Origin: Thermoanaerobaculia bacterium
Lineage (GTDB): Bacteria; Acidobacteriota; Thermoanaerobaculia; Multivoradales; Multivoraceae
DNA length: 64,000 nucleotides
Reading direction: 5' to 3'
NCBI GenBank assembly: GCA_022823665.1
Contig: JAJEHN010000036.1
Span: forward strand, 1-64,000
This document shows, piece by piece, positions 1 through 64,000 of the stretch (its first letter is position 1; every line of letters starts with the position of its first letter). The notes beneath the pieces are model-generated. The model worked only from the letters and a program-made list of their open reading frames with translations. It ran no database searches and was not told the origin of the DNA. The translations under genes and the position numbers were made by a program.

Positions 1-1535
1 CACCAGCGTGGTCGCCGACGCGAAGGTCGGAGCCTCGTTCACGTTCGTGACGGTCACCGTGATGGACACCGAGCCCGTGATGCCGTCCTCGTCGGTGGCG
101 GTGACGGTGACCTCGTAGACGTTGTCGGGGTCGTCGTCGACTGGATCCTCGTGGTCTCTCGCTACCATGGACAGCACGCCAGTCGTGCTGATGATCGCGA
201 AGTCGGCTTCGTCGGTCCCCGACTTGGTCCAGGTGACAGTGCCGCGATGGCCGGTCGTGGTAGGCGTCGGTCCTGTCCAGACGGCGTTCTCGGCGACGGT
301 GGCGTTGGCCAGCCCGCTGATTGTGATCGTCTCGGCCACGTCGGTGACGGTCAAAGTTACGGCGCGTGTCGCCGTGAGCGGGGTCTGACCAGGTTCGGAA
401 ACAACGACGTTGAAGGTGTAGCTGGCCTTCTGCTCGTGGTTGAGCATCGTGCCGGCGGCGAGGGAGATCTGGCCGGTTGAGGAGATCCGGAACGCCGAAG
501 CGTCCGTACCGCTGAGCGAGTAAGTGATTGCCGCCCCTTCCGGGTCCGTGGCCGTGACCGGCGAACCGATGTCCCCGGTCGTCCCCTCGGGCGCCGACAG
601 CGAGAGGGTGGTCGCCGAAGCGAAGGTCGGCGGTTCGTTGACGTTCGTGACGGTCAGCGTGATGGAGACCGAACCGGTGATGCTGTCTTCATCGGTCGCA
701 GTCACGGTAACTTCGTAGACGTTGTCGTTGTTGGCGTCCGCTGCGTCTTCATGATCGCGGGCGACCATCGACAGCACGCCGGTCGTGCTGCCGATGGTGA
801 AGTCGTCGGCGTCGGTTCCGGACTTGGTCCACGTCACGGTGCCGCGATGGCCGGTCGACGCAGGCGTCGGCCCGGTCCATGCGGCGTTCTCGGCGATGGT
901 GGCGTTGGCGAGGCCGCTGATGGTGAGCGTCTCGGCTACGTCGGTGACAGCCAGCGTGACCGCGCGTGTCGCCGTGAGGGGGTTCTGGCCGGGCTCCGAA
1001 GCAACGACGTTGAAGCTGTAGCTGCCCTTCTGCTCGTGGTTGAGGACCGTGCCGCTGGCGAGGGAGATCTGCCCGGCGGAGGAGATCTGGAACGCCGAGC
1101 CATCGGTACCGCTGAGGCTGTAGGTCAGCGTAGCGCCCTCCGGGTCCGTGGCCGTGACCGGCGAGCCGATGTTGCCGGTCGTCCCTTCCGGGACCGACAG
1201 CGCGAGCGTGGTCGCGGCGGCGAAGGCGGGCGGCTCGTTCACGTTCGTCACGGTTAGCGTGATCGACACGGAGCCCGTGATGTTGTCCTCGTCGGTGGCC
1301 GTCACGGTGACTTCGTAGACGTTGTCCTGGTCGGCGTCCGCTGCGTCTTCATGGTCGCGGGCGATCATGGACAGCACGCCGGTCGTGCTGACGATGCCGA
1401 AGTCGGCTGCGTCCGTGCCCGACTTGGTCCACGTCACCGTGCCGCGGTGGCCGGTCACTGTCGGCGTCGGCCCGGTCCAGGCGGCGTTCTCGGCGACGGT
1501 GGCGTTCGAGAGCCCGCCGATGGTCAGCGTATCGA
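1..1535 (-). repeat. 600-bp tandem repeat coding for cadherin-like domain pairs
   Basis: Near-identical DNA recurs at a 600-bp period. The stretch around 42-75 matches 642-675 and 1242-1275, and the stretch around 160-350 matches 760-950 and 1360-1550. Each unit encodes two cadherin-like domains of about 100 residues. High nucleotide identity between units points to recent tandem duplication or gene conversion and makes the copy number uncertain in a short-read assembly. The array continues past the left edge. Confidence 0.85.
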
Positions 1536-4500
1536 TGACGTCGCCGATCCCCACGTTGCTCGGCGTGGAATCGCCGTTGGCGTTGAAGGCGATGACCTGA
1601 AAGTCGTAGTCGACGCCCGTCGTGAGACCTGAGACGGTCGCCGACGTCGCGTCGGTCGGAGCCGTGGAGGAGAGCGTCCAGACCGAGGTTCCCCGCTCCC
1701 GATACTCCACGCGGAATCCGGTCTCATGAGACGCGTTGTCGGTCCAGGCCAGGTCTGCCGTGGTGGACTGCCGGAGGACTTGAAGGCTCGTCGGACGGGC
1801 GGGCGGCATACGCATGATGAACGTGCTGCTGCGCGAGAGACTGGCGTTCGCGGTATCCGTGGCCTGGAGGAAGGAAGTCACCCGGAACTCGTAGGTCCGG
1901 CTCGCGGACAGGCCGGTGACGATTGCCGAACCGACGTCGGCCGCGACGACGGAGGCGGTCCACGAACCGGGAGACTGGCCCGCCGACAGTCGCCGATACT
2001 CGATGCGGAAACCGCCTTCGTTCGTCGAGTTGTCCCGCCAGCTCACATCCGCGCTGGTCGATCCGGCGCCGCCGGCGACGAGTTCCTGCGGTATCGCGGG
2101 ACGGGGCAGCGTGCCCACGGTCGCGATGTTGCTCGGGCTCGAGGATCGGGTCGATGACACATAGGCAAAGAGGGTGAAGAAGTAGTTCTGTCCGGAGAGT
2201 CCCGTGTCGGTTGACGTCGAGTTCCGGGATGGACTCTGGAGGTAGGTCCAGGTGCCGTCCCACTCGTCGCCGGCCGTCTGGTAGTAGACGTCGAACTCGG
2301 CCTCGTCGCTGGAGTTGTCCTGCCAGGCAAGACGCCAGGTTCCCCCGCTCTTGCTGGCGGTCAGGCTGGATGGCGCCGGCGGCCCGGTCTTTCGGGTCGT
2401 GACGCCGCTCGGCGTGGTCCCGTTCGCGTTGCGCGCCACGACCCGAAAGTCGTAGTCCGTGCTGGAGTTCAGGTTGCCTACTCGCCAGGAAGTCCAGTTC
2501 GCCTCGGTGGTTGCGGCCGTTGTCCACGAGCCGCCGCCCGTGCGGTACTCCACGTCGAAGCCGGCCTCGTCGGAGGAGTTGTCCGTCCACGACAGGCCCA
2601 CGCTGGTCGAGTTCACGCTCGTCGTCGTGAGTCCCGAGACTGCCGCCGGCGGAGCCGGCGTAGTGGCGGCCGCCACGTTGCTTGGCGAGGAGAGACCGTT
2701 GGAAGAGTGCTTCGCCAGCACGCGGAAGTCATAGGACGTCCCTGCGGTCAGGCCGGTCACCGTGGCCGATTCGGCATCGGCCGCTGCTTCCGCGCCGAAC
2801 GTGATCCATGTGGTCCCGGTTGACGCTCGGTACTGGACCGCGAAGCTCGTTTCGTCCGTCGATTCGTCGGTCCAAGAGAGGGACACACTGGTCGAGCTCG
2901 CCGGCGTGGCGAGGAGGCCGGAAGGCGCCGCCGGCGGCATCGTTAGGGATACGGCTGAGCTGGGCGCAGAGCCGTGGAGATTTCTCGCCGACACCCGGAA
3001 CTCGTAGGACGCGCTCGCCATCAAGCCGGTTACCGCAGCCGTAGTGGCGTTGGCGGCCGCCACCGTAGTGGTCCACGCGTCGGAGCCCATGCGGTGCTCC
3101 ACGTCGAAGCCGGTCTCGTCGGAGGAGTTGTCGCTCCAGCTCACGGTCACGCTGGTGGAACCGGTCGGCGAGACCGTCACTCCGGAGGGCGCCGCTGGCG
3201 GCCCGGCCGGCGCCGTCGAGACGACGTTGCTTGGCGTGGAGTCGCCGTTGGCGTTGGTGGCGATGACCCGGAATTCGTAGTCGGTCCCCGTGGTGAGGCC
3301 GGTTACCGTGGCCGAGGCGGTGTCGGATGAAGGTGAAGAAGACAGCGTCCACGCCGACGTCCCCCGCTCCCGGTACTCGACCTTGAAGCCGGTTTCGTGA
3401 GCCGCGTTGTCGGTCCATGCCAGTTCCGCGCTGGTGGACTGGACCTGGGCGGATAGCGCTGTCGGCGCCGCTGGCGGCATTCGGGTCGTGAAGGTCGAGC
3501 TTCTCGAGAGGCTGGCTTCGGCCGTATCGGTTGGCTGGAAGAAGGAGGTGACCCGAAACTCGTAGGTTGCGCTCGCGACCAGACCGGTCACGGTTGTCGA
3601 GGCGGTGTCGGCGCCGACGACCGTACTGGTCCAGGCGCCGGGAGATTCGCCCGCGACGAGCCGCCGGTGCTGCACCCTGAAGCCGCCCTCGTTGGCGGAG
3701 TTGTCGCGCCAACTGACGTTCGCGGCGGTGGAACCGTCGGCGACCGCGGTCGCCTTCTGGGGAATCGCGGGCCGAGAAAGTGCGCCCACGGCGACGACGT
3801 TGCCAGGACTCGAGGTCTTCGCGCTGTCGATGAAGGCGTACATCACGAAGAAGTAGTTCTGGTCCGTCAGTTCCGTGTCGGTCGATGTGCTGTTCCGGGC
3901 AGGGCTCTTCAGGTAGCCCCAGGTGTCGTCCCATTCGTCGCTGGCGGTCTGGTAGTAGACGTCGAACTCGACCTCGTCGTCCGAGTTGTCCTGCCAGTGA
4001 AGTCGCCATTGTCCTCTGGTCCGCTCGGCTCTCAGACTCGAGGGGGCCGCCGGACCCGTCCTGCGAGACACGACGTTGCTCGCCGCTGACCCGGCGGCGT
4101 TGCGCGCCACGACCCGGAAGTCGTAGTCCGTGCTCGGGCTGAGGTTGCCGATCCGCCAGGAGGTCCAATCCGGCTCCGTGGTCGCCACCGTTGTCCATGC
4201 GCCGCCGCCGTTGCGGTATTCGACGTCGAAGCCGACCTCGTCTGACGCGTTGTCCGTCCAGGACAGGCTCACGCTGCTCGAGTTCGCGCCGGTGGAACTC
4301 AGAGCGGAGGGCGCATCGGGCGCGCCCAGGGATCCCAGAGAGGCCACGTTGCTCGGCTGGGAAAGGGCTGATCCGTTCTTCGCGAACACACGGAACTCAT
4401 AGTCGACGCCGGCAGTCAGGCCGGTGACGGCGGCGGAGGCTGCGTCAGCCGCGGGTTCCGTGGGGTGGTTCGTCCAGGCGGGAGCGCCAGCCGCGCGGTA

Positions 4501-6525
4501 CTGGATCAGGAAGCCTGTTTCGTCCGAAGCGTTGTCCGTCCAGGTCAGGGTGACGCTGGTTGCCCCGTCGGCAGCGGCCACGAGATTCGTTGGAGCCGCC
4601 GGCACGCCGGTTGCAACGGTGACCGCGTCGGCGAACGCCGTGCCATGCGCGTTGCGCGCGCCGACCCGAAACATCCAGGACGTAGCCGCCGTCAGGCCGG
4701 TGATCGTGTCGGTTTCCACATCGGCGAGCAACTGCCGCGTGGTCCAGCTCTGGCCGCCCGTCCCGTACTGGACGTCGTAGCCGGCTTCGACCAGCGCGTT
4801 GTCCGTCCAGGTCAGCCGCACACTGTTCGAATCCAGGGCTACTCCGGCGAGGTCGCCGGGCGCCGTTGGCGGCCCGTCGCCGGGGGTCCGGACGGACCAG
4901 ATGTCGCTCTCGTTCGATCCGTGGGTGTTCTTCGCTACGACGCGAAACGCGTAGCGGGTTGCGGCCGCGAGGCCCGTGAGCGTGGCGGAGGTCGTGTTCG
5001 CGGTGAGCGTTGCCCCGACCTGCGTGCCGGTCTCCCACGATTCCAGCCAGGTCCTGTACTGCACCTCGAAGGTCTCCTCTATCGAGGAGTTGTCCTGCCA
5101 CGTCAGGCTGACGCTGGCGCCGCTGCCGGCGGGCGCCGCGGTTCCCGTGAGTCCCGAAGGAGGCGCCGGCGGCAGGTAGTCGCTCATTTCCGTGGCCGAA
5201 CCGACGGTCTGCTGGAGGGCGCGCTCGTTCTCGCGCTGGTTCGCGACGCCGATGTTCCAACTGTTCGGCGTTATCCGGACCGTGGAGAAGTAAGCCTCCC
5301 GTACGTAGTTGTGGGTTCCGTAGCTCATGATCGTCGCGATGTCCGGGTCCGGCGCCGTGTCGGTATGGCCGAAGGCGTACGGGTACACGGCGTCCTCGGG
5401 CTCGGCCGTGCCGCCGCCTTCGGGATCGTGGTTGCCGCCGAGAATGTGGCCGAGCTCGTGGGCGAAGATGGAGTTCCCGCTGCGGCTCGAGGAGTGGCAG
5501 GCAAGATCGGCGAACCCCAGTGCCCAGGGTGAGATGTCCTGCGGTCGGTGATCCCCGAGACGAAGGTACGCTGCGCCGCAGCGCGCCCAACTCGAGCCGT
5601 CGTGGATGAAGATCAGGACCGCGTCCGCTTCGTGCGTCTCCCTCAACAGCTTGATCTCGGCGATCTCGGAGATCGGATCGAGCCAGTCCCTGCCTCTTCT
5701 TGCCTCGGTCGAGTACCGCGCCGGCGCTGGCGCCGCGTGCGCGAGGTGAAGCGTTGCGTCGAACGATCCGTTGCGCCAGACGGAGTTCGTGTAGTCGATG
5801 GCGGCCTGCACGGCGGCGGCGTCCGATGTGGTCCAGTAGTTGGAGGCGTCCTGCGTGTACAGGACGAGGACGTCGAATCGGTGGGTCGTGGTTGAGGTTT
5901 GAGGTGCGGTAACGGTTGTCTGGCGGGAAGCGCCTGGGGTGACGGCGGCGTTCGTGATCGGGGCTGGATTCGTTGGGGTCAGGCTGGCCGAAGGCGGCGG
6001 TCGGGCGTCGCACCAGTCCCGCGGCTCGGTCGAACCAACTGCGTTGACCGCGTCGGGCTCCGTCACGAAGCCGGTTTCGTTCTCGGCTGCCACCTCGAAC
6101 TTGAACTGGCCCGGCTCGCCATAGCTCCCGATGAGCCAGCCGTCCTGAAGAGTCAGCACGACCGTCTCGTGAGTCGCCCCGATCAGGCGACCGGCCCAGG
6201 AAACGTTGCCCTCACCGCGGTCCTCGAACGCCGTGCGCTCGGCCAAAAGGGCGGGGCCGTCGCCGGGTGTCGGAAGTTCCAGGAGGCGGGGGCCCGTTCG
6301 CAGCAGCTCGGGGCGGACGCTTATGGAGTGTTTCCGCGGCGTGGGTGACCTTGCGGTCGCGCCAGCGTCGACAGCGCTCGGTGACCCTCTCGCCTGTTCC
6401 TCCGGGACGCTGCGTTCAAAGCGAAAGAGAGTCTGAGCATCCGCCACGGCGGGCCAGATCAACGGCAGCAAGAGGACGACTGACGAGAGTGTCTGGCCGG
6501 TGCGATTCGGCAGTGCGGACATCAT
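1..6525 (-). CDS. Giant secreted reprolysin-like metalloprotease with 13 FN3 and several cadherin-like repeats (C-terminus off the left edge)
   Basis: One uninterrupted minus-strand frame covers at least 2,175 codons and leaves the window before a stop. It starts at tandem ATG codons (6523-6525 and 6520-6522) followed by a signal peptide ending near ADAQT. After a proregion of about 200 residues comes a zincin domain with HELGHILGGNHD at about residues 356-367 and a downstream IMSYG Met-turn, the HExxHxxGxxHD pattern of metzincins of the reprolysin/ADAM type. I count 13 fibronectin type III domains (about 5170 down to 1548), each with a WxDNSxxE core, then cadherin-like repeats of two alternating types containing NVYEVTVTATDED and EGTTG..GSPVTATDPEG. 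The likely role is extracellular or surface protein degradation or adhesion. I cannot see whether a sorting tail follows. The paralogue at 7964-12523 shares the layout. Confidence 0.9.
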   Translation of the reverse strand, partial: MMSALPNRTGQTLSSVVLLLPLIWPAVADAQTLFRFERSVPEEQARGSPSAVDAGATARSPTPRKHSISVRPELLRTGPRLLELPTPGDGPALLAERTAFEDRGEGNVSWAGRLIGATHETVVLTLQDGWLIGSYGEPGQFKFEVAAENETGFVTEPDAVNAVGSTEPRDWCDARPPPSASLTPTNPAPITNAAVTPGASRQTTVTAPQTSTTTHRFDVLVLYTQDASNYWTTSDAAAVQAAIDYTNSVWRNGSFDATLHLAHAAPAPARYSTEARRGRDWLDPISEIAEIKLLRETHEADAVLIFIHDGSSWARCGAAYLRLGDHRPQDISPWALGFADLACHSSSRSGNSIFAHELGHILGGNHDPEGGGTAEPEDAVYPYAFGHTDTAPDPDIATIMSYGTHNYVREAYFSTVRITPNSWNIGVANQRENERALQQTVGSATEMSDYLPPAPPSGLTGTAAPAGSGASVSLTWQDNSSIEETFEVQYRTWLESWETGTQVGATLTANTTSATLTGLAAATRYAFRVVAKNTHGSNESDIWSVRTPGDGPPTAPGDLAGVALDSNSVRLTWTDNALVEAGYDVQYGTGGQSWTTRQLLADVETDTITGLTAATSWMFRVGARNAHGTAFADAVTVATGVPAAPTNLVAAADGATSVTLTWTDNASDETGFLIQYRAAGAPAWTNHPTEPAADAASAAVTGLTAGVDYEFRVFAKNGSALSQPSNVASLGSLGAPDAPSALSSTGANSSSVSLSWTDNASDEVGFDVEYRNGGGAWTTVATTEPDWTSWRIGNLSPSTDYDFRVVARNAAGSAASNVVSRRTGPAAPSSLRAERTRGQWRLHWQDNSDDEVEFDVYYQTASDEWDDTWGYLKSPARNSTSTDTELTDQNYFFVMYAFIDSAKTSSPGNVVAVGALSRPAIPQKATAVADGSTAANVSWRDNSANEGGFRVQHRRLVAGESPGAWTSTVVGADTASTTVTGLVASATYEFRVTSFFQPTDTAEASLSRSSTFTTRMPPAAPTALSAQVQSTSAELAWTDNAAHETGFKVEYRERGTSAWTLSSSPSSDTASATVTGLTTGTDYEFRVIATNANGDSTPSNVVSTAPAGPPAAPSGVTVSPTGSTSVTVSWSDNSSDETGFDVEHRMGSDAWTTTVAAANATTAAVTGLMASASYEFRVSARNLHGSAPSSAVSLTMPPAAPSGLLATPASSTSVSLSWTDESTDETSFAVQYRASTGTTWITFGAEAAADAESATVTGLTAGTSYDFRVLAKHSSNGLSSPSNVAAATTPAPPAAVSGLTTTSVNSTSVGLSWTDNSSDEAGFDVEYRTGGGSWTTAATTEANWTSWRVGNLNSSTDYDFRVVARNANGTTPSGVTTRKTGPPAPSSLTASKSGGTWRLAWQDNSSDEAEFDVYYQTAGDEWDGTWTYLQSPSRNSTSTDTGLSGQNYFFTLFAYVSSTRSSSPSNIATVGTLPRPAIPQELVAGGAGSTSADVSWRDNSTNEGGFRIEYRRLSAGQSPGSWTASVVAADVGSAIVTGLSASRTYEFRVTSFLQATDTANASLSRSSTFIMRMPPARPTSLQVLRQSTTADLAWTDNASHETGFRVEYRERGTSVWTLSSTAPTDATSATVSGLTTGVDYDFQVIAFNANGDSTPSNVGIGDVIDTLTIGGLSNATVAENAAWTGPTPTVTGHRGTVTWTKSGTDAADFGIVSTTGVLSMIARDHEDAADADQDNVYEVTVTATDEDNITGSVSITLTVTNVNEPPAFAAATTLALSVPEGTTGNIGSPVTATDPEGATLTYSLSGTDGSAFQISSAGQISLASGTVLNHEQKGSYSFNVVASEPGQNPLTATRAVTLAVTDVAETLTISGLANATIAENAAWTGPTPASTGHRGTVTWTKSGTDADDFTIGSTTGVLSMVARDHEDAADANNDNVYEVTVTATDEDSITGSVSITLTVTNVNEPPTFASATTLSLSAPEGTTGDIGSPVTATDPEGAAITYSLSGTDASAFRISSTGQISLAAGTMLNHEQKASYTFNVVVSEPGQTPLTATRAVTLTVTDVAETITISGLANATVAENAVWTGPTPTTTGHRGTVTWTKSGTDEADFAIISTTGVLSMVARDHEDPVDDDPDNVYEVTVTATDEDGITGSVSITVTVTNVNEAPTFASATTLV
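1545..4625 (-). repeat. Duplicated five-domain FN3 block (offset about 1,680 bp)
   Basis: FN3 domains 9-13 (about 1545-2945) match FN3 domains 3-7 (about 3225-4625) one for one at the DNA and protein level, with a spacing of about 1,680 bp. For example, the segment near 2178-2320 aligns with 3850-3990, and 1860-1900 aligns with 3540-3580. One FN3 domain (number 8) lies between the blocks. This looks like an internal segmental duplication of six FN3 modules that has since diverged moderately. Confidence 0.8.
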
Positions 6526-6805
6526 TACCGCCTGGAGCCGGCAGGACGCGCGACTGAACCGCTCAAGTGCCCTTGAGAGCTCCAAGTGGGGCAGGAGCAG
6601 GAGGTCGGAGCCCGCCAACTCGACTACGGGCTGCGACGCTACCCTTTGCCAAGCTGCTGGTTGGAACTGGCCGGACCGAAACGATCGTTGCCCGGACAGA
6701 TCTGACCCTCGCGGACAACCGTCTGCTCCGGGCCTTCCGGGCGTGTTCGCATAATCTACTTCCGATGCGTCTTGAGCGGAGGCTCGTCTTTCCGTGGCTG
6801 TCGCC

Positions 6806-8002
6806 ATGAGGCGGAGACCGACCTGGGTGTGGTGGACCTCGGGCAAGGACGCGGCATGGGCGCTGCACACTCTACGGTCGGACTCTCGTTGGGAGATCGG
6901 AGGTCTCCTGGCCGCCGTCACCAGGGACGACGGACGATCCTGGTTGCATGGCGTCAGGATCGAGCTTCTTCGGGAACAGGCCGCGGCCGTCGGATTGCCC
7001 CTGAGGACGATCGAAGTGGATCCAGGAGCCGACCCGCCGGATTACGACTCTGTGGTGCAAACTGAACTGGCCGGGCAGCGCTCGGAGGGCGTGGACTTCA
7101 TTGCCTTTGGCGACCTCTTCTCGGCGCGCCGCCGAGCACGCCGAATCCAACTCCTGCGGGGGACCGGCCTTGAAGGCGTGTTCCCGCTTTGGCACAGGGA
7201 CACCCGCGAGCATGCCCGACAGATGCTCGGGGCCGGGCTGGCTGCCCGCGTGTGTTCGCTCACCCCAACCGACCTGCCGGCCGATCGGGTAGGCGCGCGC
7301 TTCGACGAGTCCTTCCTGGAGTATCTACCCGCCCATATCGATCCTTGCGGCGAGCACGACGAATTCCACACCTTCGTCGAGTGGGCGCCGGGATGGCGGC
7401 ATCGTGTCGATGTGGCGCCCGTGCGTCGGCTCGAGCGCTACGGCCTGGTCATGGCCGACTGCCGGACGGAGCCGGCCACCACCGGGCCAGCCGGATTCGG
7501 CAACTCGGGCCTTGACGGCGACACCGCGTTCGACCCATTCGAGTACTTTGAACGATTGCGCCGGGTCCGAAGACACGTTCTGCGGAACCTGAGCATCGAC
7601 GCGACCGTCGGGAAAGCGGCCGAAGTGGCAGAGTTGGCGCCTTCAAGTTTCAGGCGTTACTTTCGCAAGCGCGTCGGCACGACCTATGGAGTCTGGTTGG
7701 CTGATCAGAAGATGGAGTGCGCCGCCCGGCTGCTCAGAGAGAGCGATGCCAGCGTTGCCGAGATCGGGAGTACGGTTGGTTACCGCTTCAGGCGGAGTTT
7801 TCGCAGGGCGTTCAGGCGACGCTACGCCTGTAGTCCGTCTCGTTACCGTGACCTGTTCCTCGCGGGTCGCTTGCCGGAGATGGCTCGGAAAGGGGACGCG
7901 CCGGCGGTCCTTGATTGCGCTCGGCGTGAGGAGGTTGTGTGTGGGGCTCCTGATGGCCGGTCTCTACCCGCAACCGAAGGCCCCGGTGTCGGCCCGGGAT
8001 AG
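6806..8002 (+). CDS. Dph6/COG2102-type ATP-pyrophosphatase fused to an AraC-family DNA-binding domain
   Basis: 398 residues from the ATG at 6806; a GTG four codons upstream (6794) is an alternative. Residues about 1-220 match the DUF71/COG2102 N-type ATP pyrophosphatase family, whose eukaryotic and archaeal members are diphthine-ammonia ligases. Visible motifs are a PP-loop variant TSGKDA (usually SGGKDS), LHGVR, GDLFSARRRARR, FPLWHRDT and DPCGEHDEFHTFV. Residues about 245-360 form an AraC-type double helix-turn-helix (AEVAELAPSSFRRYFRKRVG, then VAEIGSTVGYRFRRSFRRAF). Bacterial COG2102 proteins have no diphthamide to make and their role is unsettled. The fusion suggests a regulator that senses an ATP-dependent amidation substrate, or a retired enzyme used as a ligand sensor. 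The PP-loop changes (first G to S, last S to A) fit the latter. The 3' end overlaps the convergent protease gene by 39 bp. Confidence 0.85.
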   Translation: MRRRPTWVWWTSGKDAAWALHTLRSDSRWEIGGLLAAVTRDDGRSWLHGVRIELLREQAAAVGLPLRTIEVDPGADPPDYDSVVQTELAGQRSEGVDFIAFGDLFSARRRARRIQLLRGTGLEGVFPLWHRDTREHARQMLGAGLAARVCSLTPTDLPADRVGARFDESFLEYLPAHIDPCGEHDEFHTFVEWAPGWRHRVDVAPVRRLERYGLVMADCRTEPATTGPAGFGNSGLDGDTAFDPFEYFERLRRVRRHVLRNLSIDATVGKAAEVAELAPSSFRRYFRKRVGTTYGVWLADQKMECAARLLRESDASVAEIGSTVGYRFRRSFRRAFRRRYACSPSRYRDLFLAGRLPEMARKGDAPAVLDCARREEVVCGAPDGRSLPATEGPGVGPG

Positions 8003-11000
8003 GGCCGTTCGCCCGCCCTCGTTGACGTGAGACCAGCGCTCGCCGTCCGGCCCCGTGACGCCCAGATGGAAGGCCAGATCGGTCGCGGGCGCCGAGAACA
8101 CCCAGCGCCGACCGTTGACGGCGCAGCCGTCAAGCACCTTGATCAGCACCTCCACGTTGTCTCGGTCGAAAAAGTAGAGAAGCGCCGACGACTCGCTCGG
8201 CAGCCCCCAGTCGCGAGCCGACTGCACCGTTCCGTCCGGCAGGACGATGCACATGTCGATCCGGTAGCCGTTCGCGAGTTCGACGCCGGGGCCTTCCGGT
8301 TCGCAAGCCGGCGGGTCAGTGTTTGCGGCGGCGTGTGCAGCCTTCGACAGGGCGGCGAGCCCCGGTTCGGCCCGCGATGCCGGCGATTCGTCAACCGGAT
8401 GCGTAGCGAATGCGCCGGCGTCGGATCTTGAGCTCTCGCCTCGGCGAAGCGGGTGAGCAAGCCCTTCCCTCGCCGTCAGCCGGCTGGCGGCAGTGACGCC
8501 CGGAGCACCGGCGGGGCCAGGTTCGCAGGGGAAGGCCGCCGTGTCGCCCGTGGTCTGCGCCGTCCGGCCAGCGGCGTTGCTCTGCTCGAAGCGCCTGCCG
8601 GTGCTTCGTTCCACGAGCTCGAGCCGGAAGGCGAGGTTCGTCACGGGCGCGGTGAAGACCCAGCGATGGCCGTTCACGGCGCAGCCGTCGAGGACCTTGA
8701 GGAGAATCTCGGCGTTATCCCGGTCGAAGAAGTAGAGGAGGGCTGAATGGTCGGACTCCAGGTGGTAGTTGGCGGCCGCGGTCTGAAGCCCCGAAGGCGT
8801 CGCGAAGCACATGCGCACGTCGTAGCCGCCGCTCAATGTGGTGACCGGTCGCGGGATGCAGTCCGTTGCCGCGCCCGGACCGGGCGGCTCGCTCAGTCGG
8901 ACGGTGGCGGTCTCGCTGAATGCCGTGGCACCGTCGCCGATTGCGCCGACCCGTAGCTCGTAGCGGCCCTCGGGCTGGAGGTTGTCGAGAACGACGGACG
9001 TCGCGTTCAGCGGCGCCACGGCGGCCGCGGTCCAGGGAAAGGCGCCACCCTGGACATCGGACGGCGCCTCCGGCTCGCCCTCTTCCGACGCCTGCCGGTG
9101 CTCGATCATGAAGCCTCTTTCTGCCGTCGAGTTGTCCCGCCACGTGAGCCGCAGGGCGGCAGGGCCGAGGATCTCCACGTCGAGGTGGCTCGGCGGGGCC
9201 AGCGACAGGTCCACGGCGGCCGGCTCGCTCCGGCCCGCGCCGCGACCGTTCCTGGCCGCCACCTGGAACTCGTGGCGGCCGCCCCGGGGCAGACCGCCGA
9301 CGGCCGCGCGCTCGGCGTTTCGTTCAAGCGAGCGGACCAGCCGCCAGGCCCCCTGGGCCTGTCGGTGGAAGACGTCGTAACCGTCTTCATCCGTCGCGCG
9401 GTCGGTCCAGGTCAGCAGCACGGCGTTCCGCGTCAGCAGCTCGGCTCGGAGGTCGACCGGCGCCGTCGGATTAGTCGCTGGTCCAGGCGGTGGTGGCTGC
9501 GGCGGTGGTGGCGGCGGTGGTGGCGGTTGCGGGTGAGGCGGTCCTCCACCTCCTCCACCTCCCGGTGGCTGCGGCGGTGGCGGCGGTGGAGGTGGCTGCG
9601 GCGGTGGTGGCGGAGGAGGTGGCTGCGGCGGTGGTGGCGGAGGCTGGTTTCTCTCGGTGACGTTCACATTCACCGTCCGGGTTGCGTTCAGCGGCGGCGA
9701 CCCGGCGTCGGACGCCACGACGTGGAAGCGGTAGGACCGCCTGGACGCGTAGTCCAGGGTCGTGCGCGGCGGCACGGACAACTGCCCCGAGGCGGCGTCC
9801 ACCGCGAAGCTCCCGGCGTCCGTGCCGCCGAGGCGGTAGGCCAGCGCTCCGCCCTCCGGGTCGGTCGCGGTTACCGGCGCGCCGATGGCGCCGGTCGTTC
9901 CCTCGCGGACCTGCAACGTCAGTGCGCCCGCCGGATACGAAGGCGCCTCGTTGACGTCGGTTACGGTGACCGTGATGGAATCGGAACCGGTAACGCCGTC
10001 GTCGTCGGTTGCCGTCACCGTGACTTCGTAGACGTTGTCCCGGTTGGCGTCCCGGGCGTCTTCGTGGTTCTGGGCCTGGAGTGTCAGAACGCCCGTGCCG
10101 GCGACGATCCCGAAGTCGGCGGCGTCCGCGCCGGACGCGGCCCACGTGACGGCGCCGTTGTGGCCGGAGACGCCCGGCGAAGCCGAGGTCCAGGCCGTGT
10201 TCTCCGGGACCGTGGCGTTGGCCAGACCGGTGACCGTCAGGCTTTCGGGAACGTCCGTGACGTTGACGTGGACCGTCCGGGTGGCGGTGAGCGGCGGTGC
10301 TCGGCCATCGGAGGCGGTGACCTCGACGGTGTATGAGGTCTTCGTCTCGTAGTCGAGCGTGACGCCGGAGGCCACGGACAACCGGGCCCACGTTGCGTCG
10401 ATGGCGAAGGACGCGGAATCCGGCCCGCCGAGGGTGTAGGTCAGCGAGTCGCCATCCGGATCGATCGCCGTCACCGGCGAGCCGAAGGCGCCCGTCTCGT
10501 CCTCGGGCACGTTGACGGTGAGCGCCGCGGCCTCGTACTCGGGCGCCTCGTTCACGTCGGTCACGGTCACGGCGGCGGAGACGGTCACCTCGAACAAGTC
10601 GATGTCGGCGACGGTCAGGGCGACCTCGTAGACGCCGTCGCCGTCGGCGTCCGCCGAAGCTTCATGGTCCTGCGGCGCCAGGCTCACCGAGTTCGTTGCA
10701 GAGGTCGTCCTGGTCGAGGCAAGGGCGAAGTGGGCGGCGTCGGCGCCCGACAGCTCCCAGGAGAGAGCGCCTCGATGGCCGCTCAGCGACGCCGTGGCGC
10801 TCCAGGCGGCGTTCTCCGGCGTCGAGCCGTCGGCCAGTCCGGTCAGCGTGAGAGTGCGCGTGCCGGGGGTGCGGATGGAGACCGGCTCGGCGAAGCGTTC
10901 GCCGTACGAGTTCGCTGCGGCAACACGGAACTCGTAGCGAGTGGCCAGGTCAAGGCCGGTCAGGATTGTGGTCGTCACGCCGGCCGAGAGGACCGCGCCC

Positions 11001-12519
11001 TCCGTCCAGTCCGACGCTCCCGCCCTTCGATACTGAACGCGGAAGGATGTCTCGCTCGAGATGTCGGTCCAGGTCAGTTCCACGCTCCCCTGTCCGCCGT
11101 CTTCCGAAGCGACGCCCGCGAGGTCGGCCGGCCTGGCGGGCGGGAGATAGTTGCTGAAGGTCGAGGCCTCCCGCATCAACTGCGGCAGCGCCCGCTCCAT
11201 TTCGGCGCTGTTCTCCGCTCCGATGGTCGTGTCGTCCGGCGTGATCCGGATGCTCGAGAAGTAGGGGACGACCCTGGGGGAATCGATGACGTAGCCACGG
11301 GTACCCATGATGGTCAGAACCCTCTGGCTCCTGACTCTGGTCTCGTATCCCCTGGCGTAGGGGAGGCGCGGATTCGAGCCGCTTCTCCCGGTCTGGTGCG
11401 AGCCTCCCATGAGATGGCCGACCTCGTGGGCGAACACATGGGCGTGCCTCCCCAGACAATGGTGGTAGTAGTTCAGCATGCCGAAGGCCCACTCCACCTG
11501 GTTGCTCTCATGCTCGCCGGGCGGGGGGACCCGCCATGCCAGGCCGCAGAGACCGATGGACCGCTGCTTCGTGATCCACATGACGATGTCGGCGCTGTGG
11601 ACGTCGCGCAGGTCGAGGATGTCGCCCCTTATCCGGAGCTCCTCGAGTTGCGGCGCATATCCCCAGCTCGTGCCGTCCCACGGAATGAAGCGGACGTTGA
11701 CCCGCTCAGCGCGCGCCAGGCGGAACGAAGCGTTGGTGATCGCTGCGTTTCGCAAGGCCGAGTTCGCCGTATCGATCAGGTTCTGGGCTTGGGCGGCGGC
11801 GTTGGCTTGGCCCCAGTGAGCCTCCGCCGCGGCGTCGTAGACGATGAGCAGATCGACGATGGTGGCGGCCTCTTCGGAGGTGGGTGAATCGCGACCGGCG
11901 AGGCCATCGTGCGCCCCAAGGCGCGCGCTGCTTGCTCCGCTGGCGTTCAGACGAGAAGCGTGCTCTGAATCCGTGGGCTCATGGACCGAGCAGTAGGACG
12001 CCTCTTCCGGAAGGTCGCCGTCCGTACTCGCCTCCGCTAGCACCTGACCCCGGCCGCTCGCCGCCGCGACGAGGTCGAAGACCGGCTCGGCAAGTTCACC
12101 GAAGCTGCCGGCAAGACTCCCGCCTTGCAGGGTGAGAACGACCGTCTCGGCCTGGGCGCCCCCGACGCGACCGGCCCACATCGCGTTGCCCTCGCCCCGG
12201 TCCTCGAAGGCGGCGCGATGCACCACGAGCCGTTCGCCGGCGGGTGTCGGAAGGATGAGCCTCGCCGGTCCGGAGCGAAGCAGAGCGAGGTCTACCTCGA
12301 CCGGGTAGGCGAGCTTCCCTCCGGGCCCTTCGGAGGAAACCGTCGCCTTCGCCATCCCTTCCGGCCCTGCATCGGCCGGGGCCGCTTCCGCAAACCTGAG
12401 GAGCTCCTGGCCGACGGCGGGCCCGGCGGCCGTCCCGAGCAGCGCGGCAGCGGAAAGTGCCAGGCAAACGAGGCCCTTCCGGATTCCGCGCCGCGGCGGT
12501 TGCCGGTGGCGGGCGTTCC

Positions 12520-12523
<4 letters not shown>
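7964..12523 (-). CDS. Secreted reprolysin-like metalloprotease with FN3, cadherin-like and duplicated C-terminal domains
   Basis: I place the start at the TTG at 12521-12523, which overlaps the prfC stop as TTGA and gives a good signal peptide (LVCLALSAAALLGTAAGPAV, cut near GQ). The open frame runs further upstream, but there it only shadows prfC. Of 1,519 residues, about 37-180 are a proregion and about 200-440 a zincin domain, with HEVGHLMGGSH near residue 365 and an IMGTRGY Met-turn. An FN3 domain, four to five cadherin-like domains, a proline/glycine-rich linker (about 960-1013) and two FN3 domains follow. Last come two copies of a domain of about 110 residues with LLYFFDRDN and KVLDGCAVNG..WVF, each with paired cysteines. 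The domain order parallels the larger paralogue at 1-6525. Likely exported for extracellular proteolysis; the C-terminal domains may attach it to the surface or to a substrate. Confidence 0.88.
9484..9648 (-). repeat. Proline/glycine-rich low-complexity linker
   Basis: A GGTGGC-type low-complexity DNA stretch encodes runs of five to nine prolines separated by Q, with one run of glycines in the middle, inside the second metalloprotease. It separates the cadherin-like stalk from the C-terminal FN3 domains and probably acts as a rigid spacer. Such tracts are prone to replication slippage and to assembly error. Confidence 0.85.
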
Positions 12524-14109
<1,586 letters not shown>

Positions 14110-14207
14110 GGCGGGAGTCCCTGGCGGCGCGGGAGTCTATAGTCGGGCGCCGTGCAAGAATGCGCGGCCGTCCCGTCCGGCCGCAGTCATCCGTCCGAGG
14201 TATCCGC

Positions 14208-15395
14208 ATGAGTGATCTGTCCGCATTCCGAGAAGAGGCCCGGACCTGGGTAGAGGCGAACGCGCCGGAGTTCCTGCGTGGCAGGGCCGCCGATCCGAAC
14301 GCCTGGGCCGCCGGCGGCCGCAGGGCGCCCTTCATCTATCCGGAGAGCCGCGACTGGCTGCTCGCCGCGGCCGATCGGGGATTCTCGGTGCCGACCTGGC
14401 CCGAGGAGTACGGCGGCGCCGGCCTCTCGCGGGACGAGGCGCTCGTGCTGCACGAGGAAATCGCGCGCCTGGCGCTGCCGATGCCGCTCACCGGTTTCGG
14501 CTACAGCATGATCGGGCCGACGCTTCTCGATCACGGTACGGAGGCGCAGCGGGCGGAACACCTGCCGAGGATCGCGCGCGGCGAGATTCGCTGGTGCCAG
14601 GGCTACTCGGAGCCGAATGCCGGCTCGGACCTGGCGTCGCTCGCCACGTCGGCGGTGCGGGACGGCGACTTCTACGTGATCAACGGCCAGAAGATCTGGA
14701 CCTCCGGCGCCGACCAGGCGGACTGGATCTTCATGCTGGTGCGCACGAACCCGGACGTCAAGAAGCAGCGCGGGATCACTTTCATCCTGGTCGACATGGA
14801 ATCGCCCGGCGTCGAGGTGAGGCCGATCCGGCTGATCAGCGGCGCTTCGCCGTTCTGCGAGACCTTCTTCCACAACGTGCGGGCGCCCGTGCACCAGGTC
14901 ATCGGGGAAGTGAACAGCGGCTGGACGGTGGCCAAGGCGCTGCTCGGCCACGAGCGCACCTCGATCGGCGGGATGGGGCGCGGCGGCGCCAGAGCTTCGT
15001 TGCCGGACCTTGCGCGCGACTACGTCGGCGTCGACGAGACGGGCCGGATCGACGACCCCGCGATCCGGGAGCGGGTGACGCAGTGCGAGATGGACGCGAT
15101 GTCCTACGGGCTGACGATCAAACGGCACGGCGACGGGCTGGAGGCGGGCCACAAGCCCGGCCCCGAGAGCTCGATGTTCAAGTACTACGGCACGGAGCTC
15201 AACATGCGCCGCGAGGAGCTGATGCTCTCGATCCGCGGGCCCCAGGCGCTGGGCTGGGAAGGCGAGGGCTTCGAGCCGGCCGAACTCCACCAGACGCGCA
15301 CCTGGCTTCGCTCGCGGGCGAACAGCATCGAGGGCGGGACGTCGGAGATCCAGTTGAACATCATCGCCAAGCGCGTGCTGGGATTGCCGGACTGA
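14208..15395 (+). CDS. Acyl-CoA dehydrogenase, subunit 1 of a coupled pair
   Basis: 395 residues from ATG 14208, which has a GAGG ribosome-binding site about 8 nt upstream; an in-frame ATG at 14160 would add 16 residues with no family match. N-terminal helical domain (FREEARTWVEANAPEFL), the acyl-CoA/FAD-binding segment WCQGYSEPNAGSDLASL, then INGQKIWTSGADQADW, and a C-terminal domain ending SIEGGTSEIQLNIIAKRVLG. It oxidises acyl-CoA to the 2-enoyl-CoA with FAD. Its stop overlaps the start of a second, divergent acyl-CoA dehydrogenase. That arrangement is typical of heteromeric ACADs (for example sterol side-chain FadE pairs), so I infer an alpha2beta2 enzyme. The natural substrate cannot be read from sequence. 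Confidence 0.9.
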   Translation: MSDLSAFREEARTWVEANAPEFLRGRAADPNAWAAGGRRAPFIYPESRDWLLAAADRGFSVPTWPEEYGGAGLSRDEALVLHEEIARLALPMPLTGFGYSMIGPTLLDHGTEAQRAEHLPRIARGEIRWCQGYSEPNAGSDLASLATSAVRDGDFYVINGQKIWTSGADQADWIFMLVRTNPDVKKQRGITFILVDMESPGVEVRPIRLISGASPFCETFFHNVRAPVHQVIGEVNSGWTVAKALLGHERTSIGGMGRGGARASLPDLARDYVGVDETGRIDDPAIRERVTQCEMDAMSYGLTIKRHGDGLEAGHKPGPESSMFKYYGTELNMRREELMLSIRGPQALGWEGEGFEPAELHQTRTWLRSRANSIEGGTSEIQLNIIAKRVLGLPD

Positions 15396-16531
15396 TGGCT
15401 TCGCTGGTCCTCACCGCTCCCCAGGAGATGCTGGCCCGGACCGCGGCCGAGCTCGTTTCGAAGCACGGCGGAGTCGACCGCCAGCGCAGGCTCCGCGACG
15501 AAGGCGCCGAACTCGGCTACAGCCCCGAAGTCTGGGCCGAGATGGCGGATCTCGGCTGGCTCGGCATTCCCCTGGCCGAGAAGGACGGCGGCCTCGGAAT
15601 GGGGTTGGCCGAGACGGTCCTCATCACGGAGGCGATGGGCCGCGGCCTGGCACCCGAACCGTTCGTGTCGGCGGTCGTCTTCGCCGGCGGCCTGCTCGCG
15701 GACGCCGGCAGCGCGGAGCAGCGGGCCGAGTGGCTGCCGCCCCTGGTCGACGGGGAGAAGCGCCTGGCGCCGGCGTTGCTCGAGGCGGGAAGCAGGTACG
15801 GGCTGGACCGCGTCGAGACGCGGGCGCGGCCGAACGGCGGCGGCTGGTCGCTGTCGGGCGAGAAGGTCCAGGTGGTCGGCGGCGTCGGCGCCGACGGCTT
15901 CCTGATCGCCGCGCGAACGGAGGGCGACGACGACGATCTGACGCTCTTCCTCGTGCCGGCGGAGGCGGACGGTGTCGAGGTGGTGGCTCAGAAGCGGGTC
16001 GACTCCCGCAACTCGGCGATCGTTCGGCTAAGGGACGTTCACGTGACGGCCGGCGCCGTCCTGGGCGAGGCCGGCGGCGGCCTGGAACCGCTCGGCCGGG
16101 CCGTGGACCGGGCCACGGTGGCCGTTTGCGGCGAGATGCTCGGGCTGATGACGGAGGCCTTCGAGCGGACGGTGGAGTACCTCAAGTCGCGCAGCCAGTT
16201 CGGCGTCCTGATCGGCACCTTCCAGGCGCTCAAGCACCGGGCCGCGAAGATGTTCATCGAGATCGAGCTCTCGCGTTCCACCGTCATGGCGGCGGCCCGG
16301 GCGCTCGACGAGGGCAGCGACGACGCCGAACTCCAGGTCTCGAACGCCAAGGCGCGCTGCTCGGACACGCTGATCCTGGTAACGAACGAGGCCCTGCAGA
16401 TGCACGGTGGCATCGGCATGACGGACGAGCACGACATCGGCCTGTTCATGAAGCGCGCCCGGGCGCTCGAGTTCGCCTTCGGCGACGCGGCCTTCCACCG
16501 CCAGCGCTTCGCGCGCCTGCGCGGCTTCTGA
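15395..16531 (+). CDS. Acyl-CoA dehydrogenase, subunit 2 of a coupled pair
   Basis: 378 residues; the ATG overlaps the previous gene's stop by one base (TGATG), so the two are translationally coupled. The ACAD fold is recognisable in DLGWLGIPLAEKDGGLG, RSQFGVLIGTFQALKH (FAD and pyrophosphate contacts) and NEALQMHGGIGMTDEHDI. The middle domain is more divergent than in subunit 1, as expected of the partner chain in heteromeric acyl-CoA dehydrogenases. Together they probably carry out one dehydrogenation step of a branched, cyclic or sterol-like acyl-CoA. The window also carries an enoyl-CoA hydratase, an acyl-CoA ligase and two CoA transferases that could belong to the same catabolism, though not to the same operon. 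Confidence 0.9.
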   Translation: MASLVLTAPQEMLARTAAELVSKHGGVDRQRRLRDEGAELGYSPEVWAEMADLGWLGIPLAEKDGGLGMGLAETVLITEAMGRGLAPEPFVSAVVFAGGLLADAGSAEQRAEWLPPLVDGEKRLAPALLEAGSRYGLDRVETRARPNGGGWSLSGEKVQVVGGVGADGFLIAARTEGDDDDLTLFLVPAEADGVEVVAQKRVDSRNSAIVRLRDVHVTAGAVLGEAGGGLEPLGRAVDRATVAVCGEMLGLMTEAFERTVEYLKSRSQFGVLIGTFQALKHRAAKMFIEIELSRSTVMAAARALDEGSDDAELQVSNAKARCSDTLILVTNEALQMHGGIGMTDEHDIGLFMKRARALEFAFGDAAFHRQRFARLRGF

Positions 16532-16546
16532 GGACTCGGCCGCCGA

Positions 16547-16712
16547 TAGCAGGCCGGGGAGGAGGGTCCCAGGGGACGCTCACCCCCTCTCGGTGGTTGA
16601 GGGGGTTGGGGATTCGCTGCGGTCGGCTGCGCTCCGTCAGTTTGTCGGTTGCTGGAGGGCACCGGCAGTCGCTGGCCTTTAGCCCCCTGGGACCCTCCTC
16701 CCCGGCCTGCTA
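16547..16712. repeat. Perfect 29-bp inverted repeat flanking a 108-bp spacer between convergent genes
   Basis: Arm 1 (16547-16575, reading TAGCAGGCCGGGGAGGAGGG then TCCCAGGGG) is the exact reverse complement of arm 2 (16684-16712). Pairing extends outward four to five bases with one mismatch. Within the spacer a smaller stem, ACCCCCTC/GAGGGGGT, is visible near 16582-16606. It lies between the 3' ends of the acyl-CoA dehydrogenase pair and the minus-strand TonB operon. It could serve as a bidirectional terminator or be a small non-autonomous mobile element (MITE-like). I see no target-site duplication and no open frame that looks real inside it. Confidence 0.85.
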
Positions 16713-16751
16713 CCGGCTGGACGTCGTCGCACAGGGGGAGGCGGCTCGGAG

Positions 16752-19700
16752 CTACAACTCGAACCGCAGGCCGATGCTGAGGACCCGGCCCAGGGGGTTG
16801 TGGGTCGAGGGGTCGTAGTTGAGTTGACGGAAGACCCGGGGCGGATCCTCGTCGCCGAGGTTGAGAATCGAGGCGAAGAGGGTCGCCTTGTCGCCTGGCA
16901 GGGTCCAGGAGACGTGGAGGTCGTGGGTGGCGTGGGCGTCGATGGGGTAGTCGTCGCCCCAGGGGGCCGGGGCGTCGTGGACGTAGGAGTCGGTGTAGTT
17001 GACGTGCCAGCGGCCGGTGAACTGCCCCACGGTGTAGCCGGCGAACAGGCGGCCCTTGAACTCGGGCAGGGCGCGGGCGAGGGAGGTGTCGTAGTTGAGC
17101 CGGCCCTTCGCGTCGTAGGCCTCTCCGAGTTCCCAGCCGTCGATCCGCCAGGACAGGGTGTGGGTGCCGGAGGCGCCCAGGGTGAGGCGGCCGGGGCCCG
17201 CGTTCATCTGGAGGTCGGCGCGGAAGTCGATGCCGTCGGTCTCGATGTCGGGGCCGTTGACGATCCGCACCGCGAGGGTGTCGAGGTTCTCGAGGCTGGG
17301 GACGCCGCCGCTGATCGTCAGCCCGTCGAACCAGGGTGAGGCTTCGTCGCACAGCGGATGCTGGGCGGGCCGACAGGCGAGGCCGAGGATGGAGTTGAAG
17401 GGCTCAATGACGAGCGGGTCGGTGAAGTCGTAACGCCAGTAGTCGACGGTGGCGAAGACGCGGCCACTGCCGCCGCCGAGGCCGCCGCGCTCAAAGACCA
17501 GGCCCGTGTTGAGGGTCGTGGCCGACTCCGGGTCGAGCGTCGGGTCGCCGTGGATGTGGATCGGCTTGAAGGTGCCGATGCGGCCGATGAAGAAGCGCGA
17601 CGTGTCGGCGATGCCATCGATCGTCTGGTTCAGCGTCGGGCCGCGGAAGGTCGTGCCGAAGGAGCCGCGGAGCGCCAGGGCATCCGTCGCCTGCCAGCGC
17701 AGCGCGACCTTGGGGTCGAGGCTCGAACCGACATCGCCGCCGTAGTCCTCGAAGCGGAGTGAGACCTGGCTTTCGACCGAAGGGACGAGCGGCAACGAGA
17801 GTTCGCCGAACACGGACCCGATGCCGCGATCGTCCTCGATCGGGAAGGCGGGCGGCAGGTAGGCGAACACGCCCTCGCGCTTCTCGCACGTCGTGATGTC
17901 GGGACCGCCCGGGCAGGGGTAGATCGCGATGTCGTGCAGGGCGCCGCCCCGCGGTGTCGGGGCGCCGACCGTGTAGGGCCGCAGTTCGTACGTTTCTCCG
18001 CGCCACTGAACTCCGGCCGCGTACTCCGCCGCGCCGCCGGGAAGGCTCCAGTCGAGCAGGCCGCTCGCCACCGCTTCCACGACGAGCAGGGAGGTCTCGC
18101 CCCGGTTCCCGAGGATCGTCGTCAGGTAGTCGTGCAGGGAGCCGTTGTCGAAGGCCGGGTCGTAATCCGGGTTCGAGGCGTTCGGCACCAGGGGATGGGG
18201 GCTGATCGAGTTGGAGAACGGGATCCAGTAGCGGCAGTCTCCCTGGCCCGCATGCCGGCGCAGCGTGTCCAGGGAGAAGCTGAGGTTGCCGCCCGCGTCG
18301 TACTCGTTTGGCACCTGCTCTTCGCAGGCGAGGCCGCCGAGGCCGGCGAGCGCCCGACGGGCGCGGTAGTGCAGGGCGTCGCCGTCTTCGAACCTGCGAA
18401 CGGAGCTCGACCAGGAGGCCCGGAAACCCCAGAGGGTCTCGCCGGTCACCCCCTCCAGATCGAACGCGAACCGCTCCGTGTCGGACTCGCGGATGTGGCT
18501 TCGCAGGGGGCCCTCCTGGCCGAACATCCGGCCTCGAATCCAGGCCACTTCCTGCCAGGCGGGGTCGATTCCCCTCGCGTCCTGGGCGCCTCCGTCTCCC
18601 CGCCAGCCGCAGTACGGAGCGTCGCAGGAGGCGTAGGCGCCGTAAAGCTCCGGGTAGAGCCGGGCCATGTCGACGAGCCCCGGGTTGTTCGCCCGCACCG
18701 AGCGGGTGAGATCGACCACCTTGTTCGGCGGATAGCCCGGCGAGGTCTGCCAGGAAGGCACGTCGCCCGTGGCGAAGAGAACCTCGGCGGCGACGTGCCA
18801 GCCTCCCTCCGTGTCCCAGGAGGCTTCCGTGAACCACTGGCCGCGGCGGGTGTCCTGCACCAGGTTGTCGAACGGCGTGTACTGGACCCGGCAGAGCGGG
18901 CTGTCGACGCTGCTCACCGCGCCGCCGACGCGCTCGCAGTTCGGGTCGCGGATCGCCGGCGCGCCGGAGAGTGGGTAGAAGACGGCCGGCCGTCCCGTTC
19001 CCGACCAGCCGCCCCGGGGATTCTCGGCGTAGGGTCTGATCGCCCAGTCGCGGTCGCGGAGCCGGATCGGACTCCGGCGCGAGAGGCCGAGGGAACTGAC
19101 GGCGTGGCCGCGGCCGCCGGCGAACGGCCCGCCGCCGATGACTCCCAACTCGCCGTCGCCGTTCGAACCGTCGATCACGCTGTGCTTGCCCTCGAAGGAA
19201 AGACCGTCGAAGTGGCTTCGGGTGATCACGTTCATCACGCCGGCAATGGCGTCCGAGCCGTAGGTCGCGGCGCCGCCGTCACGCAGGAACTCGACCTGCT
19301 CGACCGCGACCATGGGCAGGGCGTTCGTATCGACGATGAGCTGCGCCTGGTCCGGGATGGCGCCAGGAGACCAGGTCAGCCGGTCTCCGTTCAGGAGCAC
19401 GAGGGAACGGCTCGGCCCGAGACCGCGCAGGTTGAGCGTCGACCGGTCCTCGTTGGTGCGCGCCCCGAACTGGTCGGATTCTAGGTCCGCGCCGAGACTG
19501 AAAGACAGGTTGCGGATGACGCCCAGCATGGACGGCGAGCCTTCCGCCTCCAGATCCTCGCGTGACAGGACCGAAACCGGCTGGGCCGCGTCCTCGGGGG
19601 TTCCCGGGATCCAGGAGCCGGTGACCGTGACCGTGTGGCTGAAGGTCTCGACTTCGTGGCTGTGGTCGTCGTGTTCGTGATCGGCTTCCCCCTCCGCGAG

Positions 19701-19844
19701 GTGCTCGTTCCCCCGTTCAGCGGCGTGATCGGGGTCTGCCTCCTGGGCCGCGCCGACGGCCGCCCAGAGGGCGGCGATCAGCACCAACAGGAACGCGAAC
19801 GGGGGCTTCGGACGAACTTCGGGGTAGGCGAGAGAGGGGGCCAC
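16752..19844 (-). CDS. TonB-dependent outer-membrane receptor with His-rich N-terminus
   Basis: 1,030 residues: signal peptide (FLLVLIAALWAAVGAAQ), then a His/Asp/Glu-rich mature N-terminus with histidines at 40, 48, 56, 58, 61, 63 and 70, then the plug (HTVTVTGSWIPGTPEDAAQP, LNLRGLGPSRSLVLLNGDR, EFLRDGGAATYGSDAIAGVM) and a 22-strand-type barrel ending in GLRFEL. It would import a bulky or scarce ligand across the outer membrane using TonB energy. The His-rich leader is reminiscent of metal-binding extensions, so zinc, copper or a metal complex is possible, but this is inference. It is the last gene of a four-gene minus-strand run; the first gene of that run (21691-24750) is a close paralogue. 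The 53-bp gap upstream suggests co-transcription. Confidence 0.93.
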   Translation of the reverse strand: MAPSLAYPEVRPKPPFAFLLVLIAALWAAVGAAQEADPDHAAERGNEHLAEGEADHEHDDHSHEVETFSHTVTVTGSWIPGTPEDAAQPVSVLSREDLEAEGSPSMLGVIRNLSFSLGADLESDQFGARTNEDRSTLNLRGLGPSRSLVLLNGDRLTWSPGAIPDQAQLIVDTNALPMVAVEQVEFLRDGGAATYGSDAIAGVMNVITRSHFDGLSFEGKHSVIDGSNGDGELGVIGGGPFAGGRGHAVSSLGLSRRSPIRLRDRDWAIRPYAENPRGGWSGTGRPAVFYPLSGAPAIRDPNCERVGGAVSSVDSPLCRVQYTPFDNLVQDTRRGQWFTEASWDTEGGWHVAAEVLFATGDVPSWQTSPGYPPNKVVDLTRSVRANNPGLVDMARLYPELYGAYASCDAPYCGWRGDGGAQDARGIDPAWQEVAWIRGRMFGQEGPLRSHIRESDTERFAFDLEGVTGETLWGFRASWSSSVRRFEDGDALHYRARRALAGLGGLACEEQVPNEYDAGGNLSFSLDTLRRHAGQGDCRYWIPFSNSISPHPLVPNASNPDYDPAFDNGSLHDYLTTILGNRGETSLLVVEAVASGLLDWSLPGGAAEYAAGVQWRGETYELRPYTVGAPTPRGGALHDIAIYPCPGGPDITTCEKREGVFAYLPPAFPIEDDRGIGSVFGELSLPLVPSVESQVSLRFEDYGGDVGSSLDPKVALRWQATDALALRGSFGTTFRGPTLNQTIDGIADTSRFFIGRIGTFKPIHIHGDPTLDPESATTLNTGLVFERGGLGGGSGRVFATVDYWRYDFTDPLVIEPFNSILGLACRPAQHPLCDEASPWFDGLTISGGVPSLENLDTLAVRIVNGPDIETDGIDFRADLQMNAGPGRLTLGASGTHTLSWRIDGWELGEAYDAKGRLNYDTSLARALPEFKGRLFAGYTVGQFTGRWHVNYTDSYVHDAPAPWGDDYPIDAHATHDLHVSWTLPGDKATLFASILNLGDEDPPRVFRQLNYDPSTHNPLGRVLSIGLRFEL

Positions 19845-19897
19845 TCTTCAGGCTCCCTTGGGTTTCGTGGCTTGTCGCGGGATCGTGTCCCGGCGGG

Positions 19898-20392
19898 TCA
19901 GCTCACGATCCGGTTCGGGTTCATGCCCGAGCAGCCGTCGTGTCTCGCTGCCGTCGAGCAGCGGCCCGTGTAGCAGGAGTCGCCGGCGAATCCCTGCGGC
20001 CGCACGTTCGCGATCCAGCGTTCGACGTTCGCCTGCACTTCGGCCGCGGTCTGGCCGTGCTCAGTGATCAGGACCTTCGACAGGCCCCACCAGGCCCGCC
20101 CCAGGTTGCACTGGCAGCAGCAGGTGTAGGCCGAGCGGTCACTGCAGCAGGGCGCCGGGATCGGGGTCAGCGCGGCGCGCTTGATCTCTTCCTGCGCCGC
20201 GGTCAGCTCGATCTCCGCGTCGTACGCGATCAACCGCTCCATCGGCAGCGAGAGCAGCGTGGCAACCGGGTCGTCGCTGACCGTGGCCGCGGCCGGGGAC
20301 GGCGGGTTGCCGCAACTCCAGACCGCCGGCGCGGCCAGGAGGACGGCGACGGTGGCTGCGAAACGGACGAGACGATCAGCACGGCGGCTCAT
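19898..20392 (-). CDS. Small exported cysteine-rich protein of unknown function
   Basis: 164 residues from ATG 20392. The N-terminus has a basic region and a hydrophobic stretch (RFAATVAVLLAAPAVWSC); Cys27 could be a lipoprotein acylation site, although AVWSC is a poor lipobox. The mature part holds nine further cysteines: C82, C83, C91, C92, C93, C95, C140, C145 and C154. They are grouped around YTCCCQCNLGRAWWGL and near the C-terminus, with a predicted helix AAEVQANVERWIANV between. I do not recognise a family. The cysteine clusters suggest metal binding or a disulfide core. It sits 53 bp upstream of one His-rich TonB receptor and 40 bp downstream of a CHAT-like gene, so it may be a periplasmic or outer-membrane partner of that uptake system. 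Confidence 0.75.
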   Translation of the reverse strand: MSRRADRLVRFAATVAVLLAAPAVWSCGNPPSPAAATVSDDPVATLLSLPMERLIAYDAEIELTAAQEEIKRAALTPIPAPCCSDRSAYTCCCQCNLGRAWWGLSKVLITEHGQTAAEVQANVERWIANVRPQGFAGDSCYTGRCSTAARHDGCSGMNPNRIVS

Positions 20393-20432
20393 GGCGCGCG
20401 ATCTTATCCCCGATTGACCAGTCGCGTTCGGT

Positions 20433-21686
20433 TCAACCGCAGTCGTCGGCCGAACCCCGATAGGCACGGTAGCCCGCCCAGAAGTACGGATGGGAGGCGT
20501 CGAACTCCACCGGTTCCCGTTCTCCTCCCTGATCGAAGACGAGGGGATCGGCCAGCAGCCGGAGTTGCGCTTCCCGGAGCGCGGCGGCCGTTTGCGTTCC
20601 CTCAGCGACGCGGTTGTAGAAGGCGGCGAACAGGTGGGTGGCGGATTCGTCGACGACAGGCCACAGCGACGCGACGACGGAACTCGCACCGGCGGCGCCG
20701 AAGGCTTCGACGAACGGACCGGGGCCGATGCCGTGGCCTCCGGTGTCCAGACCCGAGAGGACGACGAGCGATTCGCGTTCGAGCGTGAGTCTCGACTCCA
20801 ACTCGCCGGCCGTCACGGGAATGGCCTGTTCGTCATACCTGGCGGGGGAAAGGAGCAGTGCCGTACCGGCGGGGCGTTTGGGGTCCACGAGCGCCTCCAC
20901 GGCGACGTGCAGGAACTGGACGGCGTAGGTGTCAGTGGACTCCCAGAAGAGGGCCGGCGAAGCGGATTGACCGAAGCGGGCGATCACCGGCAGGCCCAGG
21001 GCATCGATCGTATTGGCCTGATTGCGGCGCGCGGCGTGCCGGCGCCAGGAGATGCCGCCGTCGCTCATCGAGGCGCCGAGGGGGCGTGCCGGCGGGCGGT
21101 AGACGGCGTCCGCAAGCGCCAGCGCGACAGGCCGTTCACTGGGCGAGTCGGCGGTGGTGCCCGCGCCCAGCGCCGGGTCGATCCAGCACAGAGTCCGGGT
21201 TTCGACCAGGAAGCGGCCCCGGGAATCGAGCGAGCGAGGCGCCCGGATGGCGCCGAACGGCAGGTCGCTCAGCGGTCCGGTGGCGGAAACGCCGAGCCGG
21301 GAGGCGTTTCCGATCTGGTCGGCGGCCCGTGCGAGCAGAAGCTCGCCCAGCTCGTCTCCGAGGCGAACGATCCGACCGAGAGAAGCCGGTGGGCGAAGCA
21401 ACGCGAGCTCGCGGATTTCCGCGACGAGAGGCTGCAGGTCTTCGGCGGTCGTGTCCAGGGTCAGCGTTGTGGGCGCCGCGCCGGCCGGACCCGGAACGAC
21501 GGTCAGGCGCACCGGGCGACCGGGCGAGGCGTCGTAGATCAGGGTCGCGACGCCGGCGACGGTAGGCCGGAAGTGCTCGGGGAGTGGCGTCCCGTCTCCG
21601 CCTTTCTGCGCCCATGCGGCCGGTCCGCCAAGAACCAGAAGACCCAGCATCCAGGCTCGCCGGCGTACCCGGTTTCGGCCTCGCAA
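20433..21686 (-). CDS. CHAT-domain protein lacking both catalytic residues (pseudo-protease)
   Basis: I place the start at TTG 21684-21686, 4 nt after the upstream receptor's stop. This gives 417 residues and a complete signal peptide with a basic N-region (RGRNRVRRRAWMLGLLVLGG, cut near AWAQ); ATG 21650 is an alternative that loses the charged region. The C-terminal half follows the CHAT (caspase HetF associated with TPRs) pattern: FLHVAVEALVDP, VVLSGLDTGGHG, FGAAGASSVVASLWPVVDE, LREAQLRLL and HPYFWAGYRAY. In active CHAT proteases these positions read LHxATHG and LSACETG. Here the histidine is Glu264 and the cysteine is Leu313, so peptidase activity is unlikely. No TPRs are evident. An exported pseudo-CHAT between TonB receptors may be a scaffold or ligand-binding partner. 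Confidence 0.82.
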   Translation of the reverse strand: MRGRNRVRRRAWMLGLLVLGGPAAWAQKGGDGTPLPEHFRPTVAGVATLIYDASPGRPVRLTVVPGPAGAAPTTLTLDTTAEDLQPLVAEIRELALLRPPASLGRIVRLGDELGELLLARAADQIGNASRLGVSATGPLSDLPFGAIRAPRSLDSRGRFLVETRTLCWIDPALGAGTTADSPSERPVALALADAVYRPPARPLGASMSDGGISWRRHAARRNQANTIDALGLPVIARFGQSASPALFWESTDTYAVQFLHVAVEALVDPKRPAGTALLLSPARYDEQAIPVTAGELESRLTLERESLVVLSGLDTGGHGIGPGPFVEAFGAAGASSVVASLWPVVDESATHLFAAFYNRVAEGTQTAAALREAQLRLLADPLVFDQGGEREPVEFDASHPYFWAGYRAYRGSADDCG

Positions 21687-21690
21687 CGTC

Positions 21691-24600
21691 CTAGAACTCC
21701 AACCGCACGCCGAGGCTGAGGACCCGGCCCAGGGGATCGTGGGTCGAGGCGTCGTAGTTCGCCGGGCGGAAGATCGGCGGCGGATCCTCGTCGGAGACGT
21801 TGAGAATCGAGGCGAAGAGCGTGGCACGATCACCGGGTAGAACCCACGAGGCGTGGACGTCGTGGGTGGCGTGGGCGTCGACCGGGTAGTCGGCGCCCCA
21901 CGGTGGCGGCGCGTTCTGGAGGAAGGAGCCGGTGTAGTTCAGGTGCCAGCGGCCGGTGAACGGGCCGCGCGAGTAGCCTGCGAAGAGCCGGCCCTTGACT
22001 TCCGGGAGAGGCCGGGCGAGGGAGGTGTCGAAGTTCAGCCGGCCCTTCGCGTCGTACGTGTCGCCGAGTTCCCAGCCGTCGATCCGCCAGGACAGCGCGT
22101 ACGTGGCGGATGCGCCCACGCGGAGGCGGCCCCGCCCCGCATCGGCCTCGAAGTCGGCCCGGAAGTCGATGCCGTCGGTCTCGATGTCCGGCCCGTTGAC
22201 GATCCGCACCGACACGGAGTCGAGATTCTCGATCGTCGGTACGCCGCCGCTGATCGTCAACGCGTCGAACCAGGGTGAGCCGGGGTCGCACAGGGGATGG
22301 TCGGCGGGCGGGCAGGCGAGACCGATCAGGGTGGCGAAGGGCTGGATGACCAGTGGATCGCTGAAGTCGTAGCGCCAGTAGTCCAGCGTGACGAAGAGCC
22401 CGCTGCCGGCGCCGGCCAGTCCGCTCCGCTCGAAGACCAGGCCGGCATTGAACGTCGTCGCCGACTCCGGGTCGAGCGCGGGATCGCCATGGATCCGGAC
22501 CGGCTTCGCCGTGCCGATCGGACCGACGTCTTCGCGCGACGTCTCGGCGATACCGGAGACCGTCTGGTTGAGCGTCGGGCCGCGGAACGTGGTCCCCAGC
22601 GAACCGCGCAGCGCCAGCGCTTCGGTTGCCTGCCAGCGCAGCGCGACCTTCGGATCGAGGCTCGATCCGACGTCTCCGCCGTAGTCTTCGAAGCGCAGCG
22701 AGATCTGGCTGTCGAGCGAGGAGGCCAGCGGCAGCGACAGTTCGCCGAAGACGGACCCGATGCCGCGGTCTGCTTCAGTCGAGAAGCCGGGCGGCAGGTA
22801 GACGAACAGGCCGTCCGGGTTGTCGCAGGAGGTGATCTCCGGGCCGCCCGGGCAGGGATAGATCCCTATGTCGTGGAGCGCACCGCCGCGGGGCGGCGCG
22901 GCGTCGACCGAGTAGGGCGTCAGTTCGTAGGTCTCGCCGCGCCACTGGACGCCGGCCGCGTACTCCGCCGCGCCTCCGGGAAGATCCCACCCAAGGAGAC
23001 CGCTGGCCACGGCTTCCAGGACGAGAAGGGTCGTTTCGCCGCGAGTCCCCAGGGTCGTCGTCAGGTAGTCGAACAGGTCGCCGTTGTCGAACGCCGGGTC
23101 GTAGTCGGGGTTCGTGACGCCGGGCACGGCGGGATGGGGCCTGATCGAGTTGGAGAAGGGAATCCAGTACCTGCAGTCGCCCAGGCCGGCATGCCGGCGC
23201 AGCGTCTCGGGCGAGAAGCTCAGATTGCCGTCGCCGTCGTACTCGTTCGGCGCCTGGTCCTCGCAGGCGAGGCCGCCAAGCCCCGCCAGGGCACGCCGCA
23301 GGCGGTAGTCGAGGACGTCGCCGTCCTCGAGCTTGCGCTCCGCGGCCGACCACGAGGCGCGGAACGCCCACAGGGTCTCGCCGGTCACTCCCTCGAAGTC
23401 GAAGGCGATCCGTTCGGTCTCGGACTCGCGGAGGTAGCTGCGCAGCGGTCCCTCCTGGCCGAACGTCCGGCCGCGAATCCAGGCCACCTCCTGCCAGGCG
23501 GGATCGATGCCGGCGGCGTCCTGGCCGGCGCCGTCGCCGCGCCACAGGCAGTAGGGCGCGTCGCAGAAGGCGTAGGCCCCGTAGAGTTCCGGGTACCGCC
23601 TGGCCATGTCGATCAGGCCCGGGTTGTTCGCCCGCACCGAACGGCTCGTGTCCATGACCTTCGTCGGCGGATAGGACGGCGAGGTGAACCAGGACGGCAC
23701 CTCGCTGCGGGCGAGCAGGACCTCGGCCCCCAGGTGCCAGCCGCCCTCGGTGTCCCAGGAGGCTTCGGTGAACCACTGCCCGCGGCGGGTGTCCTGCACC
23801 AGGTTGTCGAATGCCGTGTACTGGTAGCGGCATAGCGGACTGCCGGGACTGCTGGCCGCGCCGCCGACGCGCTCGCAGTTCGGGTCCCGGATCCCGGGGT
23901 CGCCGGAGAGCGGATAGAACGTCGCCGGCCGGCCGGTTCCCGACCAGCCGCCGCGCGGGTTGTCGGCATAGGGGGTGAGCGCCCAGTCCCGGTCGAGGAA
24001 GCGGATGGGGCTGCGCCGCGCGAGGCTGAGCGAACTGACCGCATGGCCCCGGCCGGCTGCGAAGGGCCGGCCGCCGATCAGGCCGAGTTCGCCGTCGCCG
24101 TCCGAGCCGTCGATCACGCTGTGCCTGCCTTCGAACGAGAAGCCGTCGAAGTGGCTGCGGGTGATCACGTTCATCACGCCGGCGATCGCGTCCGAGCCGT
24201 AGGTCGCGGCGCCGCCGTCGCGCAGGAACTCGACGCGCTCGACGGCGACCATGGGCAGGACGTTCGTGTCGACCATGAGCTGCGCCTGGTCGGGGATCGC
24301 CCCCGGCGACCAGGTGATCCGGTCGCCGTTCAGGAGGACGAGGGAGCGGCTCGCGCCGAGACCGCGCAGGTTCAGGCTCGAGCGGTCCGCGCCGGCGCGC
24401 ACGCCGAACTGCTCGGATCCGAGATCCGCGCCGAGACTGATCGGGAGGTTGCGGATGAGATCGAGCACGCTGGGCGATCCCTCCGCCTCCAGGTCGTCGC
24501 GCGTCAGGACGGAGACCGGCTGCGCCGCGTCCTCGGGAGTGCCGGGAATCCACGAGCCGGTGACCGTGACGGTGTGGCTGAAGGTCTCGATGTCGTGGTC

Positions 24601-24750
24601 GTGGTGCTCGTGGTCGTGGTCGGCCCCGGTCGCCTCGCCGTGGTCGTGTTCGCCGGCCGGCGCCGGGCTGTCCTCCTGAGTCACTCCGGGCGCCGCACAG
24701 AGAAGGATGAGCGCCGCCGCCAGGCGGAACGGGCGGGATGCCATCGACAT
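21691..24750 (-). CDS. TonB-dependent outer-membrane receptor with His-rich N-terminus (paralogue)
   Basis: 1,019 residues with the same architecture as the receptor at 16752-19844: signal peptide (AAALILLCAAPGVTQ), His/Asp-rich segment with histidines at 35, 37, 45, 47, 49, 50, 52 and 59, plug (HTVTVTGSWIPGTPEDAAQP, VEFLRDGGAATYGSDAIAGV) and a barrel ending GVRLEF. Identity with the paralogue is high along the whole length, including the extracellular loops with paired cysteines. It is the first gene of the four-gene run; the pseudo-CHAT gene starts 4 nt after its stop. It diverges from the enoyl-CoA hydratase gene across 44 bp, which must hold the operon promoter. The two receptors may recognise related ligands or variants of one ligand. 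Confidence 0.93.
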   Translation of the reverse strand: MSMASRPFRLAAALILLCAAPGVTQEDSPAPAGEHDHGEATGADHDHEHHDHDIETFSHTVTVTGSWIPGTPEDAAQPVSVLTRDDLEAEGSPSVLDLIRNLPISLGADLGSEQFGVRAGADRSSLNLRGLGASRSLVLLNGDRITWSPGAIPDQAQLMVDTNVLPMVAVERVEFLRDGGAATYGSDAIAGVMNVITRSHFDGFSFEGRHSVIDGSDGDGELGLIGGRPFAAGRGHAVSSLSLARRSPIRFLDRDWALTPYADNPRGGWSGTGRPATFYPLSGDPGIRDPNCERVGGAASSPGSPLCRYQYTAFDNLVQDTRRGQWFTEASWDTEGGWHLGAEVLLARSEVPSWFTSPSYPPTKVMDTSRSVRANNPGLIDMARRYPELYGAYAFCDAPYCLWRGDGAGQDAAGIDPAWQEVAWIRGRTFGQEGPLRSYLRESETERIAFDFEGVTGETLWAFRASWSAAERKLEDGDVLDYRLRRALAGLGGLACEDQAPNEYDGDGNLSFSPETLRRHAGLGDCRYWIPFSNSIRPHPAVPGVTNPDYDPAFDNGDLFDYLTTTLGTRGETTLLVLEAVASGLLGWDLPGGAAEYAAGVQWRGETYELTPYSVDAAPPRGGALHDIGIYPCPGGPEITSCDNPDGLFVYLPPGFSTEADRGIGSVFGELSLPLASSLDSQISLRFEDYGGDVGSSLDPKVALRWQATEALALRGSLGTTFRGPTLNQTVSGIAETSREDVGPIGTAKPVRIHGDPALDPESATTFNAGLVFERSGLAGAGSGLFVTLDYWRYDFSDPLVIQPFATLIGLACPPADHPLCDPGSPWFDALTISGGVPTIENLDSVSVRIVNGPDIETDGIDFRADFEADAGRGRLRVGASATYALSWRIDGWELGDTYDAKGRLNFDTSLARPLPEVKGRLFAGYSRGPFTGRWHLNYTGSFLQNAPPPWGADYPVDAHATHDVHASWVLPGDRATLFASILNVSDEDPPPIFRPANYDASTHDPLGRVLSLGVRLEF

Positions 24751-24794
24751 GGCCGCGGAGCCTATCCGGCCGATCCGGGTACGATCCCGGGCCG

Positions 24795-25544
24795 ATGTCC
24801 AACGTTCGGCTCGATCTCGATGGCGACGTGGCGCGGATCACGCTGACGCGGCGCTCCAGGGCGAACGCGCTCGATTCCACGACCACGGCGGCGCTGCGCC
24901 AGGCGGTCCGGGAGTCGGCCGCGGCGAGTCCACGGGTACTGGTCATCTCCGGCGACGGCGTGTTCTGCGGCGGCGCCGACATCCGTGAGATGGAGGATCT
25001 CGACGCGGTCTCCGCGGAGCACTTCATCCGCGGTCTGCACCGGGCCTTCCTGGGGATCCGCGAGCACCCGGCGCCCGTCGTTGCCGAGGTCCGCGGAGCG
25101 GCCCTGGGCGCGGGCCTGGAGCTCCTCGTCTCTTGCGACCTGTCGGTTGCCGCCGACGACGCGATCTTCGGGATGCCGGAACCCCACGTTGGGCTGCCCT
25201 CGGTCATCGAGGCGGCCCTGCTGCCTCACGTTGTCGGCCTCGTCCGGGCCCGGGAACTGCTGCTCCTGGGCGATCCGATCGACGCCGCCGAAGCGGCGCG
25301 CATCGGCCTGGTCGGCCAGGTCGTTCCGGCCGCGGACCTGGAGACGGCGGTGAGCGCCAAAGTCGAACGGCTGCTGCGGCTCAGCCCCGAGGCGCTCGCG
25401 CTGCAGAAGCGCCTGATCGGCCGCTGGCTCAACCTGCCGCTGGACCAGGCCGTGGAGGCCGGGGTCTCCGCGTTCAGGGCCGCCTATGGCACGGACGGTC
25501 CGAAGAGGGAGATGGAGAAGTTCTGGCGGAAGCGCCGGGCCTGA
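24795..25544 (+). CDS. Enoyl-CoA hydratase/isomerase family protein
   Basis: 249 residues from ATG 24795; upstream in-frame starts would run into the divergent receptor gene. It shows the crotonase-fold signatures ISGDGVFCGGADI (first oxyanion-hole loop), VAEVRGAALGAGLELLVSCD (second loop) and FGMPEPHVGLPS. Family members hydrate 2-enoyl-CoA or isomerise the double bond in beta-oxidation and related pathways. The exact activity is not fixed by the motifs I can see. The gene stands alone on the plus strand; its stop is two bases from the end of the convergent GST gene. Confidence 0.88.
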   Translation: MSNVRLDLDGDVARITLTRRSRANALDSTTTAALRQAVRESAAASPRVLVISGDGVFCGGADIREMEDLDAVSAEHFIRGLHRAFLGIREHPAPVVAEVRGAALGAGLELLVSCDLSVAADDAIFGMPEPHVGLPSVIEAALLPHVVGLVRARELLLLGDPIDAAEAARIGLVGQVVPAADLETAVSAKVERLLRLSPEALALQKRLIGRWLNLPLDQAVEAGVSAFRAAYGTDGPKREMEKFWRKRRA

Positions 25545-25545
25545 G

Positions 25546-26544
25546 TCAGGCGGCCAGCCACCGCAGGCAGCCGGTCGATTCCAGAACCGCGTCGATCTCG
25601 CCGCGCTCGGAGAGTTCGCCGTACTTGCCGCGCAGTGCCGCCAGCGACCTGGCATGGTACTTCTGCGGCTTCTGGTTCCACTCTCCGCTGCCGAGGGTGA
25701 CCGAGAACTCCTCCTGCCCGCCCGCGATCGCCCCGGCGTTGGCGACGCTCCAGGGCAGGAAGATCGCGCCCACCTGCTGCTGGAGCAGGGGCGTCAGGGT
25801 GGGCGCCAGGGACGCCCAGTCCTCGAACTCGCCATTCGCCGTCGGATCGACCAGGCGCTTCACCCAGGCGACGGTGCGGGGCGCCCGCTCCTCGAGCAGC
25901 GAGTTGGGGGTCGGATCGGTCCAGGCCTGGTGCATCTGGAATCCGATGCCGAAGTCGCCGAACGCGGGCCGGTCGCCGAACAGGTAGTCGCGACCGTCGA
26001 GGTGGGCCTCGATCAGGTCGACCGCGTCGAGGAACGACTGCTCGATCTGGGGCGCCGTCTGCTCGTTCGAGCCGACGAACCAGACCCGCGGCACCATCCG
26101 CTCCCGCACCTGGGCGGTCATCGCCTGGAGCGTCTCTTTGTCGGCGGCGGGGTTCATGCCCTGGGCGATGCGGCGGGCGCCGGATTCCTGGTCGGCGGGC
26201 CGGGCCCAGCGGTAGTGGAACATCCACTTGTTGCCCCACTCGTCGCCGAACTCCTCGAGCAGGACGGAAACGAAGGCAGCCGTGGGATCCGGCGGGTGGA
26301 TGGAGGGCTCCGGGTACTCCGCCTCCATCGCCTCGATGATCGGCGTCGAGTCCTGCATGCCGCGGTCGTCCGGCGTGACGACGAGGGGCACCAGGGGCAG
26401 CCTGGCGTAGCGCCGGAACTCGTCCTGGTTGGCGGGGCTCCGGTGGATCCACTCGTGGGGGATTCCCTTGTAGCGGAAGTAGGAACGCACCTTGATGGAG
26501 TAGGGCGAGAGATCGCCGCCGAAGATTCGGTAGGGTCGGGCCAT
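25546..26544 (-). CDS. Glutathione S-transferase family protein
   Basis: 332 residues. The N-terminal thioredoxin-like domain starts YRIFGGDLSPYSIKVRSYFR and has the cis-proline region LPLVPLVVTPD and the gamma-glutamyl contact QDSTPIIEAME. The C-terminal helical domain includes AVDLIEAHLDGRDYLFGDRP and AFGDFGIGFQMHQAW. It is longer than a standard GST (about 220 residues), like the extended GST-like proteins found in bacterial aromatic and lipid degradation. It may conjugate or isomerise an electrophilic metabolite using glutathione; the substrate is unknown. It is divergently transcribed from recQ across 70 bp. Confidence 0.85.
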   Translation of the reverse strand: MARPYRIFGGDLSPYSIKVRSYFRYKGIPHEWIHRSPANQDEFRRYARLPLVPLVVTPDDRGMQDSTPIIEAMEAEYPEPSIHPPDPTAAFVSVLLEEFGDEWGNKWMFHYRWARPADQESGARRIAQGMNPAADKETLQAMTAQVRERMVPRVWFVGSNEQTAPQIEQSFLDAVDLIEAHLDGRDYLFGDRPAFGDFGIGFQMHQAWTDPTPNSLLEERAPRTVAWVKRLVDPTANGEFEDWASLAPTLTPLLQQQVGAIFLPWSVANAGAIAGGQEEFSVTLGSGEWNQKPQKYHARSLAALRGKYGELSERGEIDAVLESTGCLRWLAA

Positions 26545-26614
26545 TGGCGGAAGCCTCCTGGAGGGGAGTCGTTGTCAGACGAAGGAGGCTGATCCTAGGA
26601 GGATTCTCGACCTC

Positions 26615-28645
26615 GTGGCAACGGCTCTCGATCTGAAGCAGCGCCTGCGGAGCGCATTCGGCCACTCCGCCTTCCGGCCGCACCAGGAGGAAGTGTGCCG
26701 TCGGACGGCGGAGGGCGCCGACGGACTGGTCGTCATGCCGACCGGCGCCGGCAAGTCGCTCTGCTACCAGCTTCCGGGCCTGTTGCGGGGCGGCCCGACC
26801 CTCGTCTTCTCGCCGCTCATCGCCCTGATGGAGGACCAGACGGCGAAACTGCGTGAGCTGGGCCTGCGCGCCGAACGGATCCACTCGGGTCGTCCCCGGA
26901 GCGAGTCCCGCCAGGCCTGCAGGCTCTACCGCGACGGCGAAGTGGACTTCCTGTTCATCGCTCCCGAGCGCCTCGGCGTACCCGGCTTCATCGAGTTCCT
27001 CGAGCGTTGCCGGCCGGCCCTGATCGCGGTCGACGAAGCGCACTGCATTTCGCAGTGGGGTCACGACTTCAGGCCCGACTACCGGCTTCTCGGCCGGCGC
27101 CTGCCGCGCCTGCGTCCGGCGCCGGTGCTCGCCCTGACCGCGACCGCGACGCCGCGCATCCAGGACGACATCGCGGCGCAGCTCGACCTGGAGGGCGACC
27201 AACGCTACATCTACGGCTTTCGGCGCGAGAACCTGGCGGTCGAGGTGGTCCAGAAACGGCCCGGGGCACGCGCCGCGGTGGTCAGGGAAGTGCTGGGAGA
27301 GGAGGGCCGGCGGCCGGCGATCGTTTACGCGCCGACGCGCAAGGAGACCGAGGCGCTCTCGGCGCGCCTCGACGAGGACTTCCCGACCGCCGCCTACCAC
27401 GCCGGGCTGCAGACGACCCAGCGGGACGAGGTACAGGGCGCGTTCCTCGGCGGCGACATCGACGTCGTGGTCGCGACCACGGCATTCGGCATGGGGATCG
27501 ACAAGCCGGACATCCGCACGGTTGTCCACACGGCGCTGCCGGCGACCGTCGAGGGCTACTACCAGGAGATCGGCCGTGCCGGCCGCGACGGTGAATCCGC
27601 GCGAGCGCTGCTGCTGTACTCCTGGGCGGATCGCCGGACCCAGGAGTTCCTGCACAAGCTCTCCTACCCCGAGGTCGAGGTCGTCTCGGGCCTCTTCGGG
27701 GCGCTCGGCGCCGAGCCGCGCGAGCAGGCCGATCTGCGGCGCCGGCTCGGACTCGCGGAAGAGACGTTCGAGGCGGCGCTCGACCAGTTGCGCATTCACG
27801 GCGGCGCCGTGGTCGGCGGCGGCTACCGCGTGCGCCGGGGCGACGACTCGTGGATTCGCTCCTACCGCGTCCAGCGGCAGCTCCGGCTGGATCAGATCGA
27901 CGAGATGACCCGCTTCGCCGACCACCGGGGCTGCCGGATGCTGCGCCTGGTGCGGCACTTCGGCGACCGCGCGGACAGCGGCGAGCGCTGCGGCCTCTGC
28001 GACGTCTGCTTGCCCGAAGCGTGTCTCGTGCGGCGCTTCCGGACGCCCCTGGCCGAGGAGGTCCAGGCGATGCAGACCGTCGTGTCGATGCTCCGGCGGC
28101 GCGACGGCCTGAGCACGGGCAGGCTGTTCCGGGAGTTCCACGCCGTTCATGGCTCCTACGATCGGGGCGCGTTCGAGGATCTGCTCGGCGCGCTGGGCCA
28201 GGCGCGTGTGGTGTTCGTGGAGGACGCGTCATTCGAGAAGGCGGGCGAGACGATCCGCTATCAGCGGGCCGGCCTGACCCCGAGCGGGCGCCGCCGGGGC
28301 GTGGACCTGGCGGAGCAGGTGCTGCTGCCGGACGACCCGCCCGACGAACCGCGGGCGAGTCGCCGGCGCCGCTCCGCGGCGGCGCCGATCGAGATCTCCG
28401 AGGCCGACGCGGATCCGGCACTCGTCGAGCAGCTCCGCGAGTGGCGGGGGAAGGTCGCGCGCGAGAAGCGGCTGCCGGCCTACACGGTGCTGCACAACCG
28501 GACGATCGTCGCCGTCGCGGCCGCGAAGCCGGGCGACCGCGACCAGTTGCTCAGGGTGCCCGGCATCGGCCCGACGACGGTGAAGCGCTACGGCAGCGCC
28601 CTCCTGCGGATCGTGGCGGCGGCGGGGAAGGCGGATCCGAAGTGA
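26615..28645 (+). CDS. recQ: ATP-dependent DNA helicase RecQ
   Basis: 676 residues from GTG 26615, preceded by TAGGAGGA. SF2 helicase core: Walker A MPTGAGKSLCYQL (about 41-53), DEAHCISQWGHDF (140-152), TATATPRIQDDI, then the RecQ signatures VATTAFGMGIDKPDIRTVVH and QEIGRAGRDG. A zinc-binding region with the cysteines of CRMLRLVRHFGD and CGLCDVC follows, then a winged-helix region and a C-terminal HRDC domain (about 598-672, ending VPGIGPTTVKRYGSALLRIV). It unwinds recombination and stalled-fork intermediates. Its length is slightly above E. coli RecQ (609). A peptide transporter gene follows after 13 bp. Confidence 0.95.
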   Translation: MATALDLKQRLRSAFGHSAFRPHQEEVCRRTAEGADGLVVMPTGAGKSLCYQLPGLLRGGPTLVFSPLIALMEDQTAKLRELGLRAERIHSGRPRSESRQACRLYRDGEVDFLFIAPERLGVPGFIEFLERCRPALIAVDEAHCISQWGHDFRPDYRLLGRRLPRLRPAPVLALTATATPRIQDDIAAQLDLEGDQRYIYGFRRENLAVEVVQKRPGARAAVVREVLGEEGRRPAIVYAPTRKETEALSARLDEDFPTAAYHAGLQTTQRDEVQGAFLGGDIDVVVATTAFGMGIDKPDIRTVVHTALPATVEGYYQEIGRAGRDGESARALLLYSWADRRTQEFLHKLSYPEVEVVSGLFGALGAEPREQADLRRRLGLAEETFEAALDQLRIHGGAVVGGGYRVRRGDDSWIRSYRVQRQLRLDQIDEMTRFADHRGCRMLRLVRHFGDRADSGERCGLCDVCLPEACLVRRFRTPLAEEVQAMQTVVSMLRRRDGLSTGRLFREFHAVHGSYDRGAFEDLLGALGQARVVFVEDASFEKAGETIRYQRAGLTPSGRRRGVDLAEQVLLPDDPPDEPRASRRRRSAAAPIEISEADADPALVEQLREWRGKVAREKRLPAYTVLHNRTIVAVAAAKPGDRDQLLRVPGIGPTTVKRYGSALLRIVAAAGKADPK

Positions 28646-28658
28646 CACAATCCCGCTC

Positions 28659-30137
<1,479 letters not shown>

Positions 30138-30175
30138 GGAGCGGGCGGGCTCGCCGCTTCGCGGCATCGCCTGAG

Positions 30176-30202
30176 GCCGGCCAGAAGGCCGGCGCACCGA
30201 CA
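30176..30202 (-). repeat. REP-like palindrome, copy 1
   Basis: GCCGGCC-AGAA-GGCCGGC (30176-30193) forms a 7-bp GC stem with a 4-nt loop and is followed by GCACCGACA. The whole 27-bp unit recurs inverted at 34171-34197 with one mismatch, in the loop. It lies between the convergent ends of the transporter and acyl-CoA ligase genes, a typical location for REP elements, and could also act as a terminator. Confidence 0.75.
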
Positions 30203-30212
30203 TGCGGCGTGA

Positions 30213-31802
30213 TCAGTTGATGCCGCGTTCCTTGCCTTCCCAGTAGGGGGCGCGCAGCTCGCGCTTCAGGACCTTCATCGCGCCGGAGAGCGGTAGCGGC
30301 TCCGCCCGGAACTCGACGGACTTCGGCACCTTGTAGCCGGCGATCGACTCGCGGGCGTGGCTGATGATCGAGGCTTCGGTCCCCTCGTCGACCTCGACGC
30401 CTTCCCTGGGTACGACGATCGCGTGGACCTGCTCGCCCCAGACCTCGTGGGGGATGCCGATCACGGCCACCTGGCCGACCACCGGGTGGGTCGAGATCGC
30501 GCTCTCGACCTCGGCGGAGTAGACGTTCTCGCCGCCCGAGACGATCATGTCCTTGACCCGGTCGACCAGGAAGAGGTAGCCCTCCTCGTCCAGGTAGCCG
30601 GCGTCGCCGGTGTGGTACCAGCCGCCCTGGAACGCTTCCGCGGTGGCCTCGGGCTTGTTCCAGTACTCGGTCATGTAGTTGCCGCCCTTGGCGCAGACCT
30701 CGCCGACCTCACCGGAGGGGAGGACGTTGCCGTCCTCGTCCTGGATCGACAGCACGACGCCGGGCACGGCGCGGCCGACGGAGCGCAGGCGGTCGCCGCC
30801 GATCTTGTGGTCCTCGGCGTCCAGGACGGTCAGCAGCGAGGAACTCTCCGTCATGCCGTAGCCCTGGCCGATCTCCATCTCCGGGAACAGGGTGAGCAGA
30901 CGGTCGAGCAGAGCCGCCGGCATGGGCGAGGCGCCGTAGCCCAGGTTGCGCAGCGAGGCGAGCTTCTCCGGCGAGAAGTCCGGGTGGCTCATCATCATGT
31001 GGATCATGGTCGGCACCATCGTGGTCGTCGTCACCTGGTACTTCTCGATCAGCGCGATGGCGGCGCCGGGGTCGAACATCGGCATGAGGACGAACTTGCC
31101 GCCGAAGGTCTGGGTCGCGATGACGCCGACCATGGAGGCGGCGTGGAAGATCGGCGTCTGCAGCAGCGCGACGCCGTCGGAGAGCTGCGGGAAGCGCATG
31201 ACCCCGTGGTAGGTGTTCAGGATCTCGGCGCGCTGGTTGCAGAGAACGCCCTTCGGCAGCCCGGTGGTGCCGCCGGTATACATCAGGACGACCGGGTCGG
31301 TCTCCTCAGGTTCGTCCGGGAGCACCGGGTCGCTGCCGGCGATCAGGTCCTCGTAGCGGACATCGTAGGGGGCGTTCGTGTTGTCGTCGGGACCGCCGAT
31401 CAGCACCGTGCGCCGGATCGTGCAATCGTCGCCGGCGAGTTCCATCGCCTGGGCGAACAGCGGCGCGAACGTCTTGTCGACGAAGGCGACCTCGGTGCCC
31501 GAGTCGCGCACGATGTAGTCGAGTTCCTTGCCGGCCAGGCGCAGGTTGAGCGGGTTGATCACACCGGCGCCGAGGTAGGCGGCGTGGTACAGCTCGACGT
31601 ACTCGTGGGACGTGAGCGCCATCACGGCGAAGCGGTCGCTGCGGCCGACTCCCAGTTCCCCGCTCAGGGCCGAGCACAGGCGCAACGTCCGGTCGGCGTG
31701 CTCGCCGAAGGTGGCGCTGTAGGCGCCGTCGACGATGGACTCCTTGTCCGCCAGGTAGTTCATGGCGGGTACGAAGAGCCGGTGGAAGATCAGTTCCTTC
31801 AT
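30213..31802 (-). CDS. Acyl-CoA synthetase (AMP-forming, long-chain fatty-acid/aryl type)
   Basis: 529 residues of the ANL adenylating family: P-loop-like A3 motif MYTGGTTGLPKGVL (about 174-187), YGMTESSS (A5), YHTGDAGYLDEEGYLFLVDR (A7/A8) and a C-terminal lysine in GAMKVLKRELR (A10). It converts a carboxylic acid to its acyl-CoA through an acyl-AMP. The start ATG at 31800-31802 has AAGGAG 10 nt upstream. It is second in a two-gene operon behind an LLM-family oxidoreductase (15-bp gap). The substrate is not determined by sequence; neighbouring CoA transferases suggest degradation of an unusual acid. Confidence 0.9.
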   Translation of the reverse strand: MKELIFHRLFVPAMNYLADKESIVDGAYSATFGEHADRTLRLCSALSGELGVGRSDRFAVMALTSHEYVELYHAAYLGAGVINPLNLRLAGKELDYIVRDSGTEVAFVDKTFAPLFAQAMELAGDDCTIRRTVLIGGPDDNTNAPYDVRYEDLIAGSDPVLPDEPEETDPVVLMYTGGTTGLPKGVLCNQRAEILNTYHGVMRFPQLSDGVALLQTPIFHAASMVGVIATQTFGGKFVLMPMFDPGAAIALIEKYQVTTTTMVPTMIHMMMSHPDFSPEKLASLRNLGYGASPMPAALLDRLLTLFPEMEIGQGYGMTESSSLLTVLDAEDHKIGGDRLRSVGRAVPGVVLSIQDEDGNVLPSGEVGEVCAKGGNYMTEYWNKPEATAEAFQGGWYHTGDAGYLDEEGYLFLVDRVKDMIVSGGENVYSAEVESAISTHPVVGQVAVIGIPHEVWGEQVHAIVVPREGVEVDEGTEASIISHARESIAGYKVPKSVEFRAEPLPLSGAMKVLKRELRAPYWEGKERGIN

Positions 31803-31817
31803 CTTCGGGGAACTCCT

Positions 31818-32825
31818 TCAGTTGGCGGACAGGGAGGCGATCACGTCGCGCTGCGTCGCCTCGTCGAGAAAGCGGAGGTTGGGGCTCATGCGGTCGACGA
31901 CCTCGCCGTAACGGTCGAGGACGCCCCGGGCCAGGTCGCCCGGCTCGCCGACCACGGCGAAAGCGTCGAGCATCTCGTCGGTGATGAGAAGGCCCATCTC
32001 GTCCCACTGGCCCTGCTTGGACATCCGGTTCAGTTCGAGCTGCAGGTCGCCCCAGCCCTCCGACTCGAGCACCGGTCGGTACGCGGGTGTCGAGCCGTAG
32101 AAGGAGATCTGCTTCTTGACCGCCTGCTTCGTCGCTTCGAAGGTCTTCTCGTCCTGGCCGGAGACGATGAAGCCGGGGTACGCGATCTCGAACGTGGAGC
32201 GGTCGCGGCCGGCGGTTGCCAGACCGCGCTCGATGGCCGGCAGGGTGGTGTCGCGCATGTAGGACTGGGTCGTGAACGGATGGACGATCAACCCGTCCGC
32301 GACCTCGCCGGCGACCTCGGTCATCAACGGCCCGACCGCGGCCAGGAAGACCTTCGGAGCGCCGTGCTCGGTGTCGGTCGGCGTAAACATCGGCGTCATC
32401 AGGGTGTGGGAGTAGAACTCGCCCTGGAAGCGCAGCCGCTCGCCCTCGTACCAGTTCGACCAGATCGCCCGCATCGCCAGGATGAACTCCCGCATGCGCC
32501 GGGCCGGGTGGGACCACGGCATGCTGAAGCGCTTCGTGATGTGCGGCCGGATCTGGGAGCCCAGGCCGAGGATGAAGCGGCCCTTCGAGTAGGCGTTCAG
32601 GTCGTGGCCGACGTTGGCCAGCGTCATCGGGCTGCGCGCGAAGGCGACCGTGATCGAGGTCATCAGTTCGATCCGTTCGCTGTGCTCCGCGGCGAGCAGC
32701 AGCGGGAAGAACGGATCGTGCGCCGTTTCGGCCGTCATCGCGGCCGCGAAGCCGGCATCCTCCAGTTCCCGAATGCGGGTCGGAACCTCGTGCAGATCGG
32801 TGGGCAGTCCGCCGTCAACCTTCAT
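31818..32825 (-). CDS. LLM-class F420-dependent oxidoreductase
   Basis: 335 residues of the luciferase-like monooxygenase fold (TIM barrel): starts MKVDGGLPTDLHEVPTRIRE, then EDAGFAAAMTAETAHDPFFP, LMTSITVAFARSPMTLANVG, and GRFILGLGSQIRPHITKRFSMPW. That last motif and the length match the F420-binding subfamily common in Actinobacteria and some other phyla. It probably carries out a hydride transfer on a CoA ester or related substrate using F420; FMN use cannot be ruled out. ATG 32825 has AGGAG just upstream. It is the first gene of the operon with the acyl-CoA synthetase and is divergent from a CoA transferase gene across 125 bp. Confidence 0.86.
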   Translation of the reverse strand: MKVDGGLPTDLHEVPTRIRELEDAGFAAAMTAETAHDPFFPLLLAAEHSERIELMTSITVAFARSPMTLANVGHDLNAYSKGRFILGLGSQIRPHITKRFSMPWSHPARRMREFILAMRAIWSNWYEGERLRFQGEFYSHTLMTPMFTPTDTEHGAPKVFLAAVGPLMTEVAGEVADGLIVHPFTTQSYMRDTTLPAIERGLATAGRDRSTFEIAYPGFIVSGQDEKTFEATKQAVKKQISFYGSTPAYRPVLESEGWGDLQLELNRMSKQGQWDEMGLLITDEMLDAFAVVGEPGDLARGVLDRYGEVVDRMSPNLRFLDEATQRDVIASLSAN

Positions 32826-32950
32826 GTCGTTCTCCTGGCCTGGTGCGCCTGTTTCCGAGGGTGGCGCGCGAGTATAGAGGAGCGGACGGGCTTGCTACGA
32901 TCCCGGCGCTCTCGCCCGAGAAGACCGCGCTTCCATCCTACGGAGTTCCC

Positions 32951-34165
32951 ATGCACCAGGTGCTCGCCGGCGTTCGCGTCCTGGACTTCGGCCGCTACAT
33001 CGCCGGACCGTTCTGCGCCGCGCTGCTCGGCGATCTCGGCGCCGAAGTGATCCGGGTCGAAAAGGTCCGCGGCAGCGAGGACCGGTTCATCGCCCCGGTG
33101 GCGCCGAGCGGGGAGGGCGGCATGTTCCTGCAGATGAACCGCAACAAGCGCTCGCTGACGCTGAACCCGATGAAACCAGCGGGGCGCGAGATCGTGAGGC
33201 GCCTGGTAGCGACCGCGGACGTCGTCGTGGCGAACCTGCCGCCGAAGACACTGGCGGCGATGGGCCTCGACCTGGACAGCCTCCGCCGCGTGAAGGACGA
33301 CATCATCCTGACCACGGTGTCCGCCTACGGCCGCGGCGGCCGCTACAGCGACCGGGTCGGCTTCGACGGGATCGGCCAGGTCATGTCCGGCATCGCCTGG
33401 ATGACCGGCGACGCGGACAGGCCGCGCCGTGCGGCCGCGCCCTTCGTCGACTTCGGGACCGCGCTTTCCTGCGCGTACGGCACGCTGGCCGCCCTGATGG
33501 CCCGCCAGCAGACCGGCAAGGGCCAGATGGTGGAAGGCGCGTTGCTCAGGACCGCCCTGATGATGGGCAACGCGAACCTGATCGAGCAGGCGGTGATCGA
33601 GCGGGACCGACAGCCGACCGGGAACCGCTCGCAGACTTCCGGCCCGGGCGACATCTTTCGCACCGCCGACGGCTGGGTGCTGTGCTCGGTGATCGGCGAG
33701 CCGCTGTTCAGGCGGTGGGTCGACCTGATGTCGGAGGACAACGGGACTGGAACAGAAGGCGAAGACGTGGACTGGCTGAACGATCCACGCTTCGCCGACG
33801 ATCTCTCGCGCGGCGATCACGGCGAGGTGATCGGCGAGCGGATGGCGGCCTGGTGCGCTTCCCGCTCGACCGAGGAAGCCGTCGATACGCTGAACGCGGC
33901 GATGATCCCCTCGGGACCCGTGTACTCGATGCAGCAGGCCCTGGACGACCCGCACATCGCGGAGGTCGGATCCTTCGCCGAGCTCGACTATCCGGACATG
34001 CCGCGGCCGGCGCCGGTGGCGCAGCCTTCCGTACGCCTGACCGAAACCCCCGCCACGATCCGTCGCCGCGCCCCGACACTGGGTGAGCACACGGACGAGA
34101 TCCTGGGAGACCTGGGCTACAGCAGCGACGAGATCGCCGCGTTCAGGGCGCAACGTGTGGTCTAG
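32951..34165 (+). CDS. Family III CoA transferase (CaiB/BaiF type)
   Basis: 404 residues from ATG 32951; the frame is open further upstream but there it covers the divergent promoter region. It has LAGVRVLDFGRYIAGPFCAA, LGAEVIRVEKVRGSEDRF, NRNKRSLTLNP and the active-site aspartate region APFVDFGTALSCAYGTLAAL (Asp near residue 168), all typical of family III. These enzymes move CoA between an acyl-CoA and a free acid through an aspartyl-CoA anhydride. The pair with a second family III protein (37641-38771) and two LLM enzymes suggests one dispersed pathway for an uncommon carboxylic acid. Confidence 0.9.
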   Translation: MHQVLAGVRVLDFGRYIAGPFCAALLGDLGAEVIRVEKVRGSEDRFIAPVAPSGEGGMFLQMNRNKRSLTLNPMKPAGREIVRRLVATADVVVANLPPKTLAAMGLDLDSLRRVKDDIILTTVSAYGRGGRYSDRVGFDGIGQVMSGIAWMTGDADRPRRAAAPFVDFGTALSCAYGTLAALMARQQTGKGQMVEGALLRTALMMGNANLIEQAVIERDRQPTGNRSQTSGPGDIFRTADGWVLCSVIGEPLFRRWVDLMSEDNGTGTEGEDVDWLNDPRFADDLSRGDHGEVIGERMAAWCASRSTEEAVDTLNAAMIPSGPVYSMQQALDDPHIAEVGSFAELDYPDMPRPAPVAQPSVRLTETPATIRRRAPTLGEHTDEILGDLGYSSDEIAAFRAQRVV

Positions 34166-34169
34166 CCGC

Positions 34170-36119
34170 GTGTCGGTGCGCCGGCCGTCTGGCCGGCATT
34201 CGGGGCGGAGCGCCGGTCCGGTCGCGACGCTCGTGCTTCTTCTCTCGACAGCGCCTGGCTTCGCCCAACCGCCCACCGACCTCCCGCCCCCCAACATCCT
34301 CTGGGTCTCCAGCGAGGACAACGGCCCGCATCTCGGCGCCTACGGCGACGCCTTCGCCACCACCCCGAACCTGGACGCTTTCGCCGCGCGCGGCCTGATC
34401 TACCGCAACGCCTGGTCAACCTCACCGGTTTGCGCACCGGCGCGCACCACGATCATCAGCGGTCTCTACCCGGCATCGACCGGCGGCCAGCACATGCGCA
34501 GCCGGTCCAGGCTGCCGGAGGGCTTCCGCTTCTTCCCGCAGGTCCTGCGCGAGGCCGGCTACTACGTGACGAACAACTCGAAGGAGGACTACAACCTCGA
34601 GAAGCCCGGCGGTCAGGGATCCGTGTGGCACGAGTCGTCGCGCGAGGCGCACTGGCGGAACCGCCCGGACGGCGCGCCGTTTTTCGCCGTCTTCAACTTC
34701 ACGGTGACCCACGAGAGCCAGATCCGGCGCCGGCCGCACACGCAGGTCCACGATCCGGCCGGCGTTCGCGTGCCGGCCTACCACCCGGACACGCCCGAAG
34801 TGCGCCAGGACTGGGCGCAGTACTACGACAAGCTGACCGAGATGGACGCGCTCGTTGGTGAACGCCTGGCCGAGATCGAGGCGGCGGGCCTGGCCGACGA
34901 CACGATCGTCTTCTACTGGGGCGACCACGGGCCCGGCCTGCCGCGGGGCAAGCGCGCCGCGCTTCAGACCGGCCTGCACGTGCCGCTCATCGTCTCGATC
35001 CCCGGGAAGTACCGGCACCTGGCGCCGGCGGAGTACGAACCGGGCGGCTACACGGACCGCCTGGTCGGCTTCATCGACTTCGCGCCGACGATGCTCAGCC
35101 TGGCCGGGCTCGAGCCGCCCGCGCACTTCCAGGGGCGGGCCTTCCTGGGCGCCCACGAAGCGGAGCCGAACGAGGTCATCTTCGGCTTCTCCGACCGCAT
35201 GGACGAGCGCTACGACCTGGTCCGGAGCGTGCGGGACAAGCGGTACCTCTACGCCCGGAACTTCCTGGTCGACCGGCCCTACGGCCAGCGGCTGTCGTAC
35301 CAGATGGAGACGCCGACGACCCGGGTCTGGCTGCGGCTGTTCCAGGAGGGGAAGCTGAACGAAGCGCAGGCGAGGTTCTGGCAGGAGAAGCCGAGCGAGG
35401 AACTCTACGACCTGGAGAACGACCCGGACCTGGTGAACAACCTGGCCACTTCCTCCGCGCACGCGGCCGACCGGGACCGCCTGGCCCTCGCTCTCCGCAA
35501 CCACCTGCTCAGGATCCGCGACCTGAGCTTCCTGCCGGAAGGCGGGATGCACCGCCGCGCGGCGGCCATGGGCGCGACGCCCTGGGCCTACGGCCGGGGC
35601 GGCTACCAGGTCGAGCGGGCGCTGGCGGCGGCGGAGCTGGCCTCGGACCGGTCGCAGCGGGGCGGCGCGGCACACGAACGTCTGACCCGCATTCTCGGCG
35701 ACCCGGACTCCGCGGTTCGCGCCTGGGCCGCGATCGGGTTGCGCGCCCGCGGCGCGGAAGCGGTGCGATCAGCTGCCACCGTGTTACGGCGGGCACTCGA
35801 CGATCCGTCACCGCCGGTGCGTATCTTCGCCGCGGAGGCTCTCGGCCGTTTCGGCGAGGAGGCGGATCGGCAGCCGGCGGTCGAGGTTCTGCTGGCCTCC
35901 GCGTCGATCGCCGGGAACGACTTCTTCGACGCCCTGCTTGCGCTCAACGCGCTCGACTACCTGCCGCCCGAGGTCCTGGGCGGCGAAGGGGCGCAGGCGG
36001 GGGCGTGGAGGGAGCGGCTCTCCGCCCTGCCGAGCGAACTCGACGGCCTGGACCGCCGATTCAGGAACTACGTGCCCCGACTGCTCGAGGCGATCTGGCT
36101 CGATCTTCCGGGCCGCTGA
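34170..36119 (+). CDS. Exported sulfatase with C-terminal HEAT-like repeats
   Basis: About 649 residues. I take GTG 34170 as the start because it follows the previous stop (34165) and yields a basic N-region plus ATLVLLLSTAPGFAQ as signal peptide; GTG 34176 or 34155 are alternatives. The type I sulfatase motif CAPAR (Cys88 with this start) in SPVCAPARTTIISGLYP would be converted to formylglycine. Metal ligands are suggested by WVSSEDNGPH near the N-terminus and YWGDHGPG. Residues about 480-640 contain alanine-rich helical pairs (AVRAWAAIGLRARG, PPVRIFAAEALGRFG) like HEAT repeats. It hydrolyses a sulfate ester in the periplasm or outside the cell. A REP-like palindrome overlaps the putative signal-peptide codons, which makes the start less certain. 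Confidence 0.87.
   Translation: MSVRRPSGRHSGRSAGPVATLVLLLSTAPGFAQPPTDLPPPNILWVSSEDNGPHLGAYGDAFATTPNLDAFAARGLIYRNAWSTSPVCAPARTTIISGLYPASTGGQHMRSRSRLPEGFRFFPQVLREAGYYVTNNSKEDYNLEKPGGQGSVWHESSREAHWRNRPDGAPFFAVFNFTVTHESQIRRRPHTQVHDPAGVRVPAYHPDTPEVRQDWAQYYDKLTEMDALVGERLAEIEAAGLADDTIVFYWGDHGPGLPRGKRAALQTGLHVPLIVSIPGKYRHLAPAEYEPGGYTDRLVGFIDFAPTMLSLAGLEPPAHFQGRAFLGAHEAEPNEVIFGFSDRMDERYDLVRSVRDKRYLYARNFLVDRPYGQRLSYQMETPTTRVWLRLFQEGKLNEAQARFWQEKPSEELYDLENDPDLVNNLATSSAHAADRDRLALALRNHLLRIRDLSFLPEGGMHRRAAAMGATPWAYGRGGYQVERALAAAELASDRSQRGGAAHERLTRILGDPDSAVRAWAAIGLRARGAEAVRSAATVLRRALDDPSPPVRIFAAEALGRFGEEADRQPAVEVLLASASIAGNDFFDALLALNALDYLPPEVLGGEGAQAGAWRERLSALPSELDGLDRRFRNYVPRLLEAIWLDLPGR
34171..34197 (+). 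repeat. REP-like palindrome, copy 2 (inverted relative to copy 1)
   Basis: TGTCGGTGCGCCGGCC followed by GTCTGGCCGGC; 26 of 27 bases match the reverse complement of 30176-30202. The stem GCCGGCC/GGCCGGC is at 34180-34186 and 34191-34197. It lies immediately 3' of the CoA transferase stop and within the first codons of my sulfatase start model, so it may mark the true intergenic space. Confidence 0.75.
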
Positions 36120-36127
36120 AGCCGCTG

Positions 36128-37576
<1,449 letters not shown>

Positions 37577-37640
37577 GGTTCCATTCCTCTTCTGAGTCGA
37601 TGTCGGCCAGCCGACGCCGCGGCGCGTGGAGGCCGGACGG

Positions 37641-38771
37641 TCAAATCGCTTCCGCTTCCCGCATTGCGTCGATCCGTTCGCCGCTGAACCCCCAGTCCGC
37701 CAGCACGGCCTCGCTGTGCTCGCCGGCCTTCGGCGGCGGACCCTGGACCGAGACGGGGGTGCGGCTGAAGCGTGGCGCCGGCGCCGGCTGGGCCACGCCG
37801 TCGACCTCCACGAATGTCTGCCGCGACCGGTTGTGCGGATGCTCGATCGCCTCGCCGATACGAAGCACCGGCGCGAAGCAGATGTCGCTGCCCTCCATGA
37901 TCCCGCACCACTCGTCGCGCGTCTTCGTGCGGAACACCTCCGCCAGCTTCGCCTTGAGCTCCGGCCAGCGGTCCCGGTTCTGGAGGTGGCCTTCCCACTC
38001 GGCGCCGTCGAGGCCGGTCTTCTCGAGCAGCAGGGCGTAGAACTGCGGCTCGATCGAGCCGATGGAGACGTACTCGCCGTCGGAGCACTCGTAGGTGTCG
38101 TAGAAGTGGGACCCGCTGTCCAGCATGTTCGAGCCGCGGTCGTCCTTCCACACGCCGGCGCTGTGCATGCCGACGACGGCGGCCAGCAGCAGCGCCGAAC
38201 CGTCGGTCATCGCCGCATCGACGACCTGGCCCTTGCCCGACTTCTGCGCCTCCAGCAGGCCGGCCACGACGCCCAGGGCGAGCAGCATCCCGCCGCCGCC
38301 GAAGTCGCCGACCAGGTTGAGGGGCGGCACCGGCCTGCCGCCGTTGTTGCCGATCGAGTGCAGCACGCCGGAGAGGGCGATGTAGTTGATGTCGTGGCCG
38401 GCTGCGTGGGCGATCGTGCCGTTCTGCCCCCAGCCGGTCATGCGGCCGAAGACGAGCTTCGGGTTCCGCCTCAGGCAGACGTCGGGGCCGAGGCCGAGCC
38501 GCTCCATGACCCCCGGGCGAAAGCCCTCGATCAGGCCGTCCGCCTGTTCCACCATGTCGAGGACGGCGGCAATTGCCTCGGGCTGCTTGAGGTCCATCGC
38601 GAGGGAGCGTCGGCCGCGGTTCAGCACGTCGAACTTCGAGCCGCGTCCCGCATAGGCCCTGCGGTCGATGCGCACGACCTCGGCGCCCAGGTCGGACAGC
38701 ACCATCGCGCAGAACGGCCCCGGTCCGATGCCGGCGATCTCGAGAATGCGGTAGCCGTCGAGTGGTCCCAT
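37641..38771 (-). CDS. Alpha-methylacyl-CoA racemase-like family III CoA transferase homologue
   Basis: 376 residues from ATG 38771; upstream codons are unconserved. It begins [20 protein letters not shown], with [46 protein letters not shown] and [25 protein letters not shown] and GDFGGG are the AMACR-type motifs, holding the His/Asp pair of methylacyl-CoA racemases (2R/2S epimerisation of branched acyl-CoA). That activity would feed branched-chain or sterol-derived acyl-CoAs into beta-oxidation, consistent with the acyl-CoA dehydrogenase pair. It is divergent from an LLM oxidoreductase across 143 bp. Confidence 0.88.
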
Positions 38772-38914
38772 GATCCGTGTCTCCAGGTGGAACGTTGCTG
38801 CTGAATCGAGGCCGGTCAGTATAGGAGACGTCTGCCGTACAATCCCGGTCGCCTTCGCATCCGCAGATTCAGCCGGACCGCGACTCCCGGGTCGCGGCAG
38901 GAGAGCCCGAGACC

Positions 38915-39868
38915 ATGCAGCGATACGGAATGACGATCCCATTCGGCCTGCCCCTGGCGGAGCAGGAAGACCTGATCAAGGAGATGGTGGACCTGGGGTA
39001 CACCGACTTCTGGTCCTCCGAGTCGAACGGCTCCGACGGCTTCACGCCGCTCGTGCAGGCGTCCATCTGGGCGCCGACCGCCCGGCTGGGCATCGCGATC
39101 ATCCCGGCGTACACGCGCGGCCCGGCGCTGATGGCGCAGACCGTCGGCGCGATGGCCGAGGCGGCGCCGGGACGGTTCGTCATGGGCATCGGCACCTCGT
39201 CGAACGTGATCGTCGAGCAGTGGAACGACATCCCGTTCGAGCGGCCGTACTACAAGACCCGGGACATGGTGCGCTTCCTCAAGAAGGCGCTGACCGGCGA
39301 CCGGATCGACGAGGAGTTCGAGACCTTCAAGGTGCGCGGATTCCGCATGGGCCGGCCGCTGAAGGAGTGTCCGCCGATCCTCATCGCGGCGCTGCGCCAG
39401 GGGATGCTGCGGATGGCCGGCCGCGAAGGGGACGGCGCGATCCTGAACTGGCTTTCGCCCGGCGACGTGAAGACGGTCGTTCCCTACGTCCACGAGGCCG
39501 GCCCCGGCAAGGAGATCGCGGCCCGCATCTTCGTCATCGCGACCGAAGACCAGGGCGTGATCGACGTCGTCGGCAAGCGCTCGATGGCCGCCTACCTGAA
39601 CGTGCCGGTCTACGCCGCCTTCCACGAGTGGCTGGGCCGCCGCGACGTCCTCGGTCCGATGTGGGACGCCTGGGGCGCCGGCGACAGGAAGAAGGCGCTG
39701 GAAGTCATCCCGGAGGAGGCGCTCCGCGACATCCTGATCATCGGCTCGCCGGGGAAGTGCCGGGAGCGCATCCAGGAGTACATCGAGGCGGGGGTGCACA
39801 CCCCGGCGATTCAAATCATGCATCCCGGGGACGACCTGCGGGCGACGATCCGCGCGCTGGCGCCGTAG
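38915..39868 (+). CDS. LLM-class oxidoreductase (F420-type)
   Basis: 317 residues of the luciferase-like fold: [60 protein letters not shown] and a C-terminal [20 protein letters not shown]. It is a different subfamily from the protein at 31818-32825. GGAG lies about 15 nt upstream of the start. Two such enzymes make an F420-using metabolism plausible, but no F420 biosynthesis gene is in view. The restriction helicase gene of the defence island starts 7 bp after its stop, although the two are unlikely to share a function. Confidence 0.85.
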
Positions 39869-39875
39869 AGGGCGA

Positions 39876-42800
39876 ATGAACCCGAAGTTCTTCGAACAGC
39901 CGATTCTCAACTCCCCATACGAGGCGCCATCGCGTCACTGGGAGCTCGACAACAACGGGCAGCCGACGCATCGGCTCGTCGAGGCGCGGCGCCAGGTACG
40001 GTTCGAGTCGCCGATCCCGGTGCCGAAGAAGCGCGGCGTCACGCAGTTGGAACTCGCCGGAGACCCGGACGAAGCCGCCGAGGCCAAGTTCGACCTTGCA
40101 CGGGTGATTCAGGACCTGCGCGGCGAGGTCACCCGTTGGCGCCAGCTTCCCAACCCGCATCAATGGCAGGTAACACCGGAGACCGCTCGTCTGCTGGCCC
40201 ACTGGCGCCGGGAAGACGGCTGGAGTGACATCCGGCCGTTCTTCTGCCAGGTGGAGGCAGTGGAGACGGCGATCTGGTTGACCGAAGTGGCTCCCAAGCG
40301 ACGGGATCAGCGGACTCGCCGGTTCCAGGATCGGCTCAAGGAGGTCAATGCTGAGCATGGCGGGCTGCCGCGACTCGCCCTCAAGCTGGCAACGGGTGCC
40401 GGCAAGACCATGGTCATGGCCATGTTGATCGCGTGGCAAACGATCAACGCAGTGCGGCGGCCAAACAGCCCTTACTTCTCCCGAGCCTTCCTGATCATGG
40501 CACCAGGGCTGACGATCCGGGACCGTCTCCGGGTACTTCAGCCGAACGATCCTGACAACTACTACCGGCGACGTGGGCTGGTTCCCTCGGACATGGTCGG
40601 CGATGTGGACGGGGCGAGAATCGTGATTACGAACTTCCACGCCTTCCAGCGTCGGGAACGGATGTCCCTTTCCAAGGGCTCCCGATCCCTGCTTCGCGGT
40701 CGCGGTGGAGAGGACTTTGAAACGCTGGAGACCGAGGGGCAGATGCTCCAGCGGGTCCTTCCCGATTTGATGGGCTCGAAGAGGATCGTCGTCTTTAACG
40801 ACGAGGCGCACCACTGCTACCGGGAAAAGCCCGGCGACTCGGATGAGGCGAAACCCAAGGGCGACGATCTGGGTGAAGCGAAGGCGAACGAGGAGGCGGC
40901 GCGAGTGTGGATTTCGGGCCTCGAGAGCGTCCACCAGCGCCTGGGGCTGAGCCGGGTGTTCGATCTCTCGGCCACACCCTTCTTCCTGCGCGGTTCAGGC
41001 TACGCCGAAGGCACGCTGTTTCCATGGACGATGAGCGACTTCTCCTTGATGGACGCGATCGAGAGCGGCATCGTCAAGCTGCCGCGCGTCCCCGTGTCGG
41101 ACGACTTGCCGAGCGCCGATGTGCCGATGTACCGGGAACTCTGGAAGCACATCGGCAAGAAGATGCCCAAGGGCCGTCGTACAGCCAAGTCTGCGGGTCT
41201 CGATCCCCAGAACCTTCCGCTGCCGCTTCAGAACGCCCTGGACGCGCTCTACGGCCACTACGAGAAGGTATTCGAGGCGTGGGGCGAAGCGGACATCCTG
41301 AGCCCGCCGTGCTTCATCGTGGTCTGCAACAACACCTCGACCTCGAAGCTGGTCTACGACTACATCTCCGGCTACGAGCGGCAACACGACGATGGGTCCA
41401 GCGACATTGTGCCGGGGCGGCTCGAGCTATTCCGCAACTTCGACGACTACGGAAATCCGCTGCCGCGGCCGCGCACTCTCCTGATCGACAGCGCCCAACT
41501 GGAGTCCGGGGAAGGACTGGACAAGTCCTTCCGCACTGCTGCCGCGGACGAAATCGAGCGTTTCCGGTCCGAGATCGCCGCACGCACTCACGACTGGGTG
41601 CGGGCTGACAGCCTCACCGACGAGGATCTCCTCCGGGAAGTGATGAACACGGTGGGCAAGGAGGGCCGTCTCGGTGGTTCGATCCGCTGCGTCGTCTCGG
41701 TTTCCATGCTCACCGAAGGCTGGGACGCGAACACAGTCACCCACATCCTCGGCGTCCGCGCCTTCGGCACGCAGCTTCTCTGCGAGCAGGTGATCGGCCG
41801 CGCGCTGCGGCGGCAGTCCTACGAACTCAACGAAGACGGTCTCTTCGATGTCGAGTACGCGGATGTCTTCGGAGTGCCTTTCGACTTCACGGCCGAACCG
41901 GTTCCGGCACCGCGACCGATAGTGAAGCCGACGGTTGCCGTGCGTGCAATCAGCCCGGACCGCGGCCACGCGGAGATTCGTTTTCCGCGGGTCGAGGGCT
42001 ACCGAGTGGAACTACCGGAGGACCGGATCAAGGCCGAGTTCACGGAGGACTCGACGCTGACGTTGACGCAGGACCTCGTCGGCGCGACGGACACGCGCAA
42101 CGAGGCGATCATCGGCGAAGGAGCAGACATCGATCTTGGACATCTGGAGGACTACCGCCGGTCCTCGCTCATCTTCAACCTGACCGTCAGGCTCCTGGAG
42201 ACCAAGTACCGGGAACTCGACGGGGAGTTCAACTACGGGCTCTTCGGCAAGCTGAAGGGAGTCACTCGCCGTTGGCTTGACTTGCACCTGGAGTGCAAGG
42301 GCGGGACTGTGCCGGCGCAACTCATGTACCGGCAGTTGGCCGACATGGCCTGCGAGCGGATCCACGCCGCCATCGTCCGCAGTCAGAAGGACGATCGGCC
42401 TGTCCTGGCCGTGCTTGATCCGTACCAGCCAACAGGAACCACGGCAGACGTGCACTTCCTCACCTCCAAGCCCTGCTATCGCACCGATCCCCGCTACTGC
42501 CACGTCGATCACGCTGTGCTCGACGGTCAGTGGGAGGCCGAGTTCTGCCGGGTCGCGGAAGCGCACGATCAAGTGCTTGCCTACGTCAAGAACGACCGCT
42601 TGGGCCTCGAGATCCCATACCTCTTCGGCTCTACACCGCGCCGTTATCTACCGGACTTCATCGTCCTGGTGGACGATGGCCACGGACGTGACGACCCGTT
42701 GCGGCTCCTGGTCGAGATCAAGGGATTTCGGGGCGAAGACGCCAAGGCCAAACGCGAAACGACAGAGACCCATTGGGTTCCAGGCGTGAACAACCTGCGC

Positions 42801-42905
42801 TCCCACGGACGCTGGGCCTTTGAGGAGTTCACGGACGTCTTCGACATTGCGGCCGGGTTCGATGAGCTGGTTCGCCGCGTTGCCGGCATTGAGCCGGCCG
42901 CATAG
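39876..42905 (+). CDS. Type III-like restriction enzyme: SF2 helicase with C-terminal PD-(D/E)xK nuclease
   Basis: 1,009 residues. Helicase motifs: LATGAGKTMVMAML (Walker A, about 170), VFNDEAHHC (about 308), FDLSATPFFL (about 363), SMLTEGWDANTVTHILG (about 610) and EQVIGRALRRQSY (about 638). Near the C-terminus PDFIVL...LLVEIKG (about 925-951) fits the D-x(n)-E-x-K nuclease pattern. This matches the large Res-like family found beside adenine methyltransferases in defence loci (annotated in databases as BPTD_3080-type restriction endonucleases, by my recollection). It would translocate on and cut unmodified DNA. Two small genes (DUF4160, DUF2442) separate it from its methyltransferase, which looks internally deleted. 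Confidence 0.88.
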   Translation: MNPKFFEQPILNSPYEAPSRHWELDNNGQPTHRLVEARRQVRFESPIPVPKKRGVTQLELAGDPDEAAEAKFDLARVIQDLRGEVTRWRQLPNPHQWQVTPETARLLAHWRREDGWSDIRPFFCQVEAVETAIWLTEVAPKRRDQRTRRFQDRLKEVNAEHGGLPRLALKLATGAGKTMVMAMLIAWQTINAVRRPNSPYFSRAFLIMAPGLTIRDRLRVLQPNDPDNYYRRRGLVPSDMVGDVDGARIVITNFHAFQRRERMSLSKGSRSLLRGRGGEDFETLETEGQMLQRVLPDLMGSKRIVVFNDEAHHCYREKPGDSDEAKPKGDDLGEAKANEEAARVWISGLESVHQRLGLSRVFDLSATPFFLRGSGYAEGTLFPWTMSDFSLMDAIESGIVKLPRVPVSDDLPSADVPMYRELWKHIGKKMPKGRRTAKSAGLDPQNLPLPLQNALDALYGHYEKVFEAWGEADILSPPCFIVVCNNTSTSKLVYDYISGYERQHDDGSSDIVPGRLELFRNFDDYGNPLPRPRTLLIDSAQLESGEGLDKSFRTAAADEIERFRSEIAARTHDWVRADSLTDEDLLREVMNTVGKEGRLGGSIRCVVSVSMLTEGWDANTVTHILGVRAFGTQLLCEQVIGRALRRQSYELNEDGLFDVEYADVFGVPFDFTAEPVPAPRPIVKPTVAVRAISPDRGHAEIRFPRVEGYRVELPEDRIKAEFTEDSTLTLTQDLVGATDTRNEAIIGEGADIDLGHLEDYRRSSLIFNLTVRLLETKYRELDGEFNYGLFGKLKGVTRRWLDLHLECKGGTVPAQLMYRQLADMACERIHAAIVRSQKDDRPVLAVLDPYQPTGTTADVHFLTSKPCYRTDPRYCHVDHAVLDGQWEAEFCRVAEAHDQVLAYVKNDRLGLEIPYLFGSTPRRYLPDFIVLVDDGHGRDDPLRLLVEIKGFRGEDAKAKRETTETHWVPGVNNLRSHGRWAFEEFTDVFDIAAGFDELVRRVAGIEPAA

Positions 42906-42916
42906 GTCCGTGGACC

Positions 42917-43177
42917 ATGCCCGAGATCAGCAGGTTCTTCGGTATCGTGATCACGATGTACTACGACGACCACGCACCTCCGCACTTCCACGCGCGCTAC
43001 GGAGGCGACGAGATGAAGGTGGAGATCGAGAACGGCAGGGTACTCGCCGGCCGGTTCTCTCCCAGATTGACCGGTCTGGTCCAGGAGTGGCTCGTTCTTC
43101 ATCGCGATGAGCTGCGGGAGAACTGGAAGCGAGCCCGGCAGGAGGAGGCCTTGGAGCGGATCGATGGCCTGGGGTGA
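42917..43177 (+). CDS. DUF4160 family small protein
   Basis: 86 residues. It has the family hallmark ITMYYDDHAPPHFHARYGGD, followed by KVEIENGRVLAGRFSPRLTG and a helical tail rich in Arg and Glu (LRENWKRARQEEALERIDGLG). DUF4160 genes are usually followed by DUF2442 genes, as here (14-bp overlap), and the pair behaves in genomes like a small toxin-antitoxin-type or accessory module; no activity is proven that I know of. It starts 12 bp after the restriction helicase stop, so it is part of the restriction-modification transcript. Confidence 0.88.
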   Translation: MPEISRFFGIVITMYYDDHAPPHFHARYGGDEMKVEIENGRVLAGRFSPRLTGLVQEWLVLHRDELRENWKRARQEEALERIDGLG

Positions 43178-43535
43178 CCCAGTGACGCCGGACTTGGTGC
43201 AGGCGACCTGGCTGGGCGGCCATCGCATTCGGCTGGAGTTCGAGGACGGCTGCGCTGGTGTGCTGGACATGGAAGGCCGCATATGGCGGGGTGTCTTCGA
43301 GCCCCTGCAGGACGTGGCCCAGTTCAGGCAGTTTCGACTCAACCGCGAGTGGAACACGATCACATGGCCGACCGGCGCAGATCTCGCGCCGGAGTACCTG
43401 TACGAACAGGCTTCGAACAATCCGGTGCCCGAGACGGAGCGGGAGCGGGGACGGAAGAAACATCCTGACCGTGCAGACGACGCCACTCTGGCCGCGGCGG
43501 TGGGCGGTTCGGCGCCGTCCGAACCCGAGCGCTGA
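43164..43535 (+). CDS. DUF2442 family small protein
   Basis: 123 residues from ATG 43164; GTG 43182 is an alternative that removes six residues and reduces the overlap with the DUF4160 gene. The core DLVQATWLGGHRIRLEFEDG, VLDMEGRIWRG and ITWPTGADLAPEYLYEQA is typical of DUF2442. The C-terminal 30 residues are charged and probably disordered. It is partnered with DUF4160 upstream; the methyltransferase gene starts 2 bp after its stop, so all four genes form one tight operon. Confidence 0.87.
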   Translation: MAWGDPVTPDLVQATWLGGHRIRLEFEDGCAGVLDMEGRIWRGVFEPLQDVAQFRQFRLNREWNTITWPTGADLAPEYLYEQASNNPVPETERERGRKKHPDRADDATLAAAVGGSAPSEPER

Positions 43536-43537
43536 CG

Positions 43538-45385
43538 GTGCCGAGAAAGCGTAGACCCAAGTCGCCCAAGCGCGTCGAGTCCTTCCGCCACGACGAGGCG
43601 AAGCGGCCGAACCTGCCCTCGGCCGAGCACCAGTCGGTCATGGCCGTCGAGGACCAACTGCCGATCCGGGCCGCGATCGAGCGCCGGAACCTCGATCTGG
43701 ATCCGCAGCTCGTCTGGCGCGGCAAGAGCTACAACGACGAGCTGGAGGTCCAGGCGCCGCCGCTCTTCATCCAGGAGAAAGTCCACCCGAAGGCGCTGGT
43801 CGACGATCTGAGACGGCTGCAGGCCGAAGGCGAAGAGCCCGAGGCGCAGGCCGGACTATTCGACGACTTCAACGGCCTGCCGTCGCCGGAGGCCCGCACC
43901 GAGTTCTACCAGCACGAGGCGAACTGGTCGAACCGGATGATCCTCGGCGACGCACTGCAGGTCATGGGGACCTTGGCCAACCGTGAGGGCTTCCGCGGCA
44001 AGGTCCAGTGCATCTACATCGATCCGCCCTACGGCATCAAGTTCAACTCGAATTTCCAGTGGTCAACGACGAGCCGGGACGTGAAGGACGGCAAGGCCGA
44101 CCACATCACCCGCGAGCCGGAGCAGGTCAAGGCGTTTCGGGACACTTGGCGAGACGGCATCCACTCCTACCTGAGCTACCTGCGGGACCGGCTCTCGATC
44201 GCCCGGGAACTGCTGACGGAGAGCGGTTCGGTGTTCGTCCAGATCGGGGACGAGAACGTGCATCGCGTACGGGCGGTGATGGATGAGGTGTTCCGGGAGG
44301 AGAACTTCGTTGGTCAGATTGCATTCACGAAGACGACCGCTTGGCCGGCGGAGGCCCGCAACGCGCTGGCCGCCTTCTGGGAGGCTCGTATCGCCCGGCA
44401 GAAGGAAATCGATGCCTCGATAGCCGCGAAGGCCGACTTCGAGTACCTCTACGACAAGCCCTACGAGGACAGGGCGAAGGTCCGCGTCGCCGGCCCGTTC
44501 ACGGTCGAGTCGCTTTCTCCCCATCGGGCGCTGCTGGTCGACGAGAAGGACAATCTCGTAGACACCGTCGGTGAGGCCCGGAAGACGAACGGAACCGGTC
44601 AGGACTTTGGCGGCATGATCCTGGACCAACTCCGCGAGGCGGGCGTCCAGCAGGCGAACCGCGAAGACCGGATCGAGTTCACGTCGCTCCGTTGCTGGCC
44701 GGGCCGGATGATCGCCGCCGAGGGTTTCTACTTGGAGGCGGAAAGCGGGGAAGACCGCCGAGCCGGCATCCTGGTCGGTCCCGAGTTCGGCAGCGTCTCG
44801 CGGCCAGACCTCGTCACAGCGGCCCGTGAAGCCGGAGATGCCGGCTTCGACGTACTCATCTCCTGCGCGTTCAGCTACGACGCCCACGCCTCCGAGTTCA
44901 GCTCCCTCGGTCGCATACCGGTGCTCAAGGCGCGCATGAATGCCGACCTCCACATGGCCGAGAACCTCAAGAACACCGGCAAGGGCAACCTCTTCGTCAT
45001 CTTCGGCGAGCCCGACATCCAGATTCTCACAGTACCGCCCGCCGACGGTGGCCCCGAGCAGTTCCAGGTCAAGCTCAACGGCGTCGACGTATTCGATCCC
45101 GCTACCGGAAAGGTCCGCAGCGACTCCGCGGACGGCATCGCCTGCTGGTTCATTGACACCGACTACAACGGCGAGAGCTTCTTCGTTCGCCACGCCTACT
45201 TCCTGGGCGCCAACGACCCGTACAAGTCCCTCAAGACCACCCTGAAGGCCGAGATCGACCGCGAGGCCTGGGAGACCCTTCGCAGTGACACCTCCCGTCC
45301 GTTCGACCGACCCGGCTCTGGACGTATCGCAGTCAAGGTCATCAACCATCTCGGCGACGAGGTGATGAAGGTGTTTCGGGTCTGA
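43538..45385 (+). CDS. Site-specific DNA (adenine) methyltransferase, Type III-like, with an apparent internal deletion
   Basis: 615 residues from GTG 43538. The N-terminal half is intact: NWSNRMILGDALQVM, then DPPYGIKFNSNFQ (motif IV at about 162) and YLRDRLSIARELLTESGSVF. After GQIAFTKTT the sequence jumps to AWPAEARNALAAFWEARIAR and the usual distal part (FEYLYDKPYEDRAKVRVAGP). In beta-class enzymes the target-recognition domain and the SAM-binding motif (F-x-GSGTT) should lie between these. No GSGTT-like motif occurs anywhere in the protein. Homologues I recall are about 900-1,000 residues, so roughly 300 or more residues seem missing, in frame. Methylation activity is therefore doubtful. 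An assembly collapse is the main alternative. Confidence 0.82.
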   Translation: MPRKRRPKSPKRVESFRHDEAKRPNLPSAEHQSVMAVEDQLPIRAAIERRNLDLDPQLVWRGKSYNDELEVQAPPLFIQEKVHPKALVDDLRRLQAEGEEPEAQAGLFDDFNGLPSPEARTEFYQHEANWSNRMILGDALQVMGTLANREGFRGKVQCIYIDPPYGIKFNSNFQWSTTSRDVKDGKADHITREPEQVKAFRDTWRDGIHSYLSYLRDRLSIARELLTESGSVFVQIGDENVHRVRAVMDEVFREENFVGQIAFTKTTAWPAEARNALAAFWEARIARQKEIDASIAAKADFEYLYDKPYEDRAKVRVAGPFTVESLSPHRALLVDEKDNLVDTVGEARKTNGTGQDFGGMILDQLREAGVQQANREDRIEFTSLRCWPGRMIAAEGFYLEAESGEDRRAGILVGPEFGSVSRPDLVTAAREAGDAGFDVLISCAFSYDAHASEFSSLGRIPVLKARMNADLHMAENLKNTGKGNLFVIFGEPDIQILTVPPADGGPEQFQVKLNGVDVFDPATGKVRSDSADGIACWFIDTDYNGESFFVRHAYFLGANDPYKSLKTTLKAEIDREAWETLRSDTSRPFDRPGSGRIAVKVINHLGDEVMKVFRV

Positions 45386-45412
45386 AGCTCGGGTAGCTCC
45401 TGGACCGGCTCC

Positions 45413-46207
45413 CTACTGGTGCACGTCGGCCTCTTCGGCGGGCCGTTCCGTACTGTGAAGATGTGTCTCCGCGAGGAATGCCGCCATGGCGCCTGCTGTG
45501 TTTACGGCGAGGCTGGCATGACGTGGCGCGGGTCGAGCCTGAAGGCGGTCGCTCCGCCCGTGAGAATCCGAGAGCTGATTCCGCAGCGTTCCGAGGCCGT
45601 TGACGAGGTTCATGGCGCTTCCCAGGATCGTCTTGAATGCACGCTCTGAGTGTTGGCTTGGCGCCAGGTTGAGCGTTTCGGCGACCTTTCCGTAGAGCTT
45701 GGGGAGGTCGTCCTTGTCCTCGTAGTCGACGGTATGTTGATCGAGGATGCGCTTGACCACTATCTCAAGCAGAGTTCGAGCAGACGTGAGGGCACCCTCC
45801 GGGTCGGTTTCGCGGCGGCTCAGAGCCTTGGACCACGCCTGTTCCACTTGATGGCTCCCTAGCGTCGCCAATGCCACTGCGATCTCTTCGTCCGCGGGTT
45901 GTGCCTCCGCACCCTCGAGGAAGTCAAGAAGAGAGTTGAAGCCTTGGCTTATGAGCCGGCGACGCTCGGCGTAGCTCGGAGCTTCATCCCGGATGAATGG
46001 CCAAAAGGCCCCTAGGTCCCTGTGTTCCCGCACGAAGGGAGGCAGACGTTTGCGAAGAGGGGGTGACTTCAAGAACTCCCGCCGTAGGCGCTTGTAGCGG
46101 GGGTTGTCTGCGCCACCACCTGTTGCTGCAGCGGTAAGGAGATCCTTCATGAGCTCTGCGCGTTCCAGCGTTGAGCTTGGGAGCTCTGCTTCGTCTGTCT
46201 CGAACAT
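45413..46207 (-). CDS. Abortive-infection (Abi-C domain) family protein
   Basis: 264 residues from ATG 46207; upstream in-frame codons look unconserved. The N-terminal half is helical and charged (ELMKDLLTAAATG, RYKRLRREFLKSPPLRKRLP). The C-terminal half carries the Abi_C pattern: ALTSARTLLEIVVKRILDQH, DLPKLYGKVAETLNL, LGTLRNQLSDSHGRSDR and RHASLAVNTAGAMAAFLAETH. Related proteins occur in phage-defence loci and HEPN-like RNase systems; RNQLSDSHG resembles the RxxxxH-type HEPN active site, so RNA cleavage is possible. It converges on the methyltransferase gene (27-bp gap) and diverges from the RelE-UvrD gene across 105 bp. Confidence 0.82.
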   Translation of the reverse strand: MFETDEAELPSSTLERAELMKDLLTAAATGGGADNPRYKRLRREFLKSPPLRKRLPPFVREHRDLGAFWPFIRDEAPSYAERRRLISQGFNSLLDFLEGAEAQPADEEIAVALATLGSHQVEQAWSKALSRRETDPEGALTSARTLLEIVVKRILDQHTVDYEDKDDLPKLYGKVAETLNLAPSQHSERAFKTILGSAMNLVNGLGTLRNQLSDSHGRSDRLQARPAPRHASLAVNTAGAMAAFLAETHLHSTERPAEEADVHQ

Positions 46208-46312
46208 CGTTCTGCCCGATGAAGTGGAGGTGGCAGTAGAGGGGGATACTCGGCCAGAAGCACTGCCTCCCGGCATCGGCGGTCGGCATTCTCCCATAGG
46301 CTACGCGCCGCC

Positions 46313-48526
46313 GTGGAGTTCCGGATCGCCGACACGTTCACCGCCAGTCTTGGACGCCTTCGGGCTGACGAACAGAAGGCCGTCAAGACAACGGCCTTCG
46401 ATCTGCAGGTGAATCCCGCGCAGCCGGGTCATCGCCTGCACCGCGTCGACTCGGCGCGGGACAAGAAGTTCTGGTCGGTGCGGGCCGGCCGTGATCTGCG
46501 GATCATCGTCCATCGTACGGCGGGAGACTTCCTTCTCTGCTACGTCGACCACCACGATCAGGCGTACCGGTGGGCAGCGCGGCGGCGATTGGAGCGGCAT
46601 CCGAAGACGGGGGCAGCCCAATTGGTCGAGATACGGGAGGTTGTTCGGGAGATAGAGGTTCCGCGCCCCGTCCCGGTGCCGGGTGGACCCGACAGTCCGG
46701 AGGTGGTTTCCACTCCGCCACCGGTCCAGTCTCTGCCCGATGCTCCGCTTCCGGTGCCAGAGGCGAGCAAGCAAGACGAGCGGCTTCTGTTCGCCGGCCT
46801 CACCAACGACGAGTTACTGGGTTTCGGGGTGCCGCCGGACTGGCTCCCGGAGGTGCGGTCAGCTACGGAGCAGACGGTGCTGGAAGTAGCCGAGCACCTC
46901 CCGGCGGAAGGGGCAGAAGCTGTGCTTCAACTGGCCACCGGAGGCATACCGGTGGCCCGGTTGGCGCTGCCTGCCACTGCCGACCCGTTTGCTCACCCGG
47001 ATTCCCAGCGCCGTTTCCGGACGATGGCGGACCGGGAGGAGTTGGCGCGCGCCCTCGATGCTCCATGGGAGAAGTGGGCGGTCTTCCTGCATCCGGCGCA
47101 GCGCGAACTCGTCGAGCGAGACTACGGCGGTCCGGCGCGCGTAGCCGGCTCCGCCGGCACGGGCAAGACGGTCGTTGCGCTCCATCGCGCGGTCCATTTG
47201 GCCGAGACCCATGACGAGGCGCGTGTGCTGCTCGCCACGTTCTCGGAACCGCTGGCTGATGCGCTGCGAAGTCGATTGCGGCTACTGATCGGCAATCGGC
47301 CGCGATTGGCCGAGCGGACCGACGTCCGATCGATGGCCGGCCTGGCTCGACGCCTTTACAGGCTGAACGTAGGGCCACTCAAACAGGTGTCGGAAGAGCA
47401 GGAGCGCGCGTTGGTGCGACAAGCAGGGGCTGGGGTGGCTGACCACGGTTTCTCGGACCCCTTCCTGTGGGCCGAGTGGAGGACGGTGGTTGATGCCTGG
47501 CAGTTGCGAACTTGGGAGGAGTACCGTGATGTGCCCCGTCTGGGCCGCCGGACTCGGTTGGCCGAAGCGCGGAGACGAGTGCTCTGGGACGTCTTCGTCA
47601 AGGTTCGAAGTGAGCTGGAGAGTCAAGACCTGTTGACGACCGCTGCCATGTACGGGCGCCTGCAGGAGCACTTCAGCCAGGCGGCTAGGTCGCCTTACGA
47701 CTTCTGTGTGATCGACGAGGCGCAGGATGTCAGCGTCGCGGAGCTGCGGTTCCTGGCAGCCATGAGCGAGGACCGGCCGAACAGCCTGTTCTTTGCCGGC
47801 GATCTGGGCCAACGGATCTTCCGCGCCCCCTTCTCCTGGCGGAAGTTGGGCGTGGACGTTCGCGGACGCTCGCACACGTTGAGGGTCAACTACCGCACGT
47901 CTCATCAGATCCGCCGCCAGCTCGACCGCCTGCTGCCGGTGAAGATCGCCGACGTTGACGGCATCGAGGAGGACCGGCGCGGCGCGGTGTCGGTGTTCAA
48001 TGGGCCTGAGCCAGAGATTCGGGTGTTCGAGTCGGAGGGTGCAGAAGTTCGCGCAGTGGAGGCGTGGCTTCGGGAGCTACTGAAGCCGGCGGCAGCCAGC
48101 GGGTCCGACGCGAACTCCGGTCACCAGGACGCGAGCTTCCGCGAGTTTCAGCCGGGAGAGATCGGGGTTTTCGTACGCTCGACTCGTCAGATCGAACGGG
48201 CGCTTCGGGCGGTCTCCGGCGCCGGTGTTCAGGCCTCTCGGCTGGACGCTGGAGAAAGTTCCGGATTGGGTGGAACCGGCGACGCGGTGGCCGTGGGCAC
48301 GATGCACAGGGCCAAGGGGTTGGAGTTCCGCGCCGTTGCGGTGATGGCCTGTGACGACGAGGTTGTGCCTCTCCAGGTGAGGATCGAGGGCGTCGCCGAC
48401 GAGGCCGACCTGGAGGACGTCTACAACACGGAGCGGCACCTGCTCTACGTTGCCTGCACGCGGGCGCGGGATCAATTGCTCGTGACCGGCGTGGCGCCAG
48501 CGTCGGAGTTCCTGGAGGACCTGTAG
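46313..48526 (+). CDS. RelE/ParE-like toxin domain fused to a UvrD-type SF1 helicase
   Basis: 737 residues from GTG 46313. Residues 1-90 resemble the RelE/ParE fold (FRIADTFTASLGRLRADEQK, HRLHRVDSARDKKFWSVRAG, DLRIIVHRTAGDFLLCYVDH). A proline-rich linker (about 110-150) follows. The helicase has Walker A GSAGTGKTVVALH (about 277), VIDEAQDVSVAELRFL (about 466), TLRVNYRTSHQIRR, VGTMHRAKGLEFRAVAV (about 662) and LLYVACTRARDQLLVTG (about 712). RelE-type domains cut mRNA at the ribosome; here the domain could instead sense or cut RNA during helicase action. This architecture occurs in other genomes near defence genes, but its mechanism is not known to me. It forms the right end of the defence island. 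Confidence 0.87.
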   Translation: MEFRIADTFTASLGRLRADEQKAVKTTAFDLQVNPAQPGHRLHRVDSARDKKFWSVRAGRDLRIIVHRTAGDFLLCYVDHHDQAYRWAARRRLERHPKTGAAQLVEIREVVREIEVPRPVPVPGGPDSPEVVSTPPPVQSLPDAPLPVPEASKQDERLLFAGLTNDELLGFGVPPDWLPEVRSATEQTVLEVAEHLPAEGAEAVLQLATGGIPVARLALPATADPFAHPDSQRRFRTMADREELARALDAPWEKWAVFLHPAQRELVERDYGGPARVAGSAGTGKTVVALHRAVHLAETHDEARVLLATFSEPLADALRSRLRLLIGNRPRLAERTDVRSMAGLARRLYRLNVGPLKQVSEEQERALVRQAGAGVADHGFSDPFLWAEWRTVVDAWQLRTWEEYRDVPRLGRRTRLAEARRRVLWDVFVKVRSELESQDLLTTAAMYGRLQEHFSQAARSPYDFCVIDEAQDVSVAELRFLAAMSEDRPNSLFFAGDLGQRIFRAPFSWRKLGVDVRGRSHTLRVNYRTSHQIRRQLDRLLPVKIADVDGIEEDRRGAVSVFNGPEPEIRVFESEGAEVRAVEAWLRELLKPAAASGSDANSGHQDASFREFQPGEIGVFVRSTRQIERALRAVSGAGVQASRLDAGESSGLGGTGDAVAVGTMHRAKGLEFRAVAVMACDDEVVPLQVRIEGVADEADLEDVYNTERHLLYVACTRARDQLLVTGVAPASEFLEDL

Positions 48527-48544
48527 GAAGGTTCGCCGACCGAG

Positions 48545-49492
48545 TTATAGGCCGAACACGGCTTCGGCGAGTTCCTCCAGCGTCGCGACCTCGTCGAGCG
48601 CCAGTAGCGCCGGGAGCTTGAAGAAGACGTCCATCGTCCGGTGCTGGGCGAGGCCCACGGCCTGGCGGTGGAACGCCTGGACGAGGGCCCGGCGGGCGAA
48701 GGCGGGATCGACCGGCCAGTCGCTGTGCTGCCGGAACGTGCGGAGGAGGTCCTTGTCGCAATCGAACAGGTTGAGCTGGACCTGCGCGAGTTCGTAGTGC
48801 GGGTCCGCGACCAGGGTGTCGCCCCAGTCGATGATCCCGGCCAGGCGGCCCTCTTGCACGAACACGTGCCGGACCATCAGGTCGCCGTGCACGATCACCG
48901 GATCGTGGTTGTCGGAGACCTCGAAACCGGCCATGAACTGCTCGACCTGTGCAACCAGATGTTGCGGCAGGACCGTTTTGCCTGCGGCTTCGGCGAGGTT
49001 GGGAGCTGGCCAGAATTCGGGCGAAGCGATGCCGGCGGACGGCCTCAGGCCTTGAAGTCGCCGGACCTGACGGCCGAGGTCGGCGGCGACTCGGGATCGA
49101 TCCTCGGCCGGGATCGTGGCCTTGTCCCAGGGAAGGCCCGACATGCGGGACAGGACCAGGTAAGGCCAGGGGGCGTCCGGCGCGTCGGAGAGTCGACCGT
49201 GCGCCAGCAGCCTGGGTGCAAGGATGCCGGGGTCGCCGGCGATGCACCGCAGGGCCGCCAATTCGGCCTCGTAGGAACGTTCCCAGAACGGCAGTTGGCC
49301 GAACAGCTTGATCACGGCGTCTCCGCGGACCAGCGTGGGGAAGGTGGAGCCGCGGCCGGCACGAACCGGCTCCGTAGCGTCGTCCAGCCCGTGCCGTCTC
49401 AGCACCGAAGTCACGTACGGCTGCCAGAACCCCGGATCGCCGAGGGCCGCGACGTAGGCTTCTGTCGACGGGAAGGAGGGCGAACGGAACAT
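48545..49492 (-). CDS. Aminoglycoside phosphotransferase-family kinase
   Basis: 315 residues from ATG 49492. The eukaryotic-like kinase fold of the APH family shows in VIVHGDLMVRHVFVQ (catalytic loop, about 199) and GIIDWGDTLVADPHYELAQV (metal-binding Asp, about 220). The usual Asn of HGDxxxxN is His here. An N-terminal lobe (GRGSTFPTLVRGDAVIKLFG) precedes. Family members phosphorylate aminoglycosides, choline, homoserine or sugars; nothing here picks a substrate, and resistance should not be assumed. It converges with the RelE-UvrD helicase gene (18-bp gap) and is divergent from a VOC gene. Confidence 0.84.
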   Translation of the reverse strand: MFRSPSFPSTEAYVAALGDPGFWQPYVTSVLRRHGLDDATEPVRAGRGSTFPTLVRGDAVIKLFGQLPFWERSYEAELAALRCIAGDPGILAPRLLAHGRLSDAPDAPWPYLVLSRMSGLPWDKATIPAEDRSRVAADLGRQVRRLQGLRPSAGIASPEFWPAPNLAEAAGKTVLPQHLVAQVEQFMAGFEVSDNHDPVIVHGDLMVRHVFVQEGRLAGIIDWGDTLVADPHYELAQVQLNLFDCDKDLLRTFRQHSDWPVDPAFARRALVQAFHRQAVGLAQHRTMDVFFKLPALLALDEVATLEELAEAVFGL

Positions 49493-49582
49493 CGTCCTCC
49501 AAGCTTGACGTAAGCTCCCCGCCGCCCCACGGCCGGACGGGGAACGTGACTTCCGTGCCGGCCTGACCTGAGGAGAACACCG

Positions 49583-50002
49583 ATGGCACTGAGTACCTAC
49601 CTGACCTTCGACGGCAATTGCCGGGAGGCGTTCGATTTCTACCGCTCCGTCTTCGGCGGCGAGTTCTCGGACTTCAACACGTTCGGCGAAGGCCCGGATG
49701 GCCTGCCGCTGGCCGAGGGCCAGGAGGACCAGATCATGCACGTGTCCCTGCCGGTCGGCGACAGCGTGCTGATGGGGAGCGACAGCACGACGTTCGGGCC
49801 GCCGCTTGAGGTCGGCAACAACTTCTCGATCTCGGTCGAGGCCGAGAGCCGGGAACGGGCCGACGAACTGATCGCGAAGCTGTCGGACGGCGGCGCGGTG
49901 ACGTTGCCGATGGAGGACCAGTTCTGGGGCGCCTACTTCGGCATGTGCGTGGACCGCTTCGGCGTCAACTGGATGCTGGTGTACGCACCGGCCCAGGAGT
50001 AG
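49583..50002 (+). CDS. VOC superfamily (PhnB/glyoxalase-like) protein
   Basis: 139 residues with one ATG start and GAGGAG about 8 nt upstream. It has the PhnB-like pattern STYLTFDGNCREAFDFYRSV FGG at the N-terminus, IMHVSLPVGDSVLMGSD in the middle and FWGAYFGMCVDRFGVNWMLV at the C-terminus. These metal-site beta-alpha-beta repeats form dimeric glyoxalase or bleomycin-resistance-like folds. No specific reaction can be assigned. It may be co-transcribed with the epimerase-like gene that starts 48 bp downstream. Confidence 0.88.
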   Translation: MALSTYLTFDGNCREAFDFYRSVFGGEFSDFNTFGEGPDGLPLAEGQEDQIMHVSLPVGDSVLMGSDSTTFGPPLEVGNNFSISVEAESRERADELIAKLSDGGAVTLPMEDQFWGAYFGMCVDRFGVNWMLVYAPAQE

Positions 50003-50050
50003 CCGGGAAGCACGGCTTCCGCTACAGGGGAGCTGCAAGGAGCCAACACG

Positions 50051-51154
50051 ATGACTGCCATCTCACCCCACGACGGCCCGGTCGCCGTCACCGGTGTTTC
50101 CGGTTTCACCGGCGGCCACATGGTGCGCGAGCTCGTCCTCCAGGGTTACACGGTCCGGGCCTGCCTGCGCAACGCCGATTCCTGGCGCGGCCGGGACTGC
50201 GTCGAGTACCTGAACCGGCTGCCGAACGTCGAGATCGTCGACGGTTGCGACCTGTTCGTCCCCGGTTCGTACGACGGGGCCTTCGCCGGTTGCTCGGCCG
50301 TGTTCCACGTCGCCGCGGTGCTCGGCAACTCGGCCGACGGCAAGTCGCAGCCGCTCGGTTCGGGCAACGTGTCGACGGACGTCTACGAGGGCGGCATGGC
50401 CGGGACGCGGAACGTGATCGACTCGGTCGACCGGAGCGACAGCGTGAAGCGGGTCGTGTACACGAGTTCCCTGGCGGCGGTCGCCGGCCTGGGGGCGCCG
50501 GCCATGCCTCCGGGCTATGCGTGGACGGAGACGGACTGGGCGAACGACAACTTCCCGGAGGAGGTCTGGAACCACCCGCGGATGGCCTATGCCCGCAGCA
50601 AGGTGGACACGGAGCGGCTCCTGAACCAGGCCGCGGACGAAAGCGGCGGCCGCTGGGACGTGGTCACGCTGAACCCCGCGATGATCTGCGGGCCGATCCT
50701 GTTCAAGGCCCAGGTCGGCCAGTGGATCGAGCAGATCGGCCGGCTGGCCGCGGGCCTCGCAACGTCGTGGCCGACGCCGTACGACATGTACTACAACATC
50801 ATCGACGTGCGGGACCTGGTCAAGGCGGAACGGCTGGCGGCGGAGTCCGACGTGGACCACCGGGCGTCGAACGGCGGCAGCCGCTACCTCCTGCACGGCA
50901 GCGGCGGGCGTTCCGCTCTCCGGCTCGGCACGGAAGTGCGCGGGATCATCCAGGAGCTCTTCCCGGCGTTCACGGTCGGCGAACCGGAAGTCCCCGAAGG
51001 CGGCACGCCACCGCCGGCGGCGCTCAACCACAGCAAGAAGGCGGTGTCCGTGCTGGGGGCCACCCTCCGGCCCGTGGAGGACACGATCCAGTCCGTCGTG
51101 GAGACGTCGGTCGAGCTGGGCATCATCGAGCCGCGGTTGAGGTCGTCGTTCTAG
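50051..51154 (+). CDS. NAD(P)-dependent epimerase/dehydrogenase (dihydroflavonol reductase-like SDR)
   Basis: 367 residues; ATG 50051 has AAGGAG 8 nt upstream. It is an extended short-chain dehydrogenase: VAVTGVSGFTGGHMVRELV (GxxGxxG NAD(P) site), VFHVAAVLGN, a serine-containing VVYTSSLAAVAG and the catalytic YARSK (about residue 179). The closest functional description is the dihydroflavonol-4-reductase/cinnamoyl-CoA reductase-like group, used by bacteria for assorted aldehydes and ketones. The substrate is unknown. It ends 55 bp before an AAA ATPase gene that has its own promoter. Confidence 0.87.
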   Translation: MTAISPHDGPVAVTGVSGFTGGHMVRELVLQGYTVRACLRNADSWRGRDCVEYLNRLPNVEIVDGCDLFVPGSYDGAFAGCSAVFHVAAVLGNSADGKSQPLGSGNVSTDVYEGGMAGTRNVIDSVDRSDSVKRVVYTSSLAAVAGLGAPAMPPGYAWTETDWANDNFPEEVWNHPRMAYARSKVDTERLLNQAADESGGRWDVVTLNPAMICGPILFKAQVGQWIEQIGRLAAGLATSWPTPYDMYYNIIDVRDLVKAERLAAESDVDHRASNGGSRYLLHGSGGRSALRLGTEVRGIIQELFPAFTVGEPEVPEGGTPPPAALNHSKKAVSVLGATLRPVEDTIQSVVETSVELGIIEPRLRSSF

Positions 51155-51174
51155 CGACCAAACGTAAATCGTAT

Positions 51175-51202
51175 TTGACATCTGGACGACCAGATGAAAA
51201 AT
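51175..51202 (+). promoter_or_regulatory. Sigma70-like promoter of the AAA/DUF4143 gene
   Basis: A perfect -35 box TTGACA (51175-51180) and a 4/6 -10 box AAAAAT (51197-51202) are separated by 16 bp, in a locally AT-rich patch. A start site about 7 bp further on would fall at 51209-51210, at the GTG start codon itself, implying a leaderless or near-leaderless transcript. A palindrome fills the spacer. Confidence 0.55.
51179..51196. promoter_or_regulatory. Palindromic operator candidate between -35 and -10
   Basis: CATCTGG-ACGA-CCAGATG has two perfect 7-bp arms around a 4-bp centre. It overlaps the last two bases of the -35 box and ends one base before the -10 box. A dimeric repressor bound here would block RNA polymerase. 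No dedicated repressor gene is adjacent; autoregulation is possible. Confidence 0.6.
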
Positions 51203-51209
51203 AGGCTTT

Positions 51210-52346
51210 GTGATTGGACGCGACCTGTGGCTCGACCGGATTCGTGACGCGTGGTCCCTGCGCAATGTCGTCTGGCTCTCCGGCGTTCGAAGAGTGGGCA
51301 AGACGACACTGGCGCGAATGCTGCCCGAGGCGGAGTACCTCAACTGCGATTTGCCCTCGGTGCAGCGCCGGGTCGCCGATCCCGAGGCCTACCTGAACTC
51401 CCGGACGCCGGACGCAACGCTCGTTTTCGACGAAGTGCACCGGCTGGCCGACCCCAGCATGCTGCTCAAGATCGCCGCGGACGAGTATCCCGGGCTCAGA
51501 ATCCTGGCGACGGGTTCGTCGACGCTTGCGGCGACCGGCAAGTTCCGCGACTCGCTCAGCGGACGAAAGGTGCCGCTGCATCTTTGCCCGGTGTTGTGGC
51601 AGGAATGCCCGGGTTGGCTAGGCGCGGCTGACCTCGACCGCCGGCTGCTGCACGGCGGCCTGCCGGAACCGCTGCTTGCCACGGAGCCGGATCCGGGCTT
51701 CTACGCCGAATGGCTCGACAGCTTCTATGCGCGCGAGATCCTCGAACTGTTCCGCATACGGAACCGGGTCGGCTTTCTGACCCTGCTGCGGCTGCTCCTC
51801 CGCTCGAGCGGAGGGCAGGTCGACTACACGAAACTGGCTCGGCAAGCCGAGGTCAGCCGTCCGACGGTCACGTCGCATCTCGAAGCGCTGACCACGGCTC
51901 ATGCCGTCTGCCTGCTGCGCCCTCTCGCGGGCGGAGGCCGTCGCGAAATCACGAGCCGGCCGAAGTGCTACGCCTTCGATACGGGGTTCGTCGCGTTCGA
52001 GCGCGGCTGGGAGAGCCTGCGGGGCGGCGACAGAGGTCTACTCTGGGAGCACCTGGTGCTGGACGCCCTGCGCCTCGAGTTTGGCGACGGTGTGCAGTAC
52101 TGGCGCGACAAGTCCGGGCGTGAGATCGACTTCGTCGTGCGCCGGCCTGGTGGTCGCGTAGATGCGGTGGAGGCAAAACTGTCTCCCGACGCGTACGACG
52201 GCGCAGCGCTCGAGGTCTTCCGCCGGCTGTACCCGCAGGGCGACGACTACGTCGTCTCGCCGATGAGCGGGGAGTCCTTTCGCGCCCGTCGCCGGGGGCG
52301 GCTCGTGACTTTCTGTGGCCTCGACGCGCTGGGCGGTGCGAAGTGA
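51210..52346 (+). CDS. AAA-type ATPase with DUF4143 (archaeal-type ATPase family)
   Basis: 378 residues from GTG 51210. Walker A is in WLSGVRRVGKTTLARML (about 25-32), Walker B in ATLVFDEVHRLADPSM, sensor 1 in ILATGSSTLAAT. A winged-helix-like stretch (YTKLARQAEVSRPTVTSHLE) comes next, then the C-terminal DUF4143 with YWRDKSGREIDFVVRR and VEAKLSPDAY, which resembles a PD-(D/E)xK nuclease-like fold. These ATPases are common, mobile and of unclear role; defence or mobile-element links are often suspected. The gene sits in AT-richer DNA than its neighbours and has its own operator-promoter. Its stop overlaps the GTG start of the first beta-propeller gene. Confidence 0.86.
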   Translation: MIGRDLWLDRIRDAWSLRNVVWLSGVRRVGKTTLARMLPEAEYLNCDLPSVQRRVADPEAYLNSRTPDATLVFDEVHRLADPSMLLKIAADEYPGLRILATGSSTLAATGKFRDSLSGRKVPLHLCPVLWQECPGWLGAADLDRRLLHGGLPEPLLATEPDPGFYAEWLDSFYAREILELFRIRNRVGFLTLLRLLLRSSGGQVDYTKLARQAEVSRPTVTSHLEALTTAHAVCLLRPLAGGGRREITSRPKCYAFDTGFVAFERGWESLRGGDRGLLWEHLVLDALRLEFGDGVQYWRDKSGREIDFVVRRPGGRVDAVEAKLSPDAYDGAALEVFRRLYPQGDDYVVSPMSGESFRARRRGRLVTFCGLDALGGAK

Positions 52347-53725
52347 GGCCCGGCGCCCTTGCCGTCGGTATCGCGGTCGCCGTCCTCCTGTGGCTGCAGG
52401 TTCACGCGCTCCACTCCGACGATCCGAACCCGGCGCGGAACCGGGTGGCGACGGCGCGGAACCTGCCGGCAACCTGGGACGTCGCTTCAGGAGAAGGCGT
52501 TCTCTGGTCCTCCGAGCTCGGCACGGTGACCTACGGCGGTCCGACGATCGCGGGCGACCTGATCGTCGTCGGCACGAACAACGAGCGGCCCCGCGACCCG
52601 GCCGTTGCCGGCGACCGGGGCGTGGTGATGGCCTTCGACCGCCGTGACGGCGGGTTCCGCTGGCAGATCACCCACGAGAAACTGGAGGCCGGGGACGCGA
52701 ACGACTGGCCGCTCCAGGGCGTGTGCTCGACGCCGTCGTTCGACGGCGAGCGGCTGTACTACGTCTCGAATCGGGGTGAGGTCGTCGCGGCGAACCTCGA
52801 CGGGGGCGTCGACTGGTCGTTCGACATGGTCAGCGAGTGGGGGGTGTTCCCGAAGCACATGGCGGCGTCGACGCCGCTTGCCGTGGGCGATCTGGTGTTC
52901 GTGTCGACGAGCAACGGCGTCACGGACGACGGCCGGGTGCCGGCGCCGGAAGCGCCGAGCTTCGCGGCGCTGGAGCGTGCGACGGGCCGGCCGGTATGGC
53001 GCGACGGCAGTCCCGGCGCGGCGCTCGTCGACGGGCAGTGGGGGAGCCCGTCCCACGGCCGTGCCAGCGGTCGGGACCAGGTCGTCTTCCCGGGTGGCGA
53101 TGGCTGGCTCTACGGCTTCGAGCCGGGGACGGGACGGGCCCTGTGGCGGTTCGACGGCAACTCGGCGCTCGCTGCCGACGAGTTGGATCGAAGCGAGTCG
53201 CGGCACGTCTTCGTGGCGACGCCGGTACTGCACGACGGCGCCGTCTACATCGCGGCCGGCCGGGACCCGGAGGCGTCGCTCCGGGCCGGCGTGCTGTGGG
53301 CCGTCGACGCGGGAGGCAGCGACGACGTGACGGGGAGCGGGGTGCGGTGGCGGTTCGAGGATCCGGACTTCGGGCGCGCGATCGCCACCGTGGCGGTTGA
53401 CGGCGGCATCGTCTACGCGGCCGACCTGAACGGCTTCCTCTTCGCGCTCGATGCGGGGAGCGGCGAGAAGCTCTGGACCTACGACGCGCTCGCGCCGTTC
53501 TGGAGTTCGCCCCTGGTCGCCGACGGCAAGGTCTACGCGGCCGACACGGAGGGCGACGTCGCGGTGCTGAGCCACGGCCGGACGCTGGAGGTCCTGGCCG
53601 AAATCCCGATGCCGCGGGCGGTGTACACTTCGCCGTCCACGGATGGCTCGGTCGTCTACCTGGCGACCAGCGAAACACTCTACGCGCTGGTTGCCCCTGC
53701 CTCGGGCGGCGGCGCGGACGGTTGA
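52343..53725 (+). CDS. Exported or membrane-anchored PQQ-type beta-propeller protein (1 of 3)
   Basis: 460 residues; GTG 52343 overlaps the stop of the ATPase gene (GTGA), which implies translational coupling. An N-terminal hydrophobic segment (GALAVGIAVAVLLWLQVHAL) acts as anchor or signal. The rest is propeller blades with the PQQ-repeat pattern, for example TYGGPTIAGDLIVVGTNN, VVMAFDRRDGGFRWQ and YAADLNGFLFALDAGSGEKLW. It lacks the disulfide and active-site features I would expect of a quinoprotein dehydrogenase, so it may be a scaffold or sensor rather than an enzyme. It is a close paralogue of the next gene (shared WPLQG.CSTP and FPGGDGWLY motifs), pointing to tandem duplication. Confidence 0.87.
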   Translation: MRPGALAVGIAVAVLLWLQVHALHSDDPNPARNRVATARNLPATWDVASGEGVLWSSELGTVTYGGPTIAGDLIVVGTNNERPRDPAVAGDRGVVMAFDRRDGGFRWQITHEKLEAGDANDWPLQGVCSTPSFDGERLYYVSNRGEVVAANLDGGVDWSFDMVSEWGVFPKHMAASTPLAVGDLVFVSTSNGVTDDGRVPAPEAPSFAALERATGRPVWRDGSPGAALVDGQWGSPSHGRASGRDQVVFPGGDGWLYGFEPGTGRALWRFDGNSALAADELDRSESRHVFVATPVLHDGAVYIAAGRDPEASLRAGVLWAVDAGGSDDVTGSGVRWRFEDPDFGRAIATVAVDGGIVYAADLNGFLFALDAGSGEKLWTYDALAPFWSSPLVADGKVYAADTEGDVAVLSHGRTLEVLAEIPMPRAVYTSPSTDGSVVYLATSETLYALVAPASGGGADG

Positions 53726-53748
53726 CAAGCCCACACGGACCGAAGGCC

Positions 53749-55185
53749 ATGAACACCCGAATCTCCCAGTCCCTCCTTGCCCTCGCGGCCTCCGCCGCCA
53801 TCGCCTCGGCCGCCGCGGCGAACGAGCCGCCGGCGATGTTCGGCAACACGCCGGCCCGGAACATGGTGTCCGGCGCCACGGACCTTCCCACGGAATGGGA
53901 CGTCAGGTCCGGCGAGAACATCGTCTGGCGGGCCAAGGTCGGTTCGCAGACCTACGCCGGCCCGGTGATCCACGGAGGCCGGGTGTACGCCGGCACGAAC
54001 AACGAGGGGCTTCGCCGGCCCGGCATCGAGGGCGACAAGGGCGTCCTCATCGCGCTCGACAAGGAGACGGGCGAGCTTCTCTGGCAGGCCACGCACGACA
54101 AGCTGGGCGCCGGCCGCGTCAACGACTGGCCGTTGCAGGGCATCTGCTCGACGCCGTACGTGGAGGACGAGCGTGTCTACTACATCTCCAACCGGGCGAC
54201 GGTCGTGGCCGCGGACGTGGACGGCTTCCGCGACGGGGTCAACGACGGCATGACGGAAGAGCAGTACAAGGAGGAACTCGACGCCGACCTCGTGTGGGAG
54301 TACGACATGATCGGCGAGCTCGACGTGTTCCCGCACAACCTGGCTGCCGGTTCGCCCCTGGTCATCGGCGACCTCCTGTTCACCGTCACCGGCGCCGGCG
54401 TCGACGAGGGGCACATCAACCTGCCCTCGCCGGCATCGCCGGCCTTCATCGCGCTGGACAAGAACACGGGCGAGCTGGTGTGGGAGAGCCTCGACAGCAG
54501 CGATGCCGTCCTGCACGGTTCCTGGTCGAACCCGGCGTACGGCGTGATCGACGGTCAGCCGCAGATCGCCTTCCCGGGCGGCGACGGCTGGCTCTACACG
54601 TACGAACCGGCGACCGGCAACCTGCTGTGGAAGTTCGATCTGAACCCGAAGGACTCGATCTGGGAACTCGGCGGCGCCGGCACCCGCAACAACATCATCT
54701 CGACGCCGGTCTTCTACAACAACCGCTTCTACCTCGGCGTCGGCCAGGACCCCGAGCACGGAGAAGGTCCGGGCCACTTCTACGCCATGGATGCGAACGT
54801 CGAAGGCGACGCGACCGGCAGCGCCGCGATCTGGCACTTCGGCGACGAGGACTTCAACCGGACGATCTCGACCGCGGCGATCGCCGACGGTCTGCTGTAC
54901 ATCCCGGACCTGAGCGGCTTCCTCTACGTGCTGGATGTCGAGACCGGCGAGCACCTCTGGACGCACGACACCTTCGCGGCGGTCTGGGGTTCGGCGTTCG
55001 TCGCCGACGGCAAGGTCTACCTGGGCGACGAGGACGGCGACATCGTGGTGCTCGAAGCCGGCCGCGAGGAGAAGGTGATCGCCGAGCACAACATGGGCTC
55101 GGCCGTGTACACGACGCCGGTTGCGGAGGACGGGAGAATCTACGTGGCGACGCGCTCGGACGTGTTCGCCATCGGCTCGAAGTAA
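53749..55185 (+). CDS. Secreted PQQ-type beta-propeller protein (2 of 3)
   Basis: 478 residues from ATG 53749; the frame is open 9 codons upstream but the signal peptide (ISQSLLALAASAAIASAAAA) begins here. Blades include VIHGGRVYAGTNNEGLRRPG, VLIALDKETGELLWQATHDK, NDWPLQGICSTPYVEDERVY, FPGGDGWLYTYEPATGNLLW and LYIPDLSGFLYVLDVETGEH. It is probably periplasmic. It may bind PQQ or act as a structural eight-bladed propeller; the sequence does not decide. It aligns along its whole length with the previous gene but has an extra acidic insertion (GMTEEQYKEELDADLVWEYD). The alcohol dehydrogenase gene starts 22 bp after it. Confidence 0.9.
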   Translation: MNTRISQSLLALAASAAIASAAAANEPPAMFGNTPARNMVSGATDLPTEWDVRSGENIVWRAKVGSQTYAGPVIHGGRVYAGTNNEGLRRPGIEGDKGVLIALDKETGELLWQATHDKLGAGRVNDWPLQGICSTPYVEDERVYYISNRATVVAADVDGFRDGVNDGMTEEQYKEELDADLVWEYDMIGELDVFPHNLAAGSPLVIGDLLFTVTGAGVDEGHINLPSPASPAFIALDKNTGELVWESLDSSDAVLHGSWSNPAYGVIDGQPQIAFPGGDGWLYTYEPATGNLLWKFDLNPKDSIWELGGAGTRNNIISTPVFYNNRFYLGVGQDPEHGEGPGHFYAMDANVEGDATGSAAIWHFGDEDFNRTISTAAIADGLLYIPDLSGFLYVLDVETGEHLWTHDTFAAVWGSAFVADGKVYLGDEDGDIVVLEAGREEKVIAEHNMGSAVYTTPVAEDGRIYVATRSDVFAIGSK

Positions 55186-55207
55186 GAGCTTCGCGCTACC
55201 CGGGGTC

Positions 55208-56434
55208 GTGGCGATCAAGCGAGGCCAGCGACCGCTCGAAGCGGGCGACTCGTGGAGCATCGACACCGCGCCGGGGCGGGTGCTCTACGGGGCGGGCGTC
55301 ATCGACCTCGTCGGCGAGGTCGTGCGGGAACTCGGCGGCCGGCGGGTGCTGGTCGTCGCCGATCCGGGGGTAGCCGCCGCCGGCCACGTGCACCGGGCAT
55401 CCGTTTCGCTGCGCGAGGCCGGTCTGGACCTTGCCGTCTTCTACGGCGTCGGCGAGAACCCGGGCGAGCGCCACGTGGCGGCCGCGGCCGGTGCGGCGCG
55501 GGTCCACGAGGCCGACTTCCTGGTCGGCCTGGGCGGCGGCTCGGCGATGGACTGCGCCAAGGGCGCGAACTTCGTCTTCACGAACGGCGGCCGGATGGAG
55601 GACTACTGGGGGTTTGGCAAGGCATCGAAACCGATGCTTCCGTCGGTCGGCGTACCCTGCACCGCCGGCACCGGCAGCGAGTCCCAGTCCTTTGCCGTCA
55701 TCTCGCGCGAAGACGACCACCGCAAGATGGCCTGCGGCGACCCGAAGGCCCGCTTCGCGGCGACCCTGCTCGACCCGGAGCTGGTGCGCACTGCCCCTCC
55801 CGAGGTGATGGCGGCGACCGGGCTCGACGCGCTGTCGCACGCGCTCGAGAGCTTCGTCTGCACGGCGGCCAACCCGTACTCCCGCATGTTCGCGTCGGAG
55901 GGTTTCGCGCGCCTGCTGCGGGGGTTCGATGCGGTCGTCGAGGCGCAGGCGGAGAACGGCGGCAGGGCCGGACGGGGCGGGGCCGGGGACAGGACGACTG
56001 AACTCTGGGGCGAGATGCTGCTCGGCGCCCACTTCGCCGGCGCCGCGATCGAGGCGTCCATGCTGGGTGCGGCGCACGGCCTGGCGAATCCCCTGACCGC
56101 GCGCTACGAGATCACGCACGGAGTGGCCGTGGCGGTGATGCTCGATCACGTCGTGCTGTTCAACGGCGCGGCCGATGGCGCCGGGTACGGAGGACTCGCC
56201 CGGCTCGCCTTCGGCGGCGGGTCGGAGAACGGTGTTGCCAGCGAGCGGCTGGCGGAGCTCTGGGCCGGTCTTCGCGACCGTGCCTGCGTCTCCGCCAGGT
56301 TGCGGGACCTGGGAGTCCGGGAAGGGGATCTCGATCTGCTCGCGTCCCAGGCGGCCGAGCAGTGGACGGCCCAGTTCAACCCGAGGTCGGCTTCACCCTC
56401 CGATATGCTCGCGCTCTACCGGGCGGCCTTCTGA
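55208..56434 (+). CDS. Iron-containing (group III) alcohol dehydrogenase
   Basis: 408 residues from GTG 55208, the first in-frame start after the previous stop. It has VVADPGVAAAGHVHRAS, FLVGLGGGSAMDCAKGANFV (the GGGS-xxD nucleotide site, about 107-118), VPCTAGTGSESQSFAVIS, and the metal-binding region with ALSHALESFVC (about 209), AAHGLANPLTARYEITHG and the late His residues. It interconverts an alcohol and an aldehyde with NAD(P)H. It is embedded between the second and third propeller genes, all on one strand with gaps of 22 and 56 bp, so it probably belongs to the same unit. Confidence 0.9.
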   Translation: MAIKRGQRPLEAGDSWSIDTAPGRVLYGAGVIDLVGEVVRELGGRRVLVVADPGVAAAGHVHRASVSLREAGLDLAVFYGVGENPGERHVAAAAGAARVHEADFLVGLGGGSAMDCAKGANFVFTNGGRMEDYWGFGKASKPMLPSVGVPCTAGTGSESQSFAVISREDDHRKMACGDPKARFAATLLDPELVRTAPPEVMAATGLDALSHALESFVCTAANPYSRMFASEGFARLLRGFDAVVEAQAENGGRAGRGGAGDRTTELWGEMLLGAHFAGAAIEASMLGAAHGLANPLTARYEITHGVAVAVMLDHVVLFNGAADGAGYGGLARLAFGGGSENGVASERLAELWAGLRDRACVSARLRDLGVREGDLDLLASQAAEQWTAQFNPRSASPSDMLALYRAAF

Positions 56435-56490
56435 GGCGACTGGCGCCTCCGGGCAGCCCGCCCCTTCTGGAAACACTGCGGGAACCTGTC

Positions 56491-57705
56491 GTGCCGGAGA
56501 TTCGAAGCCCTGGGAGCCGTGCAGCCCGTTGGCGGCCGCTCGGCTCGCGCCTGCTTGTCGTGGCGATACTGACCGGCCTGCTCAGCCTGCCGATCCTGTT
56601 CGGAGCGGCGGTCGCGGCCGGCGACGGCGGGGACCAGGAGACGGCGGCCGCGTCGCTGTTCCGGCCGTCCGCCGACGCCTGGCCGGTGTTCCGGGGCAAC
56701 CTGCTCGGCACCGGCGTTGCCGGCACGACGCTTCCCGACGAGCCGAAGCTGCTGTGGACCTTCGACACGGAAAGCGAGATCGAGGGCACGGCGGCAATCG
56801 TCGGCGGCGTCGTCTACTTCGGCGACTACGAGGGCCGTGTGTACGCCTTGACCCTTGCCGAGGGCAGGGAGCTCTGGCGGTTCGACGCCGGCACGCCGAT
56901 CAAGGCGCCCGTGTCCGTGTTCGACGACGTGGTCTACGTCGGCGACGAGTATGGCTACGTCTACGCCCTGGACGCCGGCAGCGGCGAGCAGAAGTGGAAG
57001 TTCGAGACGCTCGGGGAGATCTTCGCCGGCGTTTCTCTCCACGAGGACCGGTTGCTGGTCGGCTCCTACGACAATTCGCTCTACTGCCTCGATCGGGCGA
57101 GCGGCGAGAAGATCTGGCAGGTGGAGACGGACGGCTACGTCCACGGCACACCCGCCGTGGCTGACGGACTGACGACGGTCTCCGGCTGCGACGGTTTCAT
57201 GTGGCTGATCGACATCGAGACGGGGGAGACGATCCACAAGATCGACCTTCGCGGACAGGCGGCTTCGAGCCCGGCGGTGGTCGGCGACATGGCGTACGTC
57301 GCCACCTACGAGAACGAAGTGCTGGGGATCGACCTCGCGAAACGCCAGGTCGCCTGGGCCTACGAGCACGAGATCCGGAAGTTCCCCTTCTACGCCTCGG
57401 CCGCGGCGGACGATGAGATCGTCGTCATCGGCGGCCGCGACAAGATCGTCCACGCCCTGGATCCCCGGACCGGTGAACGGAAGTGGGAGTGGAACAGCGG
57501 CGCGCGGCTCGACTCCTCGCCGGTGATCGTGGGCGATCGGGTGTTCCTCGGTTCGAAGCGGGGGCCCGTGCTCGCGCTCGACAAGGCGACGGGAGAGCCG
57601 GTCTGGGAGTTCGATACCGGTTCGGCGATCATGGCGTCGCCCGCCGTGGCCTCCGAGCGGCTCGTGATCGGCAGTCTGGACGGCATCCTGTACTGCTTCG
57701 GGTAA
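56491..57705 (+). CDS. Membrane-anchored PQQ-type beta-propeller protein (3 of 3)
   Basis: 404 residues from GTG 56491, with GGGA about 8 nt upstream; earlier in-frame codons overlap the dehydrogenase gene. An N-terminal anchor or signal (LLVVAILTGLLSLPILFGAA) follows a basic stretch (SRAARWRPLGSR). About seven short blades repeat the pattern VVYFGDYEGRVYALTLAEGR ELW and VVYVGDEYGYVYALDAGSGE, close to the BamB/YncE-like PQQ_2 type. It is less like the first two propellers than they are like each other. Such domains bind partner proteins at the envelope; a catalytic role is not evident. The radical SAM gene begins 13 bp downstream. Confidence 0.88.
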   Translation: MPEIRSPGSRAARWRPLGSRLLVVAILTGLLSLPILFGAAVAAGDGGDQETAAASLFRPSADAWPVFRGNLLGTGVAGTTLPDEPKLLWTFDTESEIEGTAAIVGGVVYFGDYEGRVYALTLAEGRELWRFDAGTPIKAPVSVFDDVVYVGDEYGYVYALDAGSGEQKWKFETLGEIFAGVSLHEDRLLVGSYDNSLYCLDRASGEKIWQVETDGYVHGTPAVADGLTTVSGCDGFMWLIDIETGETIHKIDLRGQAASSPAVVGDMAYVATYENEVLGIDLAKRQVAWAYEHEIRKFPFYASAAADDEIVVIGGRDKIVHALDPRTGERKWEWNSGARLDSSPVIVGDRVFLGSKRGPVLALDKATGEPVWEFDTGSAIMASPAVASERLVIGSLDGILYCFG

Positions 57706-57717
57706 AGGGAGCGCGGG

Positions 57718-59097
57718 ATGAACGAGGCGCCACCACGGAGCGATGGGACGAGCGTGGCCGAGCCGGTCAGGCCTGAGCCGGCCACCGGCCTTCTCGACCT
57801 CGAAGCGACGGACATCGGTTCCGTCTTCGTCTCGAACTATCCGCCGTACTCGGCGTGGAACGAGGCCGCGGTCCCGGAGGCCTTCGCCGCCCTCGACCGG
57901 GCGCCCGGCGCCGACACCTCGCTCGGCCTCTACATCCACATTCCGTTCTGCCGGAAGCGTTGCAAGTTCTGCTACTTCCGCGTCTACATCGACAAGAACC
58001 ACGAACAGATCGGCCGCTACCTCGACGCCCTGGGCGTCGAACTGGAGCGTTACGCGGAGCGGGCGGCGGTCAGGGGCCGGAGCCTCGACTTCGTGTACTT
58101 CGGCGGCGGCACCCCGTCCTACATCGCCGCCAAGCAGTTGATCCCGCTGGCCGAGCGTCTCCAGGGCGTGATTTCCTGGGACGGCGCCGAGGAAGTGGCC
58201 TTCGAGTGCGAGCCCGGGACGCTGACGCAGTCCAAGCTGGAGGCGATCCGGAGCATCGGCGTCACCCGGCTGAGTCTGGGCGTCGAGAACTTCGACGACG
58301 GGATCCTGCAGGAGAACGGCCGCGCCCATGTGTCGAAGGAGATCTACCGGGTGCGCGACTGGATCCGCGCCCAGGACTTCCGGCAACTGAACGTCGACCT
58401 GATCGCCGGCATGGTCGGCGAGACCTGGGAGAGCTGGAAGCGGACGGTGGATCTGACGATCGAGTACGACCCGGATTCGATCACTCTCTACCAGATGGAA
58501 CTGCCCTTCAACACGGTCTACTCGAAGGCCAAGCTGCGCGGCGAGGAGGACGTGCCGCCGTTCGCCGACTGGCGCACGAAGCGGGAGTGGCACGCATACG
58601 CCTTCGAGCAGTTCGAACGCGCCGGCTTCGAGCGCTGGAGCGCCTACACGATGATGCGCCGCGACCGGGGCTGCAAGTTCGTCTACGCCCGGGAGGTGTG
58701 GAGCGGCGCCGACATGATCCCGATCGGCGTGTCGTCGTTCGGCCACATGGGCGGCGTCCACATGCAGAACCACGACCGCTGGGACGGGTACCTGGCCGCG
58801 ATCGACGCCGGCGGTCTGGCCACCCGCCGGGCGCTGGTCACGACGGAGCGCGAGCGGCTGACCCGGGAGGTCATCCTCCAGTTGAAGCGGGGCTGGCTCG
58901 AGCGCGACGCCTTCGAGCGGAAGTTCGGGGTGGACGTGGTGGAGGACTACGCCGGAGCCTTCGGCAGCCTGGTCGAGCAGGGGCTGGCCACGATCGGCCC
59001 GGATCGGGTCGACCTCAGCGCGGGAGGTGTCCTCCGCGTCGACCAGTTGCTGCCGCGGTTCTACGAGGAGCGGTACCGGGGGGCGCGCTACACCTAG
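57718..59097 (+). CDS. HemW/coproporphyrinogen-oxidase-like radical SAM protein
   Basis: 459 residues. IPFCRKRCKFCYFRVY holds the CxxxCxxC cluster ligands (C78, C82, C85) preceded by YIHIPF, as in the HemN/HemW/HutW group; FVYFGGGTPSYIA and VAFECEPGTLT are the SAM and cluster motifs and NVDLIAGMVGETWESW is a conserved helix. It has a 60-residue N-terminal extension ending ALDRAPGADTSLG. True HemN adds residues upstream of the cluster that I do not see, so this is more likely a HemW-type heme chaperone or a substrate-specific relative than an oxygen-independent CPO. Its position at the end of a propeller/dehydrogenase run and next to a TonB receptor suggests a specialised role. A relic of it lies at 61712-61763. 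Confidence 0.85.
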   Translation: MNEAPPRSDGTSVAEPVRPEPATGLLDLEATDIGSVFVSNYPPYSAWNEAAVPEAFAALDRAPGADTSLGLYIHIPFCRKRCKFCYFRVYIDKNHEQIGRYLDALGVELERYAERAAVRGRSLDFVYFGGGTPSYIAAKQLIPLAERLQGVISWDGAEEVAFECEPGTLTQSKLEAIRSIGVTRLSLGVENFDDGILQENGRAHVSKEIYRVRDWIRAQDFRQLNVDLIAGMVGETWESWKRTVDLTIEYDPDSITLYQMELPFNTVYSKAKLRGEEDVPPFADWRTKREWHAYAFEQFERAGFERWSAYTMMRRDRGCKFVYAREVWSGADMIPIGVSSFGHMGGVHMQNHDRWDGYLAAIDAGGLATRRALVTTERERLTREVILQLKRGWLERDAFERKFGVDVVEDYAGAFGSLVEQGLATIGPDRVDLSAGGVLRVDQLLPRFYEERYRGARYT

Positions 59098-59120
59098 CGC
59101 CCCCTCCTGGGCGCAGTCCC

Positions 59121-61514
59121 CTAGAAGTCGAATCCGAGCTGCAGGCCGACCTCGGCCGGAGGCGCCCACACTGCCAGCGACCCGGTGTAGTTCACGAAGA
59201 ACTGGCTGAGCCTGTACTCCTCGTCGCCGAGGTTCCGGCCGTACGCTGCCAGGAACATCCGTCCCTGCGCCGAGGTCCAGCGCAACTGGGCGTGGAGCAG
59301 TCCGTAGGAAGGCTGGACGAAGCGCTCGAAGGAGTCGAAGGCGACGTCGTCCGTGTGCTGGTACTCGCCGCGGGCGATCAGCGAGCCGCTGCTGCCGAGG
59401 TCGAACGTGTACTGGAGCGACGCCGTCGCCGAGAAGTCGGGCGCTCGCGGCAGTCCGTTGCCGGAGAGGTCCGTGGGCGGAATCGGGAGCGCCCCGCCGC
59501 CGCCCTGAAGCACCTGGGCGGGATCGATCAGGCCAGCGGCCAGCAGCCCCTCGACGAACTCCGCCTGGAGCACGGGATCGAGCGACGTGAAGTCGGTGAA
59601 CTCGTCGTCCAGGTATTCGAACGAAACGTCGAAGGAGAACTGCCGGTTCGGACGGACGGAAAGTTCGAAGTCGAGGCCCCTAATCCGGGCGTTGGCCGCG
59701 TTCTCGACGACCGAGCGATCAGGGTAGAGCACGGACACCTGCAGATCGTCGTAGTCGTAGTGGAAGGCGGCCGCGTTGATCCGCACCTTGCGGTCGGCCA
59801 GGGAAGTCTTGACGCCGATCTCGTAGCTCGTCACCGTTTCCTCGTCGAAGGCCGGTTGCAGCGAGAGCGAGTTGTAGCCGCCGCTCTTGTAGCCGGCCGT
59901 CACCGCGCCGTAGAGCAACACGTTGTCGGCCGGACGCACCTCGAGGCCCAGCTTGGGCGTCAGCGCGCTCCAACTGTCGCTCAGTTGCTGGAGTTCCGGC
60001 ATGAACGTCTGGAAGTTGAGCGCGGCCTGGTCGTGGTCCTTCTCGTCGGCGGTGTAGCGGGCGCCGGTGGTCAGGCTGACCCGGTCGCTCAGGTGCCAGT
60101 CGATCTGGCCGTAGGCGGCGTAGAGCGACGAGTCGAGGTTCGTCTCGAACGGCAGTGGAGTCCGGGTTCCCGGCAGCGAAAGCCCGATGAACGGCGCCAC
60201 GGCGTTGTAGTAGTTCGGTCCGCACAGGAACGGTGGCGCCAGGAAGCCGAGGGAACAGTAGGTCGTCGGGTCGAACAGGAACGTCTGCGGACTGTTCGCG
60301 AACAGCCAGACCTGGAGCAGGGCGAGGTCGGTGATGTTGTTGACCTGCGAGCCGCTCTCTTCGTTGAAGGCGTACGCCCCGGCCACCCAGTTGGCGCGCT
60401 CGCTGGCGCCGTGAAGCTGGAACTCCTGCGACCACCATTCGGAATCGAACGTGCCGGAGTTGGTGATGAGGGCGTTGGGCGAACCGTCGATGTCCGTGTC
60501 GCGGGCCGAATCGAACGAGCGCACACTGCTGATGGAGGTAAAGCTCGTGCCGCTGCCCATCGCCTTGTTCACGGTCAGCGAGAAGCCGGACTCCTCGTAC
60601 GTGGACAGGGGCGTGGTGTCGGTGGAGATGCGGTGGATGTCGTCCGGATCGGAGAAGCCGTAGAACCGGTTCAGTGTTCCCACCGTGCTGTACGGCGACA
60701 CGTCGAACGGCTTGAACGGGAAGTTCGCGTGGGCGTCGTCGTCCGTGCTGTCGGCGCGGATCGTGAAGGTCAGCGAGTCGGAGGGCAGGAACGTCAGCGA
60801 ACCCCGGAGGGTGACGCCGTCGAAGTTGTCGGGGCCCGCGCCCAGGAAGTCGTTGTAGGTCGGATCCTCGATCTGGGCCGTGGCCCCGGTGAAACGGCCC
60901 CAGACCTTGCCCGAGACGGGGCCCGTGAGCGACATGCCGTAGCGGCGGCCTTCGGCCGACTCGCTCGAGTCATACTCGGAAAACGAAGTGAACAGACGGC
61001 CGTGGAACTCGCCCTCCGGCGCCCGCGTGACGACGTTCACGGCGCCGGCGGTCGAGTTCCGCCCCCAGAGCGTGCCCTGGGGACCGCGCAGGATCTCGAC
61101 CCGCTCGAGGTCGAGGAAGGGATTGACCGCCGCCTGCGGCCGCGGCATGTAGACGCCGTCCACGTAGTAGCCGACCGTCGGCTCGGAGCCGATGCCGAGC
61201 GTGCTGGAGCCGATGCCGCGGATGATGATGGCGACTTCGCCCGTCGTCGGGCTCTGGCCGGAGATCACGACGCCGGGCGAGGCCTCGGCCAGGGCTTGCA
61301 CGTCGATGATCGCCTGTCGTTCGAGCTCTTCGCCCGAACGTGTGACGATGGAGATCGGCACGTCCTGGATCGCCTCCTCGACGCGCTGGGCCGTTACCGT
61401 GATCTCGTCGGCGACGGCGGCTTCCGGCTCCTCGGGATCCTGTGCCGTCGCGGCGCTGGCCGTCGGAGCCAGCGGAACAAGAAGGACCAGGGGGAGAACA
61501 GGAACGGGACGCAT
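59121..61514 (-). CDS. TonB-dependent outer-membrane receptor (FecA/IroN-like plug)
   Basis: 797 residues: signal peptide (VLPLVLLVPLAPTASAATAQ), TonB box-like DEITVTAQRVEEAIQDVPIS, plug with RQAIIDVQALAEASPGVVIS, IIIRGIGSSTLGIG, DLERVEILRGPQGTLWGRNS and AGAVNVVTRAPEGEFHGRLF, then a barrel ending QLGFDF with a terminal Phe. It is the type common in sphingomonad-like and Acidobacteriota genomes with an unknown ligand. It converges on the radical SAM gene (23-bp gap). A tandem paralogue follows at 61780 and beyond with the same orientation. It shares little with the His-rich receptors at 16.7-24.8 kb. Confidence 0.93.
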   Translation of the reverse strand: MRPVPVLPLVLLVPLAPTASAATAQDPEEPEAAVADEITVTAQRVEEAIQDVPISIVTRSGEELERQAIIDVQALAEASPGVVISGQSPTTGEVAIIIRGIGSSTLGIGSEPTVGYYVDGVYMPRPQAAVNPFLDLERVEILRGPQGTLWGRNSTAGAVNVVTRAPEGEFHGRLFTSFSEYDSSESAEGRRYGMSLTGPVSGKVWGRFTGATAQIEDPTYNDFLGAGPDNFDGVTLRGSLTFLPSDSLTFTIRADSTDDDAHANFPFKPFDVSPYSTVGTLNRFYGFSDPDDIHRISTDTTPLSTYEESGFSLTVNKAMGSGTSFTSISSVRSFDSARDTDIDGSPNALITNSGTFDSEWWSQEFQLHGASERANWVAGAYAFNEESGSQVNNITDLALLQVWLFANSPQTFLFDPTTYCSLGFLAPPFLCGPNYYNAVAPFIGLSLPGTRTPLPFETNLDSSLYAAYGQIDWHLSDRVSLTTGARYTADEKDHDQAALNFQTFMPELQQLSDSWSALTPKLGLEVRPADNVLLYGAVTAGYKSGGYNSLSLQPAFDEETVTSYEIGVKTSLADRKVRINAAAFHYDYDDLQVSVLYPDRSVVENAANARIRGLDFELSVRPNRQFSFDVSFEYLDDEFTDFTSLDPVLQAEFVEGLLAAGLIDPAQVLQGGGGALPIPPTDLSGNGLPRAPDFSATASLQYTFDLGSSGSLIARGEYQHTDDVAFDSFERFVQPSYGLLHAQLRWTSAQGRMFLAAYGRNLGDEEYRLSQFFVNYTGSLAVWAPPAEVGLQLGFDF

Positions 61515-61711
61515 CTGGAAGTACCTCTCGAGACTGCCGGAAGGCGGGTCGCGAACGACTCGAACCTCCCATGCGGGTGAAGGATCAGGCTACAACAAAC
61601 GGCACAACGTGCGGGAGGGCGCTGGATTGCCGCCGGAGCCGGCAAACCCGTTGCAGGCTCCGTGTTTTGCCCCAGCCCCCACCTGGCCAGCACCCTGCGC
61701 CGCGGCACTTG

Positions 61712-61763
61712 CTTCGTGGCGCTCGACCGGGCGCCCGGCGCCGACACTTCGTTCGGCCTCTAC
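61712..61763 (+). pseudogene. 52-bp relic of the HemW-like radical SAM gene
   Basis: This stretch matches 57882-57933 at 47 of 52 positions, including 42 nt (61722-61763) with two mismatches, and reads in the same frame as FVALDRAPGADTSFGLY where the intact gene has FAALDRAPGADTSLGLY. After TAC the similarity ends and a stop (TAG) follows at once. It sits in the 265-bp gap between the two paralogous TonB receptors, exactly where a second copy of the radical SAM gene's environment would be expected after cassette duplication. Confidence 0.8.
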
Positions 61764-61779
61764 GTAGCTGGCGCCGGCT

Positions 61780-64000
61780 TCAGAAGTCGAAGCCGAGCTG
61801 GACGCCGACCTCGCGCGGCGGCGCCCAGACGCGGAGCGACCCCGTGTAGGTCGTGAAGAACTCGGTCAGCCGGTACTCCTCGTCGCTCAGATTGCGGCCG
61901 TAGAGGCTCACCGAGAGCGGCGTTCGCGGCGCCGTCCAGCGCAGTTGCGCGTGAACGAGGCCGCGGGCCGGCTGGATGAAGTTCTCGAAGGGGTCGAAGG
62001 CGAGGTCGTCCGTATACTGGTACTCGCCGCGGGCGAGAAGTGAGCCGGCGCCGCCGAGGTCGAAGACGCAGTGCAGCGCCGCGGCGGCCGAGAAGTCCGG
62101 CGCGCGCGGCAATCCCTTGCCGGCCTGATCGGTGGGCTCGACCAGGAAGCCGGCGCCGAGAAGGCCGAGCACGTCCAGCGAGCCGGCCTCGAGGATCCGG
62201 TCCTGCACGTCGGCGATGGCCGTCGGGTTTCGCGACGTGAACTCACGGAATTCGTCGTCCAGGAATTCGACGGAAAGGTCGAACCCGAAGCGCGGGTTCG
62301 GGCGCACCAGGAGATCGACGTCCACGCCTCGGATCCGGGCGCTTGCCGCGTTCTCCACCTCGGAGCGGTCGGGGTAGAGGACCGCCACCTGGAGGTCGTC
62401 GTAGTCGTAACTGAAGGCGGAGGCGTTCAGCGTCACGCCGCCGGTCGAACGCGACTTGACGCCGACCTCGTAGCTCGTGATCGTCTCTTCGTCGAAGGAC
62501 GGCTGGAGCGAAATCGAGTTGAATCCGCCGCTCTTGTAGCCGGTCGTTACCGATCCGTAAACCATCAGGTTGTCGCGCGCGGGCGGATCTCGAGGCCGAG
62601 CTTGGGCGTGACGGCGCTCCAGGAGTCCTCCAGGCTCTCGGTGGCCGGCGCCTGGGTGGCGAAATCGACCGTGGTCTGGGTGTGCTGCTTCTCGTCGCTC
62701 GTGTAGCGCACGCCGGTGGTCAGCGTGACGCGGTCGCTCAGGCGCCAGTCGACCTGGCCGTAGCCCGCCCAGGACTCGCTGTCGAGCACGGTGTCGAAGA
62801 TGTTGCCGGTTGCGACCGTGCCCGGCAATGCCAGCCCCAGGAAGGGCGCCACCGCCCCGAAGTAGGCGGGGCCGCAGAGCGTCGGCGGGGCGAAGATGCC
62901 CAGCGAGCAGAAGGTGGTCGGGTCGAACAGGAAGATGCCCGGGTTGTTCGCGAACAGCCACACGCCGAACAGCGCGGAGTCCGAGCGGGTGTCCGTTACG
63001 GTGCGGCCATCCTCGCCGAAGGCGTAGAGACCGGCAATCCAGCTCGCACGGTCACCGTCGCCTCGAAGCTGAACCTCCTGAGACCACCACTCGGACCCGT
63101 ACTCGCCGACGTTCTCGACGAAGTCGACCGGCATGGCGTCCACGTCCGCGCGGCGCCTGGAGTCGAAGTCGCGCCAACTGCTGATGGAGGTCAGGTTCGT
63201 GGCGCCGCCGCCCAGGACCTTGTCGACGTGGAGCGAGAAGCCGCTCTCCTCGTAGCGGGACGTCGGGGCGATGTTCGCCGCGATGCGGTGGACGTCCATC
63301 GGGTTGTCGAAGCCGTAGAACCGGCTCAGCGTGCCGACGAGGCTCAGGGGCGAAACGTCTCCCGGCTTCAGGTGGAAGTTGCCGTGGCTGTCGTCGTCCG
63401 TTCTGTCGGCCCGCAGCGTGTAGGTCAGCGAGTCAGAAGGCAGGAAGGTGAGGCCGAGGCGGTAGGAGAGGCCGTCGTTCGCGTCGCTGCCCTCGTTCAG
63501 GTGGTCGTTCCAGGTCGCTTCCTCGATCAGGGTGCCGGTGCCCGACGCGCGGGCCCACAACTTCGGGGTCAGGGGACCGGTGAGCGACAACCCGAGCCGG
63601 CGGCCGGTGGCGCCCTCCGGCGCGGCGAAGTCGCTCCCCGAGGCGAACAACCGTCCCCTGAACTGTCCCTCGGGAGCGCGCGTGACGAGGTTGATCGCGC
63701 CGCCGGTGGAGTTCCGGCCCCACAGCGTGCCTTGCGGCCCGCGCAGGATCTCGACCCGCTCCAGATCCAGGAACGGGTTCGCGAAGCCCTGGGGCCGCGG
63801 CAGGTAGGCGCCGTCGATGTAGTAGCCGACGGTCGATTCCGTGCCCAGCCCGAACGTGTTCGAACCGATCCCGCGGATGACCAGCGACATCTCGCCCGTG
63901 GTCGAACTCTGGTTGGAGACGACTACGCCCGGCGCCGCCTCGGCCAGTCCCTGGACGTCGAGGATCGCGCGCTCCTCCAGGTCCTCGCCGGACAGGGTGA
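61780..64000 (-). pseudogene. TonB-dependent receptor, paralogue of 59121-61514, interrupted by a frameshift; start lies beyond the right edge
   Basis: From the right edge one frame runs through the plug (EDLEERAILDVQGLAEAAPG, DLERVEILRGPQGTLWGRNS, TGGAINLVTRAPEGQFRGRL) and half the barrel, then reads PKLGLEIRPRATT and hits TGA at 62565-62567. The paralogue reads PKLGLEVRPADNVLLYGAV at this point. In the adjacent frame this gene continues DNLMVYGSVTTGYKSGGFNS to the end at 61780 (QLGFDF). A change of +2 or -1 bases in the CG-rich run at about 62573-62585 explains it. It may be a true null allele, a phase-variable switch or a sequencing error. Everything else is well conserved, so any inactivation would be recent. 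Confidence 0.85.

Follow-up and report, generated by a model that had tools for sequence, protein, structure and literature searches.

Why should two closely related TonB-dependent receptors bracket a protease-like protein and a small cysteine-rich protein, all four of them exported? The question arises from a locus in the window analysed here, a 64,000-nucleotide stretch of a contig from a Thermoanaerobaculia bacterium. On its minus strand, four genes for exported proteins follow one another between 24750 and 16752, first TBDR1, then CHAT, the Cys-rich protein and TBDR2, with intergenic gaps of 4, 40 and 53 bp:

21691..24750, minus strand: TBDR1, 1019 aa, with a signal peptide and the Pfam Plug and TonB beta-barrel domains
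20433..21686, minus strand: predicted CHAT pseudoprotease, 417 aa from a TTG start, with a signal peptide (residues ~1–26) and the Pfam CHAT domain
19898..20392, minus strand: Cys-rich probable lipoprotein, 164 aa, without a Pfam match
16752..19844, minus strand: TBDR2, 1030 aa from a GTG start, with the Pfam Plug and TonB beta-barrel domains

The initial annotation had described this same-strand layout, and all four reading frames were recovered at these positions. The ten cysteines of the 164-residue protein were confirmed, as were the export signals on all four proteins, which support the description of an envelope unit. The arrangement goes beyond chance, since short gaps recur genus-wide wherever the genes occur, purifying selection acts on each of the four genes, and no ortholog of the CHAT protein retains the catalytic His or Cys. 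The four-gene unit is real and genus-specific, and in most members of the genus the two receptor genes are probably co-transcribed with the CHAT and Cys-rich pair. The nearest genes at the genus locus encode acyl-CoA dehydrogenases, an enoyl-CoA hydratase, a GST-like protein and RF3. Among the neighbours examined, no metal pump genes adjoin the locus within the genus; CRISPR or defence genes are absent from the profiled neighbours, and PADLOC gave no match. A plasmid search was likewise without a match, a promoter and terminator scan yielded nothing informative, and a literature search under Candidatus Multivorans thiocomprendens found no paper.

The CHAT and Cys-rich genes are neighbours in all 21 genomes of the genus; in 11 of these the two are separated by a PIN-toxin gene or by ~800 bp. 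By gene content, this pair is conserved in sponge- and coral-associated Acidobacteriota and is usually bracketed by two receptors. TBDR1 occurs in 15 of the 21 genomes and is missing in six (G008, G011, G012, G015, G016 and G019). TBDR2 is missing in 3 of 20 (G012, G015 and G019), a count that leaves out G011, where the contig ends. Its spacing from the Cys-rich gene ranges from an overlap to 54 bp in all measured genomes but one, where it is about 308 bp. These absences indicate that the receptors are dispensable, and three genomes retain the pair with both receptors absent. Outside the genus, no CHAT ortholog was found, and the Cys-rich gene occurs without one and without receptors of the TBDR1/TBDR2 type. 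The co-occurrence of the four families, which the initial annotation proposed to check, thus stands for the CHAT–Cys-rich linkage and, with short gaps, for the receptors in most genomes, but not for the six and three genomes in which a receptor is missing. An obligate four-gene system was rejected on the receptor-less genomes and on the occurrence of the Cys-rich gene outside the genus without its three partners. The genus tree, which has no outgroup, does not settle whether the receptors were gained or lost.

Most structural knowledge of the CHAT fold comes from CRISPR-associated proteases and separase. The protein encoded here matches the Pfam CHAT profile (E = 5.6e-33), and its AF2 model (pTM 0.85) contains a complete predicted fold of two subdomains, spanning residues ~26–415. 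The model aligns with TPR-CHAT/Csx29 (Z ~25, rmsd 3.4, 318 residues) and with separase (Z ~21). The catalytic His is replaced by Glu (FLHVAVEA) and the catalytic Cys by Leu (VVLSGLDTG) in 21 of 21 orthologs, while both residues are kept in all 18 larger CHAT relatives. The protein is, judged by its sequence family and predicted fold, a conserved pseudoprotease from which the His–Cys dyad has gone, in agreement with its earlier description as a dead CHAT protein. An alternative start, the ATG at 21650, would give a signal without a charged n-region. Values of dN/dS for the gene lie mostly between 0.26 and 0.35, higher than for neighbouring genes. In the receptor-less pair G015/G019 the ratio reaches 0.87 at a dS of only 0.03, below that of the flanking genes; this hints at relaxed constraint on CHAT, though recombination may explain the value, and it was not used. 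Export of a CHAT protein had been thought unusual, a view that we rejected: in related genomes, about 10 of the 18 larger CHAT relatives have a plausible start followed by an export signal, called by a hydrophobicity heuristic and reading rather than by SignalP. Predicted exported CHAT proteins are common in the class. A literature search on exported inactive CHAT proteins found no paper.

The cysteines of the Cys-rich protein comprise a lipobox-like C27 and nine conserved residues (C82, C83, C91, C92, C93, C95, C140, C145 and C154), which together with M157 are invariant over 18 diverse family members and include CC and CCC-x-C clusters. The lipobox-like Cys closes the signal sequence in 21 of 21 genus members, so that the protein is probably a lipoprotein; the lipobox is canonical in some of these members only (LSGC in G004, AAGC in G013), and many have Trp at −2. 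Pfam gave no plausible match for the 18 family members at E values up to 5, the best chance match being 0.11, and no profile match to known Cys-rich metal-binding families such as the PCYCGC-motif family. NCBIfam and PDB searches with the protein returned nothing, and nothing credible was matched when its confident model was compared by Foldseek and VIA-align, a result that does not imply a new fold. On these comparisons, the protein is the founding member of a family that neither Pfam nor NCBIfam contains. Counted within Acidobacteriota, 52 of 99 relatives have the family, as do 24 of 396 genomes in a phylum-wide sample.

Outside the genus, 10 of 30 loci of this family lie at most 7 kb from CusA-type pump or copper-type P-ATPase genes, compared with an expected ~1% (P < 2e-9 even assuming 8 pumps per genome). 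At L118 the Cys-rich gene overlaps the end of cusA, at L117 it is downstream of cusA and reads the same way, at L036 and L041 it follows cusCBA in tandem, and at L051 it has a YHS/HMBD P-ATPase on one side and a CDF exporter on the other. The Pfam domains in these neighbours are HMBD, CusB domains, ACR_tran, YHS and Cation_efflux. The family member at L117 (G039), beside its cus cluster, has no CCC cluster, which is therefore not always needed. The remaining 20 loci show no pump in the sequence available, and some of their contigs are short.

The four-gene unit is probably a metal-handling one. We propose that its constant core consists of two envelope proteins. The Cys-rich probable lipoprotein would bind a soft metal, with Cu(I) the likeliest, and the exported dead CHAT protein may serve the lipoprotein as a protein-binding partner or scaffold. 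The two paralogous receptors would probably import a ligand that carries the metal or arrives together with it, and the lipoprotein would then capture the imported metal. Taken as a whole, this proposal is plausible but tentative. In its favour stand the invariant Cys and Met residues, the copper-pump linkage outside the genus, the lipobox-like Cys, the conserved synteny and, for CHAT, a dyad replaced throughout while purifying selection and a complete predicted fold persist. Counting against it are the L117 member without a CCC cluster, the 20 other loci and the genus locus itself with no pump beside them, the three receptor-less genomes, receptors that have no OprC copper motifs, the higher dN/dS of CHAT, and the sequence intervening between CHAT and the Cys-rich gene in 11 genomes. 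From sequence we infer several of its elements, namely metal binding, the choice of copper over other soft metals, co-transcription, contact of CHAT with the lipoprotein or the receptors, and the receptor ligand. A more specific version, in which an efflux-linked lipoprotein has been turned to uptake, with the paired receptors handing over a metal or metal-bearing molecule to the nine-cysteine protein and CHAT acting as a periplasmic adaptor between them, is distinctly unlikely; if true, host-associated Acidobacteriota would have a novel system for acquiring metal at the envelope.

TBDR1 and TBDR2 are paralogs with 78% identity. Both contain a Plug (PF07715) and a beta-barrel (PF00593), each above the Pfam gathering cut-off, and are TonB-dependent transporters by the plug-plus-barrel definition. 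In TBDR1 the plug spans residues 73–192 and is followed by the barrel; the mature protein has ten cysteines, with probable pairs in the barrel loops. Sequence comparison with the PDB gave siderophore, colicin and B12 receptors as the nearest, with the match spanning the plug region. Before the TonB-box region, TBDR1 carries a His/Asp/Glu-rich leader with 8 His (residues 35 to 59) and TBDR2 a His-rich leader with 7 (residues 40 to 70), close to the "eight or so" first counted. These histidines had been read as the metal sign of the operon. As an operon-specific signature the leader was rejected, because it is found on 5 of the 30 plug-bearing ORFs of the genome, 3 of them unlinked to the operon. 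Two of the unlinked receptors are paralogs of the same subfamily; their cysteine pairs are similarly spaced and their His leader is acidic. Their neighbours, read from sequence without profiling, include no metal genes: one receptor adjoins sugar-type and peptide-type ABC genes, the other a gene resembling a PQQ-type dehydrogenase. The metal connection first suggested for the locus thus persists through the copper-pump linkage of the Cys-rich family elsewhere, and not through the receptor histidines. The neighbourhoods of these paralogs, the spread of the leader over the genome and the three genomes that hold the pair without receptors all favour a different ligand. Here, the receptors would import an organic nutrient unrelated to metal (e.g. 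a host-derived peptide, sugar or vitamin), having been recruited around an older CHAT–lipoprotein pair with a role in envelope metal or thiol protection. We consider this somewhat unlikely, as TBDR1 lies 4–57 bp from CHAT in all measured genomes that have it, which argues for co-regulation with the pair.

Metal binding by the lipoprotein must also be weighed against a disulfide-stabilised or redox-active protein (thiol stress, oxidative folding), whose proximity to cus genes would reflect shared stress regulation. Such a role would suit an exported protein whose cysteines are the most conserved residues of its family and in which disulfides might arise at the GCxGM and CYTGxC motifs. However, its vicinal CC and CCC-x-C clusters are ill suited to simple disulfides, the genes linked to the family are specifically those for metal export, with heavy-metal binding domains, and Pfam found no redox family among the members, making this role quite improbable. 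Surface signalling, with receptor occupancy passed to CHAT as a periplasmic sensor, perhaps as in Myxococcus DdvA, draws on DdvA being the best PDB sequence match of the CHAT profile (1.3e-14; common fold, Z ~21) and, as a transmembrane anti-sigma factor with a CHAT domain, a precedent for CHAT in signalling at the envelope, but is very unlikely: Pfam gives only Plug and barrel in both receptors, with no STN domain, none of the nine adjacent genes profiled encodes a sigma or anti-sigma factor, so that the receptors do not class as FecA/FpvA-like surface-signalling transporters, and no anti-sigma domain was detected in the 417-aa exported CHAT protein.

The analysis identifies a conserved predicted envelope pseudoprotease of CHAT fold and an uncurated family of exported Cys-rich proteins that is linked to efflux loci of the copper type. 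If the receptor link in our proposal is true, a dead CHAT protein would be a partner in outer-membrane import, and the locus would offer a testable route to metal handling by sponge symbionts.

Among known systems, the TPR-CHAT proteases (Csx29/Craspase) and separases (PF12770) have the two-subdomain fold in common with the CHAT protein described here, which differs in lacking the TPR part, in being exported and in the replacement of His and Cys in all 21 orthologs. DdvA (PDB 8rot, 8rw5), the anti-sigma of the ECF factor DdvS with an unknown inducing signal (PMC4374960), likewise places a CHAT module in an envelope protein. It is a large membrane protein in which both His and Cys are still present where the motifs align (ATHG, AACEGG), whereas our protein is a small exported pseudoenzyme that lacks both. 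The copper importers OprC and CrtA/BfrG (PMC8610252, PMC12914433) resemble the locus in their TonB receptor, possible copper link and small operon. The OprC-type copper site consists of CxxxM plus HxM (PMC11836926), and both receptors here are without either motif. A PepSY_TM gene adjoins the CrtA/BfrG-type receptor in >75% of loci (PMC12914433), while none is among the profiled neighbours here, a comparison made by neighbour gene. The Cys-rich protein differs from the accessories of CusCBA-associated copper tolerance modules (CusF, DUF3347, DUF2231) in that no Pfam family covers it and, within the genus, it does not lie beside pumps; its relatives elsewhere, in contrast, lie within or next to CusCBA and Cu-ATPase loci, where DUF2231 and P-II-like genes are among the neighbours.

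The operon proposed in the initial annotation is present in the window as four open reading frames at the positions it reported, each of them on the minus strand and beginning with an export signal:

24750-21691, minus strand: TBDR1, a TonB-dependent receptor (Pfam Plug and barrel)
21686-20433, minus strand: CHAT, an exported CHAT-fold protein (Pfam CHAT, 5.6e-33)
20392-19898, minus strand: Cys-rich, a small exported protein whose ten cysteines were confirmed
19844-16752, minus strand: TBDR2, a TonB-dependent receptor (Pfam Plug and barrel)

Successive genes are separated by 4, 40 and 53 bp, and the operon is bordered by a divergent enoyl-CoA hydratase gene and a convergent acyl-CoA dehydrogenase gene. 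Elsewhere in the window, two related very large proteins are encoded on the minus strand (7964-12355 and 1-6246). The first is a Reprolysin (M12) protein with an HEVGHLMGGSH zinc-protease motif and fibronectin III and cadherin domains, a eukaryote-like mix that is unusual on a symbiont surface. Two adjacent TonB-dependent receptor genes of a different subfamily (VTAQRVEE type) lie at 59121-63998 (minus strand), the second broken into two ORFs at ~62565.

The genome belongs to a host-associated genus of Acidobacteriota, whose hosts we take, from isolate names and general knowledge, to be sponges and corals. We compared it with twenty further genomes of the genus. The expected co-occurrence of all four families held for CHAT and Cys-rich, which are adjacent in 21/21 genomes, and held only in part for the receptors: TBDR1 is missing from six of the 21 (G008, G011, G012, G015, G016 and G019) and TBDR2 from three of 20 (G012, G015 and G019; G011 was left out because of a contig edge). 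Where TBDR1 is present, it lies 4–57 bp from CHAT, and Cys-rich–TBDR2 spacing ranges from an overlap to 54 bp, with a single exception of ~308 bp. In 11 of the 21 genomes, ~800 bp separates CHAT from Cys-rich; in at least four of these (L032, L033, L034 and L110), the spacer holds a PIN-domain (VapC-like) toxin gene. In the midpoint-rooted genus tree, several of the early-branching genomes have no TBDR1, so that receptor gain is not distinguishable from loss.

Among the relatives searched outside the genus, neither a CHAT ortholog nor receptors of the TBDR1/TBDR2 type (E 1e-60) were found, whereas the Cys-rich family does occur there. The operon is therefore a genus-level assembly built around the CHAT–Cys-rich pair, with Cys-rich as its more widespread component. 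At E up to 0.01 the family was detected in 52 of 99 relatives, genus included, where some of the weakest matches are probably due to chance; at a cut-off of 1e-8, 24 of 396 genomes from across the phylum contain it.

The description of CHAT as catalytically dead was borne out. In all 21 genus orthologs the catalytic His is replaced by Glu and the catalytic Cys by Leu, while both are kept in 18/18 larger CHAT relatives from related genomes. Because the predicted fold is nevertheless complete (pTM 0.85) and dN/dS, mostly 0.26–0.35, is above that of neighboring genes and clearly below 1, CHAT is a maintained pseudoprotease. The model matches the known proteases TPR-CHAT (Z ~25) and separase (~21), as well as DdvA (~21), a transmembrane anti-sigma factor that is the closest sequence match in the PDB. 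Export, which had been considered unusual, is not special to this protein, since a signal peptide or lipobox stands at a plausible start in ~10 of the 18 larger relatives and the nearest PDB relative is itself membrane-embedded. Related genomes (L127-L146) encode many proteins of ~900–1200 residues with a C-terminal CHAT domain, as many as 15 matches in a single genome. These often carry export signals, and some have a PDZ-like N-terminus; CHATs that are exported and retain the His-Cys dyad look widespread in these genomes.

Cys-rich has no Pfam or NCBIfam match, and its AF2 model, with a confident core (pLDDT mostly above 90), matched no fold among solved structures. Nine cysteines and one Met are invariant across 18 diverse members, in the pattern CC-x7-CCC-x-C-N ... 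W-G ... C-x4-C ... G-C-x-G-M (the C-x4-C spacing being 1–2 residues longer in some). The tenth cysteine, C27, occupies a lipoprotein-like position at the signal peptide end in 21/21 genus members. At 10 of 30 non-genus loci, no more than 7 kb separates the family gene from a CusA-type pump or Cu-type P-ATPase gene, against ~1% expected per locus by chance from pump counts per genome (P below 2e-9 even assuming 8 pumps per genome). Because these ten loci are spread over six or more families and vary in gene arrangement, a single inherited neighborhood is unlikely. Their neighbors carry HMBD, CusB, ACR_tran, YHS and cation-efflux domains, and five loci are especially tight:

L118: family gene overlapping the cusA end
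L117: family gene downstream of cusA, the sole intervening gene being P-II-like
L051: family gene flanked by a P-ATPase and a CDF exporter
L036 (G079), ~9013-10879: three tandem family genes directly after a cusCBA operon
L041 (G085): two tandem family genes directly after a cusCBA operon

The L117 member (G039, 9729-10169) lacks the CCC triplet (CCDDNGLPCN) and offers a natural variant for asking which cysteines matter. Taken together, the family probably comprises soft-metal-binding envelope proteins, the metal probably being Cu.

As the most likely mechanism, we propose that Cys-rich, a probable lipoprotein, would act in the envelope to capture a soft metal, putatively partnered by the pseudo-CHAT protein, and that the receptors, in most genomes probably co-expressed with the pair, would bind a ligand that may carry the metal in. 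Metal binding by Cys-rich alone is reasonably likely; the whole chain, receptors included, is a tentative proposal, short of an even chance. TBDR1 and TBDR2 are paralogs (78% identity) with eight and seven histidines, respectively, ahead of the TonB-box region. Neither carries the copper motifs of OprC, a known copper-importing receptor, and no partner gene of the type found with CrtA, another such importer, was present among the neighbors profiled. Somewhat less probably, the receptors serve organic ligands and merely share the operon with the pair. The closest other receptors of the genome (31–34% identity) have similar cysteine-pair spacing and acidic His-rich leaders, a feature of 5 of its 30 plug-bearing ORFs; as read from sequence, one adjoins an apparent sugar-type ABC operon and a peptide-type ABC gene, a second adjoins an apparent PQQ-type dehydrogenase gene, and no metal genes were recognized next to either. 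That Cys-rich is a redox or disulfide protein seems unlikely. Least probable is a signaling device, neither receptor having an STN signaling domain in Pfam.

Within the libraries and papers that were searched, no earlier description was found of the four-gene combination, of the conserved pseudo-CHAT of the envelope or of the uncurated Cys-rich family; each part of the operon, taken singly, is of a known kind or resembles one in behavior.
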